Assembly: GCF_003171715.1 (NCBI RefSeq)
Contig: NZ_QGHL01000004.1
Span: 62,001-126,000 of the forward strand
Direction: 5' to 3'
Length of the DNA: 64,000 nucleotides
Source of the DNA: Novosphingobium meiothermophilum
GTDB lineage: Bacteria; Pseudomonadota; Alphaproteobacteria; Sphingomonadales; Sphingomonadaceae
The number at the start of each line of letters is the position of its first letter. Position 1 is the first letter of the stretch. Positions 1 through 64,000 of the stretch are shown piece by piece. The translations under genes were made by a program, and so were the position numbers. The notes under the pieces are model-generated. The model made no database searches. It saw only the letters and a program-made list of their open reading frames with translations, and was not told where the DNA came from.

Positions 1-216
1 CAGTGCCTGCTCCACTGCCGCCCGGTGCTGCGCGGCATCTTCCGTCTTGCGGGCGGCAGGAAAGCGAACCGGCGCGCCATCCTCCATCGCCGCCGCATAG
101 CGCGCGAGCAAAGCCTGCTTTTGGTCAAGCCGCTGCAACTGCCAGACGCCAAGCCCAAGCATCGTTGCAACCGCGCCGCTGACGAACAGCGTGGGAAACA
201 CCGGCAGACGCCGCAT
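1..216 (-). CDS. SURF1 family cytochrome c oxidase assembly protein (partial)
   Basis: Only the first 72 residues are inside the window; the C-terminal part lies beyond position 1. The visible part has a short basic start, one hydrophobic segment (about residues 7-24) and the GVWQLQR motif right after it, the typical N-terminus of SURF1/Shy1 proteins, which help insert heme a into subunit I of the aa3 oxidase at the cytoplasmic membrane. The ATG overlaps the stop of the DUF983 gene by one base (TGATG), indicating translational coupling as the last visible gene of the oxidase operon. The family call rests on this short N-terminus and on context. Confidence 0.85.
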   Translation of the reverse strand, partial: MRRLPVFPTLFVSGAVATMLGLGVWQLQRLDQKQALLARYAAAMEDGAPVRFPAARKTEDAAQHRAAVEQAL

Positions 217-587
217 CAGAGCAACCCTTTCCTTTCCAGCCGCGCCAGCAGCACCGCTGCCTTGGCAAGACGCAGCGCACCGGTAATAACCAGCGGCACT
301 GCCAAGCCCCAGAGTGCGATGAGCGCCCAGACGGGCAACTGCACCCATTCATCCAGCTTCAGGGCCGCAACCACCAGCAGTGCCGTCACCGGCAGAACCA
401 CCAGATACATTGCCCGCCCCCTCGGCTCGTGCTCTTCCAGCGCCAGCCCGCACGCCTTGCATGAGAGCGCAAGTGCGGCAGGCCCGGCCCATGCTCCCCT
501 TGCCCCGCAGCGCGGGCACAAACCGAAAAGGGCAGTCGCGGCGATACCGGACTGCCCCTTCTGGTGATGGCTTTCGCCTTCAGGCAT
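216..587 (-). CDS. DUF983 zinc-ribbon membrane protein
   Basis: A protein of 123 residues with an N-terminal zinc ribbon (CPRCG followed by CKACG, about residues 24-45) and two hydrophobic segments (about 58-76 and 85-103). This is the DUF983 family, found beside cox genes in alphaproteobacteria; its biochemical role is unknown. The start at 587 was chosen because its ATG overlaps the ctaE stop by one base (TGATG). A longer reading is possible but would run into ctaE. The ribbon suggests metal binding, perhaps in oxidase assembly, but that is inference from neighbours. Confidence 0.85.
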   Translation of the reverse strand: MPEGESHHQKGQSGIAATALFGLCPRCGARGAWAGPAALALSCKACGLALEEHEPRGRAMYLVVLPVTALLVVAALKLDEWVQLPVWALIALWGLAVPLVITGALRLAKAAVLLARLERKGLL

Positions 588-1408
588 CAGTGAGTGGGAT
601 AGCCCCAGCTGCCCCAGACGTAGATGGCCACGAACAGGAACAGCCACACCACGTCAACGAAGTGCCAATACCATGCTGCCGCTTCAAAGCCGAAATGCTG
701 ACGCGGGGTGAAGTGCCCCTTGTAGGCGCGGATCAGGCAGACGATGAGGAAAATCGTGCCGACGATCACGTGGAAGCCGTGGAAGCCAGTGGCCATGTAG
801 AAGGCCGAACCGAAGGTGTTCTGGCCGAACGCAAAGGGCGCACCGGCATATTCGTAAGCCTGAATGGCCGAGAACACGAGGCCGAGAATGATAGTGGCCC
901 ACAGCCCCTTCTTGAGGCCATCACGATCGCCATGGATAAGGGCGTGGTGCGCCCAGGTCAGCGTGGTGCCGGAGCACAGCAGGATCAGGGTGTTGAGCAA
1001 GGGAAGATCGAACGGGTCCATGACCGCCTCGATCGCCTTTGGCGGCCACTGACCGCCGACCACTTCGGCCAGCTGCGAAGGGAACAGCGAGAAATCGAAG
1101 AAAGCCCAGAACCAGCCGACGAAGAACATCACTTCCGAAGCGATGAACAGAATCATGCCATAACGCTGGTGAAGCTGGACCACCGGGGTGTGATCGCCCG
1201 CATGCGCTTCCTTCACGATCTTGCCGAACCACGAGAAGAATGTGACGATCACGCCCAGCAGGCCAAGAAGCATGACAGCCGTGCCGCCCGCCATCTTGTG
1301 CATGTAGAGCACGCCGCCGCTCGTCATGGTCAGCGCCGACATCGCGCCGACGAAAGGCCACACGTCGGGCGGCAGAATGTGGTAATCGTGGTTCTTAGCG
1401 CCGGCCAT
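587..1408 (-). CDS. ctaE: Cytochrome c oxidase subunit III
   Basis: At 273 residues this has the normal length of subunit III of the aa3-type cytochrome c oxidase, an integral membrane subunit that stabilises the catalytic core. The sequence starts MAGAKNHDYHILPP and shows seven hydrophobic segments, with the conserved patches SEVMFFVGWFWAFF near residue 92 and the histidine-rich GFHGFHVIVGT and HFVDVVWLFLF stretches near the C-terminus. A purine-rich GGGGGAAA precedes the ATG. It lies 80 bp after ctaG and overlaps the DUF983 gene by one base. Confidence 0.97.
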   Translation of the reverse strand: MAGAKNHDYHILPPDVWPFVGAMSALTMTSGGVLYMHKMAGGTAVMLLGLLGVIVTFFSWFGKIVKEAHAGDHTPVVQLHQRYGMILFIASEVMFFVGWFWAFFDFSLFPSQLAEVVGGQWPPKAIEAVMDPFDLPLLNTLILLCSGTTLTWAHHALIHGDRDGLKKGLWATIILGLVFSAIQAYEYAGAPFAFGQNTFGSAFYMATGFHGFHVIVGTIFLIVCLIRAYKGHFTPRQHFGFEAAAWYWHFVDVVWLFLFVAIYVWGSWGYPTH

Positions 1409-1488
1409 GATTGTCCATTTCCCCCAGTCTGATCTGGTCGTAATCGGTTGCCCGCGGCACGATACCCCGGACAGGTTTCCTTGGGCCT

Positions 1489-2118
1489 TTATCGCCGGGC
1501 TTGCGCCGGGTCCAGAGGCTTTTCGACGAGCTTTGCCGGCTTTGCATTCCTGCGCGCGGCAAGGCTTTCGTGGGTTTCGTTGAAGGTATAACTGAGCGTG
1601 ATTTCCTCGATGTTCTTCGCTGCCGGATCATCGAGAATCGCCGGGTCCACATAGTAGATCACCGGCATCGGCACATCCTGCCCCGGCTGCAAGGTCTGCT
1701 CGGTGAAGCAGAAGCACTGGATCTTGTTGAAATACTTGCCCGCCTGCTCTGGCGAAACGTTGAAGATCGCGGTTCCCGTCACCGTCTGGCTGGCAAGGTT
1801 GCGGGCGTGATACCGGGCAATCTGCCGCTCCCCGATGCGCACTTCCTGCTTTACCTGCATCGGCTTGAAGTCCCACGGCATTTCGCGCGCAACGTTGGCG
1901 TCGAACCGCACGGTTATGACCTTGCCCGCCACTTTCACGCCCGCAGCCGTCTTCGCATCCGCCCGCTGCGTCGTGCCGCCGTATCCTGTCACCTGACAGA
2001 ACAGTCGGTAAAGCGGAACCGAGGCATAGCCAAGGCCCAGCATCCCCAGCGCGCACGCGCCCGCTATCAGGCCCACCTTGCGATTGCGCCGCGTATCGGG
2101 AACCACCTGCGTTGCCAT
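1489..2118 (-). CDS. ctaG: Cytochrome c oxidase assembly protein CtaG/Cox11
   Basis: This 209-residue protein has one N-terminal transmembrane anchor (about residues 17-36) and a periplasmic beta domain. It contains CQVTGYGG just after the anchor and the copper-binding CFC motif (in NKIQCFCFTEQ), both typical of Cox11, which delivers copper to the CuB site of subunit I. The ATG at 2118 follows the stop of the small upstream gene after one base (TGAAATG), so it is preferred over a longer start. It lies between the small CoxF-like gene and ctaE, the usual alphaproteobacterial position. Confidence 0.95.
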   Translation of the reverse strand: MATQVVPDTRRNRKVGLIAGACALGMLGLGYASVPLYRLFCQVTGYGGTTQRADAKTAAGVKVAGKVITVRFDANVAREMPWDFKPMQVKQEVRIGERQIARYHARNLASQTVTGTAIFNVSPEQAGKYFNKIQCFCFTEQTLQPGQDVPMPVIYYVDPAILDDPAAKNIEEITLSYTFNETHESLAARRNAKPAKLVEKPLDPAQARR

Positions 2119-2119
2119 T

Positions 2120-2308
2120 TCAGTTCGCCCCGCCTGTCTGTGCCGCAATCTTCACGATGGAAATCGCAAAGAACAGGACAGCCAGCGCACCAAGGACAAT
2201 GCCCAGCACTTTGTTCCGCCCGCGCTGGCGGGTGCGGTAAAGGTCGGACTGTTCCTTCGACAGGTGTTCCGGCGCGATCGGACCGGGATTCAGGGGATCA
2301 TTCATCAT
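2120..2308 (-). CDS. Small single-pass membrane protein of the cox operon (CoxF-like)
   Basis: A 62-residue protein (61 if the second of two adjacent ATG codons is used). The N-terminal half is polar and contains the [11 protein letters not shown] stretch; the rest is one transmembrane segment (about residues 34-52). Small proteins of this layout lie between ctaB and ctaG in many alphaproteobacteria and are sometimes named CoxF. Their role in oxidase assembly is not established. The start overlaps the ctaB stop (ATGATGA region), indicating coupled translation. Confidence 0.8.
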
Positions 2309-3243
2309 TGCCAGCCTTGTACAGTGGCAAGCCGGTCCCCCGCCAGCATGCCGAAGAGCACGAAAAGATAGAGCACGGAATAGCCGAACAGCCGCTTTTC
2401 AGGCAGCATCCGGTCATCGGGCACGCTTTCGCGAAGGCCGACCTTGATCGAAAGCGCCACGAATATCAGCCCAAGCACGACCGCCGAAATCCCATAGACC
2501 CAGCCCGTTCCGCCAATCAGCCACGGCGCCAGCGTGACTGGCAGCAGCAGGATGGCGTAGATCAGGATCTGCCGCCGGGTCGATTTTTCGCCCGCGACAA
2601 CCGGCATCATCGGAATGCCGACCTTGGCGTAATCGATCTGCACGAACAGCGCGAGCGCCCAGAAGTGCGGCGGTGTCCACATGAAGATGATGAGGAACAG
2701 CAACACGGGCATCAGCGTGATGTTACCCGTCACCGCAACCCATCCGATCAGCGGCGGAAAGGCACCTGCCCCGCCACCGATCACGATGTTCTGCGGCGTG
2801 CGCGGCTTGAGCCAGACGGTGTAGATCCACGCATAATAGAAGATCGAGAAGGCGAGGATTCCGGCCGCCAGCCAGTTGACCCCCAGCCCCATGACCATGA
2901 CCGACGCACCCGACAGCGCAAAACCGAAATCGCGCGCAGAAGTCGGGTCCATCCGCCCGGAAGGAAGCGGGCGGGCGGCAGTGCGCTTCATGCCGGCATC
3001 TATATCGGCTTCCCACCACATGTTGAGCGCGGCCGCGCCCCCGGCGCCGACCGCGATGCACAGGATTGCGGTAAAGGCGATCACCGGATGGATTGTTCCC
3101 GGCGCTGCAAGCAGGCCGCACAGCCCGCTGAAGATGACAAGCGTCATCACCCGCGGTTTGGTCAACGCGAAGAAATCGCGCCAGTCTGCGGGAAGCGGCA
3201 CACCTGCGGCAGGCGCGGAAGCAAGGCCAGTAGACGAGTCCAT
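2305..3243 (-). CDS. ctaB: Protoheme IX farnesyltransferase (heme O synthase)
   Basis: CtaB attaches a farnesyl group to heme B to give heme O, the precursor of heme A for the aa3 oxidase; it is a polytopic inner-membrane prenyltransferase. The 312 residues include the conserved N-x-x-x-x-x-D-I-D-A-x-M-x-R-T prenyltransferase motif (about residues 74-87), a second aspartate motif ([11 protein letters not shown]) and about nine hydrophobic segments. It is separated from ctaD by about 227 bp containing a terminator, so it probably has its own promoter in 3244-3410. Downstream genes overlap or abut it. Confidence 0.96.
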
Positions 3244-3410
3244 GATTGCCCTGCCCCTACACGGGCTTGAGGTTCAAGGGAAGCAAAACGGCACCACACA
3301 AAGGGTCAGGAAAACTGGGTTCAGGGGAGATGCGAATCTGGCAACAACTGCCTGGCTTGCAGTCATCAGCACCGGCCTTGGCTTGCCACCTGAACCTGGC
3401 AGATGAACAC

Positions 3411-3443
3411 AAAAGGCCCCCGGATTTCTCCGGAGGCCCTTCG
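3411..3443 (-). terminator. Rho-independent terminator after ctaD
   Basis: On the minus strand a 9-bp GC-rich stem (GGCCTCCGG / CCGGGGGCC, one G-U pair) with a six-base loop is followed by TTTTGTG. It lies 28 bases after the ctaD stop codon and would end the ctaC-ctaD transcript before ctaB. The remaining 3244-3410 stretch shows no gene and probably holds the ctaB promoter. Confidence 0.8.
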
Positions 3444-3470
3444 TTTCAACCTGCTGATCGATGCAGCGAC

Positions 3471-5162
3471 TCAGTGCGCGTGAGCCTTGTCGTCGATCAC
3501 CGGCAGGGTTTCGAACTGGTGGAACGGCGGCGGCGAGGACAGGGTCCATTCCAGCGTCGTTGCACCTTCACCCCAGTAGTTGGCTTCCGCCTTCTTGCCG
3601 GCAAGGAACGCGTAGAGGATGTTGATGAAGAACACCCCGATCGACGCGGCCATGATGACATAGCCGAACGAGGCGATCTCGTTCCAGTAGGTATACGCCA
3701 CTGCGTAGTCCGGGTAGCGACGCGGCATGCCCTGAACACCCAGGAAGTGCATCGGGAAGAAGATCAGGTTCACGCCGACGAAGAAGATCCAGAACTGGAG
3801 ATGGCTCAGGAACTCCGAGTGCATGCGGCCGCTCATCTTCGGGAACCAGTAATAGAACCCGGCAAAGAGCGACGTCACCGCACCGAGCGACAGCACGTAG
3901 TGGAAGTGCGCAACGACGTAGTAGGTGTCGTGCAGGTTGTCGTCCACGCCGCCGTTGGCCAGCACGACGCCGGTCACGCCGCCCACGGTGAACAGGAAGA
4001 TGAACCCGATCGCCCAGACCATCGGCGACTTGAACTCAAGACTGCCGCCCCACATCGTGGCGATCCACGAGAAGATCTTGATGCCGGTGGGCACCGCGAT
4101 CACCATGGTTGCGGCCGTGAAATACATCTTCGTGTTCACGTCGAGGCCAGTGGTGTACATGTGGTGCGCCCACACGATGAACCCGACAACGCCGATGGCG
4201 ACCATGGCATAGGCCATGCCGAGGTAGCCGAACACCGGCTTCTTCGAGAAGGTCGAGATGATCTGGCTGATGATACCGAAGCCCGGCAGGATCATGATGT
4301 ACACTTCGGGGTGGCCGAAGAACCAGAACAGGTGCTGGTAGAGAACCGGATCACCACCGCCGGCAGGATCAAAGAAGGTCGTGCCGAAGTTGCGGTCGGT
4401 CAGCAGCATGGTGATGGCGGCAGCGAGCACCGGCAGCGCCAGCAGGAGCAGGAACGCGGTCACGAGCACCGACCACACGAACAGCGGCATCTTGTGCAGG
4501 GTCATGCCCGGCGCGCGCATGTTGAAGATGGTGGTAATGAAGTTGATCGCACCGAGGATCGAGCCAGCGCCCGAAAGGTGCAGCGAGAAGATCGCGAAGT
4601 CCACGGCCGGACCGACCGAGCCCGACGTGGACAGCGGTGCATAGACCGTCCAGCCGGTGCCTGCGCCCTGACCCGTGCCGCCCGGCATGAAGGCCGAGAT
4701 CATCAGCGACAGGAAGCCGACGAAGGTAAGCCAGAACGACACGTTGTTCATGCGCGGGAAGGCCATGTCGGGCGCGCCGATCATGATGGGCACGAACCAG
4801 TTGCCGAACCCGCCGATGATGGCGGGCATGACCATGAAGAACACCATGATGAGACCGTGCGCCGTAATCAGCACGTTCCACAGGTGAAGCTGCTGGTCGA
4901 AGCTGGGATTGGCGGTGCCCAGGATCTGGGCAAAATAGCCGAGATACTGGATGCCCGGCTGCGCCAGTTCGGCACGCATCATGCCCGACACCGCGCCGCC
5001 CACGATCCCTGCGAAAATCGCGAAGATCAGATAGAGCGTGCCGATGTCCTTGTGGTTGGTGGACATGAACCAGCGGGCAAAGAAGCCCGGCTTGTGATCA
5101 TGATCGTGGTCGTGCGCATGATCGTGCGCATCGAAACCTTCGTTTGCGGGAATGGAAGCCAT
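3471..5162 (-). CDS. ctaD: Cytochrome c oxidase subunit I
   Basis: Catalytic subunit of the aa3-type oxidase: twelve transmembrane helices carrying heme a, heme a3 and CuB. The protein is 563 residues from the ATG at 5162; a TTG three codons upstream (5171) is less likely because AAGG stands correctly before the ATG. Visible ligand motifs are AHGLIM (heme a), FFGHPEVYI (CuB histidine and cross-linked tyrosine), AHHMYT (two CuB histidines) and VAHFHYV (heme a3 and a). The N-terminal tail carries a histidine-aspartate run (about residues 11-22) before the conserved [15 protein letters not shown]. It is followed by a terminator and preceded by ctaC 30 bp away. Confidence 0.98.
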
Positions 5163-5192
5163 TTCGTTCAAACCTTGTCCATGAACGTCGCG

Positions 5193-6239
5193 TCAGGCGG
5201 CGGGTGCGGCCGGGGCAGCGGCGGCTTGCTCCGCACCGCCCACGGTTCCACCCGGCTGGGTCTTCACCCACGCCTCGAACTTGTCGCGCGGCAGCGCTTC
5301 GATGGCGATCGGCATGTAGCCATGACGAGCACCGCACAGTTCGGAGCACTGGCCGTAATAGACGCCGGGCTCCTTGATGAAGAGCATCTTCTCGTTGATC
5401 CGGCCAGGCACGGCATCAAGCTTGAACCACAGCGACGGAACCGCAAAGGCGTGGATCACGTCCGACCCGATGGTCTGGATGCGGATCGGTTCGCCAGCGG
5501 GCACGACCATGCGGTTGTCAACCGCAAGCTGGCCCGGCTCGCCGCGCTTCACCGCTTCTTCATCCGGCAGCATGTTCGAGATCACTTCGAAGCCGCCGTT
5601 GTCCGGATAGGTATAGCCCCAATACCACTGGTAGCCCGTGACCTTCACCGTCAGCGCACCCTTGGGCGCAGGCTCATACTGCTGGGCGAGCAGGCGGATC
5701 GAAGGCACCGCGATGACCACGAGGATCAACACCGGGATCAGCGTCCAGACCACTTCGATCAGGGTGTTGTGGCTGGTCTTCGAAGCGACCGGATTGGCGC
5801 GCTTGTTGAAGCGGGCCATGACGACGAGCAGCAGCACGAGCACGAAGATCGAGATCGCGACGATGATCGGCATCAGGATCACGTCATGCATCCACAGACC
5901 CTGTTCGCCCACGGGCGAATACTGGTCCTGGAAGGTCCAACCCTTGTCCACCGGCATCCCCTTGCCAGGGGTCGGCGCCATCGGGGTGTAGGAGCCGGCA
6001 TCGGCTGCCGGGGCAGCGGGAGCCGCCGCATCGGCGGAAGCCGCCGCCGGAGCGGGCGCTGCCGGAGCGGGCGCTGCCGAATCGGCCGTCGTCGGCGCAG
6101 CCGCCTGCGCGACAGGCGCCGCCGGAGCGGCCGCAAGGCTCGAAGCCCCCATCGTCAACGTGCCGAAAGTCATCGCGCCAGCGACGCCAAGGGCCCGGAT
6201 TACTTTACCCGCATTGCGGGCGGTATCGGCAAGACTCAT
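5193..6239 (-). CDS. ctaC: Cytochrome c oxidase subunit II (CuA)
   Basis: Subunit II takes electrons from cytochrome c through its binuclear CuA centre. From the ATG at 6239 (GGAAA upstream) the protein is 348 residues; an ATG at 6287 lacks a ribosome site. Order: signal-like hydrophobic segment (about 16-37), an alanine/proline-rich low-complexity stretch (about 38-82), two transmembrane helices (about 118-142 and 163-182), then the periplasmic cupredoxin domain. CuA residues are visible in the single histidine near IHAFAVPS and the cluster CSELCGARHGYMP; the aromatic QWYWGY electron-entry patch is present. A further Ala/Pro tail ends the protein. Confidence 0.97.
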   Translation of the reverse strand: MSLADTARNAGKVIRALGVAGAMTFGTLTMGASSLAAAPAAPVAQAAAPTTADSAAPAPAAPAPAAASADAAAPAAPAADAGSYTPMAPTPGKGMPVDKGWTFQDQYSPVGEQGLWMHDVILMPIIVAISIFVLVLLLVVMARFNKRANPVASKTSHNTLIEVVWTLIPVLILVVIAVPSIRLLAQQYEPAPKGALTVKVTGYQWYWGYTYPDNGGFEVISNMLPDEEAVKRGEPGQLAVDNRMVVPAGEPIRIQTIGSDVIHAFAVPSLWFKLDAVPGRINEKMLFIKEPGVYYGQCSELCGARHGYMPIAIEALPRDKFEAWVKTQPGGTVGGAEQAAAAPAAPAA

Positions 6240-6530
6240 CGTCAAAGTTTCCGCTTTTTCCCTGTTTGCGCGCTTGTTGCGCTGCATCAGGAAAGCACTT
6301 TCGCGCTTCCCCTAAGTCCCTCGATCGCACCGGCCTATACGCGTAGCCGCCACAAGCCTCAACCCGCCCTTTGGATATTTTTCCAGCGCGGACAGGCCGT
6401 CCCTTGGGGCAAAGGGAAACGCTTCGCAACGTGCCTGCGCCAAAAGGAGCACGTCTGCGCGAAAAGGGTTGCCCCATGCGCTGGCAGGGGCCATTTGCGG
6501 GCAGGTTGTCGATCCAGTCAGGCAGTTCCC
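6240..6530. promoter_or_regulatory. Divergent promoter region ctaC / pyrE
   Basis: A 291-bp gap between divergently transcribed ctaC and pyrE. No convincing gene, repeat or terminator is visible. It must contain the promoter of the ctaC-ctaD operon and probably that of the pyrE operon, but no clear consensus hexamers stand out. Confidence 0.5.
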
Positions 6531-7115
6531 ATGCTCGAAGATGAAATCCTTGCCGAGTTCCGCGCCAGCCAGGCCCTGCTGGAGGGGCATTTCCTGCTGT
6601 CGTCGGGGCGGCACAGCGCCCACTACCTGCAATGCGCGCGCGTGTTGATGGACCCGATGCGCGCATCGCGGCTGGCGATGGCGACGGCGCAGAGGATCCC
6701 GCGCGATCTGCGCCAGCAGATCCAGAAGGTTGTCTCGCCAGCCATGGGGGGCGTCATCATCGGGCACGAAATGGGCCGCGCGCTGGGGGTGGAAGCCATG
6801 TTCGTCGAGCGCCCCACCGGCACCTTCGAGCTTCGCCGCGGCTTCACGCTCGCTCCGGGCGAAAAGGTGCTGATGGTTGAAGACGTGGTGACGACGGGTC
6901 TTTCCAGCCGCGAGGCGATCCGCGCGATTGAGGACGCAGGCGGGCAGGTGATTGCCGCAGCAGCACTTGTCGACCGGTCCGCAGGCAGCGTCGATCTTGG
7001 CGTGCCGTTCTTCCCGCTCGTTGCGCTGAACTTTCCCACTTACGCGGCCGATGAACTGCCGCCGGAACTGGCTGCAACTCCTGCCGTGAAGCCCGGCAGC
7101 CGGTCGAAGCCCTGA
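6531..7115 (+). CDS. pyrE: Orotate phosphoribosyltransferase
   Basis: PyrE joins orotate to PRPP to make orotidine 5'-phosphate in pyrimidine synthesis. The 194-residue protein has the PRPP-binding motif VEDVVTTG (residues 116-123) and the conserved [14 protein letters not shown] region near the N-terminus. It is short at the C-terminus relative to some bacterial forms but complete through the fold. The start ATG at 6531 opens the conserved [10 protein letters not shown] sequence. Its stop overlaps the pdxJ ATG by one base (TGATG), starting a coupled pyrE-pdxJ-acpS-lepB run. Confidence 0.95.
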
Positions 7116-7855
7116 TGAGCACCCTGAGTCCCGGACGCCTTCGCCTTGGCGTCAACATCGATCACGTTGCCACGATCCGCAACGCGCGCGGCGGCGACCA
7201 CCCCGATCCGGTCCGCGCGGCCGAGATCGTGGCGGCGGTCGGCGGAGACGGCATCACGGCGCACCTGCGCGAGGATCGGCGCCATATCCGCGACGAAGAC
7301 CTTGCCCGCATTCAGGCCGCGACAAGCCTGCCGCTCAACCTGGAGATGGCCGCAACCGAGGAAATGCTCGAAATCGCGCTGCGCCACAGGCCCCATGCGG
7401 CCTGCATCGTTCCGGAGCGGCGCGAGGAGCGCACCACCGAAGGCGGGCTCGATGCGGCGGGCCAGCACAATCGTCTTGCGCCCATCGTCGCGCGCCTGTC
7501 GGATGCAGGCATTCGCGTAAGCCTGTTCATCGCCCCGGAAGCACGCCAGATCGAGGCAGCGATGAAACTCGGCGCACCGGTGGTCGAACTGCATACGGGC
7601 GAATATGCCCATGCCGAAGGCGAGGCGCGCGCAGTGGAACTGAAGCGCCTTGCCGACATGGCCGCGCTTGCCGCGCGCAACGGCATAGAGCCGCATGCCG
7701 GGCACGGTCTCACCTACGAGAACGTGCAGCCCATCGCGGCCATTCCGCAGCTCGCCGAACTGAACATAGGGCACTATCTGATCGGAGAGGCGATCTTCGT
7801 GGGCCTTGATGCCGCCGTGCGCCGGATGCGCGAGCTGATGGATGCGGCGCGGTGA
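7115..7855 (+). CDS. pdxJ: Pyridoxine 5'-phosphate synthase
   Basis: PdxJ condenses 1-deoxyxylulose 5-phosphate with 3-amino-2-oxopropyl phosphate to form pyridoxine 5'-phosphate, the vitamin B6 precursor. The 246 residues form a TIM barrel; visible family motifs are [16 protein letters not shown] (about 12-27), [12 protein letters not shown], the ELHTGEYA stretch and [10 protein letters not shown]. Length is typical. It overlaps pyrE by one base; acpS starts 24 bp after it. Confidence 0.97.
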
Positions 7856-7879
7856 GAGCGGCTTGCTGAGAGCATCGGC

Positions 7880-8344
7880 ATGATCCTCGCCATCGGCTCC
7901 GACCTGTGCAACATCGAACGCATCCGCAATTCGGTGGAACGGTTCGGGCAGCGCTTTCTCGACCGGGTGTTCACCGAAGTCGAACAGGCCAAGGCGGCGC
8001 GCCGCCCCCACACGATGGCCGGCACGCTGGCCAAACGCTTTGCCGCCAAGGAAGCCTTTTCGAAAGCCGTGGGAACGGGGTTCCGTTCGGGCGTGTTCAT
8101 GAAGGACATCGGCGTGGTCAATGCCCGCTCCGGCGCGCCTGCACTGGCGCTCACGGGTGGCGCGGCAGCCCGCCTTGCCGCCATCACGCCTGAAGGTTAC
8201 GAGGCCATCGTCCACCTCACGCTGACCGACGACCACCCCTGGGCACAGGCCTTCGTGGTGATCGAAGCCCGTCCGCTGGCGGGCGCGCTTGCGCACATTT
8301 CGCCTTTTGCCGCACCTCTTCCTGACGGAGCGCCGCCTGCTTGA
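7880..8344 (+). CDS. acpS: Holo-[acyl-carrier-protein] synthase
   Basis: AcpS transfers 4'-phosphopantetheine from CoA to acyl carrier protein. Magnesium ligands are recognisable as Asp8 in [10 protein letters not shown] and Glu58 in [10 protein letters not shown]. At 154 residues it is about 20-30 residues longer than most AcpS; the excess is a proline/alanine-rich C-terminal tail after the fold ends near residue 130. Its stop overlaps the TTG start of lepB, a four-base overlap that implies coupled translation. Confidence 0.95.
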
Positions 8345-9261
8345 CCGACCCTGCGACCACCCCCGACGATCCGGCCGAATCCCTCAGCCCTGCCCCGCCG
8401 CCGCCCGGCACCGGTGTTGACTGGTGGGGGGAAATCCGCGGCCTTGCGCTCATGCTGCTGGCCGTTGTCACCTTTCACAGCCTGATTGCCAAGCCGTTCT
8501 ATATCCCCTCGATCTCGATGATGCCCAACCTGCTGGTGGGCGATCGGCTGATCGTGTCCAAGTATCCCTATGGCTGGTCCTGGGTCTCGGCATCGTTCCA
8601 CATACTGCCGCGTTCGGACCGCCGGGTGCTGCCACGGACCCCCGAATACGGCGATATCGTCATCGCGGTGCCGCCCGGCACAGACGAGGACTACATCAAG
8701 CGCGTGGTCGCCCTGCCCGGAGACCGCATTGCCGTGATCCACGGGCAGATCATCCTCAACGGCAGGCTGGTTCCCCAGCAGGCCGAACCGCCCGTGCAGA
8801 TCCCGGCAGATCCCATGCTCTCATGCGATGGCAACCCTTGCTACATGATGTTCGAGCGCTATCGCACGCGCCTTGCCGATGGCCGCGAAGTCTATGAATT
8901 GCCCGCATTTCGCGAAACCCTGCCGAACGGCGCCAGCTATCTGGTGATCGATCATACCGATCAGCCGCTCGACAATTACCCCGAAACCGTGGTGCCCGCA
9001 GGCCACGTGTTTCTGATGGGCGACAACCGCGACCATTCCGCCGACAGCCGCGCGAGCATCGAGGAACGCGGGCTTGGCGGTCCGGTGCCGCTGGCCAATG
9101 TCGGCGGGCGGGCCGAATTCGTAACATTCTCGCTCAATGGCAGCGAAAGCTGGAACCCGCTGTCCTGGTGGACAGCCTTGCGCGAGGGTCGCAGCTGGAC
9201 CAGATTGCGCCCGGAAATCCGCCGTCCGGCCCGGTTCGATACCGCGCAACAGGACCGGTGA
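8341..9261 (+). CDS. lepB: Signal peptidase I
   Basis: LepB cleaves signal peptides of secreted proteins at the outer face of the cytoplasmic membrane by a Ser/Lys dyad. Motifs: a transmembrane segment (about 32-50), [13 protein letters not shown] with the nucleophile Ser59, [12 protein letters not shown] with Lys120, and [11 protein letters not shown]. The 306-residue frame has no usable ATG before the membrane segment; the TTG at 8341, with GGAG nine bases upstream and overlapping the acpS stop, is the likely start. The 20-residue N-terminal tail is proline-rich. Confidence 0.95.
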
Positions 9262-9328
9262 CGACGCCTTTCGCAAAGACCGCCTCAATCCGCATGACGG
9301 AAAACCGACCTCAGACGGAACACTGAAA

Positions 9329-10465
9329 ATGGCCCGCAAGTTTCTTTACCTGATCGCCGTTCTGGCCGTGCTGGTGATCGCGGCGCTGTTCGTGCTGCGC
9401 ATCTGGTCTGCCGAACTGACACGCTTCGCCTTCGTGCCGCGCACGGCCTATGCCCGCCTTGAGCCACTGGCGAAGGATGCCTACACCCACAAGGAAATGT
9501 GGTTTTCGCGTCCCGGCATGGGAGAAGGCGATCCCTCGCAATGGCGCCCGGCCAAGATTCCGGGCGATGAGGCGGCGAAGCAGGGCGCCGCGGCGGTCTT
9601 TTTCATTCACCCGACCAGCTATCTTGCCCGCGCTCACTGGAACGGCCCGCTGAACGATGCCGATTCCAACCGGCGCGCCAGCTATTTCCTGCGCGGCATG
9701 GCATCGGCCTTCAACGGCCAGGCGCAGGTCTGGGCACCGCGCTACCGGCAGGCGGCCTTCGGTGCCTTCCTGACCGACAAGGCCGAGGGACAGATGGCGC
9801 TTGATGCGGCCTATCTCGACGTGCGTCAGGCATTCGACACCTTCGTCCGCTCGATTCCGGCCGATCAGCCGATCGTGCTGGCAGGCCACAGTCAGGGGGC
9901 GCTGCACCTCATGCAGCTGATGAAGGAGCGCATCGCCGGAACCCCGCTTGCAGCGCGCGTGGCTGCCGCCTATCCGATCGGCTGGCCGATCTCGGTCGAA
10001 CATGATCTTCCGGTCATGGGCCTTCCCGCCTGCGCCGGGCCAGACAAGGCGGGCTGCATCATGAACTGGTCCAGCTTTGCCGAACCGGCCGAACCCGAAA
10101 TGGTCCTTGCCGCCTATCGCAGCCGTCCGGCGCTTGACGGGAAAGCCAAGGACACGCGCCCCGTGCTCTGCACCAATCCGCTTACAGGCGGGCTTGGCGG
10201 TGCGGCTCCTGCTTCGGCCAATCTGGGCACCCTCAAGCCCAGCGCCGAACTTGATGGCGGCGAGATGATCCCCGCTGCCGTGCCTGCGCGCTGCGATCCG
10301 GCAACCGGCCTGCTGCTCATCGGCGATCCGCCCGATCTTGGCCCCTATGTCCTGCCGGGCAACAATTACCATGTCTATGACGTGCCCCTGTTCTGGGCCA
10401 ACCTGCGCGCGGATGTCGCACGCCGCGTTGCCGCCTGGCAGACCGCGCGCTCCGGCAGACAGTAG
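9329..10465 (+). CDS. DUF3089 family alpha/beta-hydrolase-like protein
   Basis: A 378-residue protein with one N-terminal membrane segment or uncleaved signal (about 4-24) and a soluble domain. It has a nucleophile-elbow motif GHSQG with Ser188, a family feature of DUF3089 proteins, which look like lipase or esterase relatives and have no established substrate. The start ATG at 9329 gives the short basic MARKF start directly before the hydrophobic segment; the frame is open far upstream but that part overlaps lepB. It lies 67 bp after lepB and just before ruvX. Confidence 0.85.
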   Translation: MARKFLYLIAVLAVLVIAALFVLRIWSAELTRFAFVPRTAYARLEPLAKDAYTHKEMWFSRPGMGEGDPSQWRPAKIPGDEAAKQGAAAVFFIHPTSYLARAHWNGPLNDADSNRRASYFLRGMASAFNGQAQVWAPRYRQAAFGAFLTDKAEGQMALDAAYLDVRQAFDTFVRSIPADQPIVLAGHSQGALHLMQLMKERIAGTPLAARVAAAYPIGWPISVEHDLPVMGLPACAGPDKAGCIMNWSSFAEPAEPEMVLAAYRSRPALDGKAKDTRPVLCTNPLTGGLGGAAPASANLGTLKPSAELDGGEMIPAAVPARCDPATGLLLIGDPPDLGPYVLPGNNYHVYDVPLFWANLRADVARRVAAWQTARSGRQ

Positions 10466-10471
10466 GCCGTG

Positions 10472-10939
10472 ATGATTACGCAGTCTGCGCTGGAAATGCG
10501 TGATGCCCTGCCCGATGGCGGCGTGCTGCTCGGTCTGGATACCGGCACCAGGACCATCGGTGTTGCCTTGTGCGACCGGGACTGGCGCTTTGCCACTCCG
10601 GGCAAGACCATCCAGCGCGGCCGCTTTACCGACGACAAGGCAACGCTTGCCGCGCTGGTGGCCGAACGGCAGGTGCGCGGGCTGGTCATCGGACTGCCGC
10701 TCAACATGGACGGATCGGAAAGTCCGCGCTCTCAAGGCGCGCGCGCCATGGCCCGCAACCTTGCCGACCTTGGCCTGCCGATCCTGCTGTGGGATGAACG
10801 CTGGACCACGCAGGCCGCCGAACGCGCCATGATCGAGCAGGATTTCAGCCGCGCCAAGCGCGCCACCCGCATCGATTCCCATGCGGCCGCGCTGATCCTG
10901 CAAGGCGCGATCGACGCCTTGGCTGGAAGCGCATTCTGA
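10472..10939 (+). CDS. ruvX: Putative Holliday junction resolvase / pre-16S rRNA nuclease
   Basis: RuvX (YqgF) has the RNase H-like fold and is linked in E. coli to 5' maturation of 16S rRNA; resolvase activity has been proposed. The 155-residue protein shows [36 protein letters not shown] and DSHAAALIL, the four conserved blocks with acidic active-site residues. Start choice: GTG at 10469 is followed at once by ATG at 10472; the ATG is taken. It is four to seven bases after the DUF3089 stop. Confidence 0.93.
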
Positions 10940-10976
10940 ATGAGCGCACTTTAACCGCGCGCTTGAACCGCTTGTA

Positions 10977-11001
10977 ATCCCTGCGCTGCTGCGGCAGGGA
11001 T
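10977..11001 (+). repeat. Hairpin overlapping the thioesterase ribosome site
   Basis: A perfect 8-bp inverted repeat, ATCCCTGC / GCAGGGAT, with a nine-base loop. Its right arm contains AGGGA, the presumed ribosome site of the thioesterase gene starting at 11007, so the folded RNA would hide it. No T-run follows, so it is not a standard terminator. Function is inferred only from position. Confidence 0.5.
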
Positions 11002-11006
11002 GATCC

Positions 11007-11510
11007 ATGAACAAGACCCCGGAAGCCATGGGCGGACGCCCGATCATCCCGCCGGACACGCCGTTCAACCCGGCCCTTTTCAATCACTCCATGCGCCAGT
11101 TCGGGCACACCGGGTTCATCGGCATGGAGTATCGCAGCCATGGCGAGAACTGGATCGAACTGGCCCTGCCCTGGCGCGAGGATCTGGTAGGTGATCCCGA
11201 AACCGGCGTATTGGCCTCAGGCCCGATCGTCTCGATGCTCGACAATGCCACATCGATGTCTGTCTGGGCGCTGCGCGGCCGCTTTCACCCGCAGGTCACG
11301 CTCGATCTCAGGGTGGATTATGTCCGCGCGGCAACGCCCGGCAAGACAGTGTTCGCCTGGGCGGAGTGCTACCGCCTGAAGCGTTCGATGGCGTTTGTGC
11401 GCGGGCTTGCCCACGATGGCGATATCGCCGATCCGGTGGCCCATGCGGCCGGCATCTTCATTCAGGTCGAACCTGAATCGTGGGCCGCCACAAAGGGAGA
11501 TGCGGCATGA
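11007..11510 (+). CDS. PaaI-type hotdog thioesterase
   Basis: A 167-residue hotdog-fold protein of the PaaI acyl-CoA thioesterase group. The central helix region SGPIVSMLDNATSMSVW carries the catalytic-type aspartate/asparagine region, and TLDLRVDYVRAA is the conserved strand that follows. The acyl-CoA it hydrolyses cannot be told from sequence. It overlaps the next hotdog gene by four bases (ATGA), so the two are co-translated and may form one complex. Confidence 0.85.
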   Translation: MNKTPEAMGGRPIIPPDTPFNPALFNHSMRQFGHTGFIGMEYRSHGENWIELALPWREDLVGDPETGVLASGPIVSMLDNATSMSVWALRGRFHPQVTLDLRVDYVRAATPGKTVFAWAECYRLKRSMAFVRGLAHDGDIADPVAHAAGIFIQVEPESWAATKGDAA

Positions 11511-11911
11511 CCGATCTTGCCGAAAGGCTGCCGCCCTATGCCCGCTCAATGGGAATGCGGATTGACGGAATGCTCGATGGTGCGCCGCTTCTGGCCATGA
11601 GCCGCACCGATCGCGCCACGGGGCGCCCCGGCTATCTCCACGGCGGGGCCATTGCGGGCCTTCTGGAAATCGCCGCGATCATGGCGCTTCATGCCGAGCT
11701 TGGCGATGAGGATGCGCGCGTGCGGATCAAGCCGGTCAACATCTCGGTGGAGTATCTGCGCGGCGGACTGACAGTGGAAACCTTCGCGCGGGGAGAGGTG
11801 ATCCGCGCCGGTCGCCGTATCGCCAACGTCCGCGCGGAAGCCTGGCAATCGGACCGCACAAAGCCGCTGGCCAGTTGCTGGATGAACTTCCTCATCCAGC
11901 CCAAATCCTAG
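11507..11911 (+). CDS. PaaI-type hotdog thioesterase (second copy)
   Basis: This 134-residue hotdog protein has HGGAIAGLLEIAA, the classic PaaI motif with the histidine-glycine-glycine turn and a downstream glutamate, followed by KPVNISVEYLRGG. It is clearly a distant paralogue of the gene in front and overlaps it by four bases. Its TAG stop shares a CTAG palindrome with the stop of the converging DUF2794 gene, leaving no room for a terminator between them. Confidence 0.85.
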   Translation: MTDLAERLPPYARSMGMRIDGMLDGAPLLAMSRTDRATGRPGYLHGGAIAGLLEIAAIMALHAELGDEDARVRIKPVNISVEYLRGGLTVETFARGEVIRAGRRIANVRAEAWQSDRTKPLASCWMNFLIQPKS

Positions 11912-12237
11912 TCGTCCACCACCTTCAATAACTTGCGCTCAAGCGGCGAAAGCACGCCTGCCAGATCGTGCCCCCGCTTGAGAACCTGCCCCGCCTCGCC
12001 AAACAGCGCCCACATACCCTGCCGCGCCCGCAGCGACGGGCGTTTCTCGATGCGGGCGGTAGGCCGTTCGGCGGTGCGGCGAAACGCGGCAAATACCGCG
12101 GCATCCCTGCCGAAATCCATCGCGTAATCGCGCCAGAGGCCAGCGGCGACCATACGCCCGTAAAGATCGAGGATCTTCAGCAGTTCACCCCGGTCAAAGC
12201 CCACCTGCACGCCTGCGCGCGCATAGGGAAAGGGCAC
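11908..12237 (-). CDS. DUF2794 family protein
   Basis: A 109-residue protein of the DUF2794 family, widespread in alphaproteobacteria and of unknown function. Diagnostic stretches are FDRGELLKILDLYGRMVAAG, WRDYAMDF, FRRTAERP, RIEKRPSLRARQGMWALFG and LKRGHDL. The start is a GTG at 12237; no ATG is available in frame, and translation could begin elsewhere nearby. It is convergent with the thioesterase pair and lies 38 bp after cysE on the same strand, so it may be co-transcribed with cysE. Confidence 0.85.
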   Translation of the reverse strand: MPFPYARAGVQVGFDRGELLKILDLYGRMVAAGLWRDYAMDFGRDAAVFAAFRRTAERPTARIEKRPSLRARQGMWALFGEAGQVLKRGHDLAGVLSPLERKLLKVVDD

Positions 12238-12275
12238 GACCGTGCCGGAAATCCCGGCATCTGGCCCGCTAACGC

Positions 12276-12995
12276 TCAGCGGCGTGTCCTCCTGCCGAGC
12301 GTGCCGGGTCCGGGCGCGGGAGCCTCGGTTTCAGTCTGCGCCGCGATCAGCGCTGCGACCTGCGCCTTGAGCGCGGCGATTTCGGTTTCGAGTTCATCGA
12401 TCCGCGTTCCGCCATTCGGCTCGCACGGCTCCTTGCAGGGCGTGCCGTAGGGGATGAACTCCTTGAGCCACGTCTCCGCCGGAACCAGCGTGGAACGCGC
12501 CTTGAGGCCGATCATCGTCGCCCCTTCCGGCACATCATCGGTCACAACCGCATTGGCGCCGACACGCGCACGCGGCCCCACGGTGATCGGCCCCAGAATC
12601 TGCGCACCCGATCCGATAATCGTATTGTCGCAAAGCGTGGGATGGCGCTTGCCCGGCACGCCATTGGCCGGATTCGTCCCGCCCAGCGTCACGCACTGAT
12701 AGATCGTCACGTTGTCGCCAATCTCGGCCGTCTCGCCGATCACGGTAAAGCCGTGGTCGATGAACAGGTGCCTGCCGATCTTCGCGCCAGGATGGATATC
12801 GATGGCGGTAACAAAGCGGGCAAAGTGATTGACCAGACGCGCCAGAAAAAACAGGCGCGCCTCGAACAGCCAGTGCGCGACACGGTGGAAACCCACCGCC
12901 CACAATCCCGGATAGAGAAGGATTTCCCAGCGCGACCGGGGCGCCGGATCGCGCGCCCTGATCGAGTCGAGATAGGCAATCAGGCCCTTGAACAT
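12276..12995 (-). CDS. cysE: Serine O-acetyltransferase
   Basis: CysE acetylates serine with acetyl-CoA, the first step of cysteine synthesis. The 239-residue protein has an N-terminal helical part, then the left-handed beta-helix of hexapeptide repeats (about 67-175), with DIHPGAKIG, FIDHGFTVIGE, VTLGG and GKRHPT. The C-terminus continues into a short coiled coil (ELETEIAALKAQVAALIAA) and a proline-rich tail. ATG 12995 begins MFKGLIAYLDSIR; an upstream TTG at 13022 is less likely. hdaA ends 28 bp upstream. Confidence 0.93.
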   Translation of the reverse strand: MFKGLIAYLDSIRARDPAPRSRWEILLYPGLWAVGFHRVAHWLFEARLFFLARLVNHFARFVTAIDIHPGAKIGRHLFIDHGFTVIGETAEIGDNVTIYQCVTLGGTNPANGVPGKRHPTLCDNTIIGSGAQILGPITVGPRARVGANAVVTDDVPEGATMIGLKARSTLVPAETWLKEFIPYGTPCKEPCEPNGGTRIDELETEIAALKAQVAALIAAQTETEAPAPGPGTLGRRTRR

Positions 12996-13022
12996 GCCGT
13001 GGGTTCTCTCTCTTTCCGCCAA

Positions 13023-13637
13023 TCAAAGCAAGCGCGGCTGGAACTGCCCCGATCGCTCCTCCAGCGCATCACGTACCAGCGATATGGTAACGGGCGCCTT
13101 ACGCTCAAGAGAGAGCCGGTCAATAGTTTCAACCAGCAACTCGATTTCCGCATGGCTTCGCTCCACGCGGGGCAGCAGATAGGCAGTTACCGCATCGCCA
13201 AGGATCAGCCCGCGGCGCGTGGCATGTTCCGCAATCAACCCGGCCACCAGATCGTCGTCGGGCGCCCCGATCTCGATCAGCAGCGCCGATCCCAGCCGCG
13301 AGGCAAGGTCAGGCAAGGCGATCCGCCATTGTCCCGGCGCGCGGTTGCTGACAAGCAGGAGCGCGCGTCCCTCGGTCTGCGCCCGGTTCCAGCGATGGAA
13401 CACTTCATCCTCTGGCAGGTCATCGGCGTTGTCGATCGCTTCGCCCGCGCCGCTCTCGGCAAACCAGCGCGCAAGCAGGCTCTTGCCCGAACGCGGTGGT
13501 CCGGCAAGCACCGCGGTGCGGAACGGCCAGCGGTCCGATGCCTGCAAGGCTTCGATCACGGGCACGAGACCTGGCCCCATGACGACCGTCTCGGCGCTGC
13601 GCGCCGTCACCAGCGGAAGAGCGATCTGCAAGGACAT
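13023..13637 (-). CDS. hdaA: DnaA-related regulatory inactivator (HdaA type)
   Basis: A 204-residue AAA+ protein resembling the ATPase part of DnaA but lacking the DNA-binding domain IV. The Walker A motif is GPPRSGKS (about 46-53). Alphaproteobacterial HdaA works with the sliding clamp to promote ATP hydrolysis by DnaA and limit re-initiation. A clamp-binding-like MSLQIALPL is present at the extreme N-terminus, consistent with Hda. It sits beside a DUF2066-like gene and divergent purM, an order also found around hda in pseudomonads. Confidence 0.85.
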   Translation of the reverse strand: MSLQIALPLVTARSAETVVMGPGLVPVIEALQASDRWPFRTAVLAGPPRSGKSLLARWFAESGAGEAIDNADDLPEDEVFHRWNRAQTEGRALLLVSNRAPGQWRIALPDLASRLGSALLIEIGAPDDDLVAGLIAEHATRRGLILGDAVTAYLLPRVERSHAEIELLVETIDRLSLERKAPVTISLVRDALEERSGQFQPRLL

Positions 13638-13673
13638 GGCTGCCGTTATGAACCAGAAACCGCCTGAGCGCGC

Positions 13674-14942
13674 CTATTTCCGGATCGAGAGCGCATCGGC
13701 GCCCGCTGTCACGCGCCAGCCCTGCGCCCGCAGTGCCGCCGCCAGAGATTCCAGATCGCCCGCATAGGTCACGCGCATGACCGATGTGCCGCCAATGGCG
13801 ATCGATGTGGAAACGGCGCTCTTCACGCCGGCAATGCTGCGCATCCCGGCCATGCCCGCATCGACGGCGGCGGCATCGGCGGTGGCGAACTGGACGGTGA
13901 AGGTCCGCTCGGCCGCGGCGGCTGCCGTGCTTGCCGCAGCCGCAGGGCGGTTCTGCGCCGTATCCATGCCGGGCACAGCGGCCACCGGCCCTGCCTTGGC
14001 AAGGGTCTGCTCGATCAGGGCTGGATCGACCTGCATGGCCATGTTCAGCGTGGGATCGGGTTTCAGCAGCCCGTCGGCCAGCGCCTGTGCGTAGATCCGG
14101 TCGATCCGCGCGATGGCCTCTTCCAGCATCCTGGGCAGATCGGCTTCGCTTTTAGCGGTGAGGGTGAAACTTCCCAGATAGCGGTTGTCGGGACCGTAAC
14201 GCGCGGCAAAGCGCCCCGTGACCGGCCCGCCGGGAAAACTGCGCTCCAGCCTTGCGATGGGCATGATGACGTCGGACGCACCGAACTCATCAAGGATCAA
14301 CCGCCACCAGTTGCGACTGCGGCGGTCAAGCTGCCCCGCAGTCAGGAGCAGCGAATCCGATCCTGCACCGGCGGGCCGCACATAATCGATGGCGCTGTTG
14401 CCGGTGCGGAACTCGGCCCACGCCTTTTGCCAGGGCGTGCGCGTTTCGAACACCGTGGCGACGCCGCCCTGATAGAGCACCGGGATCACCAGCATCGGCG
14501 CCGAGCGCGCCCGAACCCCGGTCATGCCCAGCCGCTCGGCTGTGCGCGCCCGATCAAAGATCACTCCAAGCGTCGCGACATAGCGGCGCGGGCCGATCTG
14601 CTCGCGCTCCACCACAACCGCTGAAACCATCGAATCGATCGTGGCTTCATCAAGCGCGGGCGCGCTTCCACCACCACCGCTCTGCTCCCACAGCTTGACC
14701 CAGCCTTTGCGCTGTGCCTCGCGCCAGCCCTTGCTCCGGGCGTCCTCGGCATTGTCGCCGCTGACGTTGACCTCGATCCCGCGCACCTCGAAATCGCCAT
14801 TGCTGGCAATCGGCGCGATACCGCGATCGCCCTCGATCTGCGCCAGCAGGGCCACACCGCCAAGACCGGCCAGCAGCGCCAGCCCGATGCCCAGCGCCTT
14901 GCGGTTCTTCGCGCTTTCGAAAGACAGGCGCAGTGCGGCCAA
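13674..14942 (-). CDS. DUF2066-like membrane-anchored or exported protein with C-terminal HMA-like fold
   Basis: From a TTG at 14942 with GGAG five bases upstream the protein has 422 residues; no ATG exists near the start and the frame stays open to 15068. An N-terminal hydrophobic segment (about 15-37) is followed by [22 protein letters not shown], a pattern like the start of DUF2066 proteins. After an Ala-rich linker the last 75 residues resemble a ferredoxin-like heavy-metal-associated fold, but no CxxC is present, so metal binding is unlikely. Function unknown; the neighbours hdaA and purM support the DUF2066 comparison. Confidence 0.65.
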
Positions 14943-15070
14943 GGGAACTCCGAGAAAACAGACCAAATGCAGGAACAGGGAACTTTGCTGTTGGCAAGGC
15001 AGCCTTGCGCGTGTGCTTTTGCCCAAACGCAAGTGGAAATCCAAGCAAGAAAGCGCTACGCGCGCCAACC

Positions 15071-16177
15071 ATGAGCGAACAGGATCAAAAGCCGCAAAGC
15101 TACAGCTACGCCCAGGCCGGGGTAAACATCGCCGCAGGCAATGCGCTGGTGAAGGCCATCGGCCCCCTTGCCAAGTCCACCGCGCGGCCGGGTGCCGATG
15201 CCGAACTGGGCGGTTTCGGCGGCTTCTTCGATCTCAAGGCAGCAGGTTACAAGGACCCGCTGCTGGTGGCAGGCAATGACGGTGTCGGCACCAAGGTCAA
15301 ACTGGCGATCGATCATGACCGGCATGATCACATCGGCATCGATCTGGTTGCCATGTGCGTCAACGATCTGATCGTGCAGGGCGCAGAACCCCTGTTCTTC
15401 CTCGATTACTTTGCCACCGGCCGGCTCGACAACGGCGTGGCCGAGCGCGTCGTGGCAGGCATTGCCGAAGGCTGCCGCATGGCCGGCTGCGCGCTGATCG
15501 GCGGCGAAACCGCCGAAATGCCCGGCATGTATGCCGATGGCGATTACGACCTTGCCGGGTTCTGCGTGGGCGCGGTGGAACGCGGCGAACAGCTTACCGG
15601 GGATCGCGTGGCCCAAGGCAACGTGCTTCTGGGCCTTGCCTCTTCAGGCGTTCACTCCAATGGCTATTCGCTGGTCCGCCGCCTTGCCGCAGACAAGGGC
15701 TGGAAGCTGGAGCGGCCCGCCCTGTTCGACAACGAACGGCTGCTCATCGATTACCTGATCGAGCCGACCCGCATCTATGTAAAAAGCCTGCTGCCCTTCA
15801 TCCGCGCGGGACGGATCAATGCTCTTGCCCACATCACCGGCGGCGGCCTGCTGGAAAACGTGCCGCGCGTCCTGCCGCAGGGCCTGCACGCGCGCATTGA
15901 TGCCGATAGCTGGGAGCAAAGCCGCCTCATGGCGTTCCTCCAGGCGCAGGGCAATATCGAGCCCGAAGAAATGGCCCGCACCTTCAACTGCGGCATAGGC
16001 ATGATCCTTGCCGTGGATGCCGACGGGGCCGATCAGCTTGCCGCCGATCTTGCCGCGGCTGGCGAAACCGTCTGGCGCGTGGGCGAGATCGTTCGCGGCG
16101 AAAAGGGCTGCACCGTTACCGGCAGCGCCGAAACATGGTCGGCACGCGCCGCATGGGAAGCCGTTCACCTTGGCTGA
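15071..16177 (+). CDS. purM: Phosphoribosylformylglycinamidine cyclo-ligase (AIR synthetase)
   Basis: PurM closes the imidazole ring to give aminoimidazole ribonucleotide in purine synthesis, using ATP. The 368-residue protein shows the N-terminal [60 protein letters not shown] and [13 protein letters not shown], all standard for the family. Length is typical. It is divergent from the DUF2066-like gene and its stop lies inside the start of purN, so the two purine genes are coupled. Confidence 0.97.
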
Positions 16178-17111
16178 GCGGATTCCTGTCGCCGTCTTCA
16201 TTTCGGGCAGCGGCACCAACATGGCGGCGCTGCTCTATGCCAGCCGCGCGGCAGACTGCCCCTACGAAATCGTGCTGGTGCTTTCCAATAACCCGGAAGC
16301 CTCCGGTCTGAAGCTTGCTGCGGCTGAAGGTGTTCCGACCTTCGTCCTGCCCCACAAGGGCATGACTCGCGCCGACCATGACGCGCGGATGGAAGCCGAA
16401 GTCATACGATCTGGCGCGCGCTACATCGCGCTTGCGGGCTACATGCGCATTCTCAGCCCCGCATTCGTGGCGCGCTGGGAAGGACGGATGCTCAACATCC
16501 ACCCTTCGCTGCTTCCAAAATACAAGGGCCTGCACACGCATGAGCGGGCAATCGAGGCAGGCGATTCGCACGGCGGCTGCACTGTGCACCTCGTTACCGC
16601 CGAACTCGATGATGGGCCGATCCTTGGACAGACACCCGTGGCGATCATTCCGGGCGATACCGGCGAAAGCCTTGCCGCGCGCGTGCTGTTTGCCGAACAC
16701 CAGCTCTATTCGCGCACCCTTGCCGTGTGGGTCTCGCGCGAGCGAAGCGCCGAATGGCTGCTGGAACAGGTGCGCCGCCTCGTCAGCGCCCTGCCGGAGG
16801 TGGAAGAGCGCGAGAGTCACGGCTCCCCCGGATGGCGCGTGGGCGGCAAGTATTTCGCCTATTTCAACGATCAGCGCCACGGCACGCCGCACATTGCACT
16901 GCTGGTGAAGACCAGCGGGCAGGACGAACTGGCAGCGCTGGTGGAGCAGGACAGCGATGTCTGGTTCCGTCCGGCCTATTACGGCGCCAGCGGCTGGGCG
17001 GGCCTCATCCTCAACCGCCCCGATGTCGACTGGGACCATGCCGCCGACTGGATTCGCCGCAGCTGGGCCGCGGTTGCGCCGCGCCGCCTTGCGGCAATGA
17101 TGGATTTCTGA
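16170..17111 (+). CDS. purN: Phosphoribosylglycinamide formyltransferase fused to a YjbR/MmcQ-like domain
   Basis: The first about 190 residues are a complete Pur[52 protein letters not shown] and [13 protein letters not shown], with the catalytic N-H-D set. PurN formylates GAR with 10-formyl-THF. About 100 further residues ([46 protein letters not shown]) resemble a MmcQ/YjbR (DUF419) domain, usually a separate small DNA-binding-like protein. No stop or frameshift separates them. Start: TTG at 16170, with GGGAAG upstream, overlapping purM by eight bases; the true PurN motif begins six codons later. Confidence 0.9.
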
Positions 17112-17117
17112 CGCACC

Positions 17118-18254
17118 ATGACGCTCACCACCATTCGCCGGGTTTACGCGCACACGGCCCTGCAATCGTTTGTAGAGGCTAGCGGAGGCCTGTTTGTCGT
17201 GGGCTTTCTGGTCAGGCAGGGCCTTTCGCCTGCTGCAGCGCTGGCGAGCTTCGCGCTCATCCTGCTCTCGCGCTTTGTGCTGCGCGCGGCAGTGATGCCG
17301 CTAGCGCGGGCGCAGGGCCTTCGCAACGTGGTGCTCATGGGCTTGGGCATCCGCGCGCTGAGCTTTCTGCTCCTGCCATTCGTGGGCGGGCTGGGGCCGG
17401 TGCTGGCGGCCTATGTTCTGGTCTCTGGGCTGGGCAGCGTGCTCTACTGGACCGGGTTTCATGCCTATGTCTCTGCCGCCGGCGACAACGCGGCGCTGGG
17501 GCGTCAGGTATCGATCCAGCAGGCCACCAATGCCGCCGTCGGCATCGTCGCGCCGGTCACGGGCGGATTCCTTCTGGGCTGGGCCGGACCTTTCGCGGGG
17601 TTTGCCGTCATCGCGCTGATACAGCTTCTGGCCGGCCTGCCCTTTCTTGGCGCGGCAAACCCGGCGATCGAGGCAGACACCACGGCCGATCCGGCCATGG
17701 TGCGCAGGGGGCGCCGCCTCTATTTCGCGGAAGGCTTGCAGACCGGCTGCGGAGTGGTGGTGTGGAACCTCGCGCTGTTCGTCACGCTGGGGCAAAGCTT
17801 CGAGCACTTCGGCGGCGCGCTTGCGCTGGCCGGACTTGGTGCGGCGGCCGGAAGCCTCATCATAGGCCGCCTGATCGATGGCGGGCGGGCACAACACTCG
17901 CTAGCCCTCGCCTATGGCCTTGGGGCCGCGGTGCTGATCGCAAAGGCCGTGGCATGGCAGGCTCCCCTGCCAGCGCTCATCGCCACGGCGCTGGGCGCGC
18001 TGGTCACGCCCATGCTGGCAACCGCCATGCTCTCGCCGCTCTATGCCATGGCGCAGCGTTCGCAATGCACCTTGCGCTTCAACATGGCGACCGAAGGTGG
18101 CTGGGATCTGGGTTGCTCAACTGCCGCGCTGGGTGCTGCGGCGGTTCTGGCGAGCGGTCTGGGCTACACCCTGCCGATCCTGACGGGTCTCGCCGCGCTG
18201 GGCACCATATGGTGGGGCCTTGCCGCATGGTATCGCCAGCCCCTTAAAGCCTGA
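17118..18254 (+). CDS. MFS transporter
   Basis: A 378-residue polytopic membrane protein with about eleven or twelve hydrophobic segments and a central charged loop (about 190-205), the two-halves plan of the major facilitator superfamily. A loop RFVLRAAVMPLARAQGLRN between early helices fits the conserved cytoplasmic loop of MFS carriers. Substrate unknown. It starts six bases after purN and could be co-transcribed, but nothing else ties it to purine synthesis. Confidence 0.75.
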   Translation: MTLTTIRRVYAHTALQSFVEASGGLFVVGFLVRQGLSPAAALASFALILLSRFVLRAAVMPLARAQGLRNVVLMGLGIRALSFLLLPFVGGLGPVLAAYVLVSGLGSVLYWTGFHAYVSAAGDNAALGRQVSIQQATNAAVGIVAPVTGGFLLGWAGPFAGFAVIALIQLLAGLPFLGAANPAIEADTTADPAMVRRGRRLYFAEGLQTGCGVVVWNLALFVTLGQSFEHFGGALALAGLGAAAGSLIIGRLIDGGRAQHSLALAYGLGAAVLIAKAVAWQAPLPALIATALGALVTPMLATAMLSPLYAMAQRSQCTLRFNMATEGGWDLGCSTAALGAAAVLASGLGYTLPILTGLAALGTIWWGLAAWYRQPLKA

Positions 18255-18309
18255 ATTCGAGACGGCCTGAGAGCTGGCCGGCTGGAATACTGCCGGCAAC
18301 GGCAAGCCT

Positions 18310-18555
18310 TCAGATCTGGTCCGCATCAACCTGCGGTCGGCTTTCGCGCGTTGCGCGATAGCGCACCGAAGGATCTTTGGGATCGCCCGCGATCACCACG
18401 AAATCCTCGTGTACTTCCACCAGTTCGCCCAAAAAGGGCATGCCCTCGAACATGGGATTGCCGGTAATCCTGTAGCTGACCGTATCGCCAGCCTTGAAGG
18501 TTGCCGGATCGAAATTGAAGGTGAAGGGACAATCATCCCCGCCCATGCCCTGCAT
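18310..18555 (-). CDS. Small conserved-looking protein, unknown function
   Basis: An 81-residue soluble protein beginning MQGMGGDDCPFTFNFD, rich in beta-type sequence (FKAGDTVSYRITG, LGELVEVHEDFVVIAGD) and ending in a charged tail. It could be a small beta-barrel. GGAG stands ten bases before the ATG at 18555; another ATG three codons in is also possible. I do not recognise a named family. It sits 112 bp after a TonB receptor on the same strand, with a terminator in between, so it is probably an independent unit. Confidence 0.55.
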   Translation of the reverse strand: MQGMGGDDCPFTFNFDPATFKAGDTVSYRITGNPMFEGMPFLGELVEVHEDFVVIAGDPKDPSVRYRATRESRPQVDADQI

Positions 18556-18593
18556 CGGCCAAATCTCCCGTATTCCGCCACCCTGAATGGCAA

Positions 18594-18637
18594 AGCCAAA
18601 ATAGCAAAGGGGGCTGCCAGATTGAACCGGCAGCCCC
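18594..18637 (-). terminator. Rho-independent terminator of the TonB receptor gene
   Basis: On the minus strand the stem GGGGCTGCC / GGCAGCCCC encloses a ten-base loop and is followed by CTTTGCTATTTT. It stands 30 bases after the receptor stop. Confidence 0.75.
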
Positions 18638-18667
18638 GATGACTGGATCACATCGCCTGCGCGCCGA

Positions 18668-20995
18668 TCAGAAATCGTAACCCAGCGTGATGCCATAGGT
18701 GCGCGGCGGCATAAGCGTGCCACCGATTGCGCGGCTGGTCGAAACCGCAAAGCTGCCCGCATAGACCAGTTCGTTGGTCAGGTTGCGAACCCACAGGTTG
18801 GCCGAGAACTTGCGGCTGGGATCGCGATACATGATGTTGGCATCAAGCTGGATGTAATCATCCTGCGCCATGCGGTCATCGTTGAACTCGGTGTGATACT
18901 GCTTCGACCGGAAGGCGAAGTTGGTGCCAAGGCGCACCGTGCCGCCATTGCTCACGTCGATGTCGTAAGTCGGGTTGAGGTTGAGGCTCCACTTGGGCGA
19001 CATGCGCGTGCGGTTGCCCGAAAGATCCTTGACCAGTTGCGATTCCACCGCGCCCGGTGCGAACAGGCGCGCGTCAAGCGGGTCGGAAGCGGAAAAGCGC
19101 GTGAACTTCGAATCGAGGTAGCCCACCGAAGCGGAAACCGTGAACGCAGGGGTGGCCCGCCACAGCAGGTCAAGCTCGGCGCCATAGGCTTCGGAAACCG
19201 CCGCATTGGTCAGCGTGCTGGTGAAGAACGGCGGCGCCGGGATCGGACGGGTGAGCGAGAACTGTCCGTTCTTCAGCCGCTGGAAGAACACGGCAAGGTT
19301 CGCGCTGAGGCCACCCTGCGCATACTTGGCGCCCACTTCAAAGGCTTCGACCTTTTCAGGATCGACAAACGGCAACGGCTGCGTGGCCGAAAGACGGCGC
19401 GTGGAGCCGATCTCGGCAGTGCCGCTCTTGAAGCCGCGCGACCAGTTGCCATAGAGCATCAGGTCGGCATTCGGCCGGTATTCGATGCCCAGCGACGGCG
19501 CAAAGTCGTTCCAGCTCTTGGTGGCATCCCACTGTAGCGGATCAAGCACGAGCCGGTTGAGCGCGGGAGAGCCAAGGCCGGTATTGTTGCGCAGGCGGCG
19601 TTCTTCCCAGCTGTAGCGGGCGCCTGCCTTCACGGTGAACTGGTCCGAAAGCTCATAGGCAAGGTTGGCAAAACCGGCCCATGCCTTCACGTCGAGCCGT
19701 CCGTCGAACTGGATGCGCAGCGGATCGGTGTTGTTCAGTACATCAAGGCCGATATGGTTTTCGATCTCGATCTGCTCATCCAGATAGAACAGCCCGAACA
19801 CGCCGTGGAACCGGTCGGTATCGACGTTGGCCTGAAGCTCCTGGCTGAACTGGTGCTGGAACACCGGCTGCCAGTGGTTGGCACTGCTGCGCAGGGCGTT
19901 GGTCTGGGCCAGCGGATAGCCCAGATAGGTCGACATGTCGAAATCGTGGAAGAAGATCGAATCGAAGCTGCGGTAGCTGGTCAGCGACTTGAGCGAGATC
20001 GCATCGGTAGCCTCGACCGTGACGATGCCGGTCAGCGCCCACTGCTTGCGATCGTTGATCGGGTCGAAGTTGGTGGCAAGGTTGCGTGGGTTGCTGGCGA
20101 AACGCGCCTGACTGCCATCGGCGTTGAGACGCTGGCCCAGCGCGCTCAGCCCGTCGTTGCTGGCGATGTTGTCGGTCAGCACGCCGGGGAACGACACTTC
20201 GCGGAACTTGATCGCCAGTGAACGGTCATCCTCGCGGTGATACTCGCCGGTCAGCAGGATGTTGACCTTGTCCGAAGGCAGCAGTTCGAGGTGAGCGCGC
20301 GCCGACCACTGGTTCATGTTGTCGATCTGGTTGCCGGTGAACTCGTTCACGCCGAACCCGTCGCGCTTGATGCGCTGGAACGCGAGACGCCCGCGCACAC
20401 CCTCGGTGATCGGTCCGCTGATCGCGGCATCGGTCTGCACCAGGAAGGCATCCCCGCCAATGGTCTGGCGGACATAGCCATCGAAACGGTCCGTGGGCTT
20501 GGCGGTGATGAGGTTCACCGCGCCGCCCGTGGCGTTGCGGCCATAGAGCGTGCCCTGCGGCCCGCGCAGCACTTCGACGCGCTCAAGATCGAACATCGAA
20601 CCAAGCTGGGCCTGGGCAAGGCTGACCACCACCCCGTCAACGTGAAGCGCCACCGAAGGATCGACGCCCGGCAGCGAGCTGGACAGGCCGATGCCGCGGA
20701 TGAACAGCTTGGCGAAGTTGAAATCGTTGCCGAAGCTGATCGAAGGCACCAGCGTTTGCAGCGCCTCGATGGTGAAGGTGTTGTTGGCGGCAAGCTGATC
20801 GGCGCCCACCGCAGAAACAGACAGCGACACATCGGACAGGGACTGGGCGCGCTTCTGCGCGGTCACGATGATTTCGTTGCCGCCACTGTTATCGGCCGCT
20901 TCCTGTGCGAAGGCAGGCTGGGCCAGGGCGATGGCGGTGCCGGCGATGAGGCTGGTGCGCGCGAGCAGGCGCGGCAATGCGCGAAGTTTGGTCAT
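18668..20995 (-). CDS. TonB-dependent outer-membrane receptor
   Basis: A 775-residue receptor: signal peptide (about 1-29, ending PAFAQ), TonB box in NEIIVTAQKR, plug domain with VEVLRGPQGTLYGRNATGGAVNL, then a 22-strand barrel closing in the aromatic GITLGYDF. The class is the large Sphingomonadales iron-complex/organic-ligand receptor group; the substrate cannot be fixed. The start ATG at 20995 has GGGAGGGAA upstream; an earlier in-frame start lacks support. A perfect 19-bp palindrome lies 75-93 bp upstream. A terminator follows. Confidence 0.93.
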   Translation of the reverse strand: MTKLRALPRLLARTSLIAGTAIALAQPAFAQEAADNSGGNEIIVTAQKRAQSLSDVSLSVSAVGADQLAANNTFTIEALQTLVPSISFGNDFNFAKLFIRGIGLSSSLPGVDPSVALHVDGVVVSLAQAQLGSMFDLERVEVLRGPQGTLYGRNATGGAVNLITAKPTDRFDGYVRQTIGGDAFLVQTDAAISGPITEGVRGRLAFQRIKRDGFGVNEFTGNQIDNMNQWSARAHLELLPSDKVNILLTGEYHREDDRSLAIKFREVSFPGVLTDNIASNDGLSALGQRLNADGSQARFASNPRNLATNFDPINDRKQWALTGIVTVEATDAISLKSLTSYRSFDSIFFHDFDMSTYLGYPLAQTNALRSSANHWQPVFQHQFSQELQANVDTDRFHGVFGLFYLDEQIEIENHIGLDVLNNTDPLRIQFDGRLDVKAWAGFANLAYELSDQFTVKAGARYSWEERRLRNNTGLGSPALNRLVLDPLQWDATKSWNDFAPSLGIEYRPNADLMLYGNWSRGFKSGTAEIGSTRRLSATQPLPFVDPEKVEAFEVGAKYAQGGLSANLAVFFQRLKNGQFSLTRPIPAPPFFTSTLTNAAVSEAYGAELDLLWRATPAFTVSASVGYLDSKFTRFSASDPLDARLFAPGAVESQLVKDLSGNRTRMSPKWSLNLNPTYDIDVSNGGTVRLGTNFAFRSKQYHTEFNDDRMAQDDYIQLDANIMYRDPSRKFSANLWVRNLTNELVYAGSFAVSTSRAIGGTLMPPRTYGITLGYDF

Positions 20996-21069
20996 CAGGT
21001 TTCCCTCCCAGAAAGAGCCGACGGATGCGGCCCTGCGCGTTCTCGTGCGGAACGCGCCCTGATTTAGCG

Positions 21070-21088
21070 TTGTATGCACAACATACAA
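21070..21088. promoter_or_regulatory. Perfect 19-bp palindrome, operator candidate
   Basis: TTGTATG-CACAA-CATACAA: 7-bp perfect arms about a five-base centre, 75 to 93 bases before the TonB receptor start. The spacing and form suit a dimeric repressor of the GntR kind, some of which bind TTGTATAC-like half sites. It is AT-rich in a GC-rich genome. No regulator gene adjoins it. Confidence 0.5.
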
Positions 21089-21177
21089 TTTCTGTTCTGA
21101 ACTATCGCAATCAATTCAACAGAGCGTTGCACCTGAGCAACATTTCACTTTCGTTAGGGGCGTCAGGTTTGCGCATG

Positions 21178-21210
21178 AAAAAGGCCGGAGCATCACTGCC
21201 CCGGCCTTTT
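21178..21210 (-). terminator. Rho-independent terminator of ndk
   Basis: AAAAGGCCGG and CCGGCCTTTT pair across a twelve-base loop; on the minus strand the stem is followed by TTTTT. It lies 26 bases after the ndk stop and is symmetric enough to work both ways. Confidence 0.8.
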
Positions 21211-21235
21211 CTCGGCTCCGGAAAACCGCGGAGGG

Positions 21236-21658
21236 TCAGCCGACGATCTCTTCCGGCTTGAAGAAGAAAGCGATCTCGATGGCCGCATTCTCTTCCGAAT
21301 CCGAACCATGCACGGTGTTCTCGCCGATCGACAGCGCCAGTTCCTTGCGGATCGTTCCGGGTGCCGCATCGGCGGGGTTGGTCGCGCCCATCACTTCGCG
21401 GTTGCGGGCAACGGCATCTTCACCTTCCAGCACCTGCACCACCACCGGTTCGCTCATCATGAACTCGACCAGTTCGCCAAAGAAGGGGCGCTCCTTGTGC
21501 ACGGCGTAAAAGCCTTCTGCCTGTTCGCGGGTCATGCGGATGCGCTTCGAGGCCACGACGCGCAGACCGGCTTCTTCCAGCATCTTGGTGACAGCGCCGG
21601 TCAGGTTGCGGCGCGTGGCGTCGGGCTTGATGATCGAAAAGGTGCGGGTAACCGCCAT
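21236..21658 (-). CDS. ndk: Nucleoside diphosphate kinase
   Basis: Ndk passes the gamma phosphate between nucleoside triphosphates and diphosphates through a phosphohistidine. The 140-residue protein has [13 protein letters not shown] at the start, the active histidine in ENTVHGSDS near residue 117, and a normal length. A terminator follows; holC lies about 98 bp upstream on the same strand. Confidence 0.97.
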
Positions 21659-21756
21659 GGGATGTTCCTTGCGATGTAGGGATTGCGATTGCGCGCGCCC
21701 CTAGCGGGCTTTGTGCCATGGCGCAAGTTCGGCCACTCCCCACGCTCGGCGCAGGC

Positions 21757-22188
21757 TCAAGGCCCTTCCTTCCACTTGCCCCCGTCCTGACGCCAGTAGC
21801 GCCGCTCCACGCCTTCGCGCTGGCCCAGCATCCGCCAGCAACCGCGCGCGTCATCGATCCGGGCGGGCGGGAACAGAAGGAACACGCGGTCGAACGTGCC
21901 TTCGCGCCAGACCCCGTCGGCCAGCGCCATGTAGCGGGCACCGTTGGCAGGATCGGCTTTTGCTGAAAGCAGGATCGGCTGGCGGTCCTCGTGTCCATCG
22001 CCTGCGCGCCCATGTGCAAGGAAGCTTTCGGCAATACGCGTCCACAGGGCCTCGCTCACCCGCTGCAACTGCCGGTCATCCTCGGAAACGACAAGCAGCC
22101 GCTCGCCCGCCGCCAGTGTGTTGCGCGCGATCAGCGGCAGGACGAGTTCGGCAGGATCGCGGGTAAGCTGATAGAAGTCGACGCGCAT
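21757..22188 (-). CDS. holC: DNA polymerase III subunit chi
   Basis: Chi belongs to the clamp-loader accessory part of DNA polymerase III and binds single-strand-binding protein. The 143-residue protein begins [12 protein letters not shown], has the RLLVVSEDDRQLQRVSEALW region and FDRVFLLFPPARI, all typical. Its ATG overlaps the stop of the tiny DUF2256 gene by one base (TGATG), deciding the start against a longer alternative. It is in the pepA-DUF2256-holC-ndk run. Confidence 0.9.
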   Translation of the reverse strand: MRVDFYQLTRDPAELVLPLIARNTLAAGERLLVVSEDDRQLQRVSEALWTRIAESFLAHGRAGDGHEDRQPILLSAKADPANGARYMALADGVWREGTFDRVFLLFPPARIDDARGCWRMLGQREGVERRYWRQDGGKWKEGP

Positions 22189-22352
22189 CAGCCTGCACCT
22201 TCGCGCCTGCCGCCCTTCACGCTGCGGCACCTGTCGGAACAGAACTTCACGTTGTCCCAGTCCCGTTCCCACTTCTTGCGCCACGTGAACGGCAGGCCGC
22301 AGGCGGCGCAGGTCTTCGTCGGAAGATCGGACTTGCGCCGCATTTTCGGCAT
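22188..22352 (-). CDS. DUF2256 small cysteine-rich protein
   Basis: A 54-residue protein with two cysteine pairs, CAACG (residues 15-19) and CSDRC (38-42), in a basic, tryptophan-rich setting ([11 protein letters not shown]). This is the DUF2256 family, probably a zinc ribbon; function unknown. It lies nine bases after pepA and overlaps holC by one base, so all three are co-translated. Confidence 0.85.
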
Positions 22353-22361
22353 GGAGGCGCC

Positions 22362-23819
22362 TTATGCCTCCAGCACGTCGCGGACATAGCGGTCCAGCAG
22401 GCGCACGCCATATCCGGTTGCGCCCTTGGCCCAGGTCTGTCCGGGCTTGTCGGCCCAGACCATGCCCGCAATGTCGAGATGCGCCCAGGCCACGTCCTTG
22501 TCGATGAAACGCTGAAGGAACTGGGCCGCGGTGATCGAGCCGCCATAGCGCGGCCCCACGTTCTTCATGTCCGCAATCGGGCTGTCGATCAGCTTGTCAT
22601 AGGCCGGTCCCAGCGGGAATCGCCACAGCTTGTCGCCGCTGGCCTTGCCCGCCGCATCAAGGTGTCCGGCAAGGGCATCATCATTGCTGAACATGCCGCC
22701 GTATTCATGGCCCAGCGAGATGATCATCGCACCGGTCAAGGTAGCCAGATCAACGATGGTCGCGGGCGCATATTCCTTCTGCACCCAGGTCAGCGCATCG
22801 CACAACACGAGGCGGCCTTCGGCATCGGTATTGATGACTTCCACCGTCTGGCCCGACATCGATGTCACGACATCGCCGGGGCGCTGGGCATTGCCATCGG
22901 GCATGTTCTCGACAAGGCCGCACACGCCGATGACATCGGCCTTTGCCCTGCGCTTCGCCAGCGCCAGCATTGCGCCCGCAACGGCCGCCGCGCCGCCCAT
23001 GTCCCACTTCATGTCTTCCATGCCCGCGGCTGGCTTGATCGAGATGCCGCCCGTATCGAAAGTCACGCCCTTGCCGACGAAGGCCGTGGGCTTTGCCGCC
23101 TCCGCGCCCTTCCAGCGCATGGCCAGCAGCTTCGGCTCGCGCACCGACCCTTGCGCCACGCCCAGCAGCGCGCCCATGCCAAGAGCGGTCATCTCCGCAA
23201 GGCCAAGCACGATCACCTCGACGCCGGTGCCTTCCAGCCGGGCCTTGCAGCGTTCCACGAAGCTTGCCGGATAGATCACGTTGGCCGGTTCGGTCACGAG
23301 TTCACGGGCAAACTCCACACCTGCTGCAAGTGCGGCGGCCTCCTCCCAGGCGGGTGCCGTGCCCTCCGGCGCCGCAATCGACACGATTTCCGCGAGGGAC
23401 GGCTTCTGTTCCTCGGTCAGCTTCGTGCGATAGGCATCGTGGCGCCAGCCGCGCAGGCGTGCCCCGAAAAGCACGGCGGCCGCCTCTGTCCCGCTCAGCC
23501 CCGTCCCCGCGAAATCGATCGCCAGCGCGGTTTCGCCCGAAGTCTGGTAACGGGCGACGAGCGCGGCACCTGCCTTCTCCAGATTGGCCATGCGGTCATC
23601 GGCATCTGGCTTGCCGATCCCGGCCAGCGCAAGCCGCGTCAAGCCGCCGGAATTCTCGACAAATGCCTCGAAGACCTGCCCGGCCTTGCCACTGAAACGC
23701 GCTGCGACCGCGCCTTCGCGCACCACCGCATCAAGATTCGCCGGAAGCGCATCGAGCGCCACGAGGCGGGCGACCAGGCGAGGCTGCGGGGCATCACTGG
23801 TGCGAAAGACGACCTTCAT
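22362..23819 (-). CDS. pepA: Leucyl aminopeptidase (M17)
   Basis: PepA removes N-terminal residues from peptides using two metal ions. The 485-residue protein has the less conserved N-terminal domain (about 1-165) and the catalytic domain with VGKGVTFDTGGISIKP (metal-binding lysine and aspartate), the signature NTDAEGRLVL and TLTGAMIISLG. The start ATG at 23819 follows AGGAG by six bases; the frame is open for 22 further codons upstream. It is divergent from lptD. Confidence 0.96.
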   Translation of the reverse strand: MKVVFRTSDAPQPRLVARLVALDALPANLDAVVREGAVAARFSGKAGQVFEAFVENSGGLTRLALAGIGKPDADDRMANLEKAGAALVARYQTSGETALAIDFAGTGLSGTEAAAVLFGARLRGWRHDAYRTKLTEEQKPSLAEIVSIAAPEGTAPAWEEAAALAAGVEFARELVTEPANVIYPASFVERCKARLEGTGVEVIVLGLAEMTALGMGALLGVAQGSVREPKLLAMRWKGAEAAKPTAFVGKGVTFDTGGISIKPAAGMEDMKWDMGGAAAVAGAMLALAKRRAKADVIGVCGLVENMPDGNAQRPGDVVTSMSGQTVEVINTDAEGRLVLCDALTWVQKEYAPATIVDLATLTGAMIISLGHEYGGMFSNDDALAGHLDAAGKASGDKLWRFPLGPAYDKLIDSPIADMKNVGPRYGGSITAAQFLQRFIDKDVAWAHLDIAGMVWADKPGQTWAKGATGYGVRLLDRYVRDVLEA

Positions 23820-23921
23820 CAAGAACTCCTGAGGGAAAACGTGCCACAGTTCGACGCAAGCGGGACCAACACCGCAAATGTGCAATTGCAGTTAGGATGC
23901 ACTGGTGCGATAGGCAAGCGC

Positions 23922-26198
23922 ATGCAACCCGCCCGGCGGCCGCAGCCGCAAGCCCCTTACCGTCGCTTGCGCGCCGCGCGCATGGCCACGCTGCTTGGCG
24001 TCGGCATTTCCGCCCTCGTCGCTCTTCCGTCACTGGCGCAGGATGCCCCCATGGCTGCGGCACCCGGCGACGAATCGGGCGTTGACGATGTCGTGCGCTT
24101 CGAGGCGGACAAGGTCCGCTATGACAGCAATGCCGAAATGGTCTTTGCCGAAGGCAATATTGTCCTGCGGCACGACAAGCAGACCGTGCGCGCCGATCTC
24201 CTTACGTGGAACCGTGAGAGCGGCCAGATCGTCGCAACCGGCAATGTGCGGTTCGTCGATGATGACGGCAACGTCGTCTATACCGACAAGGTTGAACTGA
24301 CCGACGAGTTCAAGTCGGGCGCGATCGAGGATCTGCTGGTCGTGCTGCGCACTGGCGGCAGGCTGGCGGCAGAGCGCGGATCGCGCGATGCGCAAGGCAA
24401 CATGACGCTGGAAAACGCGGTCTATTCGGGCTGCGCCATCGAGGACGACAAGGGCTGCGCCAAACGGCCGAGCTGGGAAGTGACGGCAGCGCGCGTCTAT
24501 TTCGATGCCAAGGAAAAGCGCGTCAAATATCGCGGTGCCACGCTGCGCATGTTCGGCCTGCCGCTGCTGCCGCTGCCGGGCCTTGGCCATACATCGGACT
24601 TTCGCGCGGAAACCGGGCTGCTGATCCCCGATTTCCGGCTGGGTGCGGCCAATGGCGCGGAAGTCAGCCAGACCTGGTATTGGCGCATTGCCGACAACCG
24701 CGATCTGGCGCTGACCGGCACATTCTACACCGGGTCGCTGCCGATGCTTACGGCCAAGTATCGGCATCTGACCGATCTGGGCGCATTCCAGATCACGGGC
24801 TATGCCACCCGCAGTGCGCGCATTCCGCTGGGCGCGCCGATCAATACCGTGCCCACTGGCGAGCAGCGCTGGCGCGGCTATATCGAGGCCAACGGCAAGC
24901 TCCAGTTTTCCGAGCACTGGAGCATGACCGGCTATGGCCGGCTGGCCTCGGACCGCACCTTCCTGCGTCGCTATGACATCAGCCGCGACGACCGTCTGCG
25001 CTCATCGATCAACTTCGAGCGCATCGACGATGCCAGCTACCTCTCGATCGCGGGGTGGGCAACGCAGACAGCAAGGGTGAACGATCCGCAAGGGTTGGTG
25101 CCGCTGGCCTTGCCCGCCATCGACTATCGCCGCCGCCTGACCATCGACGGCCTTCCCGGCCGGTTCGAGCTTCAGGCCAACAGCCTTGCCATCCTGCGCA
25201 CCGCCGGACAGGACAGCCAGCGCGCCTTTGCCCGCGCCCAGTGGGATCTGCGCACCATAACCGGCATGGGTCAGGAAGTGACGCTGACCGGTCTTGTGCG
25301 CGGCGATGTCTATCACAGCGACGAGAATGCGCTGACGACGACGGAAATCTACCGGGGCCTGCCCGGCTGGCAGACGCGCGGGATCGCCACCGCCGCAATT
25401 GACGTAAAGTGGCCCTTCACGGGCAGCGCGTTCGGCGGCACGCAGGTTCTGACGCCGCGTTTCCAGATCGTGGCAACGCCCGGTGTGCGCAACTTCGAGA
25501 TTCCCAACGAGGATTCGCGCTCGGTCGATCTTGAGGACGTGAACCTTTTCGCGCTCAACCGCTTTCCGGGGTATGACCGGATCGAGGACGGTGTGCGCTT
25601 CACCTACGGGGTGGACTGGACCTTCCAGCGCCCTGGCCTGAAAATCATGTCCACCATCGGGCAGAGCTATCGCCTGTCCAGCCAGAACGCCATCCTTCCC
25701 GATGGCACGGGCCTGACCAACCGGGCCTCGGACATCGTCGGGCGCACCACGGTGCGGTTTGCCGATATCGTCAAGTTCACCCATCGCTTCCGGCTAGACA
25801 AGGACAGCTTCGCCCTGCGGCGGCACGAGTTCGACGTGACCGTCGGCAACCACCGGCGCTATCTTGAGGCTGGCTACCTCAAGCTCAACCGCAACATCGC
25901 AAACGGCTTCGAGGATCTTCAGGACCGCGAGGAGCTGCGCTTTGCCGTGCGCACGCCGATCACCCGCACGCTCTCGGCCTTCGGCTCGACCATCATCAAC
26001 CTCACCAACCGCGAGGATGACCCGACGATGATGTCCGATGGCTACCAGATGCTGCGCCACCGGCTGGGCATTGCGTGGACGGACGATTGCCTCGATCTTT
26101 CGTTCACCTGGCGGCGCGATTACGTGAATATCGGCGACGCGGTGCGCGGCAACTCGTTCCAGATCTCGCTCTCGCTCAAGAACCTCGGCGTGAAGTGA
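23922..26198 (+). CDS. lptD: LPS assembly protein LptD
   Basis: LptD is the outer-membrane barrel that places lipopolysaccharide in the outer leaflet. The 758-residue protein has a signal peptide with a basic start (about 1-40, ending LPSLAQ), an OstA/LptA-like beta-jellyroll (about 50-140) and a large C-terminal barrel. Cysteines of the kind that form the LptD disulphides are seen in YSGCAIEDDKGCAK and near the end in WTDDCLDL. Start ATG at 23922 has AGG seven bases before it. It is followed by surA 126 bp on, a standard arrangement. Confidence 0.94.
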   Translation: MQPARRPQPQAPYRRLRAARMATLLGVGISALVALPSLAQDAPMAAAPGDESGVDDVVRFEADKVRYDSNAEMVFAEGNIVLRHDKQTVRADLLTWNRESGQIVATGNVRFVDDDGNVVYTDKVELTDEFKSGAIEDLLVVLRTGGRLAAERGSRDAQGNMTLENAVYSGCAIEDDKGCAKRPSWEVTAARVYFDAKEKRVKYRGATLRMFGLPLLPLPGLGHTSDFRAETGLLIPDFRLGAANGAEVSQTWYWRIADNRDLALTGTFYTGSLPMLTAKYRHLTDLGAFQITGYATRSARIPLGAPINTVPTGEQRWRGYIEANGKLQFSEHWSMTGYGRLASDRTFLRRYDISRDDRLRSSINFERIDDASYLSIAGWATQTARVNDPQGLVPLALPAIDYRRRLTIDGLPGRFELQANSLAILRTAGQDSQRAFARAQWDLRTITGMGQEVTLTGLVRGDVYHSDENALTTTEIYRGLPGWQTRGIATAAIDVKWPFTGSAFGGTQVLTPRFQIVATPGVRNFEIPNEDSRSVDLEDVNLFALNRFPGYDRIEDGVRFTYGVDWTFQRPGLKIMSTIGQSYRLSSQNAILPDGTGLTNRASDIVGRTTVRFADIVKFTHRFRLDKDSFALRRHEFDVTVGNHRRYLEAGYLKLNRNIANGFEDLQDREELRFAVRTPITRTLSAFGSTIINLTNREDDPTMMSDGYQMLRHRLGIAWTDDCLDLSFTWRRDYVNIGDAVRGNSFQISLSLKNLGVK

Positions 26199-26324
26199 CG
26201 CTTGGTCTCTTGCCCTTTTGTTTCCCATGCGCCACTCAGCTTGGGTTAAGCCGCCTCTGCCCACAGAGCCGGGTGGCCTGCTGAAACCGCAGGCGTGCCA
26301 GTTCGACAGGACCGATATTCAAGC

Positions 26325-27683
26325 ATGATGTCCAAGCTGACCTTCTCCCGAAAGACCCTGATGCGCTCGCTCGGCAATTGCTCGATGGCGGTTGCCATGG
26401 CTGCCATGTGCGCCTCGCCCGTGCTGGCACAGGGCGCCAATGGGCAGCTCAACATTCCCGAAAACCCGGTGATGTTCGGCAAGAACGACCCCAACGTGCG
26501 CCGCGCGACGGCCATCATCAACGGAGAAATCGTCACCGGAACCGATGTGGAGCAGCGGCTCGCCCTGATCGTTTCGGCCAATTCCGGCAAGATCGACGAT
26601 GAAGAGAAGGAGCGCCTGCGAATGCAGGTGCTGCGCAATCTCATCGACGAGACGCTGCAGATTCAGGAAGCCAAGGCATCCGATGTGCCCGCCAGCGACG
26701 AACAGGTCGAGGCAACCTATGAGCGTGTCGCCACGCAGAACTTCGGACAATCCCCCGAAGCGCTGGAAAAGTATCTTGATCGCATCGGATCGTCCGCCGC
26801 ATCGCTCAAGCGCCAGATCCGCGGCGAACTGGCATGGCAGAACCTTTTGCGCCGTAACGTGCAGCCCTTCGTGAACGTGTCGGAAAGCGAAGTGCAGGAG
26901 GTGATGCAGCGCCTTCAGGCATCAAAAGGCACCGAAGAATACCGCATCGGTGAAATCTTCCTTTCCGCTACCGACATCAACAAGCCGCAGGTCTATGCCA
27001 ACGCGCAGAAGATCGTCGAACAGTTGCAGGAAGGCGGAAGTTTTGTCGCCTATGCCCGCCAGTATTCCGAAGCCTCGACGGCCGCCGTGGGCGGTGATCT
27101 CGGCTGGATCAGGTTGGGCCAGCTTCCACCCGAACTGGCGGCTACTGCCGGGACGATGGGCCCCGGCCAGCTTGCTGGCCCGATCGAGATTCGCGGCGGC
27201 TTTTCGATCATCTACCTCATCGACAAGCGTCAGGTTCTGACCGCCGATCCGCGCGATGCAATGCTGAGCCTCAAGCAGATCTCGATCGAGTTCGCCAAGG
27301 GCACCACCCCGGCACAGGCCACCGCCAAGGCAGCCGAATTCGCCAGCACCGTGAAGGCGATCAAAGGCTGCGGCGATGCCGATGCACAAGCCGCGAAGAT
27401 CGGCGCCACCGTCGTGGCGAACGACCAGATCCGCGCGCGCGATCTGCCCGGCGCGCTTCAGGAAGTGCTTCTTGCCCTGCCCGTCGGCCAGACCACGCCG
27501 CCCTTCGGCTCGATCGAGGAAGGCGTTCGGGTGCTCATGCTGTGCGGACGCGACGACCCGCAGGTCGCGAGCGGCCCCAGCTTCGACGAAATGATGGCCC
27601 AGATCGAGGACGACCGGGTCAACAAGCGCGCACAGACCTACCTGCGCGATCTGCGGCGCGATGCGGTGATCGAATACAACTGA
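26325..27683 (+). CDS. surA: Peptidyl-prolyl isomerase chaperone SurA
   Basis: SurA escorts outer-membrane proteins across the periplasm. The 452-residue protein has a signal peptide (about 1-36, ending SPVLAQ), a SurA N-domain (IINGEIVTGTDVEQRL), one clear parvulin-type domain (EYRIGEIFL through DLGWIRLGQLPPELA) and a degenerate second region. Two adjacent ATG codons (26325, 26328) could start it. It lies behind lptD, but the usual pdxA-rsmA genes do not follow. Confidence 0.9.
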   Translation: MMSKLTFSRKTLMRSLGNCSMAVAMAAMCASPVLAQGANGQLNIPENPVMFGKNDPNVRRATAIINGEIVTGTDVEQRLALIVSANSGKIDDEEKERLRMQVLRNLIDETLQIQEAKASDVPASDEQVEATYERVATQNFGQSPEALEKYLDRIGSSAASLKRQIRGELAWQNLLRRNVQPFVNVSESEVQEVMQRLQASKGTEEYRIGEIFLSATDINKPQVYANAQKIVEQLQEGGSFVAYARQYSEASTAAVGGDLGWIRLGQLPPELAATAGTMGPGQLAGPIEIRGGFSIIYLIDKRQVLTADPRDAMLSLKQISIEFAKGTTPAQATAKAAEFASTVKAIKGCGDADAQAAKIGATVVANDQIRARDLPGALQEVLLALPVGQTTPPFGSIEEGVRVLMLCGRDDPQVASGPSFDEMMAQIEDDRVNKRAQTYLRDLRRDAVIEYN

Positions 27684-27708
27684 CCAGTCTGGCAGGGAGA
27701 GCAAGACG

Positions 27709-28557
27709 ATGTCGGCAGAATACGTGCCGCCAAAGGTGTGGACGTGGGACAAGGCAAACGGGGGCCAGTTCGCCAGCATCAATCGTCCCGTCTCCGGCGC
27801 GCTGACCGACCGCGACCTGCCGGTTGGCAAGCACCCCTTCCAGCTCTATTCGCTCGGCACTCCCAACGGCCAGAAGGCAACGATCCTGCTGGAGGAACTG
27901 CTTGAGCTGGGACAGACCGGGGCCGAATACGATGCCTGGCTCATCCGCATTGCCGAAGGCGATCAGTTCACCTCAGGCTTTGTGGGCATCAACCCCAATT
28001 CCAAGATTCCTGCACTGGTGGACAGATCAGGCCCGGAACCGGTGCGCGTGTTCGAATCGGGCGCCATCCTGATGCATCTGGCCGAGAAGTTCGGCACCTT
28101 CCTTCCCGCCTCCGGGCCGGAACGGGCCGAATGCCTGTCATGGCTGTTCTGGCAGGTCGGATCGGCGCCGTTCATCGGCGGCGGCTTCGGGCACTTCTAT
28201 CACTACGCGCCGATCAGGATCGAATATGCGATCGACCGCTACGCGATGGAGACCAAGCGCCTGTTCGATGTGGCGGACAAGCGCCTTGCCGAAAGCCGCT
28301 TCCTTGCAGGAGACGACTATACCATTGCCGACATTGCGGCCTTTCCGTGGCTCGCGAACCTTTATTTCGGCAGCGCCTATGGTGATGCAGCCACGTTTCT
28401 TTCGCTGCAAGAATACAGCCAAGTAGGGCGCTGGGTGAACGAGATTGCCGCCCGCCCGGCGGTGCAGCGCGGCCGCCTCGTCAATGCCGCCAAGGGCATT
28501 GCCGAACGCCATGATGCGGGCGATTTCGCCGCGGCGGGGCTTGACGGTCGCGACTGA
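27709..28557 (+). CDS. yghU: YghU-type glutathione S-transferase
   Basis: A 282-residue member of the GST nu class: the long N-terminus YVPPKVWTWDKANGGQFASINRP, the thioredoxin-like part with SLGTPNGQKATILLEEL, FESGAILMHLAEKFG and the all-helical C-domain with DDYTIADIAAFPW. E. coli YghU reduces disulphides and peroxides with glutathione. GGGAGAG precedes the ATG. It starts 26 bases after surA. Confidence 0.9.
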   Translation: MSAEYVPPKVWTWDKANGGQFASINRPVSGALTDRDLPVGKHPFQLYSLGTPNGQKATILLEELLELGQTGAEYDAWLIRIAEGDQFTSGFVGINPNSKIPALVDRSGPEPVRVFESGAILMHLAEKFGTFLPASGPERAECLSWLFWQVGSAPFIGGGFGHFYHYAPIRIEYAIDRYAMETKRLFDVADKRLAESRFLAGDDYTIADIAAFPWLANLYFGSAYGDAATFLSLQEYSQVGRWVNEIAARPAVQRGRLVNAAKGIAERHDAGDFAAAGLDGRD

Positions 28558-28651
28558 CAAGGGATTGCCAAAGCCGCCCGAAAGTTCGGCACGAACCTCT
28601 GCATATCCCCCTTTCATTACCCGCCGCGCACGCTATAAGCGCGCCCTCTGT

Positions 28652-28726
28652 TGGGGCGTCGCCAAGCGGTAAGGCACCGGTTTTTGGTACCGGCATTCGC
28701 AGGTTCGAATCCTGCCGCCCCAGCCA
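28652..28726 (+). tRNA. tRNA-Gln (anticodon TTG)
   Basis: A complete cloverleaf: acceptor TGGGGCG / CGCCCCA, D-arm with GCCAAGCGGTAAGGC, anticodon stem CCGGT / ACCGG around TTTTGGT (anticodon TTG at 28684-28686), T-arm GCAGGTTCGAATCCTGC and encoded CCA at 28724-28726. Very close to tRNA-Gln of E. coli. Confidence 0.97.
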
Positions 28727-29028
28727 GGCCCCTCTGCGAACAATTTGGCAAAACATGCCTTGGCAGGAAAGTCATTGCACCGCAGATGGCCTCTCCACGC
28801 TTTGTGATGGCGCTTGATCCCGCTTGCCCATCACGAAGGCGGCCGATGCAAGCCACATCCCGATAAGCCCGCCTTCTTCAAGCAGGCCATCTGATGCCGA
28901 CGCGCCGGGAGGCCCGGATGCGTCGTGCTTCAGGCACCTTGTCCCAAGGTATAATTGGCGCGCGCACGCCGTGGGCGCACACTGCCTTCCAGATCTCAAC
29001 GACAATCCGTTTTTCTGGAGGAACGAGG
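28727..29028 (+). promoter_or_regulatory. Leader region of exaC with TATAAT candidate
   Basis: About 300 bp without a credible gene between the tRNA and the aldehyde dehydrogenase. A perfect TATAAT (28950-28955), unusual in such GC-rich DNA, is preceded by a weak -35 candidate around 28927 and would give a leader of roughly 65 bases ending in the strong TGGAGGA ribosome site. The rest shows nothing notable. Confidence 0.4.
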
Positions 29029-30549
29029 ATGTTGCAGCAGGCCCTCAGCAAGTTCGCAGGCGCGTCGCTGATCCGCGACAGGTTCGACAATTTCATCGGC
29101 GGCAAATGGGTCGCCCCGGTGCGCGGCGCCTATTTCGACAACGTATCGCCCGTGACCGGGCAGGTCGTGTGCCAGGTGGCGCGCGGCACGGCGGAGGACA
29201 TCGAACTGGCGCTTGATGCCGCCCACGCTGCCAAGGATGCGTGGGGACGCACCTCTTCCACCGAACGTTCGAACATCCTCCTGCGCATTGCCGACCGGAT
29301 GGAGGCGAATCTCGATCTGCTGGCCATGGTCGAGACGATCGACAACGGCAAGCCGATCCGCGAGACGACCGCGGCGGACATTCCGCTGGCGATCGACCAT
29401 TTCCGCTATTTTGCGGCCTGCGTGCGTGCGCAGGAAGGCTCCATCGCGGAAATCGATCACGATACCGTTGCCTATCACTTCCACGAACCGCTGGGCGTCG
29501 TCGGCCAGATCATCCCGTGGAACTTCCCGATTCTGATGGCAGCCTGGAAGCTGGCTCCGGCGCTCGCCGCAGGCAACTGCGTCGTGCTCAAGCCTGCCGA
29601 ACAGACCCCGATGTCGATCCTAGTTCTGGCCGAGCTGATTGCCGATCTCCTGCCGGAAGGCGTGCTCAACGTCGTCAACGGCTTCGGTCTTGAGGCAGGC
29701 AAGCCGCTGGCCACCAGCAAGCGGATCGCCAAGATCGCGTTCACCGGCGAAACCTCGACCGGCCGCCTCATCATGCAGTATGCTTCGGAGAACCTGATCC
29801 CGTGCACGCTCGAACTGGGCGGGAAAAGCCCGAACATCTTCTTTGCCGACGTGATGGCCGAGGAAGATGACTTCCTCGACAAGGCGCTGGAAGGCTTCAC
29901 CATGTTCGCGCTCAATCAGGGCGAGGTCTGCACCTGCCCCAGCCGAGCGCTGGTGCATGAATCGATCTATGACCGCTTCATCGAAAAGGCAGTGGCGCGC
30001 GTCGAGGCGATCAAGCTGGGCAGCCCGCTCGATCCGGCAACGATGATCGGTGCCCAGGCATCTTCCGAACAGATGGAGAAGATCCTTGGCTATATCCAGA
30101 TTGGCCGCGACGAAGGCGCCAAGGTTCTGACCGGCGGCGGCCGCGCGGCGCACAACGGCGATCTGGCGCAGGGCTATTACGTGCAGCCCACCGTGCTTGA
30201 AGGGCACAACAAGATGCGCGTGTTTCAGGAGGAAATCTTCGGCCCGGTGCTTGCGGTCACGAAGTTCTCAACCGACGAGGAAGCGCTCGCCATCGCCAAC
30301 GACACGCTTTACGGCCTCGGTGCGGGCGTATGGACGCGCGATGGAACCCGCGCCTATCGCATCGGCCGCGGCATTCAGGCCGGCCGCGTCTGGACCAACT
30401 GCTACCATGCCTATCCCGCCCACGCGGCGTTCGGCGGCTACAAGCAGTCGGGCATCGGGCGTGAAACCCACAAGATGATGCTTGACCATTATCAGCAGAC
30501 CAAGAATCTGCTGGTCAGCTACAGCCCGAAGAAGCTCGGCTTCTTCTGA
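29029..30549 (+). CDS. exaC: NAD-dependent (acet)aldehyde dehydrogenase, ExaC type
   Basis: Cytoplasmic aldehyde dehydrogenase of 506 residues, the exact class length of ExaC/AldB. Conserved parts: [30 protein letters not shown], the general-base ELGGKSPNI and the nucleophile in [11 protein letters not shown]. In pseudomonads ExaC oxidises the acetaldehyde formed by the periplasmic PQQ ethanol dehydrogenase; such a dehydrogenase lies 5 kb downstream here. GGAGGAACG before the ATG fixes the start. An EthD-family gene follows. Confidence 0.92.
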
Positions 30550-30572
30550 ACCCATCCCTTTGCAAAAAGGGC

Positions 30573-30611
30573 GCGGCGCGGTGCGGAGGGAAGGCTCCGC
30601 AGCCGCGCCGC
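30573..30611 (+). repeat. Strong imperfect hairpin between exaC and the EthD gene
   Basis: GCGGCGCGG-T-GCGGAG pairs with CTCCGC-AG-CCGCGCCGC around GGAAGG: fifteen base pairs with one small internal loop, starting 24 bases after the exaC stop. No T-run follows, so it is either a factor-assisted stop or a message-stabilising structure. A weaker CCCTTT/AAAGGG stem lies just before it at 30556-30571. Confidence 0.5.
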
Positions 30612-30660
30612 AGGCAGTGAAAGAAGCGCAAGGATTGCGCCGCGCATCGTGGAGAGAGCC

Positions 30661-30969
30661 ATGCCTGAGGTAGCCGTCAACGTCATCTATCATGCCCCCG
30701 CCGATCCGGCGGCGTTCGAAGCCTATTACGACAGCATCCACATGCCCATCGCGGCGCGCATTCCCGGCGTTGAAAGGATCGTGCTGCTGAAGGGTCTGCC
30801 CGGACCGGATGGCAGCCCTGCGCCCTACTACCGCATGGCCCAGCTCTTCTTCGCTGATGCCGCCGCCATGGCCGAGGCCATGGCCAGCCCTGAGGCGCAG
30901 GCCGCAACAGCCGATATCGCCAACTTCGCCACGGGCGGCGCCAGTGTGCTGGTGGCCGAGGTTGTCTGA
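30661..30969 (+). CDS. EthD family protein
   Basis: A 102-residue dimeric alpha/beta-barrel-type protein: VNVIYHAPADPAAFEAYY, HMPIAARIPGVERI and RMAQLFFADAAAMAEAM are typical of EthD-like proteins. Family members are linked with degradation pathways but seldom have a proven activity. GGAGAG stands before the ATG. It lies between exaC and the FIST gene. A GCCGGCACC/GGTGTCGGC hairpin (30974-30995) follows its stop and may end or separate the message. Confidence 0.8.
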   Translation: MPEVAVNVIYHAPADPAAFEAYYDSIHMPIAARIPGVERIVLLKGLPGPDGSPAPYYRMAQLFFADAAAMAEAMASPEAQAATADIANFATGGASVLVAEVV

Positions 30970-31124
30970 TCTTGCCGGCACCTTGTGGTGTCGGCCCCGC
31001 TTCGTGCTTGGCGCAATGGCCAGCGGGGCATAGGATGCAAGGCCAAGCTCGCATGTCCGCATAAGGACAGCGGCACAGCAGAAGCGGGCCGGAAGGCAGG
31101 CCCGTCGCTAGGGGATGGTCGGCC

Positions 31125-32342
31125 ATGGCAGCGAAAGGCGCTCTGGAAAGGGCAGAAGCGGCAGACGGATGCGGTGCGTTCGCGCAGGCGCAATCGGGCG
31201 TTGTTGCGTGCACATCACATGCCGATAATCCGGCTGCGGCAGTTGCCGAACTGGCTGAACAGCTTGAGGCTCAGCTTGGAGAGCGACAGCTGGCAGGCGC
31301 GCTCTTGTTCTGCTCCAACACCTATCCGCGCGATGCGCTGGAAACCGCGCTCCTCCACCGCCTGCCGGACGTGCCGCTGTTCGGCTGCACCAGCGCGGGC
31401 GAACTTACCGAGCGTGGTTATGATACCCGCAGCGTGGTGCTGATCGGCTTTCCGCAAGGCCCCTTTTCGATGGCTTCGGTGCGGTTCGACGATCTCGACC
31501 GGTTCGACCCCGCTTCCGCACAGGCCGCCATCCGCCAGCTGGTCGCGCAGGAGCGGCGTGGACGGGTTGCCGCGGCCCCTGCGGACCGGGCTTCGCATCA
31601 GGTGGCCCTGTTCTTCGTCGACGGGCTTTCCCACCGCGAAGAATTGCTGACCATGACCGCGCAGCACGCGCTGGGCGACATCCAGCTTATCGGTGGGTCA
31701 AGTGGCGACGGTCTTTCCTTCCGCGATACCGCGATCCTTCACGAAGGGCGCTTCCATGCCGATGCCGCCGTGGTCGTGCTGCTGACCAGCGAGCGGCCGC
31801 TGCATGTGTTCTGCAAGAGCTTCTACCGCCCCGGCCCCGCCAAGATGGTGATAACCGAAGCCGATGCCCAGGCGCGTATCGTTCACGAGATCAACGCCGC
31901 ACCGGCAGCAGAAGAATACCGCAGGCTTGCCGGAAGCCCGCTTGCGACACTCGATGCGCAGTTCTTCGCCGCCTATCCGCCAATCGTGCGCACGGGAGGA
32001 CAATGCCATGTCCGTTCGATCCAGACCGCCAATGACGACGGCTCGCTGACCTTCTACTGCGCCATCGATACCGGCGTGGTCCTGTCCATCGGCGAACCCG
32101 TGGACCGCGTGGCCGCGCTTGATGATCTGTTTGCCGAAATCGGCGCGAGCGTGGGCGAGATCGATCATGTCATCGGCTTCGACTGCGTGCTCAACCGGCT
32201 CGACGCCGAGGACCGCCAGCAGGCCGGGGCCGTATCGCGCCGCTATGTTGCCAACCGGGTCTTCGGTTTCAACACCTATGGCGAGCAGTTCCGCGCCGCT
32301 CATATGAACCAGACCTTCACTGGGCTGGCGATCGGACGATGA
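31125..32342 (+). CDS. FIST domain sensor protein
   Basis: A 405-residue soluble protein with FIST_N (about 30-235; LLFCSNTYPRDALE, LFGCTSAGEL, FFVDGLSHREE, IGGSSGDG) and FIST_C (about 240-390; CHVRSIQTAND, GFNTYGEQFRAAHMNQTFTGLAIGR). FIST modules are thought to bind small ligands and to feed signal transduction. Its stop overlaps the start of the hybrid kinase by four bases (ATGA), so both proteins are made together, presumably as sensor and kinase of one pathway. In Pseudomonas aeruginosa a FIST gene likewise adjoins the kinase NahK/ErcS' near the exa genes. Confidence 0.9.
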   Translation: MAAKGALERAEAADGCGAFAQAQSGVVACTSHADNPAAAVAELAEQLEAQLGERQLAGALLFCSNTYPRDALETALLHRLPDVPLFGCTSAGELTERGYDTRSVVLIGFPQGPFSMASVRFDDLDRFDPASAQAAIRQLVAQERRGRVAAAPADRASHQVALFFVDGLSHREELLTMTAQHALGDIQLIGGSSGDGLSFRDTAILHEGRFHADAAVVVLLTSERPLHVFCKSFYRPGPAKMVITEADAQARIVHEINAAPAAEEYRRLAGSPLATLDAQFFAAYPPIVRTGGQCHVRSIQTANDDGSLTFYCAIDTGVVLSIGEPVDRVAALDDLFAEIGASVGEIDHVIGFDCVLNRLDAEDRQQAGAVSRRYVANRVFGFNTYGEQFRAAHMNQTFTGLAIGR

Positions 32343-34624
32343 GCGCGAACCTTTCCGCCCTCCTGCCTTCAGGCGGCATTCTCCCGCCCGCTCCGGTCGA
32401 GGGCGAAAGCGAGATTGCCCGCCTTCAGGCGCGCATCCGCCAGCTTGAGAAGATCAATGCCGCGCTGATGGACCGGGTGGAACGTTCGGTCGACATGGAA
32501 GGCGGCGCCTTCTCAATGTTCGAGACGGCCATTGCGCTCGAAACGGTGGTGCGTGACCGCACGATCGCACTTGAAACCACGATGGCCGAACTCAACCGCG
32601 TGATTGCCGAACTGGCAGCGGCAAACGAGGACGCAACCGCCGCGCGCGTGATGTTGCGCGATGCGATCGAATCGCTGGATGACGGCTTCGCGCTGTTCGA
32701 CGCGGAAGACCGCATGGTCCTGTGCAACCGGGCTTTCCTGCGCATTTTCCCGGAGTTTGCCGATATCGCCGGAAGCGCGCCGGAGTTCAGCGAACTGGCG
32801 AGCCGCCTTGCGCAGACCGGGGCCATGGCCGGATCGCAAAGCGCGCCCGAACGCTGGCTTGCCGAACGGGTGGAGCGGCATCGCCGCGCCGAGGGCGCGC
32901 ATGTTCAGGCACTCAGCGACGGGCGCTGGATCCAGATAAACGAAATCCGCACCAGCGATGGCGGGATCGTGGGCATCTATACCGATATCACCTCGGTCAA
33001 GGCCGAGGATGCCCGCCAGCGCGCGCTTGAACTGGCCGAACGCAACCTGGCGCTTCAGGCCACGCTCGATACGCTCTCCGAAGGCGTCTGCCTGTTCGAT
33101 GCGCAGCGCCGCATTCAGGCATGGAACGAGGGGCTGTTGCGGGTTCTTGGCCTTTCGGGAAGCAGCGCGGAGCTGCTCCGCCATGTCGACAGCCACGCCG
33201 CACTGATCGAATGGTGCACCTGGAAGCTGGGGCTGGAATGCCCCGATGCCCTGACGTGGCGCGAAGGCACGACAGCGCAGCTTTCCGCCGACTGCCTCAT
33301 GGCTGGGCGCAACTTCGTGATCCGTTCGGTTCCGCTGAACAATGGCGGGATGGTTTTCACCTTCGATGACGTGACCGACCATGTGCGCCTGCAACGGTCG
33401 CTGACCGAAACGGCAGAACTGCTGGAACGGCGCGTGCAGGAGCGCACCGCCGAACTGGTCGAGGTCAACCGGCAGCTCGTCGAAGCCAAGAACGAGGCCG
33501 AAACCGCCAATCGTTCCAAGACGAGCTTCCTTGCTGCGGCCAGCCACGATCTGCTCCAGCCGCTCAATGCCGCGCGCCTGTTCGTTTCCGCGATGGACGG
33601 TCTTGCCCTGCCCGAACGCCCGCGCGCGCTGGTGCAGCAGGCCAGCACGGCGCTCGATTCGGTCGAGGATCTGCTTGAAGCCCTGTTTGAAATCTCGCGG
33701 CTTGATGCAGGTGCGATCCAGCCCGAAGTGAGCGACCATGCCCTTGGCACAATCCTCAATGCGCTGCGGGTGGAGTTCGCCCCGCTCGCCGCAGCCGGTG
33801 GGCTGGCGTTCGATGTGCCCGAAACCGGCCTGTGGGTGCGTTCCGACGCGCGCCTGCTGCGCCGTGTTCTCCAGAACTTCGTGTCGAACGCCATCCGCTA
33901 TACCGAGGCAGGCAGCGTGAGGGTGGAAGTTTCGGAAGAGGCTGGCGCCGGTGGCCTTGGCGCAATGGTGCGCGTGACCGTGCGCGATACCGGCCCCGGC
34001 ATTGCCGAGGCCGACCGCGAGGAGATCTTCGCCGAGTTCCGCCGCGTGGGCAAGACGCAGAAGATTCCCGGCAAGGGGCTGGGACTTGCCATCGTGCGGC
34101 GCGTGTCCAGCATGCTGGGCCATGCCATCGAACTGGATACGGCACCGGGCGCGGGTGCGGCCTTCTCGATCGTGCTGCCAAGGGTGGCGCCTGTCATGCT
34201 GCCACCGGCACAGGCGCCGGTGGCCGCCGCCGCGGGCCGCATGGGTGGCATGGTGCTGGTGATCGACAACGATCCCGCCATCCTTGCAGGCATGGAGGCC
34301 CTGCTGGAAAACTGGGGTCTTGAAGTCGTGGTTGCGCGCGGCCCGGCCGATCCGGCAGCCCGTGCGGCACTGGCCCAAGGCCCGGCGCTGCTGATCGTGG
34401 ACTATCATCTGGATGACGGGCTGACGGGCGAGGAAGCGCTGGCCGATCTGCGCGCACGTGGCGCGGTGCAGCTTGGCGGTCGTGTCATTCCCGCCGTGTT
34501 CATCACCGCTGATCGCAGCGAGGAGACCAAGGCCCGCCTTGCCGCGCAATCGCTGCCGCTGCTGAACAAGCCGGTCAAGCCTGCCCAGCTTCGCGCTCTG
34601 CTGCGTCAACTCGACGTGCTGTGA
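32339..34624 (+). CDS. PAS-containing hybrid histidine kinase (NahK/ErcS'-like)
   Basis: A 761-residue cytoplasmic hybrid kinase without membrane segments. Order: coiled coil (about 20-105), PAS (about 107-225), second PAS-like part (about 236-360), coiled coil, HisKA with phosphoacceptor His403 in AASHDLLQPLNAARLF, HATPase (NFVSNAIRY, DTGPGI, GKGLGLAIVRR) and a C-terminal receiver with Asp688 in LLIVDYHLDDG. The HDLLQPLNAARLF box is characteristic of NahK/ErcS'-type kinases. It overlaps the FIST gene and converges with the LuxR regulator gene, its probable partner, only 25 bases away. Confidence 0.92.
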   Translation: MSANLSALLPSGGILPPAPVEGESEIARLQARIRQLEKINAALMDRVERSVDMEGGAFSMFETAIALETVVRDRTIALETTMAELNRVIAELAAANEDATAARVMLRDAIESLDDGFALFDAEDRMVLCNRAFLRIFPEFADIAGSAPEFSELASRLAQTGAMAGSQSAPERWLAERVERHRRAEGAHVQALSDGRWIQINEIRTSDGGIVGIYTDITSVKAEDARQRALELAERNLALQATLDTLSEGVCLFDAQRRIQAWNEGLLRVLGLSGSSAELLRHVDSHAALIEWCTWKLGLECPDALTWREGTTAQLSADCLMAGRNFVIRSVPLNNGGMVFTFDDVTDHVRLQRSLTETAELLERRVQERTAELVEVNRQLVEAKNEAETANRSKTSFLAAASHDLLQPLNAARLFVSAMDGLALPERPRALVQQASTALDSVEDLLEALFEISRLDAGAIQPEVSDHALGTILNALRVEFAPLAAAGGLAFDVPETGLWVRSDARLLRRVLQNFVSNAIRYTEAGSVRVEVSEEAGAGGLGAMVRVTVRDTGPGIAEADREEIFAEFRRVGKTQKIPGKGLGLAIVRRVSSMLGHAIELDTAPGAGAAFSIVLPRVAPVMLPPAQAPVAAAAGRMGGMVLVIDNDPAILAGMEALLENWGLEVVVARGPADPAARAALAQGPALLIVDYHLDDGLTGEEALADLRARGAVQLGGRVIPAVFITADRSEETKARLAAQSLPLLNKPVKPAQLRALLRQLDVL

Positions 34625-34649
34625 ACGCGCGGGCCGCGCGGGGTGCAGA

Positions 34650-35300
34650 CTATCCCCTGAAGCCCACCTTGCCTGCCATGATGACGGCCTGCGTGCGCGA
34701 GAACACGTTCATCTTCTGGAGAATGGCCGATACGTGCGCCTTGATCGTGGTCATCGAAACGTCCAGTTCATAGGCGATCTGCTTGTTGAGGCGGCCTGCA
34801 ACCAGATGGCCCAGCACCACCCGCTGTTGCGGCGTCAGGCTTTCGATACGGCTGCGAATGAGGTCTTCCTCGGCCGCGGCGGAATCATCGCCTTCAAGTT
34901 CGGGCATGTAGATTTCGCCCGAAAGCACTTGCCCCAGTGCCTCGACGATTGCCGCCCGCTTGAGGCTTTTGGGCACAAAGCCCGCCGCACCTGCCGCCAG
35001 AGCATCGCGCACCACCTTGCGGTCGGTCACGCCCGAAACCATCACCACCGGGGTTGCTGGAAAGGCATCGCGCAGGGCTTCAAGCCCGGAAAGATGCGCC
35101 ACATCGGGGATGTTGAGATCCAGCAGCACAAGATCGACGTCGCCTGCTTCGGCCAGCACGGCCAGTGCCGATTCAAGGCTGTCGGCCTCAAGAATGGTGC
35201 AATCGGGAAAGGTATCGTCGAAGATCGAACGCAGGCCATCGCGCACCAGCGAATGATCGTCGACGATCAGGACGCGTTCGGGAACGATGCTTTGCGGCAT
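34650..35300 (-). CDS. LuxR/NarL-type response regulator (ErbR/AgmR-like)
   Basis: Receiver with VLIVDDHS and phosphoacceptor Asp61, then a C-terminal LuxR helix-turn-helix (LTPQQRVVLGHLVAGRLNKQIAYELDVSMTTIKAHV). This is the type that controls quinoprotein ethanol oxidation in pseudomonads (ErbR/AgmR). Two starts have ribosome sites: ATG 35300 (GAGGAG, 216 residues, chosen because it starts at the receiver) and ATG 35372 (AGGA, 24 residues longer). It lies directly behind the PQQ dehydrogenase on the same strand, with a hairpin between them. Confidence 0.88.
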   Translation of the reverse strand: MPQSIVPERVLIVDDHSLVRDGLRSIFDDTFPDCTILEADSLESALAVLAEAGDVDLVLLDLNIPDVAHLSGLEALRDAFPATPVVMVSGVTDRKVVRDALAAGAAGFVPKSLKRAAIVEALGQVLSGEIYMPELEGDDSAAAEEDLIRSRIESLTPQQRVVLGHLVAGRLNKQIAYELDVSMTTIKAHVSAILQKMNVFSRTQAVIMAGKVGFRG

Positions 35301-35399
35301 GAGGCTCCTCGCGGTCTGTCCGCCGTCCGGTGCGGTCAGTCCGGCCGGATGCGGCGCGGTGGCGGTCTTCATAGTTATCCTAACCGGGGAGGTCGAGGA

Positions 35400-35429
35400 G
35401 CGCCATACCCCCGCTCAGGGGCATGGCGC
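35400..35429 (-). repeat. Hairpin between the PQQ dehydrogenase gene and its regulator
   Basis: GCGCCAT-GCCCC pairs with GGGGGT-ATGGCGC around a five-base loop, starting about 13 bases after the dehydrogenase stop on the minus strand. No T-run follows. It could partly stop transcription or protect the 3' end of the highly expressed dehydrogenase message from read-through into the regulator. Confidence 0.5.
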
Positions 35430-35442
35430 ATCCGGCGGGTTG

Positions 35443-37200
35443 TTACTGCCGTGGCAGCTTGAACACCCAGAGCATTCCGCCCTGACTGATTTCCTTGAAG
35501 GTCTTGGCCACTTCGCCGCCCCAGAGCGGCACCGCGCCGCCCCAGCCCGACATCACGGCCACATACTGTTCGCCGTCCTGTTCCCATGTGACCGGCGATC
35601 CGACCACGCCCGATCCGGTCTGGAACTGCCACAGTTCCTCGCCGGTCTTGGCATTGAATGCCTTGAGATAGCCTTCGGGCGTGCCGGTGAAGACCAGATT
35701 GCCGCGCGTGGCAAGAACCCCACCCCACAGCGGCGCCTTGTTCCGGTATTCCCACACGATCTTGCCCGTGGCCGGGTCCATCGCGCGCAGTGCGCCGATA
35801 TGGTCTTCGGCGATCGGCTTGATGGTGAAGCCCGCCCCCAGATAGGCAGCGCCCTTCTTGTAGGCGATGGGTTCGTTCCAGATGTCCATGCCCCAGTCGT
35901 TCGAAGGCACATAGAAAAGGCCAGTGTCCTGCGAATAGGCCATCGGCATCCAGTTCTTGCCGCCAAGGAACGACGGCGATGCAAAGACCGACTTGCCCTT
36001 GCCATCGGCGGTGGGAGCGCCAGGGCGGTTTTCGGGCACATAGTTCGGGCGGCCCGTCTTCAGATCGATGCCATTGGCCCAGGTGGTCTGCATCACGAAC
36101 TTGTGAGCACCCACGAGCTTGCCGTTGGTGCGGTCAAGCACATAGAAATAGCCGTTGCGGTCAGCCTTGGCGCCCAGCTTCATGGGCTTGTCCTTGCCAT
36201 TGACCTTGATCGTGGCGTCAAAGGGGATGAACTCGTTCACCCCGTCAAAGTCCCAGCCATCATGCGGGGTGGTCTGGTAGTGCCACTTGATGACGCCCGT
36301 ATCGGCATCGATCGCAAGGGTCGAAGCGGAATAGAGGTTGTCGCCGGGGCGCAGGTGGCTGTTCCACGGTCCCGGATTGCCGGTGCCGAAATAGACAAGG
36401 TTGGTGCCCGGATCATAGGTGCCGCCAAGCCACGTGGCGCCGCCGCCGGTCTTCCACAGATCGCCGGTCCAGCTCGCATTGAGCTTGCCGGTCATGCCGT
36501 TAGGCTGGCCGTTGAGCGTGCCGATATGGCCTTCGATCACCGGGCGTTCCCAGATCAGTTCGCCGGTTTCGACATTGCGCGCCTGCACGGCGCCCACAAT
36601 GCCGAACTCGCCGCCGGAATTGCCGGTTATGACCATGTCCTTGACGATGAGCGGCGCGGCAGTAGCCGAATAGCCTGCCTGATAGTCGCCGGTCTTCTTG
36701 TTCCAGATCACCTTGCCGGTGTGCCGGTCAAGCGCGACAAGCCGCGCGTCGAGCGTCGCGAAGATCACCTTGTCGCCGTGGATCGCCGCGCCGCGGTTGA
36801 CCACGTCGCAGCAGGGCATGATGCCGTCGGGCAGGCGGGCGTTGTATTCCCACTTCTTCTCGCCCGTGCGCGCATCGAACGCAAAGAGACGCGAATACGA
36901 CCCGGTGACATAGATCGTGCCGTCATAGACCAGCGGCTGCGACTCCTGCCCGCGCTGCTTTTCACCGCCCAGCGATGCCGCAAAGACCGGCACCAGCTTC
37001 TTCACGTTCTGCGTGTTCAGCTTGTCGAGCGTGCTGAAGCGCTGCTGCCACGGGCCCATGCCGTAGCTGATGACATCGCCGGGCGTTGCCGCATCATTGA
37101 GAATGTCCGCACTGGTCGGTCCGCCGGCAATGGCCGGGGCAGCGACCAGACTGGTGGCTGCCGCCAGCCCCGCGATAAAATTGGAGATACGCCGCTTCAT
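35443..37200 (-). CDS. exaA: PQQ-dependent alcohol dehydrogenase, lanthanide-type active site
   Basis: Periplasmic quinoprotein alcohol dehydrogenase, 585 residues with a signal peptide (about 1-25, ending APAIAG). It forms an eight-bladed propeller of W-motifs. Active-site features: the vicinal disulphide Cys130-Cys131 (MPCCDV), Glu198 in GGEFG and Asn275 in GTGNPGPWN as metal ligands, and the catalytic Asp317 followed by Asp319 in GWDFDG. The extra aspartate two residues on is the known mark of lanthanide-dependent enzymes (XoxF, ExaF, PedH); calcium enzymes have a small residue there. AGGAGGGACAGG precedes the ATG. Electrons probably go to the PedF-type cytochrome encoded upstream. Confidence 0.93.
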
Positions 37201-37333
37201 CCTGTCCCTCCTGTTATGGGATATTCTTCCGCGCGCCGGGCGGGCTGCCGTTGCGACAGGCCTTGGGCCAGACAGCTTTCCCGATCGTCGTCATCAAGCC
37301 TATCGGCTGCGCATTGCTGCACAATTGCACCTT

Positions 37334-37384
37334 GGGATGAGAGGAAGCGGGGGATGAGAGGAAGCAGGCAATGAGAGGGACCGC
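37334..37384. repeat. Three tandem 17-bp repeats upstream of the PQQ dehydrogenase
   Basis: GGGATGAGAGGAAGCGG (37334-37350), GGGATGAGAGGAAGCAG (37351-37367) and a decayed third copy with AATGAGAGG at the same phase (37368-37384). They lie 134-184 bases before the dehydrogenase start. Regular 17-bp phasing upstream of a promoter suggests binding sites for a regulator such as the neighbouring LuxR-type protein. The surrounding 37201-37522 gap has no gene. Confidence 0.6.
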
Positions 37385-37443
37385 ACATGCCGGAAAGTCA
37401 TGGGCTGCCGTGCAGAAATGCGCGCAGCGTGGTGCGCGGTTCG

Positions 37444-37500
37444 GGGGACACCGGTCGCAGTCGATGTCCCCGTCCCCCTGTTGTCCGCACATGGTGCGGA
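37444..37500 (-). repeat. Two inverted repeats behind the binding-protein gene
   Basis: TCCGCAC-ATG-GTGCGGA (37484-37500, perfect 7-bp arms) and GGGGACA...TGTCCCC (37444-37471). They begin 23 bases after the stop of the substrate-binding protein gene on the minus strand. No T-run follows; they may serve as a transcript end for the pedF operon or belong to the control region of the dehydrogenase. Confidence 0.45.
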
Positions 37501-37522
37501 ACCCCTGAAAGCTGTCCGGGCC

Positions 37523-38404
37523 TCAGCCCTGCGCGGCAAGCGCAGGCCGCCAGGCGACCCCCTGCTGCGCAAACAGGGCGGCCATGCGCCCATCGGCAAT
37601 CATCCGGCTGATCTGCGCATCCAGCGCAAAGCCCAGCGTGCGGGAGTTCTCCTTCACCGCAATGCCGATATCCCAGCCTGCGGACATCATCTGCGGCAAG
37701 GCGCCTTTGCGCACCTTTATGCCAGCACCGGGATAGTCGTGGACAACCGCCTCGATCTGCGCGCTTGTCGCAACCACGAAATCGGCGCTGCCGTCGGCAA
37801 CGCTGGCCGCTGCGGCATAGCCGCTCGGCAGATGGACGAGATCCTTCGCCAGCGCTCCGCCTGCATGTCCGAGCAGGTAGAAGTCAGGGATGGATGCCAG
37901 TTCGGCCGCCACCTTCCGCCCCCTGAATGCGGCGGGCGAAGCTTCGCAATTGCCGCCATCGCGCGCGCAGGCCGCACCGAAGGTCTCGCGATAATAAGGG
38001 GCAAGGAACACGACATTGTTCTCACGCTGCATCAGCACCCGGTCAAAGGGCACATGCAGCATCACGTCGCAAGGCTGGAAGCCCAGCAGTCCGCCGCGCC
38101 AGACAACGTTGCGCAGATCGTCGGAAATATCCTCGTCCGCCGGGAAAAGCTGGATGTCGGCCCGCACGCCCAGCGCTTCGGCAAGCGCGCGGGCGATTTC
38201 GGCATCAATTCCCAGCGGCCTTCCGCCTGGTGTATCGGACCACGACCACGGTCGGTTGTCGGCGTAAAGACCGACCCGCAAGACCCCCAGATCCCTGACC
38301 TTTTCCAGCGGTGCCGCAACAAGCCGCGAAGGCGCGAGCGCGCTCATCACGGCCGCAGCGCCAATCCGGGCAAGCAGATCGCGACGTCTGAAGCCCTGCC
38401 GCAC
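37523..38404 (-). CDS. Quinoprotein-dehydrogenase-associated periplasmic binding protein
   Basis: A 293-residue family-3 solute-binding protein of the kind found beside PQQ alcohol dehydrogenases (XoxJ/PedG-like). It has a twin-arginine-like RRRDLL near the N-terminus and a hydrophobic signal (to about residue 27), then LRVGLYADNRPWSW, GIDAEIARALAEALGV and paired periplasmic-binding lobes. No transporter subunits are nearby, fitting the view that such proteins help mature or activate the dehydrogenase rather than transport. Start GTG at 38404, with GGAAG before it, two bases after the pedF stop. Confidence 0.85.
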   Translation of the reverse strand: MRQGFRRRDLLARIGAAAVMSALAPSRLVAAPLEKVRDLGVLRVGLYADNRPWSWSDTPGGRPLGIDAEIARALAEALGVRADIQLFPADEDISDDLRNVVWRGGLLGFQPCDVMLHVPFDRVLMQRENNVVFLAPYYRETFGAACARDGGNCEASPAAFRGRKVAAELASIPDFYLLGHAGGALAKDLVHLPSGYAAAASVADGSADFVVATSAQIEAVVHDYPGAGIKVRKGALPQMMSAGWDIGIAVKENSRTLGFALDAQISRMIADGRMAALFAQQGVAWRPALAAQG

Positions 38405-38406
38405 GA

Positions 38407-38850
38407 TCAGTCTTCCGTATGCTTCGTCTCGATCCAGCTCCGGATCGCCCAGCCCGCCTTCTGGCCCAGCACTTCGCCGAAGGGCGGCATATAGACCTTT
38501 CCATCGTGGCTGGATCCGTGGCGGAAGCGTTCGACGAACCATTCATCGCCCGCATCGCCAAGTTCAAGATAGCGCAGATCCGGTGCAATCCCGCCGGAAA
38601 TGGCATCCAGCCCATGACAGCGCGCGCAGTTCTGGCCATAAGCGGACTGGCCGATTTCGATCGCTTTTTCATTGCCGCGATAGGGGTTTACGGCAGTCCA
38701 GTTATCGTTTCCGCCCTCAATATCGGGCAGGGCGGACGTGTCCACCGCCTGAGGCGTGACATCACCATGGGCCGAAAGGCGGGTGGCAATGCTGGCCGAT
38801 GCCAGCGCCGCCGCAGCAAGCAGGGCCGCGCGGCCGTAGGAAATGGTCAT
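38407..38850 (-). CDS. pedF: Cytochrome c-550, PedF type
   Basis: A 147-residue periplasmic monoheme cytochrome: signal peptide (about 1-27), heme-attachment CARCH (about 75-79), and the axial methionine in VYMPPFG. Such cytochromes take electrons from PQQ alcohol dehydrogenases. The tail IETKHTED ends two bases before the start of the binding-protein gene, so the two are one operon. It is divergent from the beta-propeller gene across a 198-bp shared promoter region (38851-39048) that shows no clear operator. Confidence 0.88.
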   Translation of the reverse strand: MTISYGRAALLAAAALASASIATRLSAHGDVTPQAVDTSALPDIEGGNDNWTAVNPYRGNEKAIEIGQSAYGQNCARCHGLDAISGGIAPDLRYLELGDAGDEWFVERFRHGSSHDGKVYMPPFGEVLGQKAGWAIRSWIETKHTED

Positions 38851-39048
38851 GGCTCAAACATCCTCTGCGACAAGTGCTCATTTTGGCCGGTCGGCAACGC
38901 GGATTCGCATTCCGCCTGCGCCATGCCCGCCCTTCCTTTCACACCCCGCGCTGCGCCCATATTGGACAATGGTATTAGGCCAAGGTGCCATACCGCAATG
39001 GCCGTGCCGGGTTTATGCTGGCCGGCGACAAGCTTGTGGAGAGGCACC

Positions 39049-40071
39049 ATGAAACCAACCCGACGCCCGGCGCGCATCGCATGGCAGCGTCGCACGGCCA
39101 CATTGCTGGGCGCAATGCTCACAGCCGTGATTGCCGCGGCCACGGCGGCAACGGCGCAGACGGTCTATGTCAGCAACGAGCGCGGCAACACCGTGACCGT
39201 GATCGATCTGGGCGCGGACGGCGGCAACGGGCGCGCGGTGGCGCAGTGGGCGGTGGGCAAGCGGCCGCGCGGCATCACCCTGACCCGCGATGGTGCCACA
39301 CTGCTGGTAGCCGCCAGCGCCGACAACGCTGTCGAGATGCGCAATCCTGCCAATGGCGCGCTGGTTGCCACGCTGCCTTCGGGGGCAGATCCCGAACAGT
39401 TCTTTGCATCATACGATGGCAGCCTGCTGTTCGCGGCAAACGAGGACAACGCTGCCGTGACCGCGATCGATCTGAAGACCCGGCGCGTTGCCTGGCAGGT
39501 GCCCGTGGGCGACGAGCCGGAAGGTGTGGCGCAAAGCCCCGATGGCAAGTGGCTCCTCGTCACGAGCGAGGAGGATAATACCGTCGCGTGGATCGATCTG
39601 GCCACGCGCGCCGTGGTTCACGAGACCGAAACCGATGCCCGTCCGCGCCATGTCGAGTTCACCGCTGATGGCGCGCAGGTCTGGGTGGCGGCGGAAATGG
39701 CGGGCACAGTGCATGTTGTCGATGTGGCCACGCGCGAGGTGGTGGACACCATCCACTTCGCCCCGCCGGGGATTCCCGATTACAAGGTGATGCCCTGCGG
39801 CATCCGCTTCACGCCCGATGGACGCACCGCGATTGTCGCACTCGGCCGGGCCGATGCGGTGGCCTTCGTCGATGTGCAGAGCCGCAGGATCAGTGGCTAC
39901 GTGCCCGTGGGCGAACGGCCGTGGCATCTGGCGATCCTTCCTGATGGCAGCCGCGCCGTCGTCGCCAACGGGGCAAGCGATACGGTTTCCGTGATCGACA
40001 TTGCCACACGCCGGGTTGTCGGCACCATTGCGGCGGGCGCAGGACCTTGGGGCGTTGCCATAGGCAAATGA
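39049..40071 (+). CDS. PQQ-catabolism-associated YVTN beta-propeller protein
   Basis: A 340-residue exported protein: signal peptide (about 1-36, ending ATAATAQ) and seven YVTN-type blades, seen as repeats like VYVSNERGNTVTVIDL, LLVAASADNAVEMRN, LLFAANEDNAAVTAIDL, LLVTSEEDNTVAWIDL and AVVANGASDTVSVIDI. It belongs to the beta-propeller family found near PQQ-dependent dehydrogenases; its role is not known. GGAGAGG precedes the ATG. A longer open frame upstream is antisense to pedF. Confidence 0.87.
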   Translation: MKPTRRPARIAWQRRTATLLGAMLTAVIAAATAATAQTVYVSNERGNTVTVIDLGADGGNGRAVAQWAVGKRPRGITLTRDGATLLVAASADNAVEMRNPANGALVATLPSGADPEQFFASYDGSLLFAANEDNAAVTAIDLKTRRVAWQVPVGDEPEGVAQSPDGKWLLVTSEEDNTVAWIDLATRAVVHETETDARPRHVEFTADGAQVWVAAEMAGTVHVVDVATREVVDTIHFAPPGIPDYKVMPCGIRFTPDGRTAIVALGRADAVAFVDVQSRRISGYVPVGERPWHLAILPDGSRAVVANGASDTVSVIDIATRRVVGTIAAGAGPWGVAIGK

Positions 40072-40232
40072 CCGGTCAACGCCCGGCAAGACACCGCAAC
40101 CAGATGCCAAGAATGCACTGCGTCTCATCCCAAAGTCCAAGGCCATAAGTCCAATATCGCGCGGCGATGCTGCGCAGCATTGTTTCCCCCAGTCGCAGGA
40201 TAACCGACACGCCTTTCACGGAGGGGAACATC

Positions 40233-41669
40233 ATGAAGATCACCAGGGCGCTTTGCGCCTCGGCCGCACTGGGTGCCATCGCCCTTGCGGCATCGCCCGC
40301 CCATGCCGGAACGCCCGAACTCTTGAAGCGCCTGCACGAGAAGGGAATCCTGACCGACGAGGAATACCAGGAACTGCTGGCCGAGGAGGCGCGGCCTTCG
40401 CCCGCCCCTGCTGCTCCGGCGTCTGCCGCCGCACCTGCGGGCGATGCCACCGCGCGCGCGCAGGCCGCTATCGATACCACCCGCCTTGTCCGCACGACCG
40501 AAAGCGGCATCGGACTTGAAGTCGGCCCGGCCACGATCACCTTCTCCGGTTCGGTCAACGGCTTCTACGTCCACGATAATCCCGATACGCCATCGGCGCG
40601 CACCGCGGTGGTGGGCGGCATTGCCAATGTTGGCAGCAACAATTCCAGCGCGGTGCGCAATGGTCTGCTGCCCGGCTTTCTCAAGATCGCGGTCAGCACC
40701 AATCAGGGCGGCTGGGACGTGGGCGCGACGTTCGGCATGTATCCGGGCATCAACTCCACTGCATGGGGCGCACTGGGCGCGAACAACGGAGGCCAGCCCA
40801 CGGCGCTTGCCACCGCTGGCATCGATTTTCGCCAGACCTTCCTGACTTTCGGCAAGCCTGAGATCGGCACCTTCAAGATCGGGCGCGATATCGGCCTGTT
40901 CGGGTCCGAGGCGATCCTGAACGACATCACGCTGCTGTCTTCGGGTTCGCCGGGAAGCAATGTCGCGCCGGGCAATACCACGCTGGGCCGCATCGGATCG
41001 GGCTATATCTACACCGATTTCCAACCGCAGATCACCTATACCTCGCCCGTGTTCAGCGGATTTCAGGCCTCTGTCGGCGTGTTCCAGCCGCTGTCCTCGC
41101 TCACCGGGCCTGCGGAAAGCAACTCCGCGCCGGGGTTCCAGGGCAAGCTCACCTATGATGGCAAGTTCGGCGATGTTGCCACCCGCCTGTGGGTTTCGGG
41201 CATCACGCAGAAGCATGATCTGGCAGCAGGCGGCAGCTTCACCGGACAGGGGCTGGATGTGGGCGGCAAGGTCACGGTCGGCCCGCTGACCGCGCTCGGC
41301 TACTACTACACCGCCACCGGCCTTGGCACCACGGTCTTCGGCCTGTTCGATACCGGCCTTGCCCAGAATGGCACCGGCATTTCCCGCCGCAAGAGCGAGG
41401 GCTTCTATGCGCAGGCCTTGGCCACCTTCGGCAAGTTCTCGATCGGCGGCAGCTATGGTGAAAGCCGCCTCGATCATGCCAGCATGGCCGACCGGCTTGC
41501 CAATCCGAACCTTGTCAGGGTCAATTCCAGCTACGTCGGTCAGGTGCGCTACGGGCTGACCTCGTGGGTCACGCTGATCGGGGAATATGTCCGCTCCAAG
41601 GCGGTTGCCCATTCCGGCAACAGCGCGCAGAGCGACGCGGTTGCACTGGGCGGCATCCTCTTCTTCTGA
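40233..41669 (+). CDS. Porin
   Basis: A 478-residue outer-membrane porin: signal peptide (about 1-25, ending SPAHAG), a short helical segment (TPELLKRLHEKGILTDEEYQELLAEE), an Ala/Pro linker, then a beta-barrel ending in GGILFF with the C-terminal phenylalanine needed for barrel assembly. GGAGGGGAA before the ATG fixes the start. Its place in the PQQ cluster suggests entry of alcohols or other small solutes, but specificity is not visible. Confidence 0.85.
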   Translation: MKITRALCASAALGAIALAASPAHAGTPELLKRLHEKGILTDEEYQELLAEEARPSPAPAAPASAAAPAGDATARAQAAIDTTRLVRTTESGIGLEVGPATITFSGSVNGFYVHDNPDTPSARTAVVGGIANVGSNNSSAVRNGLLPGFLKIAVSTNQGGWDVGATFGMYPGINSTAWGALGANNGGQPTALATAGIDFRQTFLTFGKPEIGTFKIGRDIGLFGSEAILNDITLLSSGSPGSNVAPGNTTLGRIGSGYIYTDFQPQITYTSPVFSGFQASVGVFQPLSSLTGPAESNSAPGFQGKLTYDGKFGDVATRLWVSGITQKHDLAAGGSFTGQGLDVGGKVTVGPLTALGYYYTATGLGTTVFGLFDTGLAQNGTGISRRKSEGFYAQALATFGKFSIGGSYGESRLDHASMADRLANPNLVRVNSSYVGQVRYGLTSWVTLIGEYVRSKAVAHSGNSAQSDAVALGGILFF

Positions 41670-41705
41670 GGTGGCATTTTGCCTGCCTGATCCAAGTGCA
41701 CCCTT

Positions 41706-41741
41706 GCCGGCAGCCCATGATCCCCGCAAAGGGCTGCCGGC
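41706..41741 (+). terminator. Hairpin between porin and TonB receptor genes
   Basis: A perfect 11-bp stem, GCCGGCAGCCC / GGGCTGCCGGC, with a fourteen-base loop, 36 bases after the porin stop. No T-run follows. It may end the porin transcript, or form part of the leader of the receptor gene starting at 41781. Confidence 0.5.
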
Positions 41742-41780
41742 ATACTGAAAATGCTGAAGTATCCCTGAAAGTCGCAGCAG

Positions 41781-43832
41781 ATGGATGACATGTTCTTTCG
41801 CACCGGCGCTATCCTTGCCGGAGTCTTCGCCCTTTCCCTTGGCGCCCTGCCGGCGATCGCGCAGGAAGCCCCCGCAGATGACGATGCCGCCGAACGCGTT
41901 CGCGCCGAGCAGATCGTTGTCACCGGCAACGGCCTTGGCGAAACGCCCGGAACGCCTGCCTATGCCGCCGTCACGCTGGGGCGCGATGCGCTGCTGCGCG
42001 CGGCATCGGGCCGAATCGAGGATGTGCTGACCAACGTTGCGGGATTTCAGCAGTTCCGCCGGTCGGACAGCCGCTCGTCCAATCCTTCGGCGCAGGGCGT
42101 CACCCTGCGGGCGCTGGGCGGCAATGCCACCAGCCGCGCGCTGGTGCTGCTAGATGGTGTGCCGATGGTCGATCCGTTCTTCGGCTATGTGCCGCTTTCC
42201 GCGCTTGCCCCCGATACGCTGGGCGCGGTGCGAGTGACACGCGGCGGCGGCTCCGGGCCGTTTGGCGCGGGCGCGCTTTCGGGAACGATCGAGCTGGAAA
42301 GCGCCGGACCGGATGCGTTGGGGCGTGTATCGGCACAATTGCTCGCCAGCCAGCGCGGCGAAACCGAGGCGAGCGGCGCAATCGTGCCGCGTCTGGGCCA
42401 GGGCTTTGTCGTGGTTTCGGGCCGCTGGGACCGGGGCAAGGGCTTTTTCACCACTCCGCCTGCGCAGCGCGTCCCGGCAACGGTGCGCGCCGCATACGAA
42501 TCATGGTCCACTGCGGTGCGCGCGGTCGCGCCGATCGCGCCTGATGTGGAACTGCAAAGCCGCATCGCCGTCTATCGCGACAACCGGGTGCTGCGCTTTG
42601 CCGGCGCCGATACCTCAACCGAAGGTGAGGATGCCAGCCTGCGTCTGGTGGGCCGTGGGGCTTGGCAGTTCGATGCGCTGGCCTATTTCCAGGCACGGGA
42701 CTTTTCCAACGTGGTTGTGTCGGCGGCCACGTTCCGCCCCACCCTCGATCAGTTCGCCACCCCCGCGCAGGGTATCGGCGGCAAGCTTGAAGTGCGCCCG
42801 CCGCTGGGCGAAAGCAATGTCTTGCGGCTTGGCGCAGACTGGCGGCGGCTGAGCGGGACGATGCGCGAAACCGCATTCAACGCCAACACCGGCGCCATCA
42901 CCGCCCGCCGCACCGCAGGCGGCGTGAACAGCGATTTCGGTCTCTATGCCGAAAACGACATGACGCTGGGACGGATCGTGCTGACAGGCGGCCTGCGCGC
43001 CGACCGCACGGTGATTGCCGATGGCTATTTCGAAGTGCGCAATGCGGCGGGCACCGTCACCAGCCGCAGCGACTATGCCCGGCAGGCGGACTGGACGCTG
43101 ACATGGCGCGGCGGGGCGCTGTGGCGGGCAAGCCCGGTGGTCGCGCTGCGCGCTGCGGCCTACACCGGCCTGCGCCAGCCCACGCTCAATGAACTTTACC
43201 GCCCCTTCACCGTCTTTCCCGTCACCACGCAGGCCAATGCGGCGCTGCGCAACGAACGGCAAAAGGGCTTCGAAGCAGGCATCGACCTTACCCCTGCCGA
43301 GGGCTTTGCGCTTTCGCTGACAGGGTTTGATAACCGGATCGAAAACGCGATCGCCAACGTCACCATTGGCACGAACCTGCGCCAGCGCCGCAACGTCGAC
43401 GAGATCCGCGCCCACGGGATCGAAGCAACGGCCAGCGCCAGTGTGGGCATCGCGCGTTTCGATGGTTCGCTCGCTTGGACCGATGCCGAACTGCGCAACG
43501 GTGCGGCCTCGCCGCTTACCGGAAAGCGCCCGGCCCAGACCCCGCGCATCGCTGCATCGGGCACGCTTACGCTGACGCCTGCACCAGGCTGGCAGATTGC
43601 CGCAACGCTGCGCCATGTCGGGCAGCAATATGAGGACGATCTCCAGATCGACAGTCTGAAGGCGGCCACCACGCTCGATCTGTTCGCGCAGGTGCCGCTG
43701 GGCGGCGGGGCCAGCTTGGTCCTGCGCGGCGAAAACCTGTTCGATACCGAAATCGTCACGCGCAACTCGGGCGGTTCGATCGACCTTGGCGTGCCGCGCA
43801 CTGTCTGGGCCGGGCTGCGTTTCACGATGTGA
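41781..43832 (+). CDS. TonB-dependent receptor (BtuB-like size)
   Basis: A 683-residue receptor: signal peptide (about 1-27, ending PAIAQ), TonB box in AEQIVVTGNG, plug with ALVLLDGVPMVDPFFGY and VRVTRGGGSGPFGAGALSG, then a barrel ending GLRFTM. It is smaller than the siderophore receptors and near the size of vitamin or metal-complex receptors. Translation may start at ATG 41781 or 41790; neither has a strong ribosome site. A second receptor gene follows after 21 bases, so both are probably one operon. Confidence 0.9.
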   Translation: MDDMFFRTGAILAGVFALSLGALPAIAQEAPADDDAAERVRAEQIVVTGNGLGETPGTPAYAAVTLGRDALLRAASGRIEDVLTNVAGFQQFRRSDSRSSNPSAQGVTLRALGGNATSRALVLLDGVPMVDPFFGYVPLSALAPDTLGAVRVTRGGGSGPFGAGALSGTIELESAGPDALGRVSAQLLASQRGETEASGAIVPRLGQGFVVVSGRWDRGKGFFTTPPAQRVPATVRAAYESWSTAVRAVAPIAPDVELQSRIAVYRDNRVLRFAGADTSTEGEDASLRLVGRGAWQFDALAYFQARDFSNVVVSAATFRPTLDQFATPAQGIGGKLEVRPPLGESNVLRLGADWRRLSGTMRETAFNANTGAITARRTAGGVNSDFGLYAENDMTLGRIVLTGGLRADRTVIADGYFEVRNAAGTVTSRSDYARQADWTLTWRGGALWRASPVVALRAAAYTGLRQPTLNELYRPFTVFPVTTQANAALRNERQKGFEAGIDLTPAEGFALSLTGFDNRIENAIANVTIGTNLRQRRNVDEIRAHGIEATASASVGIARFDGSLAWTDAELRNGAASPLTGKRPAQTPRIAASGTLTLTPAPGWQIAATLRHVGQQYEDDLQIDSLKAATTLDLFAQVPLGGGASLVLRGENLFDTEIVTRNSGGSIDLGVPRTVWAGLRFTM

Positions 43833-43853
43833 AGCTGCAAAGGAGCAAGCCCG

Positions 43854-46181
43854 ATGACGCGCCATCTTCTCGTCCTCTTCCTCCTGACAGCAGCGCCTGT
43901 TCCGGCACTGGCCACATCCGATGATCCTGATGCCCTGACCGCCGATGGCGCAGCGCGCGGCGGTAGCGACGCGCAGATCGTGGTCAGCGCACCGGGCGGG
44001 CTGATCGATACCGACGAGGCGCGCGGGCTGGATCGCGCCGCGCTCGATGCGTCGGGCCGGCCTGATCTGGGCCGCGCGCTGGAACGGGCGATTCCCGGTC
44101 TGACCCTGGCCGAGGCGGCCGGCAACCCGTGGCAGGCGCAGATCCTGTGGCGCGGCTTTTCGGCCAGTGCCTTGCAGGGCGCGGAACAGGGCATGGCGGT
44201 CTATCTCGATGGTGTGCGCTTCAACCAGCCGTTCGGCGATGTGGTGCTGCTCGATCTTGTGCCCGATACCGTTCTGGTGCGCGCGCAGGTGAACGATGCC
44301 AACCCCGTTCTGGGCCGCAATGCACTGGCTGGCACGCTCCTGCTCCAGACGGGCGATGGCGCATCGCTCGCAGGTCTGAGCGCCTTGGCCGATGCTGACA
44401 GCACCGGCATGGCAGGCGGCGCGTTCAGCTTTGGCACAGGCACGCAGACACGCAATCTGCTGGTCGCCGCCGAAGCGCGACGCGATGCGGGCTGGCGCGT
44501 GGCCAGCCCCTCTCAGCTCTACCGCGCCTTCGCCAAGGGGGTGCATACCGGCGCAGGATGGGGGATTGAACTGTCCGCCCTTGGCGCGGCAAGCGAGCTG
44601 ACCGGCAACGGCGTTTCGCCGGTGGAACTGCTGGATGCGCAATATTCGGCCGTGTTCACCCGGCCCGATACCACCAGCACCCGCTTTGCGCGCATTGTGG
44701 CCGCGCCGTGGGTGCAAACCGGACAGTCGGGGCGGATCGAACTGCGCGCCCACTACCAGCATCTGCGCCGCAGCAATGCCAATGGCGATCTTGCCGATTT
44801 CGGCCCGTGCGATGATGCGCCCGGCCTGCTCTGCGTGGGCGAAGAGGACGATGGCTATGAGGACCGCCTGCTTTCCGGCGGCGCTTTCGTGCCATTCGAT
44901 CCGGCTGGCGATGATCCGGCGGTATTCAACCGGGGGCAGGAACGCACCGATGCGCTGGGCGCGATGCTGCAATGGCTTGATGAGCGCGAGACCGCCATTG
45001 GAACGCGGCGTATCGCGCTGGGCGTGGCATGGGAACATGCCCGCACCCGTTTTCGCGCCTCGACCGAACTGGGCGAACTGGAAGAAGATCGTTCGGTCGA
45101 ACCGCTCGGCCTGCTGCTCGCCTCAGAGGAGGGCGCGATCCAGCCGGTCGACCTCGTCTCGAAGGTTGATGATCTGGCGGTTTTTGCCAGCGTCGAACTT
45201 CCGCTCATGCGCGGTTTTTCGGTCGAGGCCGGGGCGCGCTTCTCGCATAACCGGGTGCGCATGGACGACCGGCTGGGAACCGCGCTTGACGGGGATCATA
45301 CCTTCAACCGGTTCAACCCTTCGATCGAGTTCGACTATGCACTGGCTCCCGGCATCAAGGCGGCGGCGGGCTTCTCGCTCACCAGCCGCAACCCGACCCC
45401 TGCCGAACTGAGCTGCGCCGATCCCGATGCTCCCTGCACGCTGGCCAATTTCTTCATTGCCGATCCCCCCCTGAAGCAGGTGACAGCGCGCAACTGGCAC
45501 CTGGGTCTTTCCGGCGCCGCCGATGGCGATGCCGCGGCTGCGCAAACGCTGGCATGGCGGCTCAACGCCTGGCGCACCGATACGCGCGATGACATCCGCA
45601 TGATCGCCTCGCAGATCCGGGGACGCGCCTATTTTGCCAATCTTGGTCAGACCCGGCGGCAGGGAATCGAAGCCTCGCTCGACTGGAACCGCGATGGCTG
45701 GCGTGCCAGCCTTGTCTATGGGTTCACCGATGCGCGCTTTCGCGATGGTTTCGTCATGTCCAGCCCCGCCAATCCGGCCGCAGACGATGCGGGAGAGATT
45801 ACGGTGCGGCCGGGAGACCGGCTGCCCGCAGTGCCGCGCCACGCGCTCAACCTGCGCCTTGGCCGTGATGCGCGCACGTGGAGCGCAGGGCTGACCATGC
45901 GTGCGCGTTCGGGCCAGTTCCTTGCGGGCGATGATGGCAACGACAATCCGCGCACGCCCGCCTATGTGGTGTTCGATCTTGATGGAGCGCTACGCCTCAC
46001 GCCGCGCCTCAGCCTTGTGGCGCAGGTGCGCAACCTGCTGAACCGGCGCTACGCAACCTTCGGCACCTTCGCCGAAATCGACGATATCGCACTGGCCGAA
46101 GCGCCTGGCGCCGAAAATCCGCGCGCCTATGCCCCCGGCGCGCCCCGGCGCATCAGCGTATCCCTGCGCACGCAGTTCTGA
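43854..46181 (+). CDS. TonB-dependent receptor with acidic, cysteine-bracketed loops
   Basis: A 775-residue receptor: signal peptide (about 1-20), TonB box AQIVVSAPGG, plug with QILWRGFSASALQG, GMAVYLDGVRFNQPFGD and NPVLGRNALAGTL, barrel ending SLRTQF. Two presumed surface loops hold cysteine pairs: Cys319/Cys327 followed by an acidic GEEDDGYED run, and Cys521/Cys528 around ADPDAP. Acidic loops could attract cations or their chelates. AGGAGC precedes the ATG. It forms a pair with the receptor in front, next to the PQQ cluster and a two-component system. Confidence 0.9.
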   Translation: MTRHLLVLFLLTAAPVPALATSDDPDALTADGAARGGSDAQIVVSAPGGLIDTDEARGLDRAALDASGRPDLGRALERAIPGLTLAEAAGNPWQAQILWRGFSASALQGAEQGMAVYLDGVRFNQPFGDVVLLDLVPDTVLVRAQVNDANPVLGRNALAGTLLLQTGDGASLAGLSALADADSTGMAGGAFSFGTGTQTRNLLVAAEARRDAGWRVASPSQLYRAFAKGVHTGAGWGIELSALGAASELTGNGVSPVELLDAQYSAVFTRPDTTSTRFARIVAAPWVQTGQSGRIELRAHYQHLRRSNANGDLADFGPCDDAPGLLCVGEEDDGYEDRLLSGGAFVPFDPAGDDPAVFNRGQERTDALGAMLQWLDERETAIGTRRIALGVAWEHARTRFRASTELGELEEDRSVEPLGLLLASEEGAIQPVDLVSKVDDLAVFASVELPLMRGFSVEAGARFSHNRVRMDDRLGTALDGDHTFNRFNPSIEFDYALAPGIKAAAGFSLTSRNPTPAELSCADPDAPCTLANFFIADPPLKQVTARNWHLGLSGAADGDAAAAQTLAWRLNAWRTDTRDDIRMIASQIRGRAYFANLGQTRRQGIEASLDWNRDGWRASLVYGFTDARFRDGFVMSSPANPAADDAGEITVRPGDRLPAVPRHALNLRLGRDARTWSAGLTMRARSGQFLAGDDGNDNPRTPAYVVFDLDGALRLTPRLSLVAQVRNLLNRRYATFGTFAEIDDIALAEAPGAENPRAYAPGAPRRISVSLRTQF

Positions 46182-46485
46182 ACCTGCGTTTCGCAGTCCG
46201 CGGCTGCGATCGCGCAGGAGCGGAAAAGCAAAGCTTTTATCAAATCATCTCATTGGGATAGATGGAGTCTCGATCCAGAGATACATGCCGTTTTACGCTT
46301 CCATCTTAAGCCTCGCACCAGTAGAGCGTGATCCCATCAGCCCATTAAGCGATTTACTGCCATTCGGCGACTTCCGGCTTGCAATAACCAGAATGAAGAT
46401 TTGCACGACAATAGCCCGCTTTCTCTTGTAAACTTTTGCCCCACGCCATATTCCCTCCGTCAACACCGGATTACAGGGGCAAGTA
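46182..46485 (+). promoter_or_regulatory. Leader and promoter region of the second LuxR regulator
   Basis: A 304-bp gap, AT-richer than its surroundings, between the receptor and the regulator gene. It has a weak AAAAGC/GCTTTT stem (46224-46238) and no credible gene. It probably carries the promoter of the regulator-kinase pair; no consensus hexamers or repeats are convincing. Confidence 0.45.
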
Positions 46486-47115
46486 ATGCAGGTGCTGATT
46501 TGCGATGACCATCCCATTGTCGCATCGGCTATGGGCATGACGGTCGAAGCCGCGTTCGACGCGCAGGTTCACATCGCCCATTCCTGTAGCGATGCCCTGG
46601 ATCGGGTGCGCCGTCTAGGCACTGTGGACTTGCTTCTGCTGGACCTTCATATCCCCGGCGAAGACCCACGCGAAAACCTCCGGTCTGTGCGAGCGGCCTG
46701 CCCGCAAACGCGGGTCGTGGTCTTTTCCGGCAGCGAAAACCCGGATCACCTGCGCATGGCGCTTGAAATGGACGTGCATGGCTTTCTCCCCAAGTCTTCA
46801 CGCCCTGAAGTCGTAGAGGCGGCCCTGCGACTGGTTCTGGCCGGAGGGCGCTATCTGCCCGATGCCGTGCGTAATCTGGCGCTGGAGACAGCGGTCCATG
46901 CGCCCACCGCCCCTGCCGTTGAAAGCTGCCTGACACAGCGCCAGTTGCAGGTCCTGCACCTTCTGGCCAATGGCAGCGCGAACAAGCTTATTGCAAGGGA
47001 ACTAGGCATTTCGCCCTTCACGGCGAAGGCCCATGTCGCGCAGGTCCTGTCGGCATTGGGCGCGGTCAACCGCACCGAAGCGGTTGCCATAGCGCGCGGG
47101 CGCGGCCTGCTTTGA
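46486..47115 (+). CDS. LuxR/NarL-type response regulator
   Basis: A 209-residue regulator: receiver (VLICDDHPIVASAM, phosphoacceptor Asp53 in LLLLDLHIPG, switch lysine in FLPKSS) and LuxR helix-turn-helix (LTQRQLQVLHLLANGSANKLIARELGIS). The following hybrid kinase starts inside its stop codon, so the two are a co-translated pair. It is only distantly like the regulator at 34650. By position it may control the two TonB receptors or the PQQ genes; this is inference. Confidence 0.9.
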   Translation: MQVLICDDHPIVASAMGMTVEAAFDAQVHIAHSCSDALDRVRRLGTVDLLLLDLHIPGEDPRENLRSVRAACPQTRVVVFSGSENPDHLRMALEMDVHGFLPKSSRPEVVEAALRLVLAGGRYLPDAVRNLALETAVHAPTAPAVESCLTQRQLQVLHLLANGSANKLIARELGISPFTAKAHVAQVLSALGAVNRTEAVAIARGRGLL

Positions 47116-48839
47116 CACCCGACGACGGCCTTATTCACCGCGAAGTCCGCGCTGCTGAATCGCGCATGGAATTTGCGCTGACGGGATTGCTCACACTGCT
47201 GGTGGCCGGCACGCTGGCCTATGTCCATTCGCTGTTCGCCCCGCTGGTGCCGCCGCACGTATTATGGTCGTGGACGGGTTCCATGGGCGTTGTCACGGCG
47301 ATCATGCTGACCGTGCCGTTGCTGATCTATATCCGCAAACCCGATGCCGAACAGATCGAACGCTTCTGGTCGCCTCTGGGCAAGGTCGTGGCCGTGCTGT
47401 TCGATGTGGTCGTGGCGGCCAGTGTATGGATGCTGTTGCCCTACGCATCCGAACCGCTGCAACTGCTGATGGTCATATTCTATTCCGCCGCGATCAGCGG
47501 ACAGGTGGTGGCCACGGCCGAAGCGATTGGCAACATCACCTTTGGCGTGATCGCCATCTTCGGATCGGCGGCGCTGTTCTTCTTTCGCAGCGAAACGCTT
47601 TATGCCGATTCCCTCGCCATCTTCCTGCTGGCCTTCGGCGCGCTGATGATCGGCACGGCTGTCGTGCTGAAGCATGCGATCCGCAGTGCGATTGCCCAGC
47701 GTCTGCGGGCAGAGGCGATGTCGGCCGACATCACCGCCGCGCTGGCCGCAACCCATGCCGAACGCGATGCGCGCACGCGCTTCATCGCCGCTGCCTCGCA
47801 TGATCTGCGCCAGCCCTTGCAGGCGGCCATGCTGTTCTTCCGCCAGGTGCTGCATGCTCCCGACGCCGAGCGGCAGGAGCGCGCCGCCGAGGGCGTGCAG
47901 CGGGGGCTTGAGGAAGCCATGGTCATGCTGGAAGGCATGGCCGAACACCTGCGCCTTGAAAGTGGACGAATGGAGGCACGCAGCAGGGCGGTGCCGCTCA
48001 TCTCCATTCTTGAGGCACTCGAACATGAACTGGCGCCGGCCGCGCGCCGGGCAGGCATGGCTCTGCGGATCGCCCGCAGCAATCGGGTCGTGCACGCAGA
48101 CCCGGCGCTGCTAACCCGCATCCTGCGCAATCTCCTGACCAACGCCCTCCTCCATTCCCACGGCACGCGTGTCCGGGTTCTGGTGCGTCGCCGCGATCAA
48201 AGCGTGCAGATTGCCGTGCTTGACGATGGTAACGGTATCCCGGCGGCAGAAGCCGAAGCCCTGTTCCTGCCCTATGCCCAAGGGGCTGGAACGCGACGGC
48301 TGGGCCACGGATCGGGGCTGGGTCTGGCAATTGCGCGGGAAATGGCCATGCTGATGGATGGCACACTGGTTCACGATCCGCGCTGGACAGGCGGCTGTGC
48401 CTTCGTTCTGACCCTGCCCGAAGGCACACTGCGAGCCTCCGCAACGCCGGAACATGAGGCTGCCGATCCCGATCGCACGCTCGACCGACAGATCGTGCTG
48501 CTTGTGGAAGACCGGGTCGACACGCGCGAGGCGATGGCCGGGACACTGCGCATGAGGGGCGCACAGGTCTGGGCCTGTGCCAGTTCCGCCGAAGTGGCCG
48601 ACGCCCTTGCGCAGGGCCTGCGCCCGTGGGCGGTGATTACTGACTGGCACCTGGGCCGCGAAGACAGCGGGGCAAAAGTCATCGCTCTCGTGCACAAGAT
48701 CTGCCCGGACGCGCGCGCCCTCGTCATGAGCGGTGACGCCACCGGGGCAACCGCGCAGCAGGTAGCCGAGGCCGGGTGTTCGCTGCTGTTGAAGCCGGTG
48801 CCCGAACCGGTCCTGCTCGCAGCGTTGACAGCGGACTAG
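47112..48839 (+). CDS. Membrane hybrid histidine kinase
   Basis: A 575-residue sensor kinase. The N-terminal 190 residues are about six hydrophobic segments with hardly any periplasmic loop, suggesting a signal sensed in or at the membrane. Then a helix, HisKA with His230 in AASHDLRQPLQAAMLFF, HATPase (NLLTNALLHS, DDGNGIP, GHGSGLGLAI) and a receiver with Asp511 in VITDWHLGRE. Start TTG at 47112 overlaps the regulator's stop; an ATG at 47166 is possible. It resembles the HDLRQPLQ class that pairs with LuxR regulators. Confidence 0.9.
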   Translation: MTPDDGLIHREVRAAESRMEFALTGLLTLLVAGTLAYVHSLFAPLVPPHVLWSWTGSMGVVTAIMLTVPLLIYIRKPDAEQIERFWSPLGKVVAVLFDVVVAASVWMLLPYASEPLQLLMVIFYSAAISGQVVATAEAIGNITFGVIAIFGSAALFFFRSETLYADSLAIFLLAFGALMIGTAVVLKHAIRSAIAQRLRAEAMSADITAALAATHAERDARTRFIAAASHDLRQPLQAAMLFFRQVLHAPDAERQERAAEGVQRGLEEAMVMLEGMAEHLRLESGRMEARSRAVPLISILEALEHELAPAARRAGMALRIARSNRVVHADPALLTRILRNLLTNALLHSHGTRVRVLVRRRDQSVQIAVLDDGNGIPAAEAEALFLPYAQGAGTRRLGHGSGLGLAIAREMAMLMDGTLVHDPRWTGGCAFVLTLPEGTLRASATPEHEAADPDRTLDRQIVLLVEDRVDTREAMAGTLRMRGAQVWACASSAEVADALAQGLRPWAVITDWHLGREDSGAKVIALVHKICPDARALVMSGDATGATAQQVAEAGCSLLLKPVPEPVLLAALTAD

Positions 48840-48977
48840 GCTCCAAGGACGTCGCGTTGGTTGATCTGTTTGCCGGGTGAAGCGTAAGCAGCGATTGAGC
48901 CGCACCTGCCGCAGAATCCGCACGGAGCGCGGCGGATCAGCTTGTGTTGCCCGCTATGGTCACTATCGTTCTTCCCC

Positions 48978-49006
48978 GGCCGAACCTCATCGCGCGAGGT
49001 TCGGCC
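48978..49006. repeat. Perfect hairpin between convergent genes
   Basis: GGCCGAACCTC / GAGGTTCGGCC with a seven-base loop, between the ends of the hybrid kinase (+) and the COG4705 gene (-). No T-run on either side. Placed to separate convergent transcripts, probably as a two-way terminator. Confidence 0.55.
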
Positions 49007-49045
49007 TGGAGAGGCCATCAGACCACAATTCCTGTCCTGCCGGGA

Positions 49046-49813
49046 TCAGGCGGCAGAGGACCCGTGATGCCCCGCACGCTGCGGCAGCAGGCCCAGGGCA
49101 AGGATCATCAGCCCGCCAATGACGGCAACGATCAGCGGACGGCTGATGGCAAGCCCGCCGTGGTCGCCCGCCTTGTCGAAGAAGTTGCCGACAACCGCGC
49201 CAAGCGGGCGGGTGAGGATGAAGGCCGCCCAGAACAGGATCACGCCGCTGACCGCGCGCCGGTAATGCAGGAAAAGCAGGACCGCGAGCGCCGCGCCGAA
49301 GATAAGCGCCGAGCTGCCATAGCCGAAGCCCGCCGTGTCCGCGAACCAGTCACCCAGCGCAGTTCCCAGCGTCTGGGAAAAGGTGATGGTGATCCAGTAG
49401 AAGGCTTCCACCCGGCGTTCGGCAATCTGGTCTGCCGCCACGCGGCCAAGCGCCAGCTTCCACGAGACGAGCGAGGCCAGCACGAGGCCGAGCAGCAGCA
49501 ACGAGCCTCCGGTGTAGCCAATTCCGAGCGAGCGGGTGCAGTAATCGGCCAGCGTTGTTCCCGCCGTGGTCGAGGCGACGATTGTTGACCAGTAAAGCGC
49601 CGGGTGGAACCGCCGCGCCGCTGTCTGGATCACGGCCAGTGCCGCGAACAGGCCGAAAAGGATCGCGGTTGCCGTCAAATAGCCAAGGTTCATATCCATG
49701 CTGATGAGGTTGCCGCCGACCTCGCCCAGTGTCGTTGCGAGGATCTTCACCACCCAGAAGCCCGCGGTCGCCGCAGGCACCTTGCTCAAAATCTCCGAAG
49801 TCTCGTCCGTCAT
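49046..49813 (-). CDS. DUF347-repeat membrane protein (COG4705)
   Basis: A 255-residue polytopic membrane protein built of repeated units, each with a conserved T-x-G-x-x-x-x-D/N pattern: KILATTLGEVGGN, ASTTAGTTLADY, ITFSQTLGTALGDW and ILTRPLGAVVGNF. This is the DUF347 repeat arrangement (four units of two helices). Function is unknown; repeated polar residues within helices suggest a carrier. It is divergent from a membrane-anchored LuxR-type gene 57 bases away. Confidence 0.85.
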   Translation of the reverse strand: MTDETSEILSKVPAATAGFWVVKILATTLGEVGGNLISMDMNLGYLTATAILFGLFAALAVIQTAARRFHPALYWSTIVASTTAGTTLADYCTRSLGIGYTGGSLLLLGLVLASLVSWKLALGRVAADQIAERRVEAFYWITITFSQTLGTALGDWFADTAGFGYGSSALIFGAALAVLLFLHYRRAVSGVILFWAAFILTRPLGAVVGNFFDKAGDHGGLAISRPLIVAVIGGLMILALGLLPQRAGHHGSSAA

Positions 49814-49870
49814 CGCCTTGTCCTTCCTTTGCGTTCAGGCGGGTTTGCGGATCGAGACCTAGCGTCGGCC

Positions 49871-50458
49871 ATGCGCTTACCCCATAAGCAGGTGCTCAAA
49901 TCGATCGGGATCAGCGATAGCGGCATGTTCGGACATCACTTCTCTCGGCTCACTGGCGCCGCGGCAGACAGACGCGAGATGCTGATCTCGCGGGCAGTCA
50001 TCGGCCTTCAATCGATCGCGGCCCTGTTCTTCGGCTTCGACATTTTCAGCGACTACGTCGAACTGGGCCGGACCCCGGTGGGGGCGGAACTTGTCGTCGA
50101 GGGGCTTGTCACGATGGGCCTTGTTGCCGGCATCGTGCTGGGCATACGGCACAGCAAGCGGCTCGCTAAAGATATCAGGCGAAAGGATGACGCCCTGAGT
50201 GTGGCCCGCGGAGCGCTTGGTGCCCATGTCAGCATGAAATTTGCCGAATGGGGCCTGTCCGTTTCCGAGGCCGAGGTGGCCATGCTGGCCATCAAGGGCT
50301 TCCAGATCGCCGAGATCGCGAAGATCAGAAAGGCAGCCACCGGAACTGTCCGTTCGCAGCTCAGCCAGGTCTATGCCAAGGCACAGGTCAGCAGCCAGTC
50401 AATGCTGGTGGCCAGCTTTCTCGATGATCTTCTGGGCGGCGTGCCTGCCGGGCAATGA
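49871..50458 (+). CDS. Membrane-anchored LuxR-type HTH protein
   Basis: A 195-residue protein with two transmembrane segments (about 40-62 and 72-94) and a C-terminal LuxR-like helix-turn-helix (LSVSEAEVAMLAIKGFQIAEIAKIRKAATGTVRSQLSQVYAKAQV). No receiver is present. ATG 49871 begins MRLPHKQ; an internal ATG at 49925 is also possible. It is divergent from the DUF347 gene and probably regulates it, sensing directly at the membrane. I do not recognise a named family. Confidence 0.75.
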   Translation: MRLPHKQVLKSIGISDSGMFGHHFSRLTGAAADRREMLISRAVIGLQSIAALFFGFDIFSDYVELGRTPVGAELVVEGLVTMGLVAGIVLGIRHSKRLAKDIRRKDDALSVARGALGAHVSMKFAEWGLSVSEAEVAMLAIKGFQIAEIAKIRKAATGTVRSQLSQVYAKAQVSSQSMLVASFLDDLLGGVPAGQ

Positions 50459-50536
50459 ATGCCCGCATCGGGTGGTTCAACCGCGGTCTGCTTTGCCGGA
50501 ACGGTCCATCTTGCGGCTGCCTCGATCCGTTTCCCC

Positions 50537-51229
50537 CTAGACAACGGTGCCGAAAAGCCGTCCGATGAGGGCGGTGAGCGCCATGGCCAGCGCCCCCCAG
50601 AAGACCACGCGCATCACCGGCCGCAGCAGCGCTGCTCCGCCAGCCTTCGCCCCTACTGCGCCAAGCACGGCAAGGAACAGGATGGAACCAGCCGCTTCGC
50701 CCGGAACCATCCATGCCATCGGCAGCAGGGCCGCCAGCAGCAGGGGCAGAAAAGCCCCTGCGGTAAAGGTTCCTGCCGAGGCGAAAGCTGCGACAACCGG
50801 CCGGGCGGCAGTCGTTTCGGTAATGTGCAATTCGTCGCGCGCATGGGCGCCAAGGGCATCGTGCGCCATCATCTGCGTGGCGACCTTTGCCGCCGTTTCG
50901 GGATCAACGCCCCGCTCGACGTAAATGTCCGCCAGTTCGGCATGTTCAAGATCGGGGCTTGTGGCAAGTTCGGCGCGCTCCCTTTCAAGATCCGCGCGCT
51001 CGGTATCTGCTTGCGAACTGACCGAAACGTATTCGCCCGCCGCCATCGACATCGCGCCGGCAACCAGACCGGCAACGCCCGCCACCAGAAGCGCCTGACG
51101 ATTGGCCCCGGAGGCGGCGACCCCGATGATGAGGCTGGCGGTTGAGACGATGCCATCATTTGCCCCCAGCACGGCAGCGCGAAGCCAGCCGATCCGGGAT
51201 ACGAGATGGAGTTCGCGATGAGGCTTCAT
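50537..51229 (-). CDS. VIT1/CCC1-family metal carrier
   Basis: A 230-residue membrane protein: the first helix ANDGIVSTASLIIGVAASG is the hallmark of the VIT family, iron/manganese carriers. The middle (about 70-130) is a charged helical region rich in Glu (ADLERERAELATS, YVERGVDPETAAKV), the metal-gathering part of the family. Three to four further helices follow. It lies 68 bases after the efflux operon on the same strand. Confidence 0.9.
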   Translation of the reverse strand: MKPHRELHLVSRIGWLRAAVLGANDGIVSTASLIIGVAASGANRQALLVAGVAGLVAGAMSMAAGEYVSVSSQADTERADLERERAELATSPDLEHAELADIYVERGVDPETAAKVATQMMAHDALGAHARDELHITETTAARPVVAAFASAGTFTAGAFLPLLLAALLPMAWMVPGEAAGSILFLAVLGAVGAKAGGAALLRPVMRVVFWGALAMALTALIGRLFGTVV

Positions 51230-51296
51230 GCGCCGAGCCTAGAGACATAAGGGCTGGCGCGCAATCCGCGCCTTTGCAGCCCCACGATCGTCCCTG

Positions 51297-52532
51297 CTAG
51301 TCAGCAATCCACAGGTTGTGGCTGTCGATCAGCAGGCAGTTGATGGCCCGGTGCGCCTCTGCCCGTGCCATCGCCTCGGCGCGGAAGGCTGCATGGGCCA
51401 GACGTTCGGCCTGAAGCACATCGGCAAGGTCGATCGCGCCAAGCTGATGCCCGCGCCGGGTCTTGGCGAGGGCAGCAACCTGGGCATTGAGCGCATCGCG
51501 CGCCATCTGCCATGTCTGCATCGCCGATCTGGCGCGCGTCACGTCGCGCATGGCGATTTCCTGCACGTCGATCCGCACTGCCGCGCGTTCCGCATCGGCG
51601 GCCTGACCTTCGGATGCCATGCGATCAGCCTCGGCGCGGCGACCGGTTCCGCCGAACGGCATAGAAATCACCAGACCGGCGCCGCGCTCAAGCCCGCCGA
51701 ACTCGCTGAACAGGCGCACGCCAAGGCTGGGATCGGCCAGTCGGTCCTTGCGGGCGCGTTCGGCCATGACGGCCGCGCGTTCCGCATCGGCATTGGCCGC
51801 GGCAATCTCGTGGCTGCGCTCGATCACCTGCGCGGCAAGCGCGTCGAGCGCTTCTGCCGGAAGCTGCGGCACCGGCGCGTCGGGAGCTTCGGCAGGCAAG
51901 GGAAGCGTAGGAAACCGGGTTGCGAGGCGCGAGCGCGCCAGTTCCGCCCGCCCCTGCGACTGAGCGGCCTGAGTGCGCGCTTCGCCCAGCGCGGCCTCGG
52001 TCTGGTCCGCATCGAGCGTGGCCATGTCGCGCAGGCTCACACGGCGGCGGATCGCGGCCAGCGACGCCTCGTAATTGGCCACGCTCTGCGCATCGACTCG
52101 CGCTTCGGCGCTGGCGCCCAGCCAGTCCCACCACAGATCATTGAGCAAGGTGGCTGCCTGATGACGGGCATCTTCGGCCCGGTTTTCGGCAGACGTGATG
52201 CCCAGTTCGCCGGCATCACGGTCAAGCCTGCCCTTGCCGGGCAGACGCACCGGGCGAGTGATCTGCACGTCGAACTCTGCCATGGCGTTCTGCCCCAGCC
52301 CTTGCGCCCAGCGCCGCGAATGGGTGCCCTGAAAGTTGAAACTGGATGCACTTCCCCGCAGCGTGCGCGCTTCGGCGCGCGCGGCCTCAAGCCGGGCATC
52401 GGCAGCAAGCACCGAGGGTTGCTGGTCGATTGCCTCGATGACAGCAGCTTCGGGGGGCAGCGCATTCTGCGCGGCAAGCGGGGCTGCCACCGTTCCCAGC
52501 AGCAACGCAAGAAGCGGAAGCCGACGGATCAT
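51297..52532 (-). CDS. czcC: Outer-membrane efflux factor (CzcC/TolC type)
   Basis: A 411-residue exported outer-membrane factor: signal peptide (about 1-21) and two long helical repeats (about 25-200 and 215-405) of the TolC plan, rich in alanine and charged heptads. It would join the CzcBA-type pump to the outside. Its ATG overlaps the czcA stop by four bases, so it is the third gene of the operon. Confidence 0.87.
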   Translation of the reverse strand: MIRRLPLLALLLGTVAAPLAAQNALPPEAAVIEAIDQQPSVLAADARLEAARAEARTLRGSASSFNFQGTHSRRWAQGLGQNAMAEFDVQITRPVRLPGKGRLDRDAGELGITSAENRAEDARHQAATLLNDLWWDWLGASAEARVDAQSVANYEASLAAIRRRVSLRDMATLDADQTEAALGEARTQAAQSQGRAELARSRLATRFPTLPLPAEAPDAPVPQLPAEALDALAAQVIERSHEIAAANADAERAAVMAERARKDRLADPSLGVRLFSEFGGLERGAGLVISMPFGGTGRRAEADRMASEGQAADAERAAVRIDVQEIAMRDVTRARSAMQTWQMARDALNAQVAALAKTRRGHQLGAIDLADVLQAERLAHAAFRAEAMARAEAHRAINCLLIDSHNLWIAD

Positions 52533-55500
52533 GCTGCACCTCCTGCCGGATGGAGCCGGTCGCCAGCCTCGCGCTCCTCGGCGCTTTCACCAAAGCGTTC
52601 GTACAGAATGGGCAGCAGGATCAGCGTCAGCAGCGTTGCCGTGACCAGCCCGCCGATGACGACGATGGCCAGCGGCTTCTGGATTTCCGAACCCGGCCCC
52701 GTGGCGAAGAGCAGCGGCACAAGGCCGAATGCGGCAATGCTCGCGGTCATCAGCACCGGCCGCAGCCGCCGCGCCGCGCCAACCCGCACCGCTTCGCCCA
52801 GCGGCATGCCGTTCTGCCGGAGCTGTCGGAAGTAGCTGACCATGACAAGGCCGTTGAGCACGGCGATGCCGAGCAGCGCGATGAACCCGACCGATGCCGG
52901 AACCGAGAGATATTCCCCCGAAACCGCCAGCGCGATCATGCCGCCAACTGCTGCGAAGGGAATGTTGACAAGGATCAGCACCGATGCCCGCACCGAGCGC
53001 AGCGTAAGGTAAAGCACAACAAAGATAAGCAGTACCGCAAAGGGCAGCACGATCATCAGCCTTGCCGAAGCGCGCTGCTGGTTCTCGAACTGTCCGCCCC
53101 AAACGATGCGGTAGCCCTGCGGCAGCTTCACATTAGCGGCAATGTCGGCCTTGGCCTCTTCCACATAGCCCACCAGATCGCGCCCCGAAACGAAGGCCTG
53201 AACCATGGCAAAACGCGAACCGTTCTCGTGCTCGACCTTGACCGGGCCTTCCACGCGGTTGACGCGCGCCACATCGCTGGCCCGCACAAGCTGGCCCGAA
53301 GGGCTGCGATAGACCTGATCGGCAAAGGCTTCGGGCGCCATCCCCTCGCCGCCGTTGCCACGGATCACCACCGGCACGCGGCGCACGCCTTCTGCCACAA
53401 CGCCGGCGCGAACGCCTTCCACGTTGGCGCGCATCATGTCCTGAAGCATGTCAACCGGCATCCCTGCCCGGCCTGCGGCTACGCGGTCGATGTCGATCTC
53501 CAGATAGTCCACGCTGTCATTGGCAACCGTGATTGCCTCGCTGGTGCCCCTGATCTTTTCGAGCCGCTGCTGGATCTGCCCGGCAAGGCGCGAAAGTTCG
53601 CCAAGATCGGGGCCGAAGAGCTTGATCGCCAGATCGCCGCGCGCGCCCGTCAGCATTTCGGAAACGCGCATTTCAATGGGCTGGGTGAAGCTCGGCTCGA
53701 TGCCGGGAATGGCATGCAGCGCCTCGCGGATCTGTTCGACCAGCCAGTCCTTGTCCTGCTTGCGCCACTCGTTGCGCGGCTTCAGACGCACGAAGCTGTC
53801 GGTCTCGTTGAGGCTCATCGGATCAAGCCCCAGTTCGTCACTGCCCACGCGGGCAATCACGTCGGTAATTTCGGGCACCTTCTCCATCAGCAGGCGCTGC
53901 ACGCGCATGTCGCCCGCCACGCTGTGTTCAAGGTTCACGCTGGGCAGCTTGGTAAGCTGAACGAGCGTTGCGCCTTCGTCCATGGTCGGCAGGAAGGTCT
54001 TGCCGGTAGCGGTGTAGGCAACGCCCGCAAGCAGCAGCGAGCCGCCCGCGATCAGGCTTACCGTGCGGCGGTTGGCAAAGGCCCATTCCAGCGCGCGGGC
54101 ATGGCGCGGTGCCACTTGGCGCATCAGCCAGGGTTCGCCATGCGCCTCGTGCTGGCGCAGCACGAAGAAGGCCAGCACCGGCACGAGCGTGAGCGAAAGC
54201 ACCAGCGCCGAGAGCAGCGCGAGCACGATGGTCAGCGCAACTGGCGAGAACAGCTTGCCCTCAAGCCCTTCCAGCGTGAGGAGCGGCATGAACACCAGCG
54301 CGATGATAAGCAGGCCCGAAGCCACCGGGACCGCCACTTCCGAGGCCGCAATGAATACCGCGTGCAGTTTTCCGCTGGAGCGGTGTTTCGGATCGGAAAG
54401 CCGCTCCACCACGTTTTCCACCACCACCACCGCGCCATCGACAAGAATGCCCACTGCAATGGCCAGTCCGCCAAGGCTCATCAGGTTGGCGGTAAGCCCG
54501 ATGGAACGCATGAAAATGAAGGTGAGCAGCGCCGCCATCGGCAAGGCAACCGCCACGATCACCGAAGCGCGCACGTCTCCCAGAAACAGCAGCAGCAGCA
54601 CGACCACGAGGATCGTGGCCTCGATCAGCGCCTTCTCCACCGTGCCGACCGCGCTTTCGATCAGATCGGTGCGATCATAGAAGATGTCCACGCTCATGCC
54701 CGCAGGCAGGCTGGGCTTGATTTCCTCAAGCCGCGCCTTGACGCCATCCACCACTTTCGATGCGTCCGCGCCGCGCAGCGCGATGACAAGGCCCTGCACC
54801 GCTTCGCCCTTGCCGTTCTTCGACACTGCACCATAGCGGGTGAGGCTGCCCATGCCGACGCTGGCCACATCACCCACACGCAGGACGGCGCCCTTCTGCG
54901 AGCGGACGACAACCGAGGAGAGATCATCCAGTGTGCGGATCGCGCCGACGGCACGCACGATCAGCGCTTCCTCACCCTGCTTGAGGCGGCCCGCACCGTC
55001 ATTGCGGTTGCTGCTTTCGATGGCGGTGCGCAGGTCTTCCACCGTCAGCCCGGCGGCGGCAAGCGCGGCCGTGTCGGGGCGAACTTCGAAGGTTTCGGCA
55101 AAGCCGCCCAGTGCGTTGACGTCAGCCACGCCCGGCACGGTGCGCAAGGCGGGACGCACGATCCAGTCAAGCACGCGGCGCTTTTCCGAAAGGCTCTGCG
55201 GGCCTTCCAGCGTGAACATGATCATGTCCGAAAGCGGCGTGGAAATGGGCGCCATGCCGCCATCCACCGTAGCCGGAAGATCGCCGGTAACGTTGGAAAG
55301 CCTTTCAGCCACCTGGCTGCGCGCCCAGTAGATGTCGGTGCCGTCCTTGAAATCGATGGTAATGTCGGCAATCGCGTATTTGGCCACCGAACGCAGGTTG
55401 GTCTGGTTCGGAATGCCGAGCATTTCCATCTCGATCGGCGTGATGACCCGGCTCTCGACCTCTTCCGGGGTCATCCCCGGCGCCTTGAGGATGATCTTGA

Positions 55501-55639
55501 CCTGGGTCGAACTGATATCGGGGAAAGCGTCGATCGGGAGGTTCATGAACGACCAGCCGCCCCACGCCGCCAGAGCGAGCGCCAGCCCCAACACGGCAAA
55601 GCGCGCTGCCAGCGCCTTCTCTACGAGTCTTGCCAGCAT
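52529..55639 (-). CDS. czcA: Heavy-metal RND efflux transporter (CzcA family)
   Basis: A 1036-residue RND proton antiporter: first helix (about 12-30), two large periplasmic loops (ISSTQVKIILKAPGMTPEEVE, FLPTMDEGATLVQL) and two sets of six helices ending in YERFGES. Helix 4 reads AIAVGILVDGAVVVVEN: the DGA and EN of heavy-metal RND pumps are there, but the first aspartate of the DFG found in zinc/cobalt pumps is replaced by alanine, so the cation is uncertain. ATG 55639 follows the czcB stop with one base between. Confidence 0.93.
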   Translation of the reverse strand: MLARLVEKALAARFAVLGLALALAAWGGWSFMNLPIDAFPDISSTQVKIILKAPGMTPEEVESRVITPIEMEMLGIPNQTNLRSVAKYAIADITIDFKDGTDIYWARSQVAERLSNVTGDLPATVDGGMAPISTPLSDMIMFTLEGPQSLSEKRRVLDWIVRPALRTVPGVADVNALGGFAETFEVRPDTAALAAAGLTVEDLRTAIESSNRNDGAGRLKQGEEALIVRAVGAIRTLDDLSSVVVRSQKGAVLRVGDVASVGMGSLTRYGAVSKNGKGEAVQGLVIALRGADASKVVDGVKARLEEIKPSLPAGMSVDIFYDRTDLIESAVGTVEKALIEATILVVVLLLLFLGDVRASVIVAVALPMAALLTFIFMRSIGLTANLMSLGGLAIAVGILVDGAVVVVENVVERLSDPKHRSSGKLHAVFIAASEVAVPVASGLLIIALVFMPLLTLEGLEGKLFSPVALTIVLALLSALVLSLTLVPVLAFFVLRQHEAHGEPWLMRQVAPRHARALEWAFANRRTVSLIAGGSLLLAGVAYTATGKTFLPTMDEGATLVQLTKLPSVNLEHSVAGDMRVQRLLMEKVPEITDVIARVGSDELGLDPMSLNETDSFVRLKPRNEWRKQDKDWLVEQIREALHAIPGIEPSFTQPIEMRVSEMLTGARGDLAIKLFGPDLGELSRLAGQIQQRLEKIRGTSEAITVANDSVDYLEIDIDRVAAGRAGMPVDMLQDMMRANVEGVRAGVVAEGVRRVPVVIRGNGGEGMAPEAFADQVYRSPSGQLVRASDVARVNRVEGPVKVEHENGSRFAMVQAFVSGRDLVGYVEEAKADIAANVKLPQGYRIVWGGQFENQQRASARLMIVLPFAVLLIFVVLYLTLRSVRASVLILVNIPFAAVGGMIALAVSGEYLSVPASVGFIALLGIAVLNGLVMVSYFRQLRQNGMPLGEAVRVGAARRLRPVLMTASIAAFGLVPLLFATGPGSEIQKPLAIVVIGGLVTATLLTLILLPILYERFGESAEEREAGDRLHPAGGAA

Positions 55640-55640
55640 C

Positions 55641-56753
55641 TTATTCGCCGCCCAGCAGGACTTTGAGTTCGGCGAGGCCGGAGGTGGCCACACGCTCGCC
55701 TGCCTTCAGCCCCGATGCGAGCGTCACCGTCTCGCTCCCGCGCCCCGCGACAACCACCTCGCGGCGGACAAAGCCCTTCGCCGCGGCCACAAAGACAACA
55801 TCCTTACCGCCCATCTGCGAGATGGCAGCAGCAGGCACGCTGACGGCGCGGACCGCGCTTGCCCCCTTGAGGATGACCGAGACGCCCTTGCCGCTGACCA
55901 GCAGCGGCGATGATCCGATCCGCGCCTTGGCCACCAGCGCGCGGGTTTCCTGATCGATCGAGTTTCCGACCGAAATGATCTGCCCTTCCACGGCCTCGGA
56001 ACCGCCATCGGCAAGCGCAACGGCCATTCCGGGACGCACCTGCCCGGCAAGCCGTTCGGGAATCTGGAGATCGAGCATGAAGCTGGCCGTATTCTCGATG
56101 ACGAACGGCGCGGTCAGTCCGTCAACCGGACCGCCGGTCTGCACCGCGACCGCTGCGATCTTGCCGGTGATGGGCGCACGCAGGGTGACTTCGCCGCCCG
56201 CGCTCGCACCGGACTGGGCAAGGATGCGCCGGTTCTCCGAAACCGCCACCTCGGCTTCGCGCAGGGCCGCGCGAGCCTCGTCGGCGCGGGCGCCGGCAAT
56301 GATGCCTTCGCGGGCAAGCTGGCTGGCGCGTTCGGCATTGGCGCGCGCCACGGCCAGTTGCGCTTCGCCGCGTGCCATCGCCGCGCCATACTGCACCGGC
56401 TCGATCGAGCGGACCACGGCAAGCGCCTGTCCTTTCGTCACCGCCTGCCCCATGACCACGAAAAGCCGCGTCACGGTGCCGCCGAAGGGGGCGGTAACGG
56501 CCACGCGCGCCTCCGGGGGCAAAGTCACGACAGCGGGAACGACCCCAAGCTGCGCAGTATCGCTTTCGCTTGCCACCGCGGTCGTGATGCCCATGCGGCT
56601 GACCTGTTCCGCCGTCAGTTCGCCGCTGCCAGCCTTGGGCGCAGCCTCCTGCGCAGGCGGGGCATCTGATCCGCCCTGCATGGCCCACCAGCCCAATCCG
56701 CCCAGCACAACGGCGGCCAAGGCCGCACCCCCGATGATCGTATTGCGTTCCAT
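55641..56753 (-). CDS. czcB: Efflux RND periplasmic adaptor (CzcB/CusB type)
   Basis: A 370-residue membrane-fusion protein: N-terminal anchor (about 5-24), lipoyl-like and hairpin domains (VTAPFGGTVTRLFVVMGQAV, ARANAERASQLAREGIIAGARADEARAALREAEVAVSENRR region), and a beta-barrel. It links CzcA to the outer-membrane factor. ATG 56753 (MERNTI) is preferred; the frame is open ten codons further. It is divergent from the OmpR-type regulator 105 bases away. Confidence 0.9.
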   Translation of the reverse strand: MERNTIIGGAALAAVVLGGLGWWAMQGGSDAPPAQEAAPKAGSGELTAEQVSRMGITTAVASESDTAQLGVVPAVVTLPPEARVAVTAPFGGTVTRLFVVMGQAVTKGQALAVVRSIEPVQYGAAMARGEAQLAVARANAERASQLAREGIIAGARADEARAALREAEVAVSENRRILAQSGASAGGEVTLRAPITGKIAAVAVQTGGPVDGLTAPFVIENTASFMLDLQIPERLAGQVRPGMAVALADGGSEAVEGQIISVGNSIDQETRALVAKARIGSSPLLVSGKGVSVILKGASAVRAVSVPAAAISQMGGKDVVFVAAAKGFVRREVVVAGRGSETVTLASGLKAGERVATSGLAELKVLLGGE

Positions 56754-56858
56754 GACACCGCACTTTGCAGGCGAAGCTGACACAAGCCTGACAATCTGTC
56801 AGGGTGGCGTCAGATTGATGCGGCATCTCCAATGCCGTTGGACGAGAACCTGAACCTC

Positions 56859-57515
56859 ATGCGACTGCTCCTTGTGGAAGACGATGCCGAACTGGGCCGA
56901 CGCCTGTCGGAGCGTCTTGCCACGGCGGGCATGGCGGTTGACTGGGTTCGCAGCGCCGAAGCGGCGCGCGACTGGCCCGATCTGGCCGAGATCGCGGCCG
57001 TCATCCTCGACCTCGGCCTGCCCGATGGAGACGGGCTTGATCTCTTGCGCTTCTGGCGCGCGCAGGCCGAAACCGTGCCCGTGCTCATCCTCACCGCAAG
57101 GGGCAACTGGCGCGACAAGGTTGAAGGCCTGAACAGCGGGGCCGACGATTTTCTGGTGAAGCCGGTGCGATTCGAGGAACTGATGGCCCGGCTCCACGCC
57201 CTGTGGCGCAGGGGACGGGGGCAAAGCGAGAGCATCGTGCGCGCTGGCAGCATCGCGCTCGATCCGGTGGCGCGCAGCGCGACGCTGGGGGGCATGCCGC
57301 TCGATCTCAGCCGCAAGGAGTTTGCCCTGCTCCACCTGTTCCTGCGGCGTCCCGGCCACATCATCTCGCAGGATGCGATCCTTGAACAGCTCTATGCGCT
57401 GGAAGCCGAACGCGACCGCAACGCCGTGGAAGCGCACATCAGCCGCCTGCGCCGCAAGATCGGGCGCGATGCCATCCGCACCGTTCGCGGGCTTGGTTAT
57501 CGGCTGGAGGTTTGA
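56859..57515 (+). CDS. OmpR-family response regulator
   Basis: A 218-residue regulator: receiver (MRLLLVEDD, phosphoacceptor Asp51 in VILDLGLPDGDG, switch lysine in FLVKPVRFEEL) and winged helix (LSRKEFALLHLFLRRPG, HISRLRRKI, RGLGYRLE). ATG 56859 starts right at the receiver; another ATG at 56832 would add nine residues. Divergent from the efflux operon and followed at once by its kinase, it probably controls the pump in response to metal (QseB/CzcR-like). Confidence 0.92.
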   Translation: MRLLLVEDDAELGRRLSERLATAGMAVDWVRSAEAARDWPDLAEIAAVILDLGLPDGDGLDLLRFWRAQAETVPVLILTARGNWRDKVEGLNSGADDFLVKPVRFEELMARLHALWRRGRGQSESIVRAGSIALDPVARSATLGGMPLDLSRKEFALLHLFLRRPGHIISQDAILEQLYALEAERDRNAVEAHISRLRRKIGRDAIRTVRGLGYRLEV

Positions 57516-57518
57516 CTG

Positions 57519-58847
57519 GTGCGGCTTGGCTCGCTTCGCGGAAGGTTCCTGCTGGCAATCCTGCTGTGGGTCATGGTTGGCATTGGCGGCATCTGGTATT
57601 CCTCGGTCCGGCTGTTCACCGGTCATGTTGAATCGCAGTATCACGAGGAACTGGAAGTCCACGTCCGCGAACTTGGCGGGCTGACATCGCTTGATGCGCA
57701 GGGACGGCCGCACCTTGCCCGGCCGCTGTCCGATCCGCGCTATGCCGAACCGCTTTCGGGATTCTACTGGCAGATCACCCGGCCCGGCTTCGGCACCCTC
57801 AAATCACCATCGATGACGCGGGGCGAACTGGATTACGATATCGCCCACTCGCCCAGCATCCTGCACCGCGTAGCCAACGGACCAACCGGGCCGGCGATCG
57901 TCTATGGCTTTATCCGCGAGGCGCCCGGCGGCCCGCCGCTGCACTTCGTGATCGCCACCGATGAACGTCACCTGCAACGCATCATCAGCGCCTTCACCCG
58001 CGAGTTGACCGTGTGGCTCGCCCTGCTGGCGCTGGCGCTGCTGGCCAGCGGCCTTGCCATCATCACTTTCGGACTGCGCCCCTTCAACCAGCTTTCGCGC
58101 GCCATCGATGCCCTGCGCAAGGGCGAACGGCGCCGGATCGACGGGCGCTATCCTGACGAGATCGAGGCGGTCGTTTCCGATCTCAACGCCTACATCGATC
58201 GCAATGCCGAAATCGTCGAACGCGGACGGGTGGAGGCCAGTTCGCTTGCCCATTCGCTGCGCACGCCGCTGGCGGTCATCACCGACGAAGCCGAACGGCT
58301 GCTCGAACGCGGGCAAAGCGATGCGGCGAAGGTATTTCTCGACCAGTCCGGGCGGATGCAACGCCAGATCGACTATCATCTGGCACGTGTCCGTTCAGGC
58401 GGATCGAAGGCGGGAATGCGCCCTCAGGCGAGGCTTGCCGAAGTTCTGCCGCCGCTGCTTGATGCCATGCGCAGGTGCCATCCCGGCAAGCGCTTCGTTG
58501 CCGCGCATTCGGCGGATGCAACCTTGGCCATGGACGAGGATGACCTCAGCGAGATCCTTTCCAACCTGCTTGACAATGCCGGGAAATGGGCAGCCAGCGA
58601 AGTGCGCATCACCTTTGCGCAAGGCGGATCGGGTGAGCGCCTTTTGATCGAGGATGACGGCCCCGGCCTTGCGCCCGAAAACCACGAAGCGGTTTTCGGC
58701 GTGGGACACACCGGCTCGGACGGGAACGGCGGATCGGGCCTGGGGCTGGCCATCTCCCGCGCAATTGCCCGCGATTATGGCGGCGATGTGCAGATCGGTT
58801 CGGCCGCTGCGGGGAGCGGCGCCTGTCTGGTGCTGCTGCTCCCCTGA
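57519..58847 (+). CDS. Sensor histidine kinase of the efflux system
   Basis: A 442-residue membrane kinase: helix 1 (about 10-30), periplasmic sensor (about 31-163), helix 2 (about 164-186), HAMP-like linker (LRPFNQLSRAIDALRKGERRRIDGRYPDEI region), HisKA with His245 in SLAHSLRTPL, and HATPase (NLLDNAGKWA, EDDGPGLAPE, GSGLGLAISRA). GTG at 57519, three bases after the regulator stop, is the start. HSLRTPL rather than HELRTPL is typical of the QseC/PhoQ-like branch. Confidence 0.92.
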   Translation: MRLGSLRGRFLLAILLWVMVGIGGIWYSSVRLFTGHVESQYHEELEVHVRELGGLTSLDAQGRPHLARPLSDPRYAEPLSGFYWQITRPGFGTLKSPSMTRGELDYDIAHSPSILHRVANGPTGPAIVYGFIREAPGGPPLHFVIATDERHLQRIISAFTRELTVWLALLALALLASGLAIITFGLRPFNQLSRAIDALRKGERRRIDGRYPDEIEAVVSDLNAYIDRNAEIVERGRVEASSLAHSLRTPLAVITDEAERLLERGQSDAAKVFLDQSGRMQRQIDYHLARVRSGGSKAGMRPQARLAEVLPPLLDAMRRCHPGKRFVAAHSADATLAMDEDDLSEILSNLLDNAGKWAASEVRITFAQGGSGERLLIEDDGPGLAPENHEAVFGVGHTGSDGNGGSGLGLAISRAIARDYGGDVQIGSAAAGSGACLVLLLP

Positions 58848-58888
58848 TGGCATCGGCTCGTCTGCCGCCCTTTCCTTCGCTCCCGCCC

Positions 58889-60238
58889 CTACCGTCCTTG
58901 CCGCCCTTCGATCCAGTCGTTCAGCACTTCGTGGAAGAAGCGGATGCGGGTTTCCTGATCTGAAAGATAGGCATCGCCGTAGCCGCGAGAATGCATACCG
59001 GCCTGCATCGCTTCGGCCAGCTCCATGTCCTGATAGACGATCTGCCCGGCCAGTTCCGGCACGCCGCGCCCGCCATCGAACACGCGGTGTTCGCATTCGG
59101 GTGCTTCCCTCAGGGGACGGATGCCAGCCATGATCGATTCCACCTCGGCCTTGCCTTCCACCGGGAAGGCCATGCACCACAGATCGAAATAACACTTCTC
59201 CGGGTCCGTGGGATGCGGTTCGCTGCGGAACAGGATCAGGTTGTCGGGCAGGAAGCTGATCGTCACGTTGGGGAACATCACCGTGTGCGGGCTGTCGGTG
59301 ATTTCCTCCTCGTCCATGTGTTCGTAATGGAGATAGCCCTTCTCGCGCCACAGCTTCCGTTTGGCCGCCTTGAGATCGCGCCAGCCCTGCATGGCAAACT
59401 CTTCATAGGTGGCATAGCGGGCGGGATCGATGTCCCACTTGGCCAGTTCTGCCTCGAACATGGCATTGCCGCCCCCTTCGGGCCGGTCCGTGAGCGAGGG
59501 GCGCATCGGCTGCACCGTGCGGCCATGGCCCTTGGGCCACATTTCGTGCCGGGCGGAATCGACATCCTGATCGATCCACGGCGGCACCTGCGGATGCGCG
59601 GTGCGGGTGTGGTAGCTTTCCGAAAAGTTGTCGGTCACAAACTTCCAGTTGGCGTTCAGTTCGATCCGATACCACGCCACGCGCACCGCCGTTTCCATCG
59701 GGTAGTTGCGGTAAAGTTCGGGCATCGGCTCAAGGAAATCATGCAGCGACGGGCTGTCGTCGGACATGGAATACCAGACGAAACCACCCCAGGTATCGCA
59801 GCGCAGTTCCTTCAGTTTCAACTTGCCGCAGGGGTTGCCTCTGCTGAAATCGACATCGGCATCCTGCGCGTGCTTCAGCACGCCATCGATCCCCCACTTC
59901 CAGCCATGATAGGGGCAATGAAACGCCTCGACCGAACTGGAGCAATGCACCATGCGCATTCCGCGATGGCCGCAGGAATTGTAGAACGCGCGGATCGAGC
60001 CATCATCCTGCCGGACCGCAATGACCGATTCCTTCATGAAGTTGTGGACAAGGAAATCGCCCGGTTCAGGGATTTCGGCGGTGCGTCCGGCAATGTGCCA
60101 GATGCGCGTCCACATATGGTCCCATTCCTTCTGCGCGAACTCGGCCGAATAGTAGCGATCCCCCGTGATCGCATCGCCGCGCAGGTGCGACGGGTCGCGC
60201 CCGTCCATCGGCGGCGGAACATGTCCTCGCAGGCTCAT
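58889..60238 (-). CDS. Rieske-type aromatic-ring-hydroxylating oxygenase, alpha subunit
   Basis: A 449-residue oxygenase alpha subunit. The Rieske cluster is Cys89-x-His91 and Cys108-x2-His111 (CPYHGW); the catalytic non-heme iron site is DNFSESYH with His210 and His215, and a C-terminal Asp in YQDMELAEAM. The Asp203 bridge of the family is in place. Length and layout match single-component-alpha terminal oxygenases. No beta subunit, ferredoxin or reductase gene lies in the window, so electron partners are elsewhere. Substrate unknown. Confidence 0.9.
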   Translation of the reverse strand: MSLRGHVPPPMDGRDPSHLRGDAITGDRYYSAEFAQKEWDHMWTRIWHIAGRTAEIPEPGDFLVHNFMKESVIAVRQDDGSIRAFYNSCGHRGMRMVHCSSSVEAFHCPYHGWKWGIDGVLKHAQDADVDFSRGNPCGKLKLKELRCDTWGGFVWYSMSDDSPSLHDFLEPMPELYRNYPMETAVRVAWYRIELNANWKFVTDNFSESYHTRTAHPQVPPWIDQDVDSARHEMWPKGHGRTVQPMRPSLTDRPEGGGNAMFEAELAKWDIDPARYATYEEFAMQGWRDLKAAKRKLWREKGYLHYEHMDEEEITDSPHTVMFPNVTISFLPDNLILFRSEPHPTDPEKCYFDLWCMAFPVEGKAEVESIMAGIRPLREAPECEHRVFDGGRGVPELAGQIVYQDMELAEAMQAGMHSRGYGDAYLSDQETRIRFFHEVLNDWIEGRQGR

Positions 60239-60577
60239 GGCATAATCCTCTCCGGTCGTCGGAACCGTTCGGTCCCGGTCCGCGTATCGCGGGTTGCACT
60301 TCTTGCCGAAGCCTAACCCGTGCCCGCAGCATCGCTAACTGCACAAAACGGCAGGAAAGATCGCGCCGCTTGGCATCACGCGCTACCGGCGGAAATGCCC
60401 GGCGCACCAGCGCGGCGGCTTTCACCCCGGCTTGTTTCGCCTTGACTTGACCGGCCATCCGCCACTAGGGCGCCCACCGAAATCGGGAGCGCCTGGCTCC
60501 CATCATCCCGTCCAATACGCCGAGTCCTGTCGAAGGGCGTTTCTGGATCCACCCTGGCAGGGTGGAGGAGTGTATCC
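60239..60577. promoter_or_regulatory. Divergent region between oxygenase and purA
   Basis: A 339-bp gap with no credible gene. Close to purA a CCACCCT-GGC-AGGGTGG hairpin (60549-60565) ends in the first two bases of the GGAGGAG ribosome site (60564-60570), which might dampen translation. An imperfect GGAACCG-TT-CGGTCCC repeat lies near the oxygenase start (60261-60276). Confidence 0.45.
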
Positions 60578-61867
60578 ATGGCCAATGTAACCGTGATCGG
60601 CGCCCAGTGGGGCGATGAAGGCAAGGGCAAGATCGTCGACTGGCTGGCCAGCCGTGCCGATGCCGTGGTGCGCTTTCAGGGCGGGCACAATGCCGGACAC
60701 ACGCTGGTGGTGGGCGATCAGACCTACAAGCTCTCGCTGCTGCCTTCGGGGATCGTCACCGGCACCCTCTCGATCATCGGCAATGGCGTGGTGCTCGATC
60801 CCTGGGCGCTCAAGGCCGAAATCGAGAAGCTGACCGGCCAGGGCGTGGAGATCAATCCCGAAAACTTCGCCATTGCCGACAATTGCCCCCTGATCCTGCC
60901 CCTGCACCGCGATCTTGACGGGCTGCGCGAGCAGGCCGCCGGAGCGGGCAAGATCGGCACCACCGGGCGCGGCATCGGCCCCGCCTATGAAGACAAGGTC
61001 GGTCGCCGCGCCATCCGCGTCTGCGATCTGGCACACCTTGATTCGCTGGATTCGCAGCTTGACCGGCTCTGCGCCCATCACGATGCGCTGCGCGCCGGCT
61101 TCGGCCAGCCGCCGGTCGATCGCGTCGCGCTGATCGCGCAGCTCAAGGAAATCGCCCCGTTCGTGCTGCAATTCGCGCAGCCTGTGTGGAAACGCCTGAA
61201 GAAGGTGCGCAAGGCTGGCGCGCGCATCCTGTTCGAAGGGGCGCAGGGCGTCCTGCTCGATGTCGATCACGGCACCTACCCCTTCGTCACCTCGTCGAAC
61301 ACGGTATCGGGCACGGCCGCATCGGGATCAGGGCTTGGCCCCAATTCCACCGGTTTCGTGCTCGGCATCGTCAAGGCCTATACGACCCGCGTCGGCTCAG
61401 GCCCCTTCCCGACCGAGCTTGAAGACGAGATCGGCCAGCGTCTGGGCGAACGCGGGCACGAGTTCGGCACGGTTACGGGGCGCAAGCGGCGCTGCGGCTG
61501 GTTCGATGCCGTGCTGGTGCGCCAGTCCTGCGCCATCTCCGGCGTAACCGGCATCGCGCTGACCAAGCTCGATGTGCTCGACGGGTTTGAGAAGGTGAAG
61601 ATCTGCACCGGCTATCGCCTGCGCGGCAAGGTGCTGGACTATTTCCCAAGCCACGCCGCCGATCAGGCCCAGGTTGAGCCGATCTATGAAGAGATGGACG
61701 GCTGGAGCGGCACCACCGCAGGGGCACGTTCGTGGGCTGATCTGCCCGCGCAGGCGATCAAGTATATCCAGCGCGTGCAGGAACTTATCGAAACCCCGGT
61801 GGCGCTCGTCAGCACCTCGCCCGAACGCGAGGATACCATTCTGGTGCGTGATCCCTTCATCGATTGA
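60578..61867 (+). CDS. purA: Adenylosuccinate synthetase
   Basis: PurA joins IMP and aspartate with GTP on the way to AMP. The 429-residue protein opens with [22 protein letters not shown] (GTP-binding and catalytic aspartate), then [56 protein letters not shown] and [13 protein letters not shown], all family signatures. Normal length. Strong GGAGGAG ribosome site. Confidence 0.98.
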
Positions 61868-61907
61868 TCCAAAATCGCAGAAAATGGGCTTGACCTGATC
61901 CTTTTTT

Positions 61908-61922
61908 GTTCCACACATGTTC
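61908..61922 (+). promoter_or_regulatory. LexA (SOS) box
   Basis: GTTC-CACACAT-GTTC, a perfect match to the alphaproteobacterial LexA site GTTC-N7-GTTC, 31 bases before the start codon of the next gene. A TTGACC -35 candidate lies at 61890-61895, so the box would cover the -10 region, the usual place for repression. Confidence 0.6.
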
Positions 61923-61952
61923 ACATAAGTGGAATTGCTTAGGGACAGGATC

Positions 61953-62954
61953 ATGGCTCAGGGGCTGGCGCGGTTCGATCTTTCACCGGAAGCGGATGTT
62001 GCCCTGCTGCGGCCGTGCGCTCCTCTGGCGGTCTCGATCTTTGCCGATCGGGCATGGCTGCGCAGCGAAATGGCAGAAGATGCCGCCGCGGCAGGCTTGC
62101 GCGTGGCCCGCAGCGCCGATCTGGCAATCCTTGCCGCCAAGGAGCCTGATGGCGCGCTTGGAGATCTTGTTCTTGTCGATTGTCCGGTGCCCGAAGGGGC
62201 GGAGCTTGCCGCTCTTGCCCGGCTGGATCAGCAGGCAGCGCGCACGCAGGCGCATCTTGTGGTTTCCACCAGCATGGGTGCGCTTGATGATGTGTTCGGC
62301 TGCCTCGATCAGTCCGCCGCGCAGATTCTTGTCAGTCCCAGCCGTGCGGACAGGGTCGTGGCGCTCGGCCATCTGCTGGGCCAGATCGCCACGCAGGGCG
62401 GATCGCGCGTGCGCGAGCTTTCCGAAAGTGATCGCATGTCCCTCTTGCGGCTGACCCAGCAGGTTTCTGAAATCGCGCACAGGCTTGAAGTGCTTTCGGG
62501 CGCGCCGCTTGCGCCCACGCAGCCCGGCGATCTTTCCGTCTTTGCCTTCGATCGTCCGGGCGCAGAGGATGGCGCCACGCAGCGGCTCGTGCGCCAGCAG
62601 CGGCCCTCACTTCCCGATCCGCGCCTTGTGCGCAAGATCATCCGCATGCGGCAGATGCGTTCGCGCTTCTTCGAAGGGGAGCTGTTTGCCGATCCGGCTT
62701 GGGACATGCTGCTTGATCTTGCCGCCGCGCGTGCCGAACACACCCGCGTTTCGGTCACGTCGCTGTGCATCGCATCGGGCGTTCCGCCCACAACCGCGCT
62801 GCGCTGGATCAGCCAGATGACGAAGGCGGGCCTCCTGTGCCGTGCCGAAGACACCGCCGACCGCCGCCGCGCCTTCATCACCCTTTCCGATAAGGCCGCC
62901 GATGCCATGGCCCGCTATTTCGGCGAACTGGCCAGCGATCCTTGCGTGACCTGA
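61953..62954 (+). CDS. Receiver-like domain fused to a MarR-like winged helix
   Basis: A 333-residue protein. Residues about 20-150 follow the beta-alpha order of a response receiver (LAVSIFADRAWLRSEMAEDAAAAGLRV, LVLVDCP, HLVVSTSMG, QILVSPSRADRVVALGHLL), with an Asp at the end of the third strand but no clear acidic pair or switch lysine, so probably not phosphorylated. Helices follow, then a MarR-like winged helix (about 245-325: VSVTSLCIASGVPPTTALRWISQMTKAGLLCR, DRRRAFITLS). ATG 61953 has AGGA before it; GTG 61929 is an alternative. A LexA box in front suggests SOS control. Confidence 0.75.
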   Translation: MAQGLARFDLSPEADVALLRPCAPLAVSIFADRAWLRSEMAEDAAAAGLRVARSADLAILAAKEPDGALGDLVLVDCPVPEGAELAALARLDQQAARTQAHLVVSTSMGALDDVFGCLDQSAAQILVSPSRADRVVALGHLLGQIATQGGSRVRELSESDRMSLLRLTQQVSEIAHRLEVLSGAPLAPTQPGDLSVFAFDRPGAEDGATQRLVRQQRPSLPDPRLVRKIIRMRQMRSRFFEGELFADPAWDMLLDLAAARAEHTRVSVTSLCIASGVPPTTALRWISQMTKAGLLCRAEDTADRRRAFITLSDKAADAMARYFGELASDPCVT

Positions 62955-62972
62955 TCAGGCCCGCATTGCAAG

Positions 62973-64000
62973 CTACTGCGCGGGGTCGGTCAGGCTGTAA
63001 ACCAGCGTGCGCTCCTCACCTGCGGGGATCGTGGTTGCCCAGATGTCGCGCCCGTCCTTGCGCGTCAGCCTTGCGCCTTGCGCACGCAGCGCCGCACCGG
63101 GCTGGCGTTCGATCCGTGCCTCGAACCGCACTGGCACCTGCCGCGCATTCCGGGCCGTCAGCCGGATCGTGGCGGTGCGGCCCTGCCGGTTCAGCAGGGT
63201 GGCATCAGCCGTCACCTGTGTTGCCTCGTCCAGCAGGATTTCCACGTCTTCGCCCACCGCACGGTCCTCAAGCCCGCCTTCGCCCACAAGCAACATGGTC
63301 TGGCCGAAAGGCTCGAACACCGCCACCGGCCCGCCCGGCAGGGCCAGCCCCAGACCATCCTCCCTCCGGTTGCGCGTGCGCAGCATCTGGCGCACCGACT
63401 GCACCTGATCGCCCCACACTTCGGCCCGGTAGAGCGCTTCCATCTTCACGCCGGGCTTTTCGGCCAGCGCCACCTGCTTCTGTGCGCGGGCCGAAACCGT
63501 GACGGGCACCGGCACGCGATAGAGCTTGAGATCGCCCAGCCCTTCCTGCTGCACCGTCACCGGCGCATCCATGCCCTTGGCCCGCATTCCCGTAACGACG
63601 ACCTCGGCCATTTCCATCATGGGCGCAGCCATGGCAACGGGTGGCGGAGGCGGCGCGGGCACCGCATCATAGACTGGCGCCATCTGCTGCAAGCCGCATT
63701 CCAGCACCAGATCACCCCCGGTCGGAACCGCTCCGCGCGGCGCATCCTCCCGGTTCACCTTGCCCGCGATCACGGCAGCATCGGCATTGGCAAAGCTGGT
63801 GGAATCGCTGCTTGCCAGCGTCACCCATGCCGCAAGATCAGCGGTGCGGCCATCGGGATTCATTTGGACCACATAGTTTGATTGCCAATCGAAACCCCAG
63901 GCCAGATAGGAAAGCGAAAGCGTGACGCGCTGCGCCGCCACGCTCTCGGTCTCGATCGAGAGCGTCGGCCGTGCAGAAAGATCGACAGGCCGTTCGGAAT
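62973..64000 (-). CDS. DUF4139 domain-containing protein (partial)
   Basis: The C-terminal 342 residues of a longer protein; the start lies beyond position 64000, as the frame stays open to the edge. The visible part has strand-rich sequence (VTLSLSYLAWGFDWQSNYVV, LYRVPVPVTVSARAQKQVAL, YSLTDPAQ end), a Pro-rich linker in the middle (APPPPPVAMAAP) and a PMMEMAEVVVTGM segment. DUF4139 proteins are mostly exported and of unknown function. It converges with the winged-helix gene. Confidence 0.8.
   Translation of the reverse strand, partial: SERPVDLSARPTLSIETESVAAQRVTLSLSYLAWGFDWQSNYVVQMNPDGRTADLAAWVTLASSDSTSFANADAAVIAGKVNREDAPRGAVPTGGDLVLECGLQQMAPVYDAVPAPPPPPVAMAAPMMEMAEVVVTGMRAKGMDAPVTVQQEGLGDLKLYRVPVPVTVSARAQKQVALAEKPGVKMEALYRAEVWGDQVQSVRQMLRTRNRREDGLGLALPGGPVAVFEPFGQTMLLVGEGGLEDRAVGEDVEILLDEATQVTADATLLNRQGRTATIRLTARNARQVPVRFEARIERQPGAALRAQGARLTRKDGRDIWATTIPAGEERTLVYSLTDPAQ

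Follow-up and report, generated by a model that had tools for sequence, protein, structure and literature searches.

The window, which is the whole 64,000-nucleotide stretch of Novosphingobium meiothermophilum DNA analyzed here, carries on its minus strand a gene that a sequence-only reading had described as a PQQ alcohol dehydrogenase with a lanthanide signature. The gene is surrounded by a cluster of alcohol oxidation, sensory, and transport genes. The features of this cluster are listed below, together with the codons of the putative metal site; counts of loci refer to Sphingomonadales loci of at least 19 kb, of which 46 were hand-picked from 80 relatives and 44 were kept after two shorter ones had been dropped, with identity thresholds set by us.

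28894–30549, plus strand: acetaldehyde dehydrogenase ExaC, the next step of ethanol oxidation (NF050026, 942 bits, cut-off 900; 36/44 loci)
31125–32342, plus strand: NosP-related protein, kin of an NO sensor (397 bits, below the cut-off of 450; 41/44 loci)
32339–34624, plus strand: NahK/ErcS'-type (PedS1) hybrid histidine kinase (near_NosP_CTERM, 373 bits, below the cut-off of 400; 41/44 loci)
34650–35372, minus strand: LuxR-type response regulator, ErdR/PedR1-like (best model ErdR, 163 bits, below the cut-off of 390; 44/44 loci)
35443–37200, minus strand: pedH ortholog, heme-less PQQ ethanol-type dehydrogenase of 585 aa (TIGR03075, alignment)
36244–36252, minus strand: D-x-D metal motif, codons of D317-F318-D319 (both Asp residues invariant in 80/80 relatives)
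36376–36378, minus strand: codon of N275, metal ligand by homology (alignment; invariant in 80/80)
36607–36609, minus strand: codon of E198, metal ligand by homology (alignment; invariant in 80/80)
36808–36813, minus strand: codons of the vicinal C130-C131 (invariant in 80/80)
37523–38542, minus strand: periplasmic binding protein in the PedG/XoxJ position (PF00497; relative in 44/44 loci)
38407–38850, minus strand: cytochrome c-550 PedF, the expected electron acceptor (TIGR04494, 207 bits, cut-off 122; 44/44 loci)
38419–40071, plus strand: PQQ-catabolism beta-propeller protein, YncE-like (TIGR03866, 342 bits, cut-off 287; 44/44 loci)
40167–41669, plus strand: porin-like protein (annotated gene at the same place in Novosphingobium ES2-1; 40/44 loci)
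41781–43832, plus strand: TonB-dependent receptor 1 (profile match; relative in 285/298 genomes at E≤1e-80)
43854–46181, plus strand: TonB-dependent receptor 2, candidate lanthanide receptor (profile, fold, co-occurrence, neighbours)
46486–47115, plus strand: second LuxR-type response regulator, behind the receptors (profile scan)
47112–48839, plus strand: second histidine kinase, with N-terminal hydrophobic segments seen by eye (profile scan)

The reading frame at 35443–37200 is open, and its product is a PQQ alcohol dehydrogenase, in agreement with the earlier description, and PedH-like by alignment. TIGR03075 matches the protein with 778 bits (cut-off 480), and its best solved matches are 6ZCW (857 bits), 6ZCV (856 bits), the ExaA structure 1FLG (699 bits), and the XoxF structure 6DAM (399 bits). 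Identity to 6ZCW extends over 366 of 551 aligned residues (66%). According to a figure legend in PMC10409515, 6ZCW is PedH of Pseudomonas putida KT2440, and the D-x-D, Glu, Asn, and Cys-Cys elements are common to the two enzymes. The product is devoid of the CxxCH heme motif; the sequence aggaggg lies upstream of the ATG, and inspection by eye shows a Sec-like signal peptide. The XoxF identity was rejected, as the score of 6DAM is less than half of that of PedH. By sequence comparison, the gene is a PedH ortholog, placed with PedH rather than with ExaA or XoxF, and the enzyme itself is ordinary for its kind, one more on a known list. Its nearest named relatives come from Novosphingobium, Croceicoccus, and Sphingobium, and the Sphingomonadales setting proposed previously was right.

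The residue numbering given in the sequence-only reading (C130, C131, E198, N275, D317, and D319) is correct in the translation. The Glu198 and Asn275 ligands and the vicinal Cys130-Cys131 pair are intact, and the second Asp of GWDFDG, D319, stands two residues past the catalytic D317, forming the D-x-D motif. Its assignment to the metal site was checked by alignment, in which the 13-residue metal-site segment is identical, letter for letter, to those of 6ZCW and 6ZCV. The distinction drawn between calcium and lanthanide enzymes also holds for ExaA, PedE, PedH, and XoxF: the calcium enzyme ExaA (1FLG) reads NDAWDFSGNNE, with Ser opposite D319, and PedE has Ser where PedH has Asp (PMC5487730), while XoxF (6DAM) reads HDEWDYDGINE and possesses the second Asp as well. 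Each of the six site residues is invariant in 80/80 relatives (loci L007–L086), and the pattern P[HN]D[GS]WD[FY]DGVNE is present in all 80 loci; as the best 80 of 596 confirmed stretches in the named collection, these are close relatives by choice. Since the motif is shared by all of them, its occurrence by chance was rejected. Two of the loci (L060 and L064) each contain an additional second gene reading PNDTWDFSGNNE, which is the calcium form.

We take PedH to belong to PQQ-ADH type 2b. This type is among the enzymes in which the Asp was confirmed as essential, and the motif is treated as an indicator of lanthanide binding (PMC11996626); PedH itself was tried with rare-earth metals because of its second Asp and was described as lanthanide-dependent (PMC5487730). 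The link between this Asp and a lanthanide comes from these two published works and proves no metal use in the window enzyme. By orthology to PedH and the identical metal site, the window enzyme is predicted to be a lanthanide-dependent ethanol dehydrogenase. Thus, with residues and orthology as in the known PedH, the earlier observation is confirmed, and the need for a lanthanide is supported as a prediction.

The cluster resembles the ped cluster of Pseudomonas, for which porin, NosP, pedS1, pedR1, pedF, and pedG are listed (PMC12997753); beside the window pedH lie genes for PedF, PedG-like, NosP-like, NahK/PedS1-like, and porin-like proteins, a LuxR regulator, and an aldehyde dehydrogenase. 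The first LuxR-type regulator, PedH, the binding protein, PedF, and the propeller protein were each found in all 44 Sphingomonadales loci. Receptor 1 occurs in 24 of these, receptor 2 in at least 15 (a lower bound, because in many cases it falls close to where the flank ends), and either receptor in 30. Some of the reading frames are longer than the genes they contain. The start of the binding-protein ORF overlaps pedF, and its true start is therefore probably further in; TIGR03866 matches from residue 239, so the propeller gene starts well inside its ORF; the NF050026 match to the ExaC ORF begins at residue 61. The porin-like ORF has no model match of its own and gave only a sub-threshold SHOCT match, and the profile and fold matches of receptor 1 are scattered among Cir, PhuR, PqqU, OprC, FhuA, and others.

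Plasmid p1 of Novosphingobium sp. ES2-1 has a closely similar cluster in its annotation, and the PedH encoded there is 92% identical to that of the window. Behind the plasmid cluster, the annotation lists quinoprotein relay genes together with a SoxYZ-like carrier, and these were not found within the window. In a scan of 20 ORFs from 28894 to 57515, none was named as PedS2/PedR2 or PedA1A2BC, though the regulator and kinase pair at 46486–48839 could be a counterpart. Unlike the P. putida PedH system, the host genome has no PedE-type, PqqC, or PqqE match, and the cluster includes two TonB receptors; PedE, the calcium partner in the PedE/PedH switch of Pseudomonas, was not found in this genome.

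Methylorubrum extorquens, which makes PQQ, carries a plasmid-borne homolog that is 68% identical to the window PedH ortholog. ExaF of this species, a lanthanide ethanol dehydrogenase, is flanked by PedF- and PedG-like genes (PMC12997753), and such neighbours are also found beside the window pedH; M. extorquens differs in that it also has XoxF (PMC7391723).

In the explanation that we propose, the PedH ortholog would be a periplasmic, heme-less PQQ dehydrogenase in which a lanthanide, bound at the metal site formed by E198, N275, D317, and the extra D319, activates PQQ. The enzyme would oxidize ethanol-like alcohols, its electrons would go to PedF, the cytochrome of the neighbouring gene, and ExaC would take over the aldehyde product. 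PQQ would be imported from outside and, less certainly, the lanthanide may be brought in by receptor 2. We have high confidence in the core of this explanation, namely a PedH ortholog with a lanthanide site that delivers the products of alcohol oxidation to PedF and ExaC and works with imported PQQ. The residues, the orthology, the cluster, and the lack of PedE-type, PqqC, and PqqE matches in the genome were observed directly; the lanthanide need, the substrates, the electron path, and the import of PQQ are inferred.

The host genome (3.47 Mb in 20 contigs, rated 100% complete) returned four matches to the PedH ortholog: the protein itself, one quinohemoprotein paralog at 44% identity, and two weak ones, of which one (L003) does not reach the cut-off of any PQQ model that it matches. 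No PedE-type gene was matched in this protein search. The capacity for PQQ synthesis was judged by two models, those for PqqC and PqqE. The PqqC model found nothing in the host genome, and the PqqE model matched only two proteins, both rejected: MoaA, with 50 bits, and BioB. By these two models, the host genome appears to fit PQQ auxotrophy, and its apparent inability to make PQQ suggests that the host probably scavenges both metal and cofactor from its surroundings.

Among 298 family genomes, PqqC and PqqE exceed their cut-offs in the same six, which indicates that the models work. The cases below the cut-off comprise two genomes with a weak PqqC and one with a partial PqqE, none of which carries PedH. 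A match to the window protein at E≤1e-150 was obtained in 22/298 genomes; one of them (G292) reads WDFSG, the calcium type, and was dropped, leaving 21 PedH carriers. The D-x-D motif was read in 20 of the 21 (the window itself, 17 others, G063, and G208), and for the remaining carrier, G281, the place of the match agrees in its contig coordinates with locus L034, where D-x-D is present. PedH of G208 is matched as two fragments that lie in different frames, and receptor 2 is matched only in part in this genome. PqqC is over the cut-off in only one PedH carrier (G009, L091), in which pqqC and pqqE lie about 8–9 kb from pedH on the same contig, and is not over it in the other 20. Across the 298 genomes there is no significant association of PedH with PqqC either way (p=0.36), as PqqC is rare throughout. 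The family is not devoid of PedE-like genes of the calcium type (WDFSG): they are present in G292 (L205) and, together with PedH, in G063 (L206).

A second sample was drawn from the genomes of the named loci, of which 79 could be searched; these were sorted by record title, overlap the 298, and include MAGs that are possibly incomplete. PqqC is over the cut-off in 22 of them: in 5/51 Sphingomonadales PedH carriers versus 17/23 others whose titles reach class level or lower (p=7e-8), and in 0/5 genomes titled only Proteobacteria, bacterium, or uncultured. Thus, 46/51 Sphingomonadales carriers are without PqqC over the cut-off, and PqqC was detected in more distantly related PedH carriers, Azospirillum and Thiothrix among them. 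Novosphingobium subterraneum DSM 12447 (locus L078) is a type strain that bears the cluster and gave no PqqC match. A type II quinohemoprotein relative (E≤1e-150) is encoded in 192/298 family genomes versus PqqC in 6/298, so that using PQQ without making it seems common in the family, and many of its members should be PQQ consumers with a receptor still to be named. In a study of 2025 (PMC12124388), PqqU was found in a single alphaproteobacterium, and the class was inferred to be mainly a PQQ producer, at least in the sampled environments. The present counts do not fit this inference as far as this family is concerned. Among the literature matches listed, none concerned sphingomonad PedH or sphingomonad PQQ auxotrophy. 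Older work exists on polyvinyl alcohol degraders requiring PQQ.

Relatives of receptor 2 (E≤1e-80) occur in 26/298 family genomes. Their distribution follows PedH, as they are present in 15/21 PedH carriers versus 11/277 other genomes (p=5e-14) and missing from six PedH carriers. The neighbourhoods were read in 15 of the 26 genomes, selected by us. Six of these regions contain ped-cluster genes (only the porin in L186), three contain another heme-less D-x-D dehydrogenase, and five (L192–L196) show no cluster gene beside receptor 2, two of them being from PedH carriers in which the receptor is unlinked; the region L187 is cut by a contig end. In G133, a genome that has both PqqC and PqqE, a receptor 2 relative lies about 1 kb from a gene whose best matches among solved structures are XoxF (916 and 897 bits versus 358–367 for PedH); behind this gene come those of a cytochrome and of a MoxJ/XoxJ-like protein. 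In G228 and G261, the enzyme located about 2.5 and 6 kb from the receptor relative reads HDYDA and is of the heme-less D-x-D kind. Two of the 11 receptor 2 genomes without PedH (G105 and G112) gave no match to the window protein at E≤1e-90.

Plasmid pMNOD02 of M. nodulans encodes a 32%-identical relative of receptor 2 (717 residues); a response regulator comes next, and lanmodulin after it. In Variovorax boronicumulans, a receptor 2 relative adjoins a PedH-like gene. Four further plasmid regions, from M. fujisawaense, Ideonella, Caballeronia, and A. vitis, have no annotated lanthanide gene near the receptor relative. The lanmodulin near the receptor 2 relative on pMNOD02 (L197:12107–12511), which is plasmid-borne, reaches 175.5 bits with its model (cut-off 135). 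A likeness is offered by LutH-LanM of the M. extorquens lut cluster, compared here by gene neighbours only, in which a TonB receptor is also tied to a lanthanide enzyme. In strain AM1, lutH is META1p1785 (PMC7391723) and lanM is META1_1786 (PMC9260416), numbers that are adjacent, much as the receptor 2 relative is near lanM on pMNOD02. The window differs in that a pattern search revealed no LanM-like EF-hand loop in it. The occurrence of relatives beside XoxF, PedH-like, or lanmodulin genes makes receptor 2 a candidate outer-membrane lanthanide receptor, and we consider it somewhat probable that it brings in the lanthanide. P. putida is described as lacking a LutH homolog, its outer-membrane lanthanide step being given as unresolved in that account (PMC12997753); receptor 2 provides a gene for testing this step in PedH bacteria.

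Since receptor 2 is nearest to PqqU by sequence and fold, it could also carry PQQ. It might then be the PQQ receptor of the lineage, a distant PqqU making up for the missing PQQ synthesis, which we regard as possible but rather doubtful. PqqU is the nearest solved receptor: the receptor 2 profile places it first among solved structures with 140 bits versus 67 for the next receptor, Foldseek with the predicted structure (mean pLDDT 82.9) also ranks it first (E 3e-41), and hhalign against it gives 99.8%. Moreover, in E. coli pqqU (yncD) adjoins the YncE propeller gene, and a propeller gene is likewise near receptor 2. VIA-align, however, results in a tie between PqqU (Z 36.6, rmsd 2.5, 607 aligned residues) and BtuB (Z 36.0, rmsd 2.6, 530 aligned residues). 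The published PqqU signature requires Y, F, or W at position 99 (PMC12124388), whereas in sequence alignment Y99 falls opposite Q108 of receptor 2, and the receptor family has 13 Q and 6 other residues there, none of the 19 being aromatic. In the same kind of alignment, PqqU R304 lies opposite R338 of receptor 2, at a position that is not conserved, and R365 falls in a gap. Receptor 2 also follows PedH rather than the need for PQQ, being present in 26 genomes as opposed to the 192 with a quinohemoprotein relative, and it is kept in 3/6 genomes that have PqqC (p=0.01). A lanthanide receptor with a PqqU-like fold is the reading that we prefer.

It is improbable that the host makes its own PQQ by diverged or unrecognised genes, rendering scavenging needless. 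Absent matches to two models are negative evidence only, and an alternative route, or a gap in the 20-contig assembly despite its completeness rating, could account for them; on the other hand, the two models succeed together in the same six family genomes, and PqqC is detected even in the distant Azospirillum and Thiothrix carriers of PedH. Quite unlikely, too, is a facultative enzyme that has D319 but uses calcium in vivo, with the lanthanide being optional. The motif is an imperfect switch, considering that a Ser-bearing PedE keeps 60–80% activity with 10 mM lanthanide added (PMC10409515). Membrane glucose dehydrogenase, another D-x-D enzyme, is predicted to be promiscuous toward metals (PMC11996626). 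Nevertheless, the window enzyme shares 66% identity and the same site with PedH, an enzyme described as lanthanide-dependent (PMC5487730), and the genome has no PedE-type match to share the work. An ordinary calcium quinoprotein of the ExaA/PedE kind, suggested by the common superfamily and the 699 bits to 1FLG, is contradicted by the alignment (WDFDG versus WDFSG of 1FLG, with Asp replacing Ser), by the clearly closer relation to PedH, and by the true PedE-type genes of the family (G292 and G063), which read WDFSG and are only 51–53% identical to the window protein, and is thus scarcely credible. A lanthanide-dependent PedH supplied with imported PQQ remains our preferred reading.

The quinohemoprotein paralog is located on another contig of the host genome (L108:6918–9062, contig C8). 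It belongs to the type II quinohemoprotein alcohol dehydrogenases, with 1KV9 as its best match (723 bits). It reads RWDFDS, with a D-x-D motif, while 1KV9, 8GY2, and 1YIQ have Thr at the second position (WDFTA, WDYTS, and WDYTA, respectively). D-x-D was found in 30/30 loci, comprising the paralog gene and 29 best-match relatives, one per genome. Among the 18 heme-bearing matches that were read, 5 have D-x-D, all already included in the 30, and 13 have Thr; as judged from these motifs, both types of quinohemoprotein coexist in the family. If the D-x-D quinohemoprotein were a lanthanide enzyme, the two clear PQQ alcohol dehydrogenases in the genome would each depend on a lanthanide. Because metal heterogeneity inside PQQ families has already been described (PMC11996626), we treat this protein as a lead and not as a claim of novelty. 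The paralog gene is flanked, as seen by eye, by an aldehyde dehydrogenase-like ORF and an AMP-ligase-like ORF.

The enzyme alone is one more lanthanide alcohol dehydrogenase, and its setting matters more. We tentatively suggest, as a wider picture that is plausible but less likely to be right than wrong, that PedH sphingomonads make no PQQ and scavenge both PQQ and lanthanide, from neighbours and minerals, with PQQ entering not by the published PqqU but by a different receptor, receptor 2 being a PqqU-fold lanthanide receptor of ped, xox, and lanmodulin loci, and the D-x-D quinohemoprotein serving as a second lanthanide enzyme. Double scavenging and receptor 2 are the more interesting parts of this picture, compared with the enzyme itself. 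If it is true, receptor 2 would supply the outer-membrane step for PedH bacteria, and it might even take up a PQQ-lanthanide complex.

Several sensory and metal-related genes of the window deserve mention. The regulator and kinase pair at 46486–48839, directly behind receptor 2, is a candidate sensor pair for alcohol or lanthanide. The NosP-like and NahK-like pair (31125–34624) is found near alcohol oxidation genes in 41/44 Sphingomonadales loci, as in Pseudomonas, and this placement may connect the sensing of nitric oxide with the PQQ-dependent oxidation of alcohols. Further along, at 51297–56783 on the minus strand, lies a CusA/CzcA-type heavy-metal RND efflux set consisting of an outer-membrane factor, a pump, and an adaptor, with a PmrA/QseB-like regulator at 56832 on the opposite strand.
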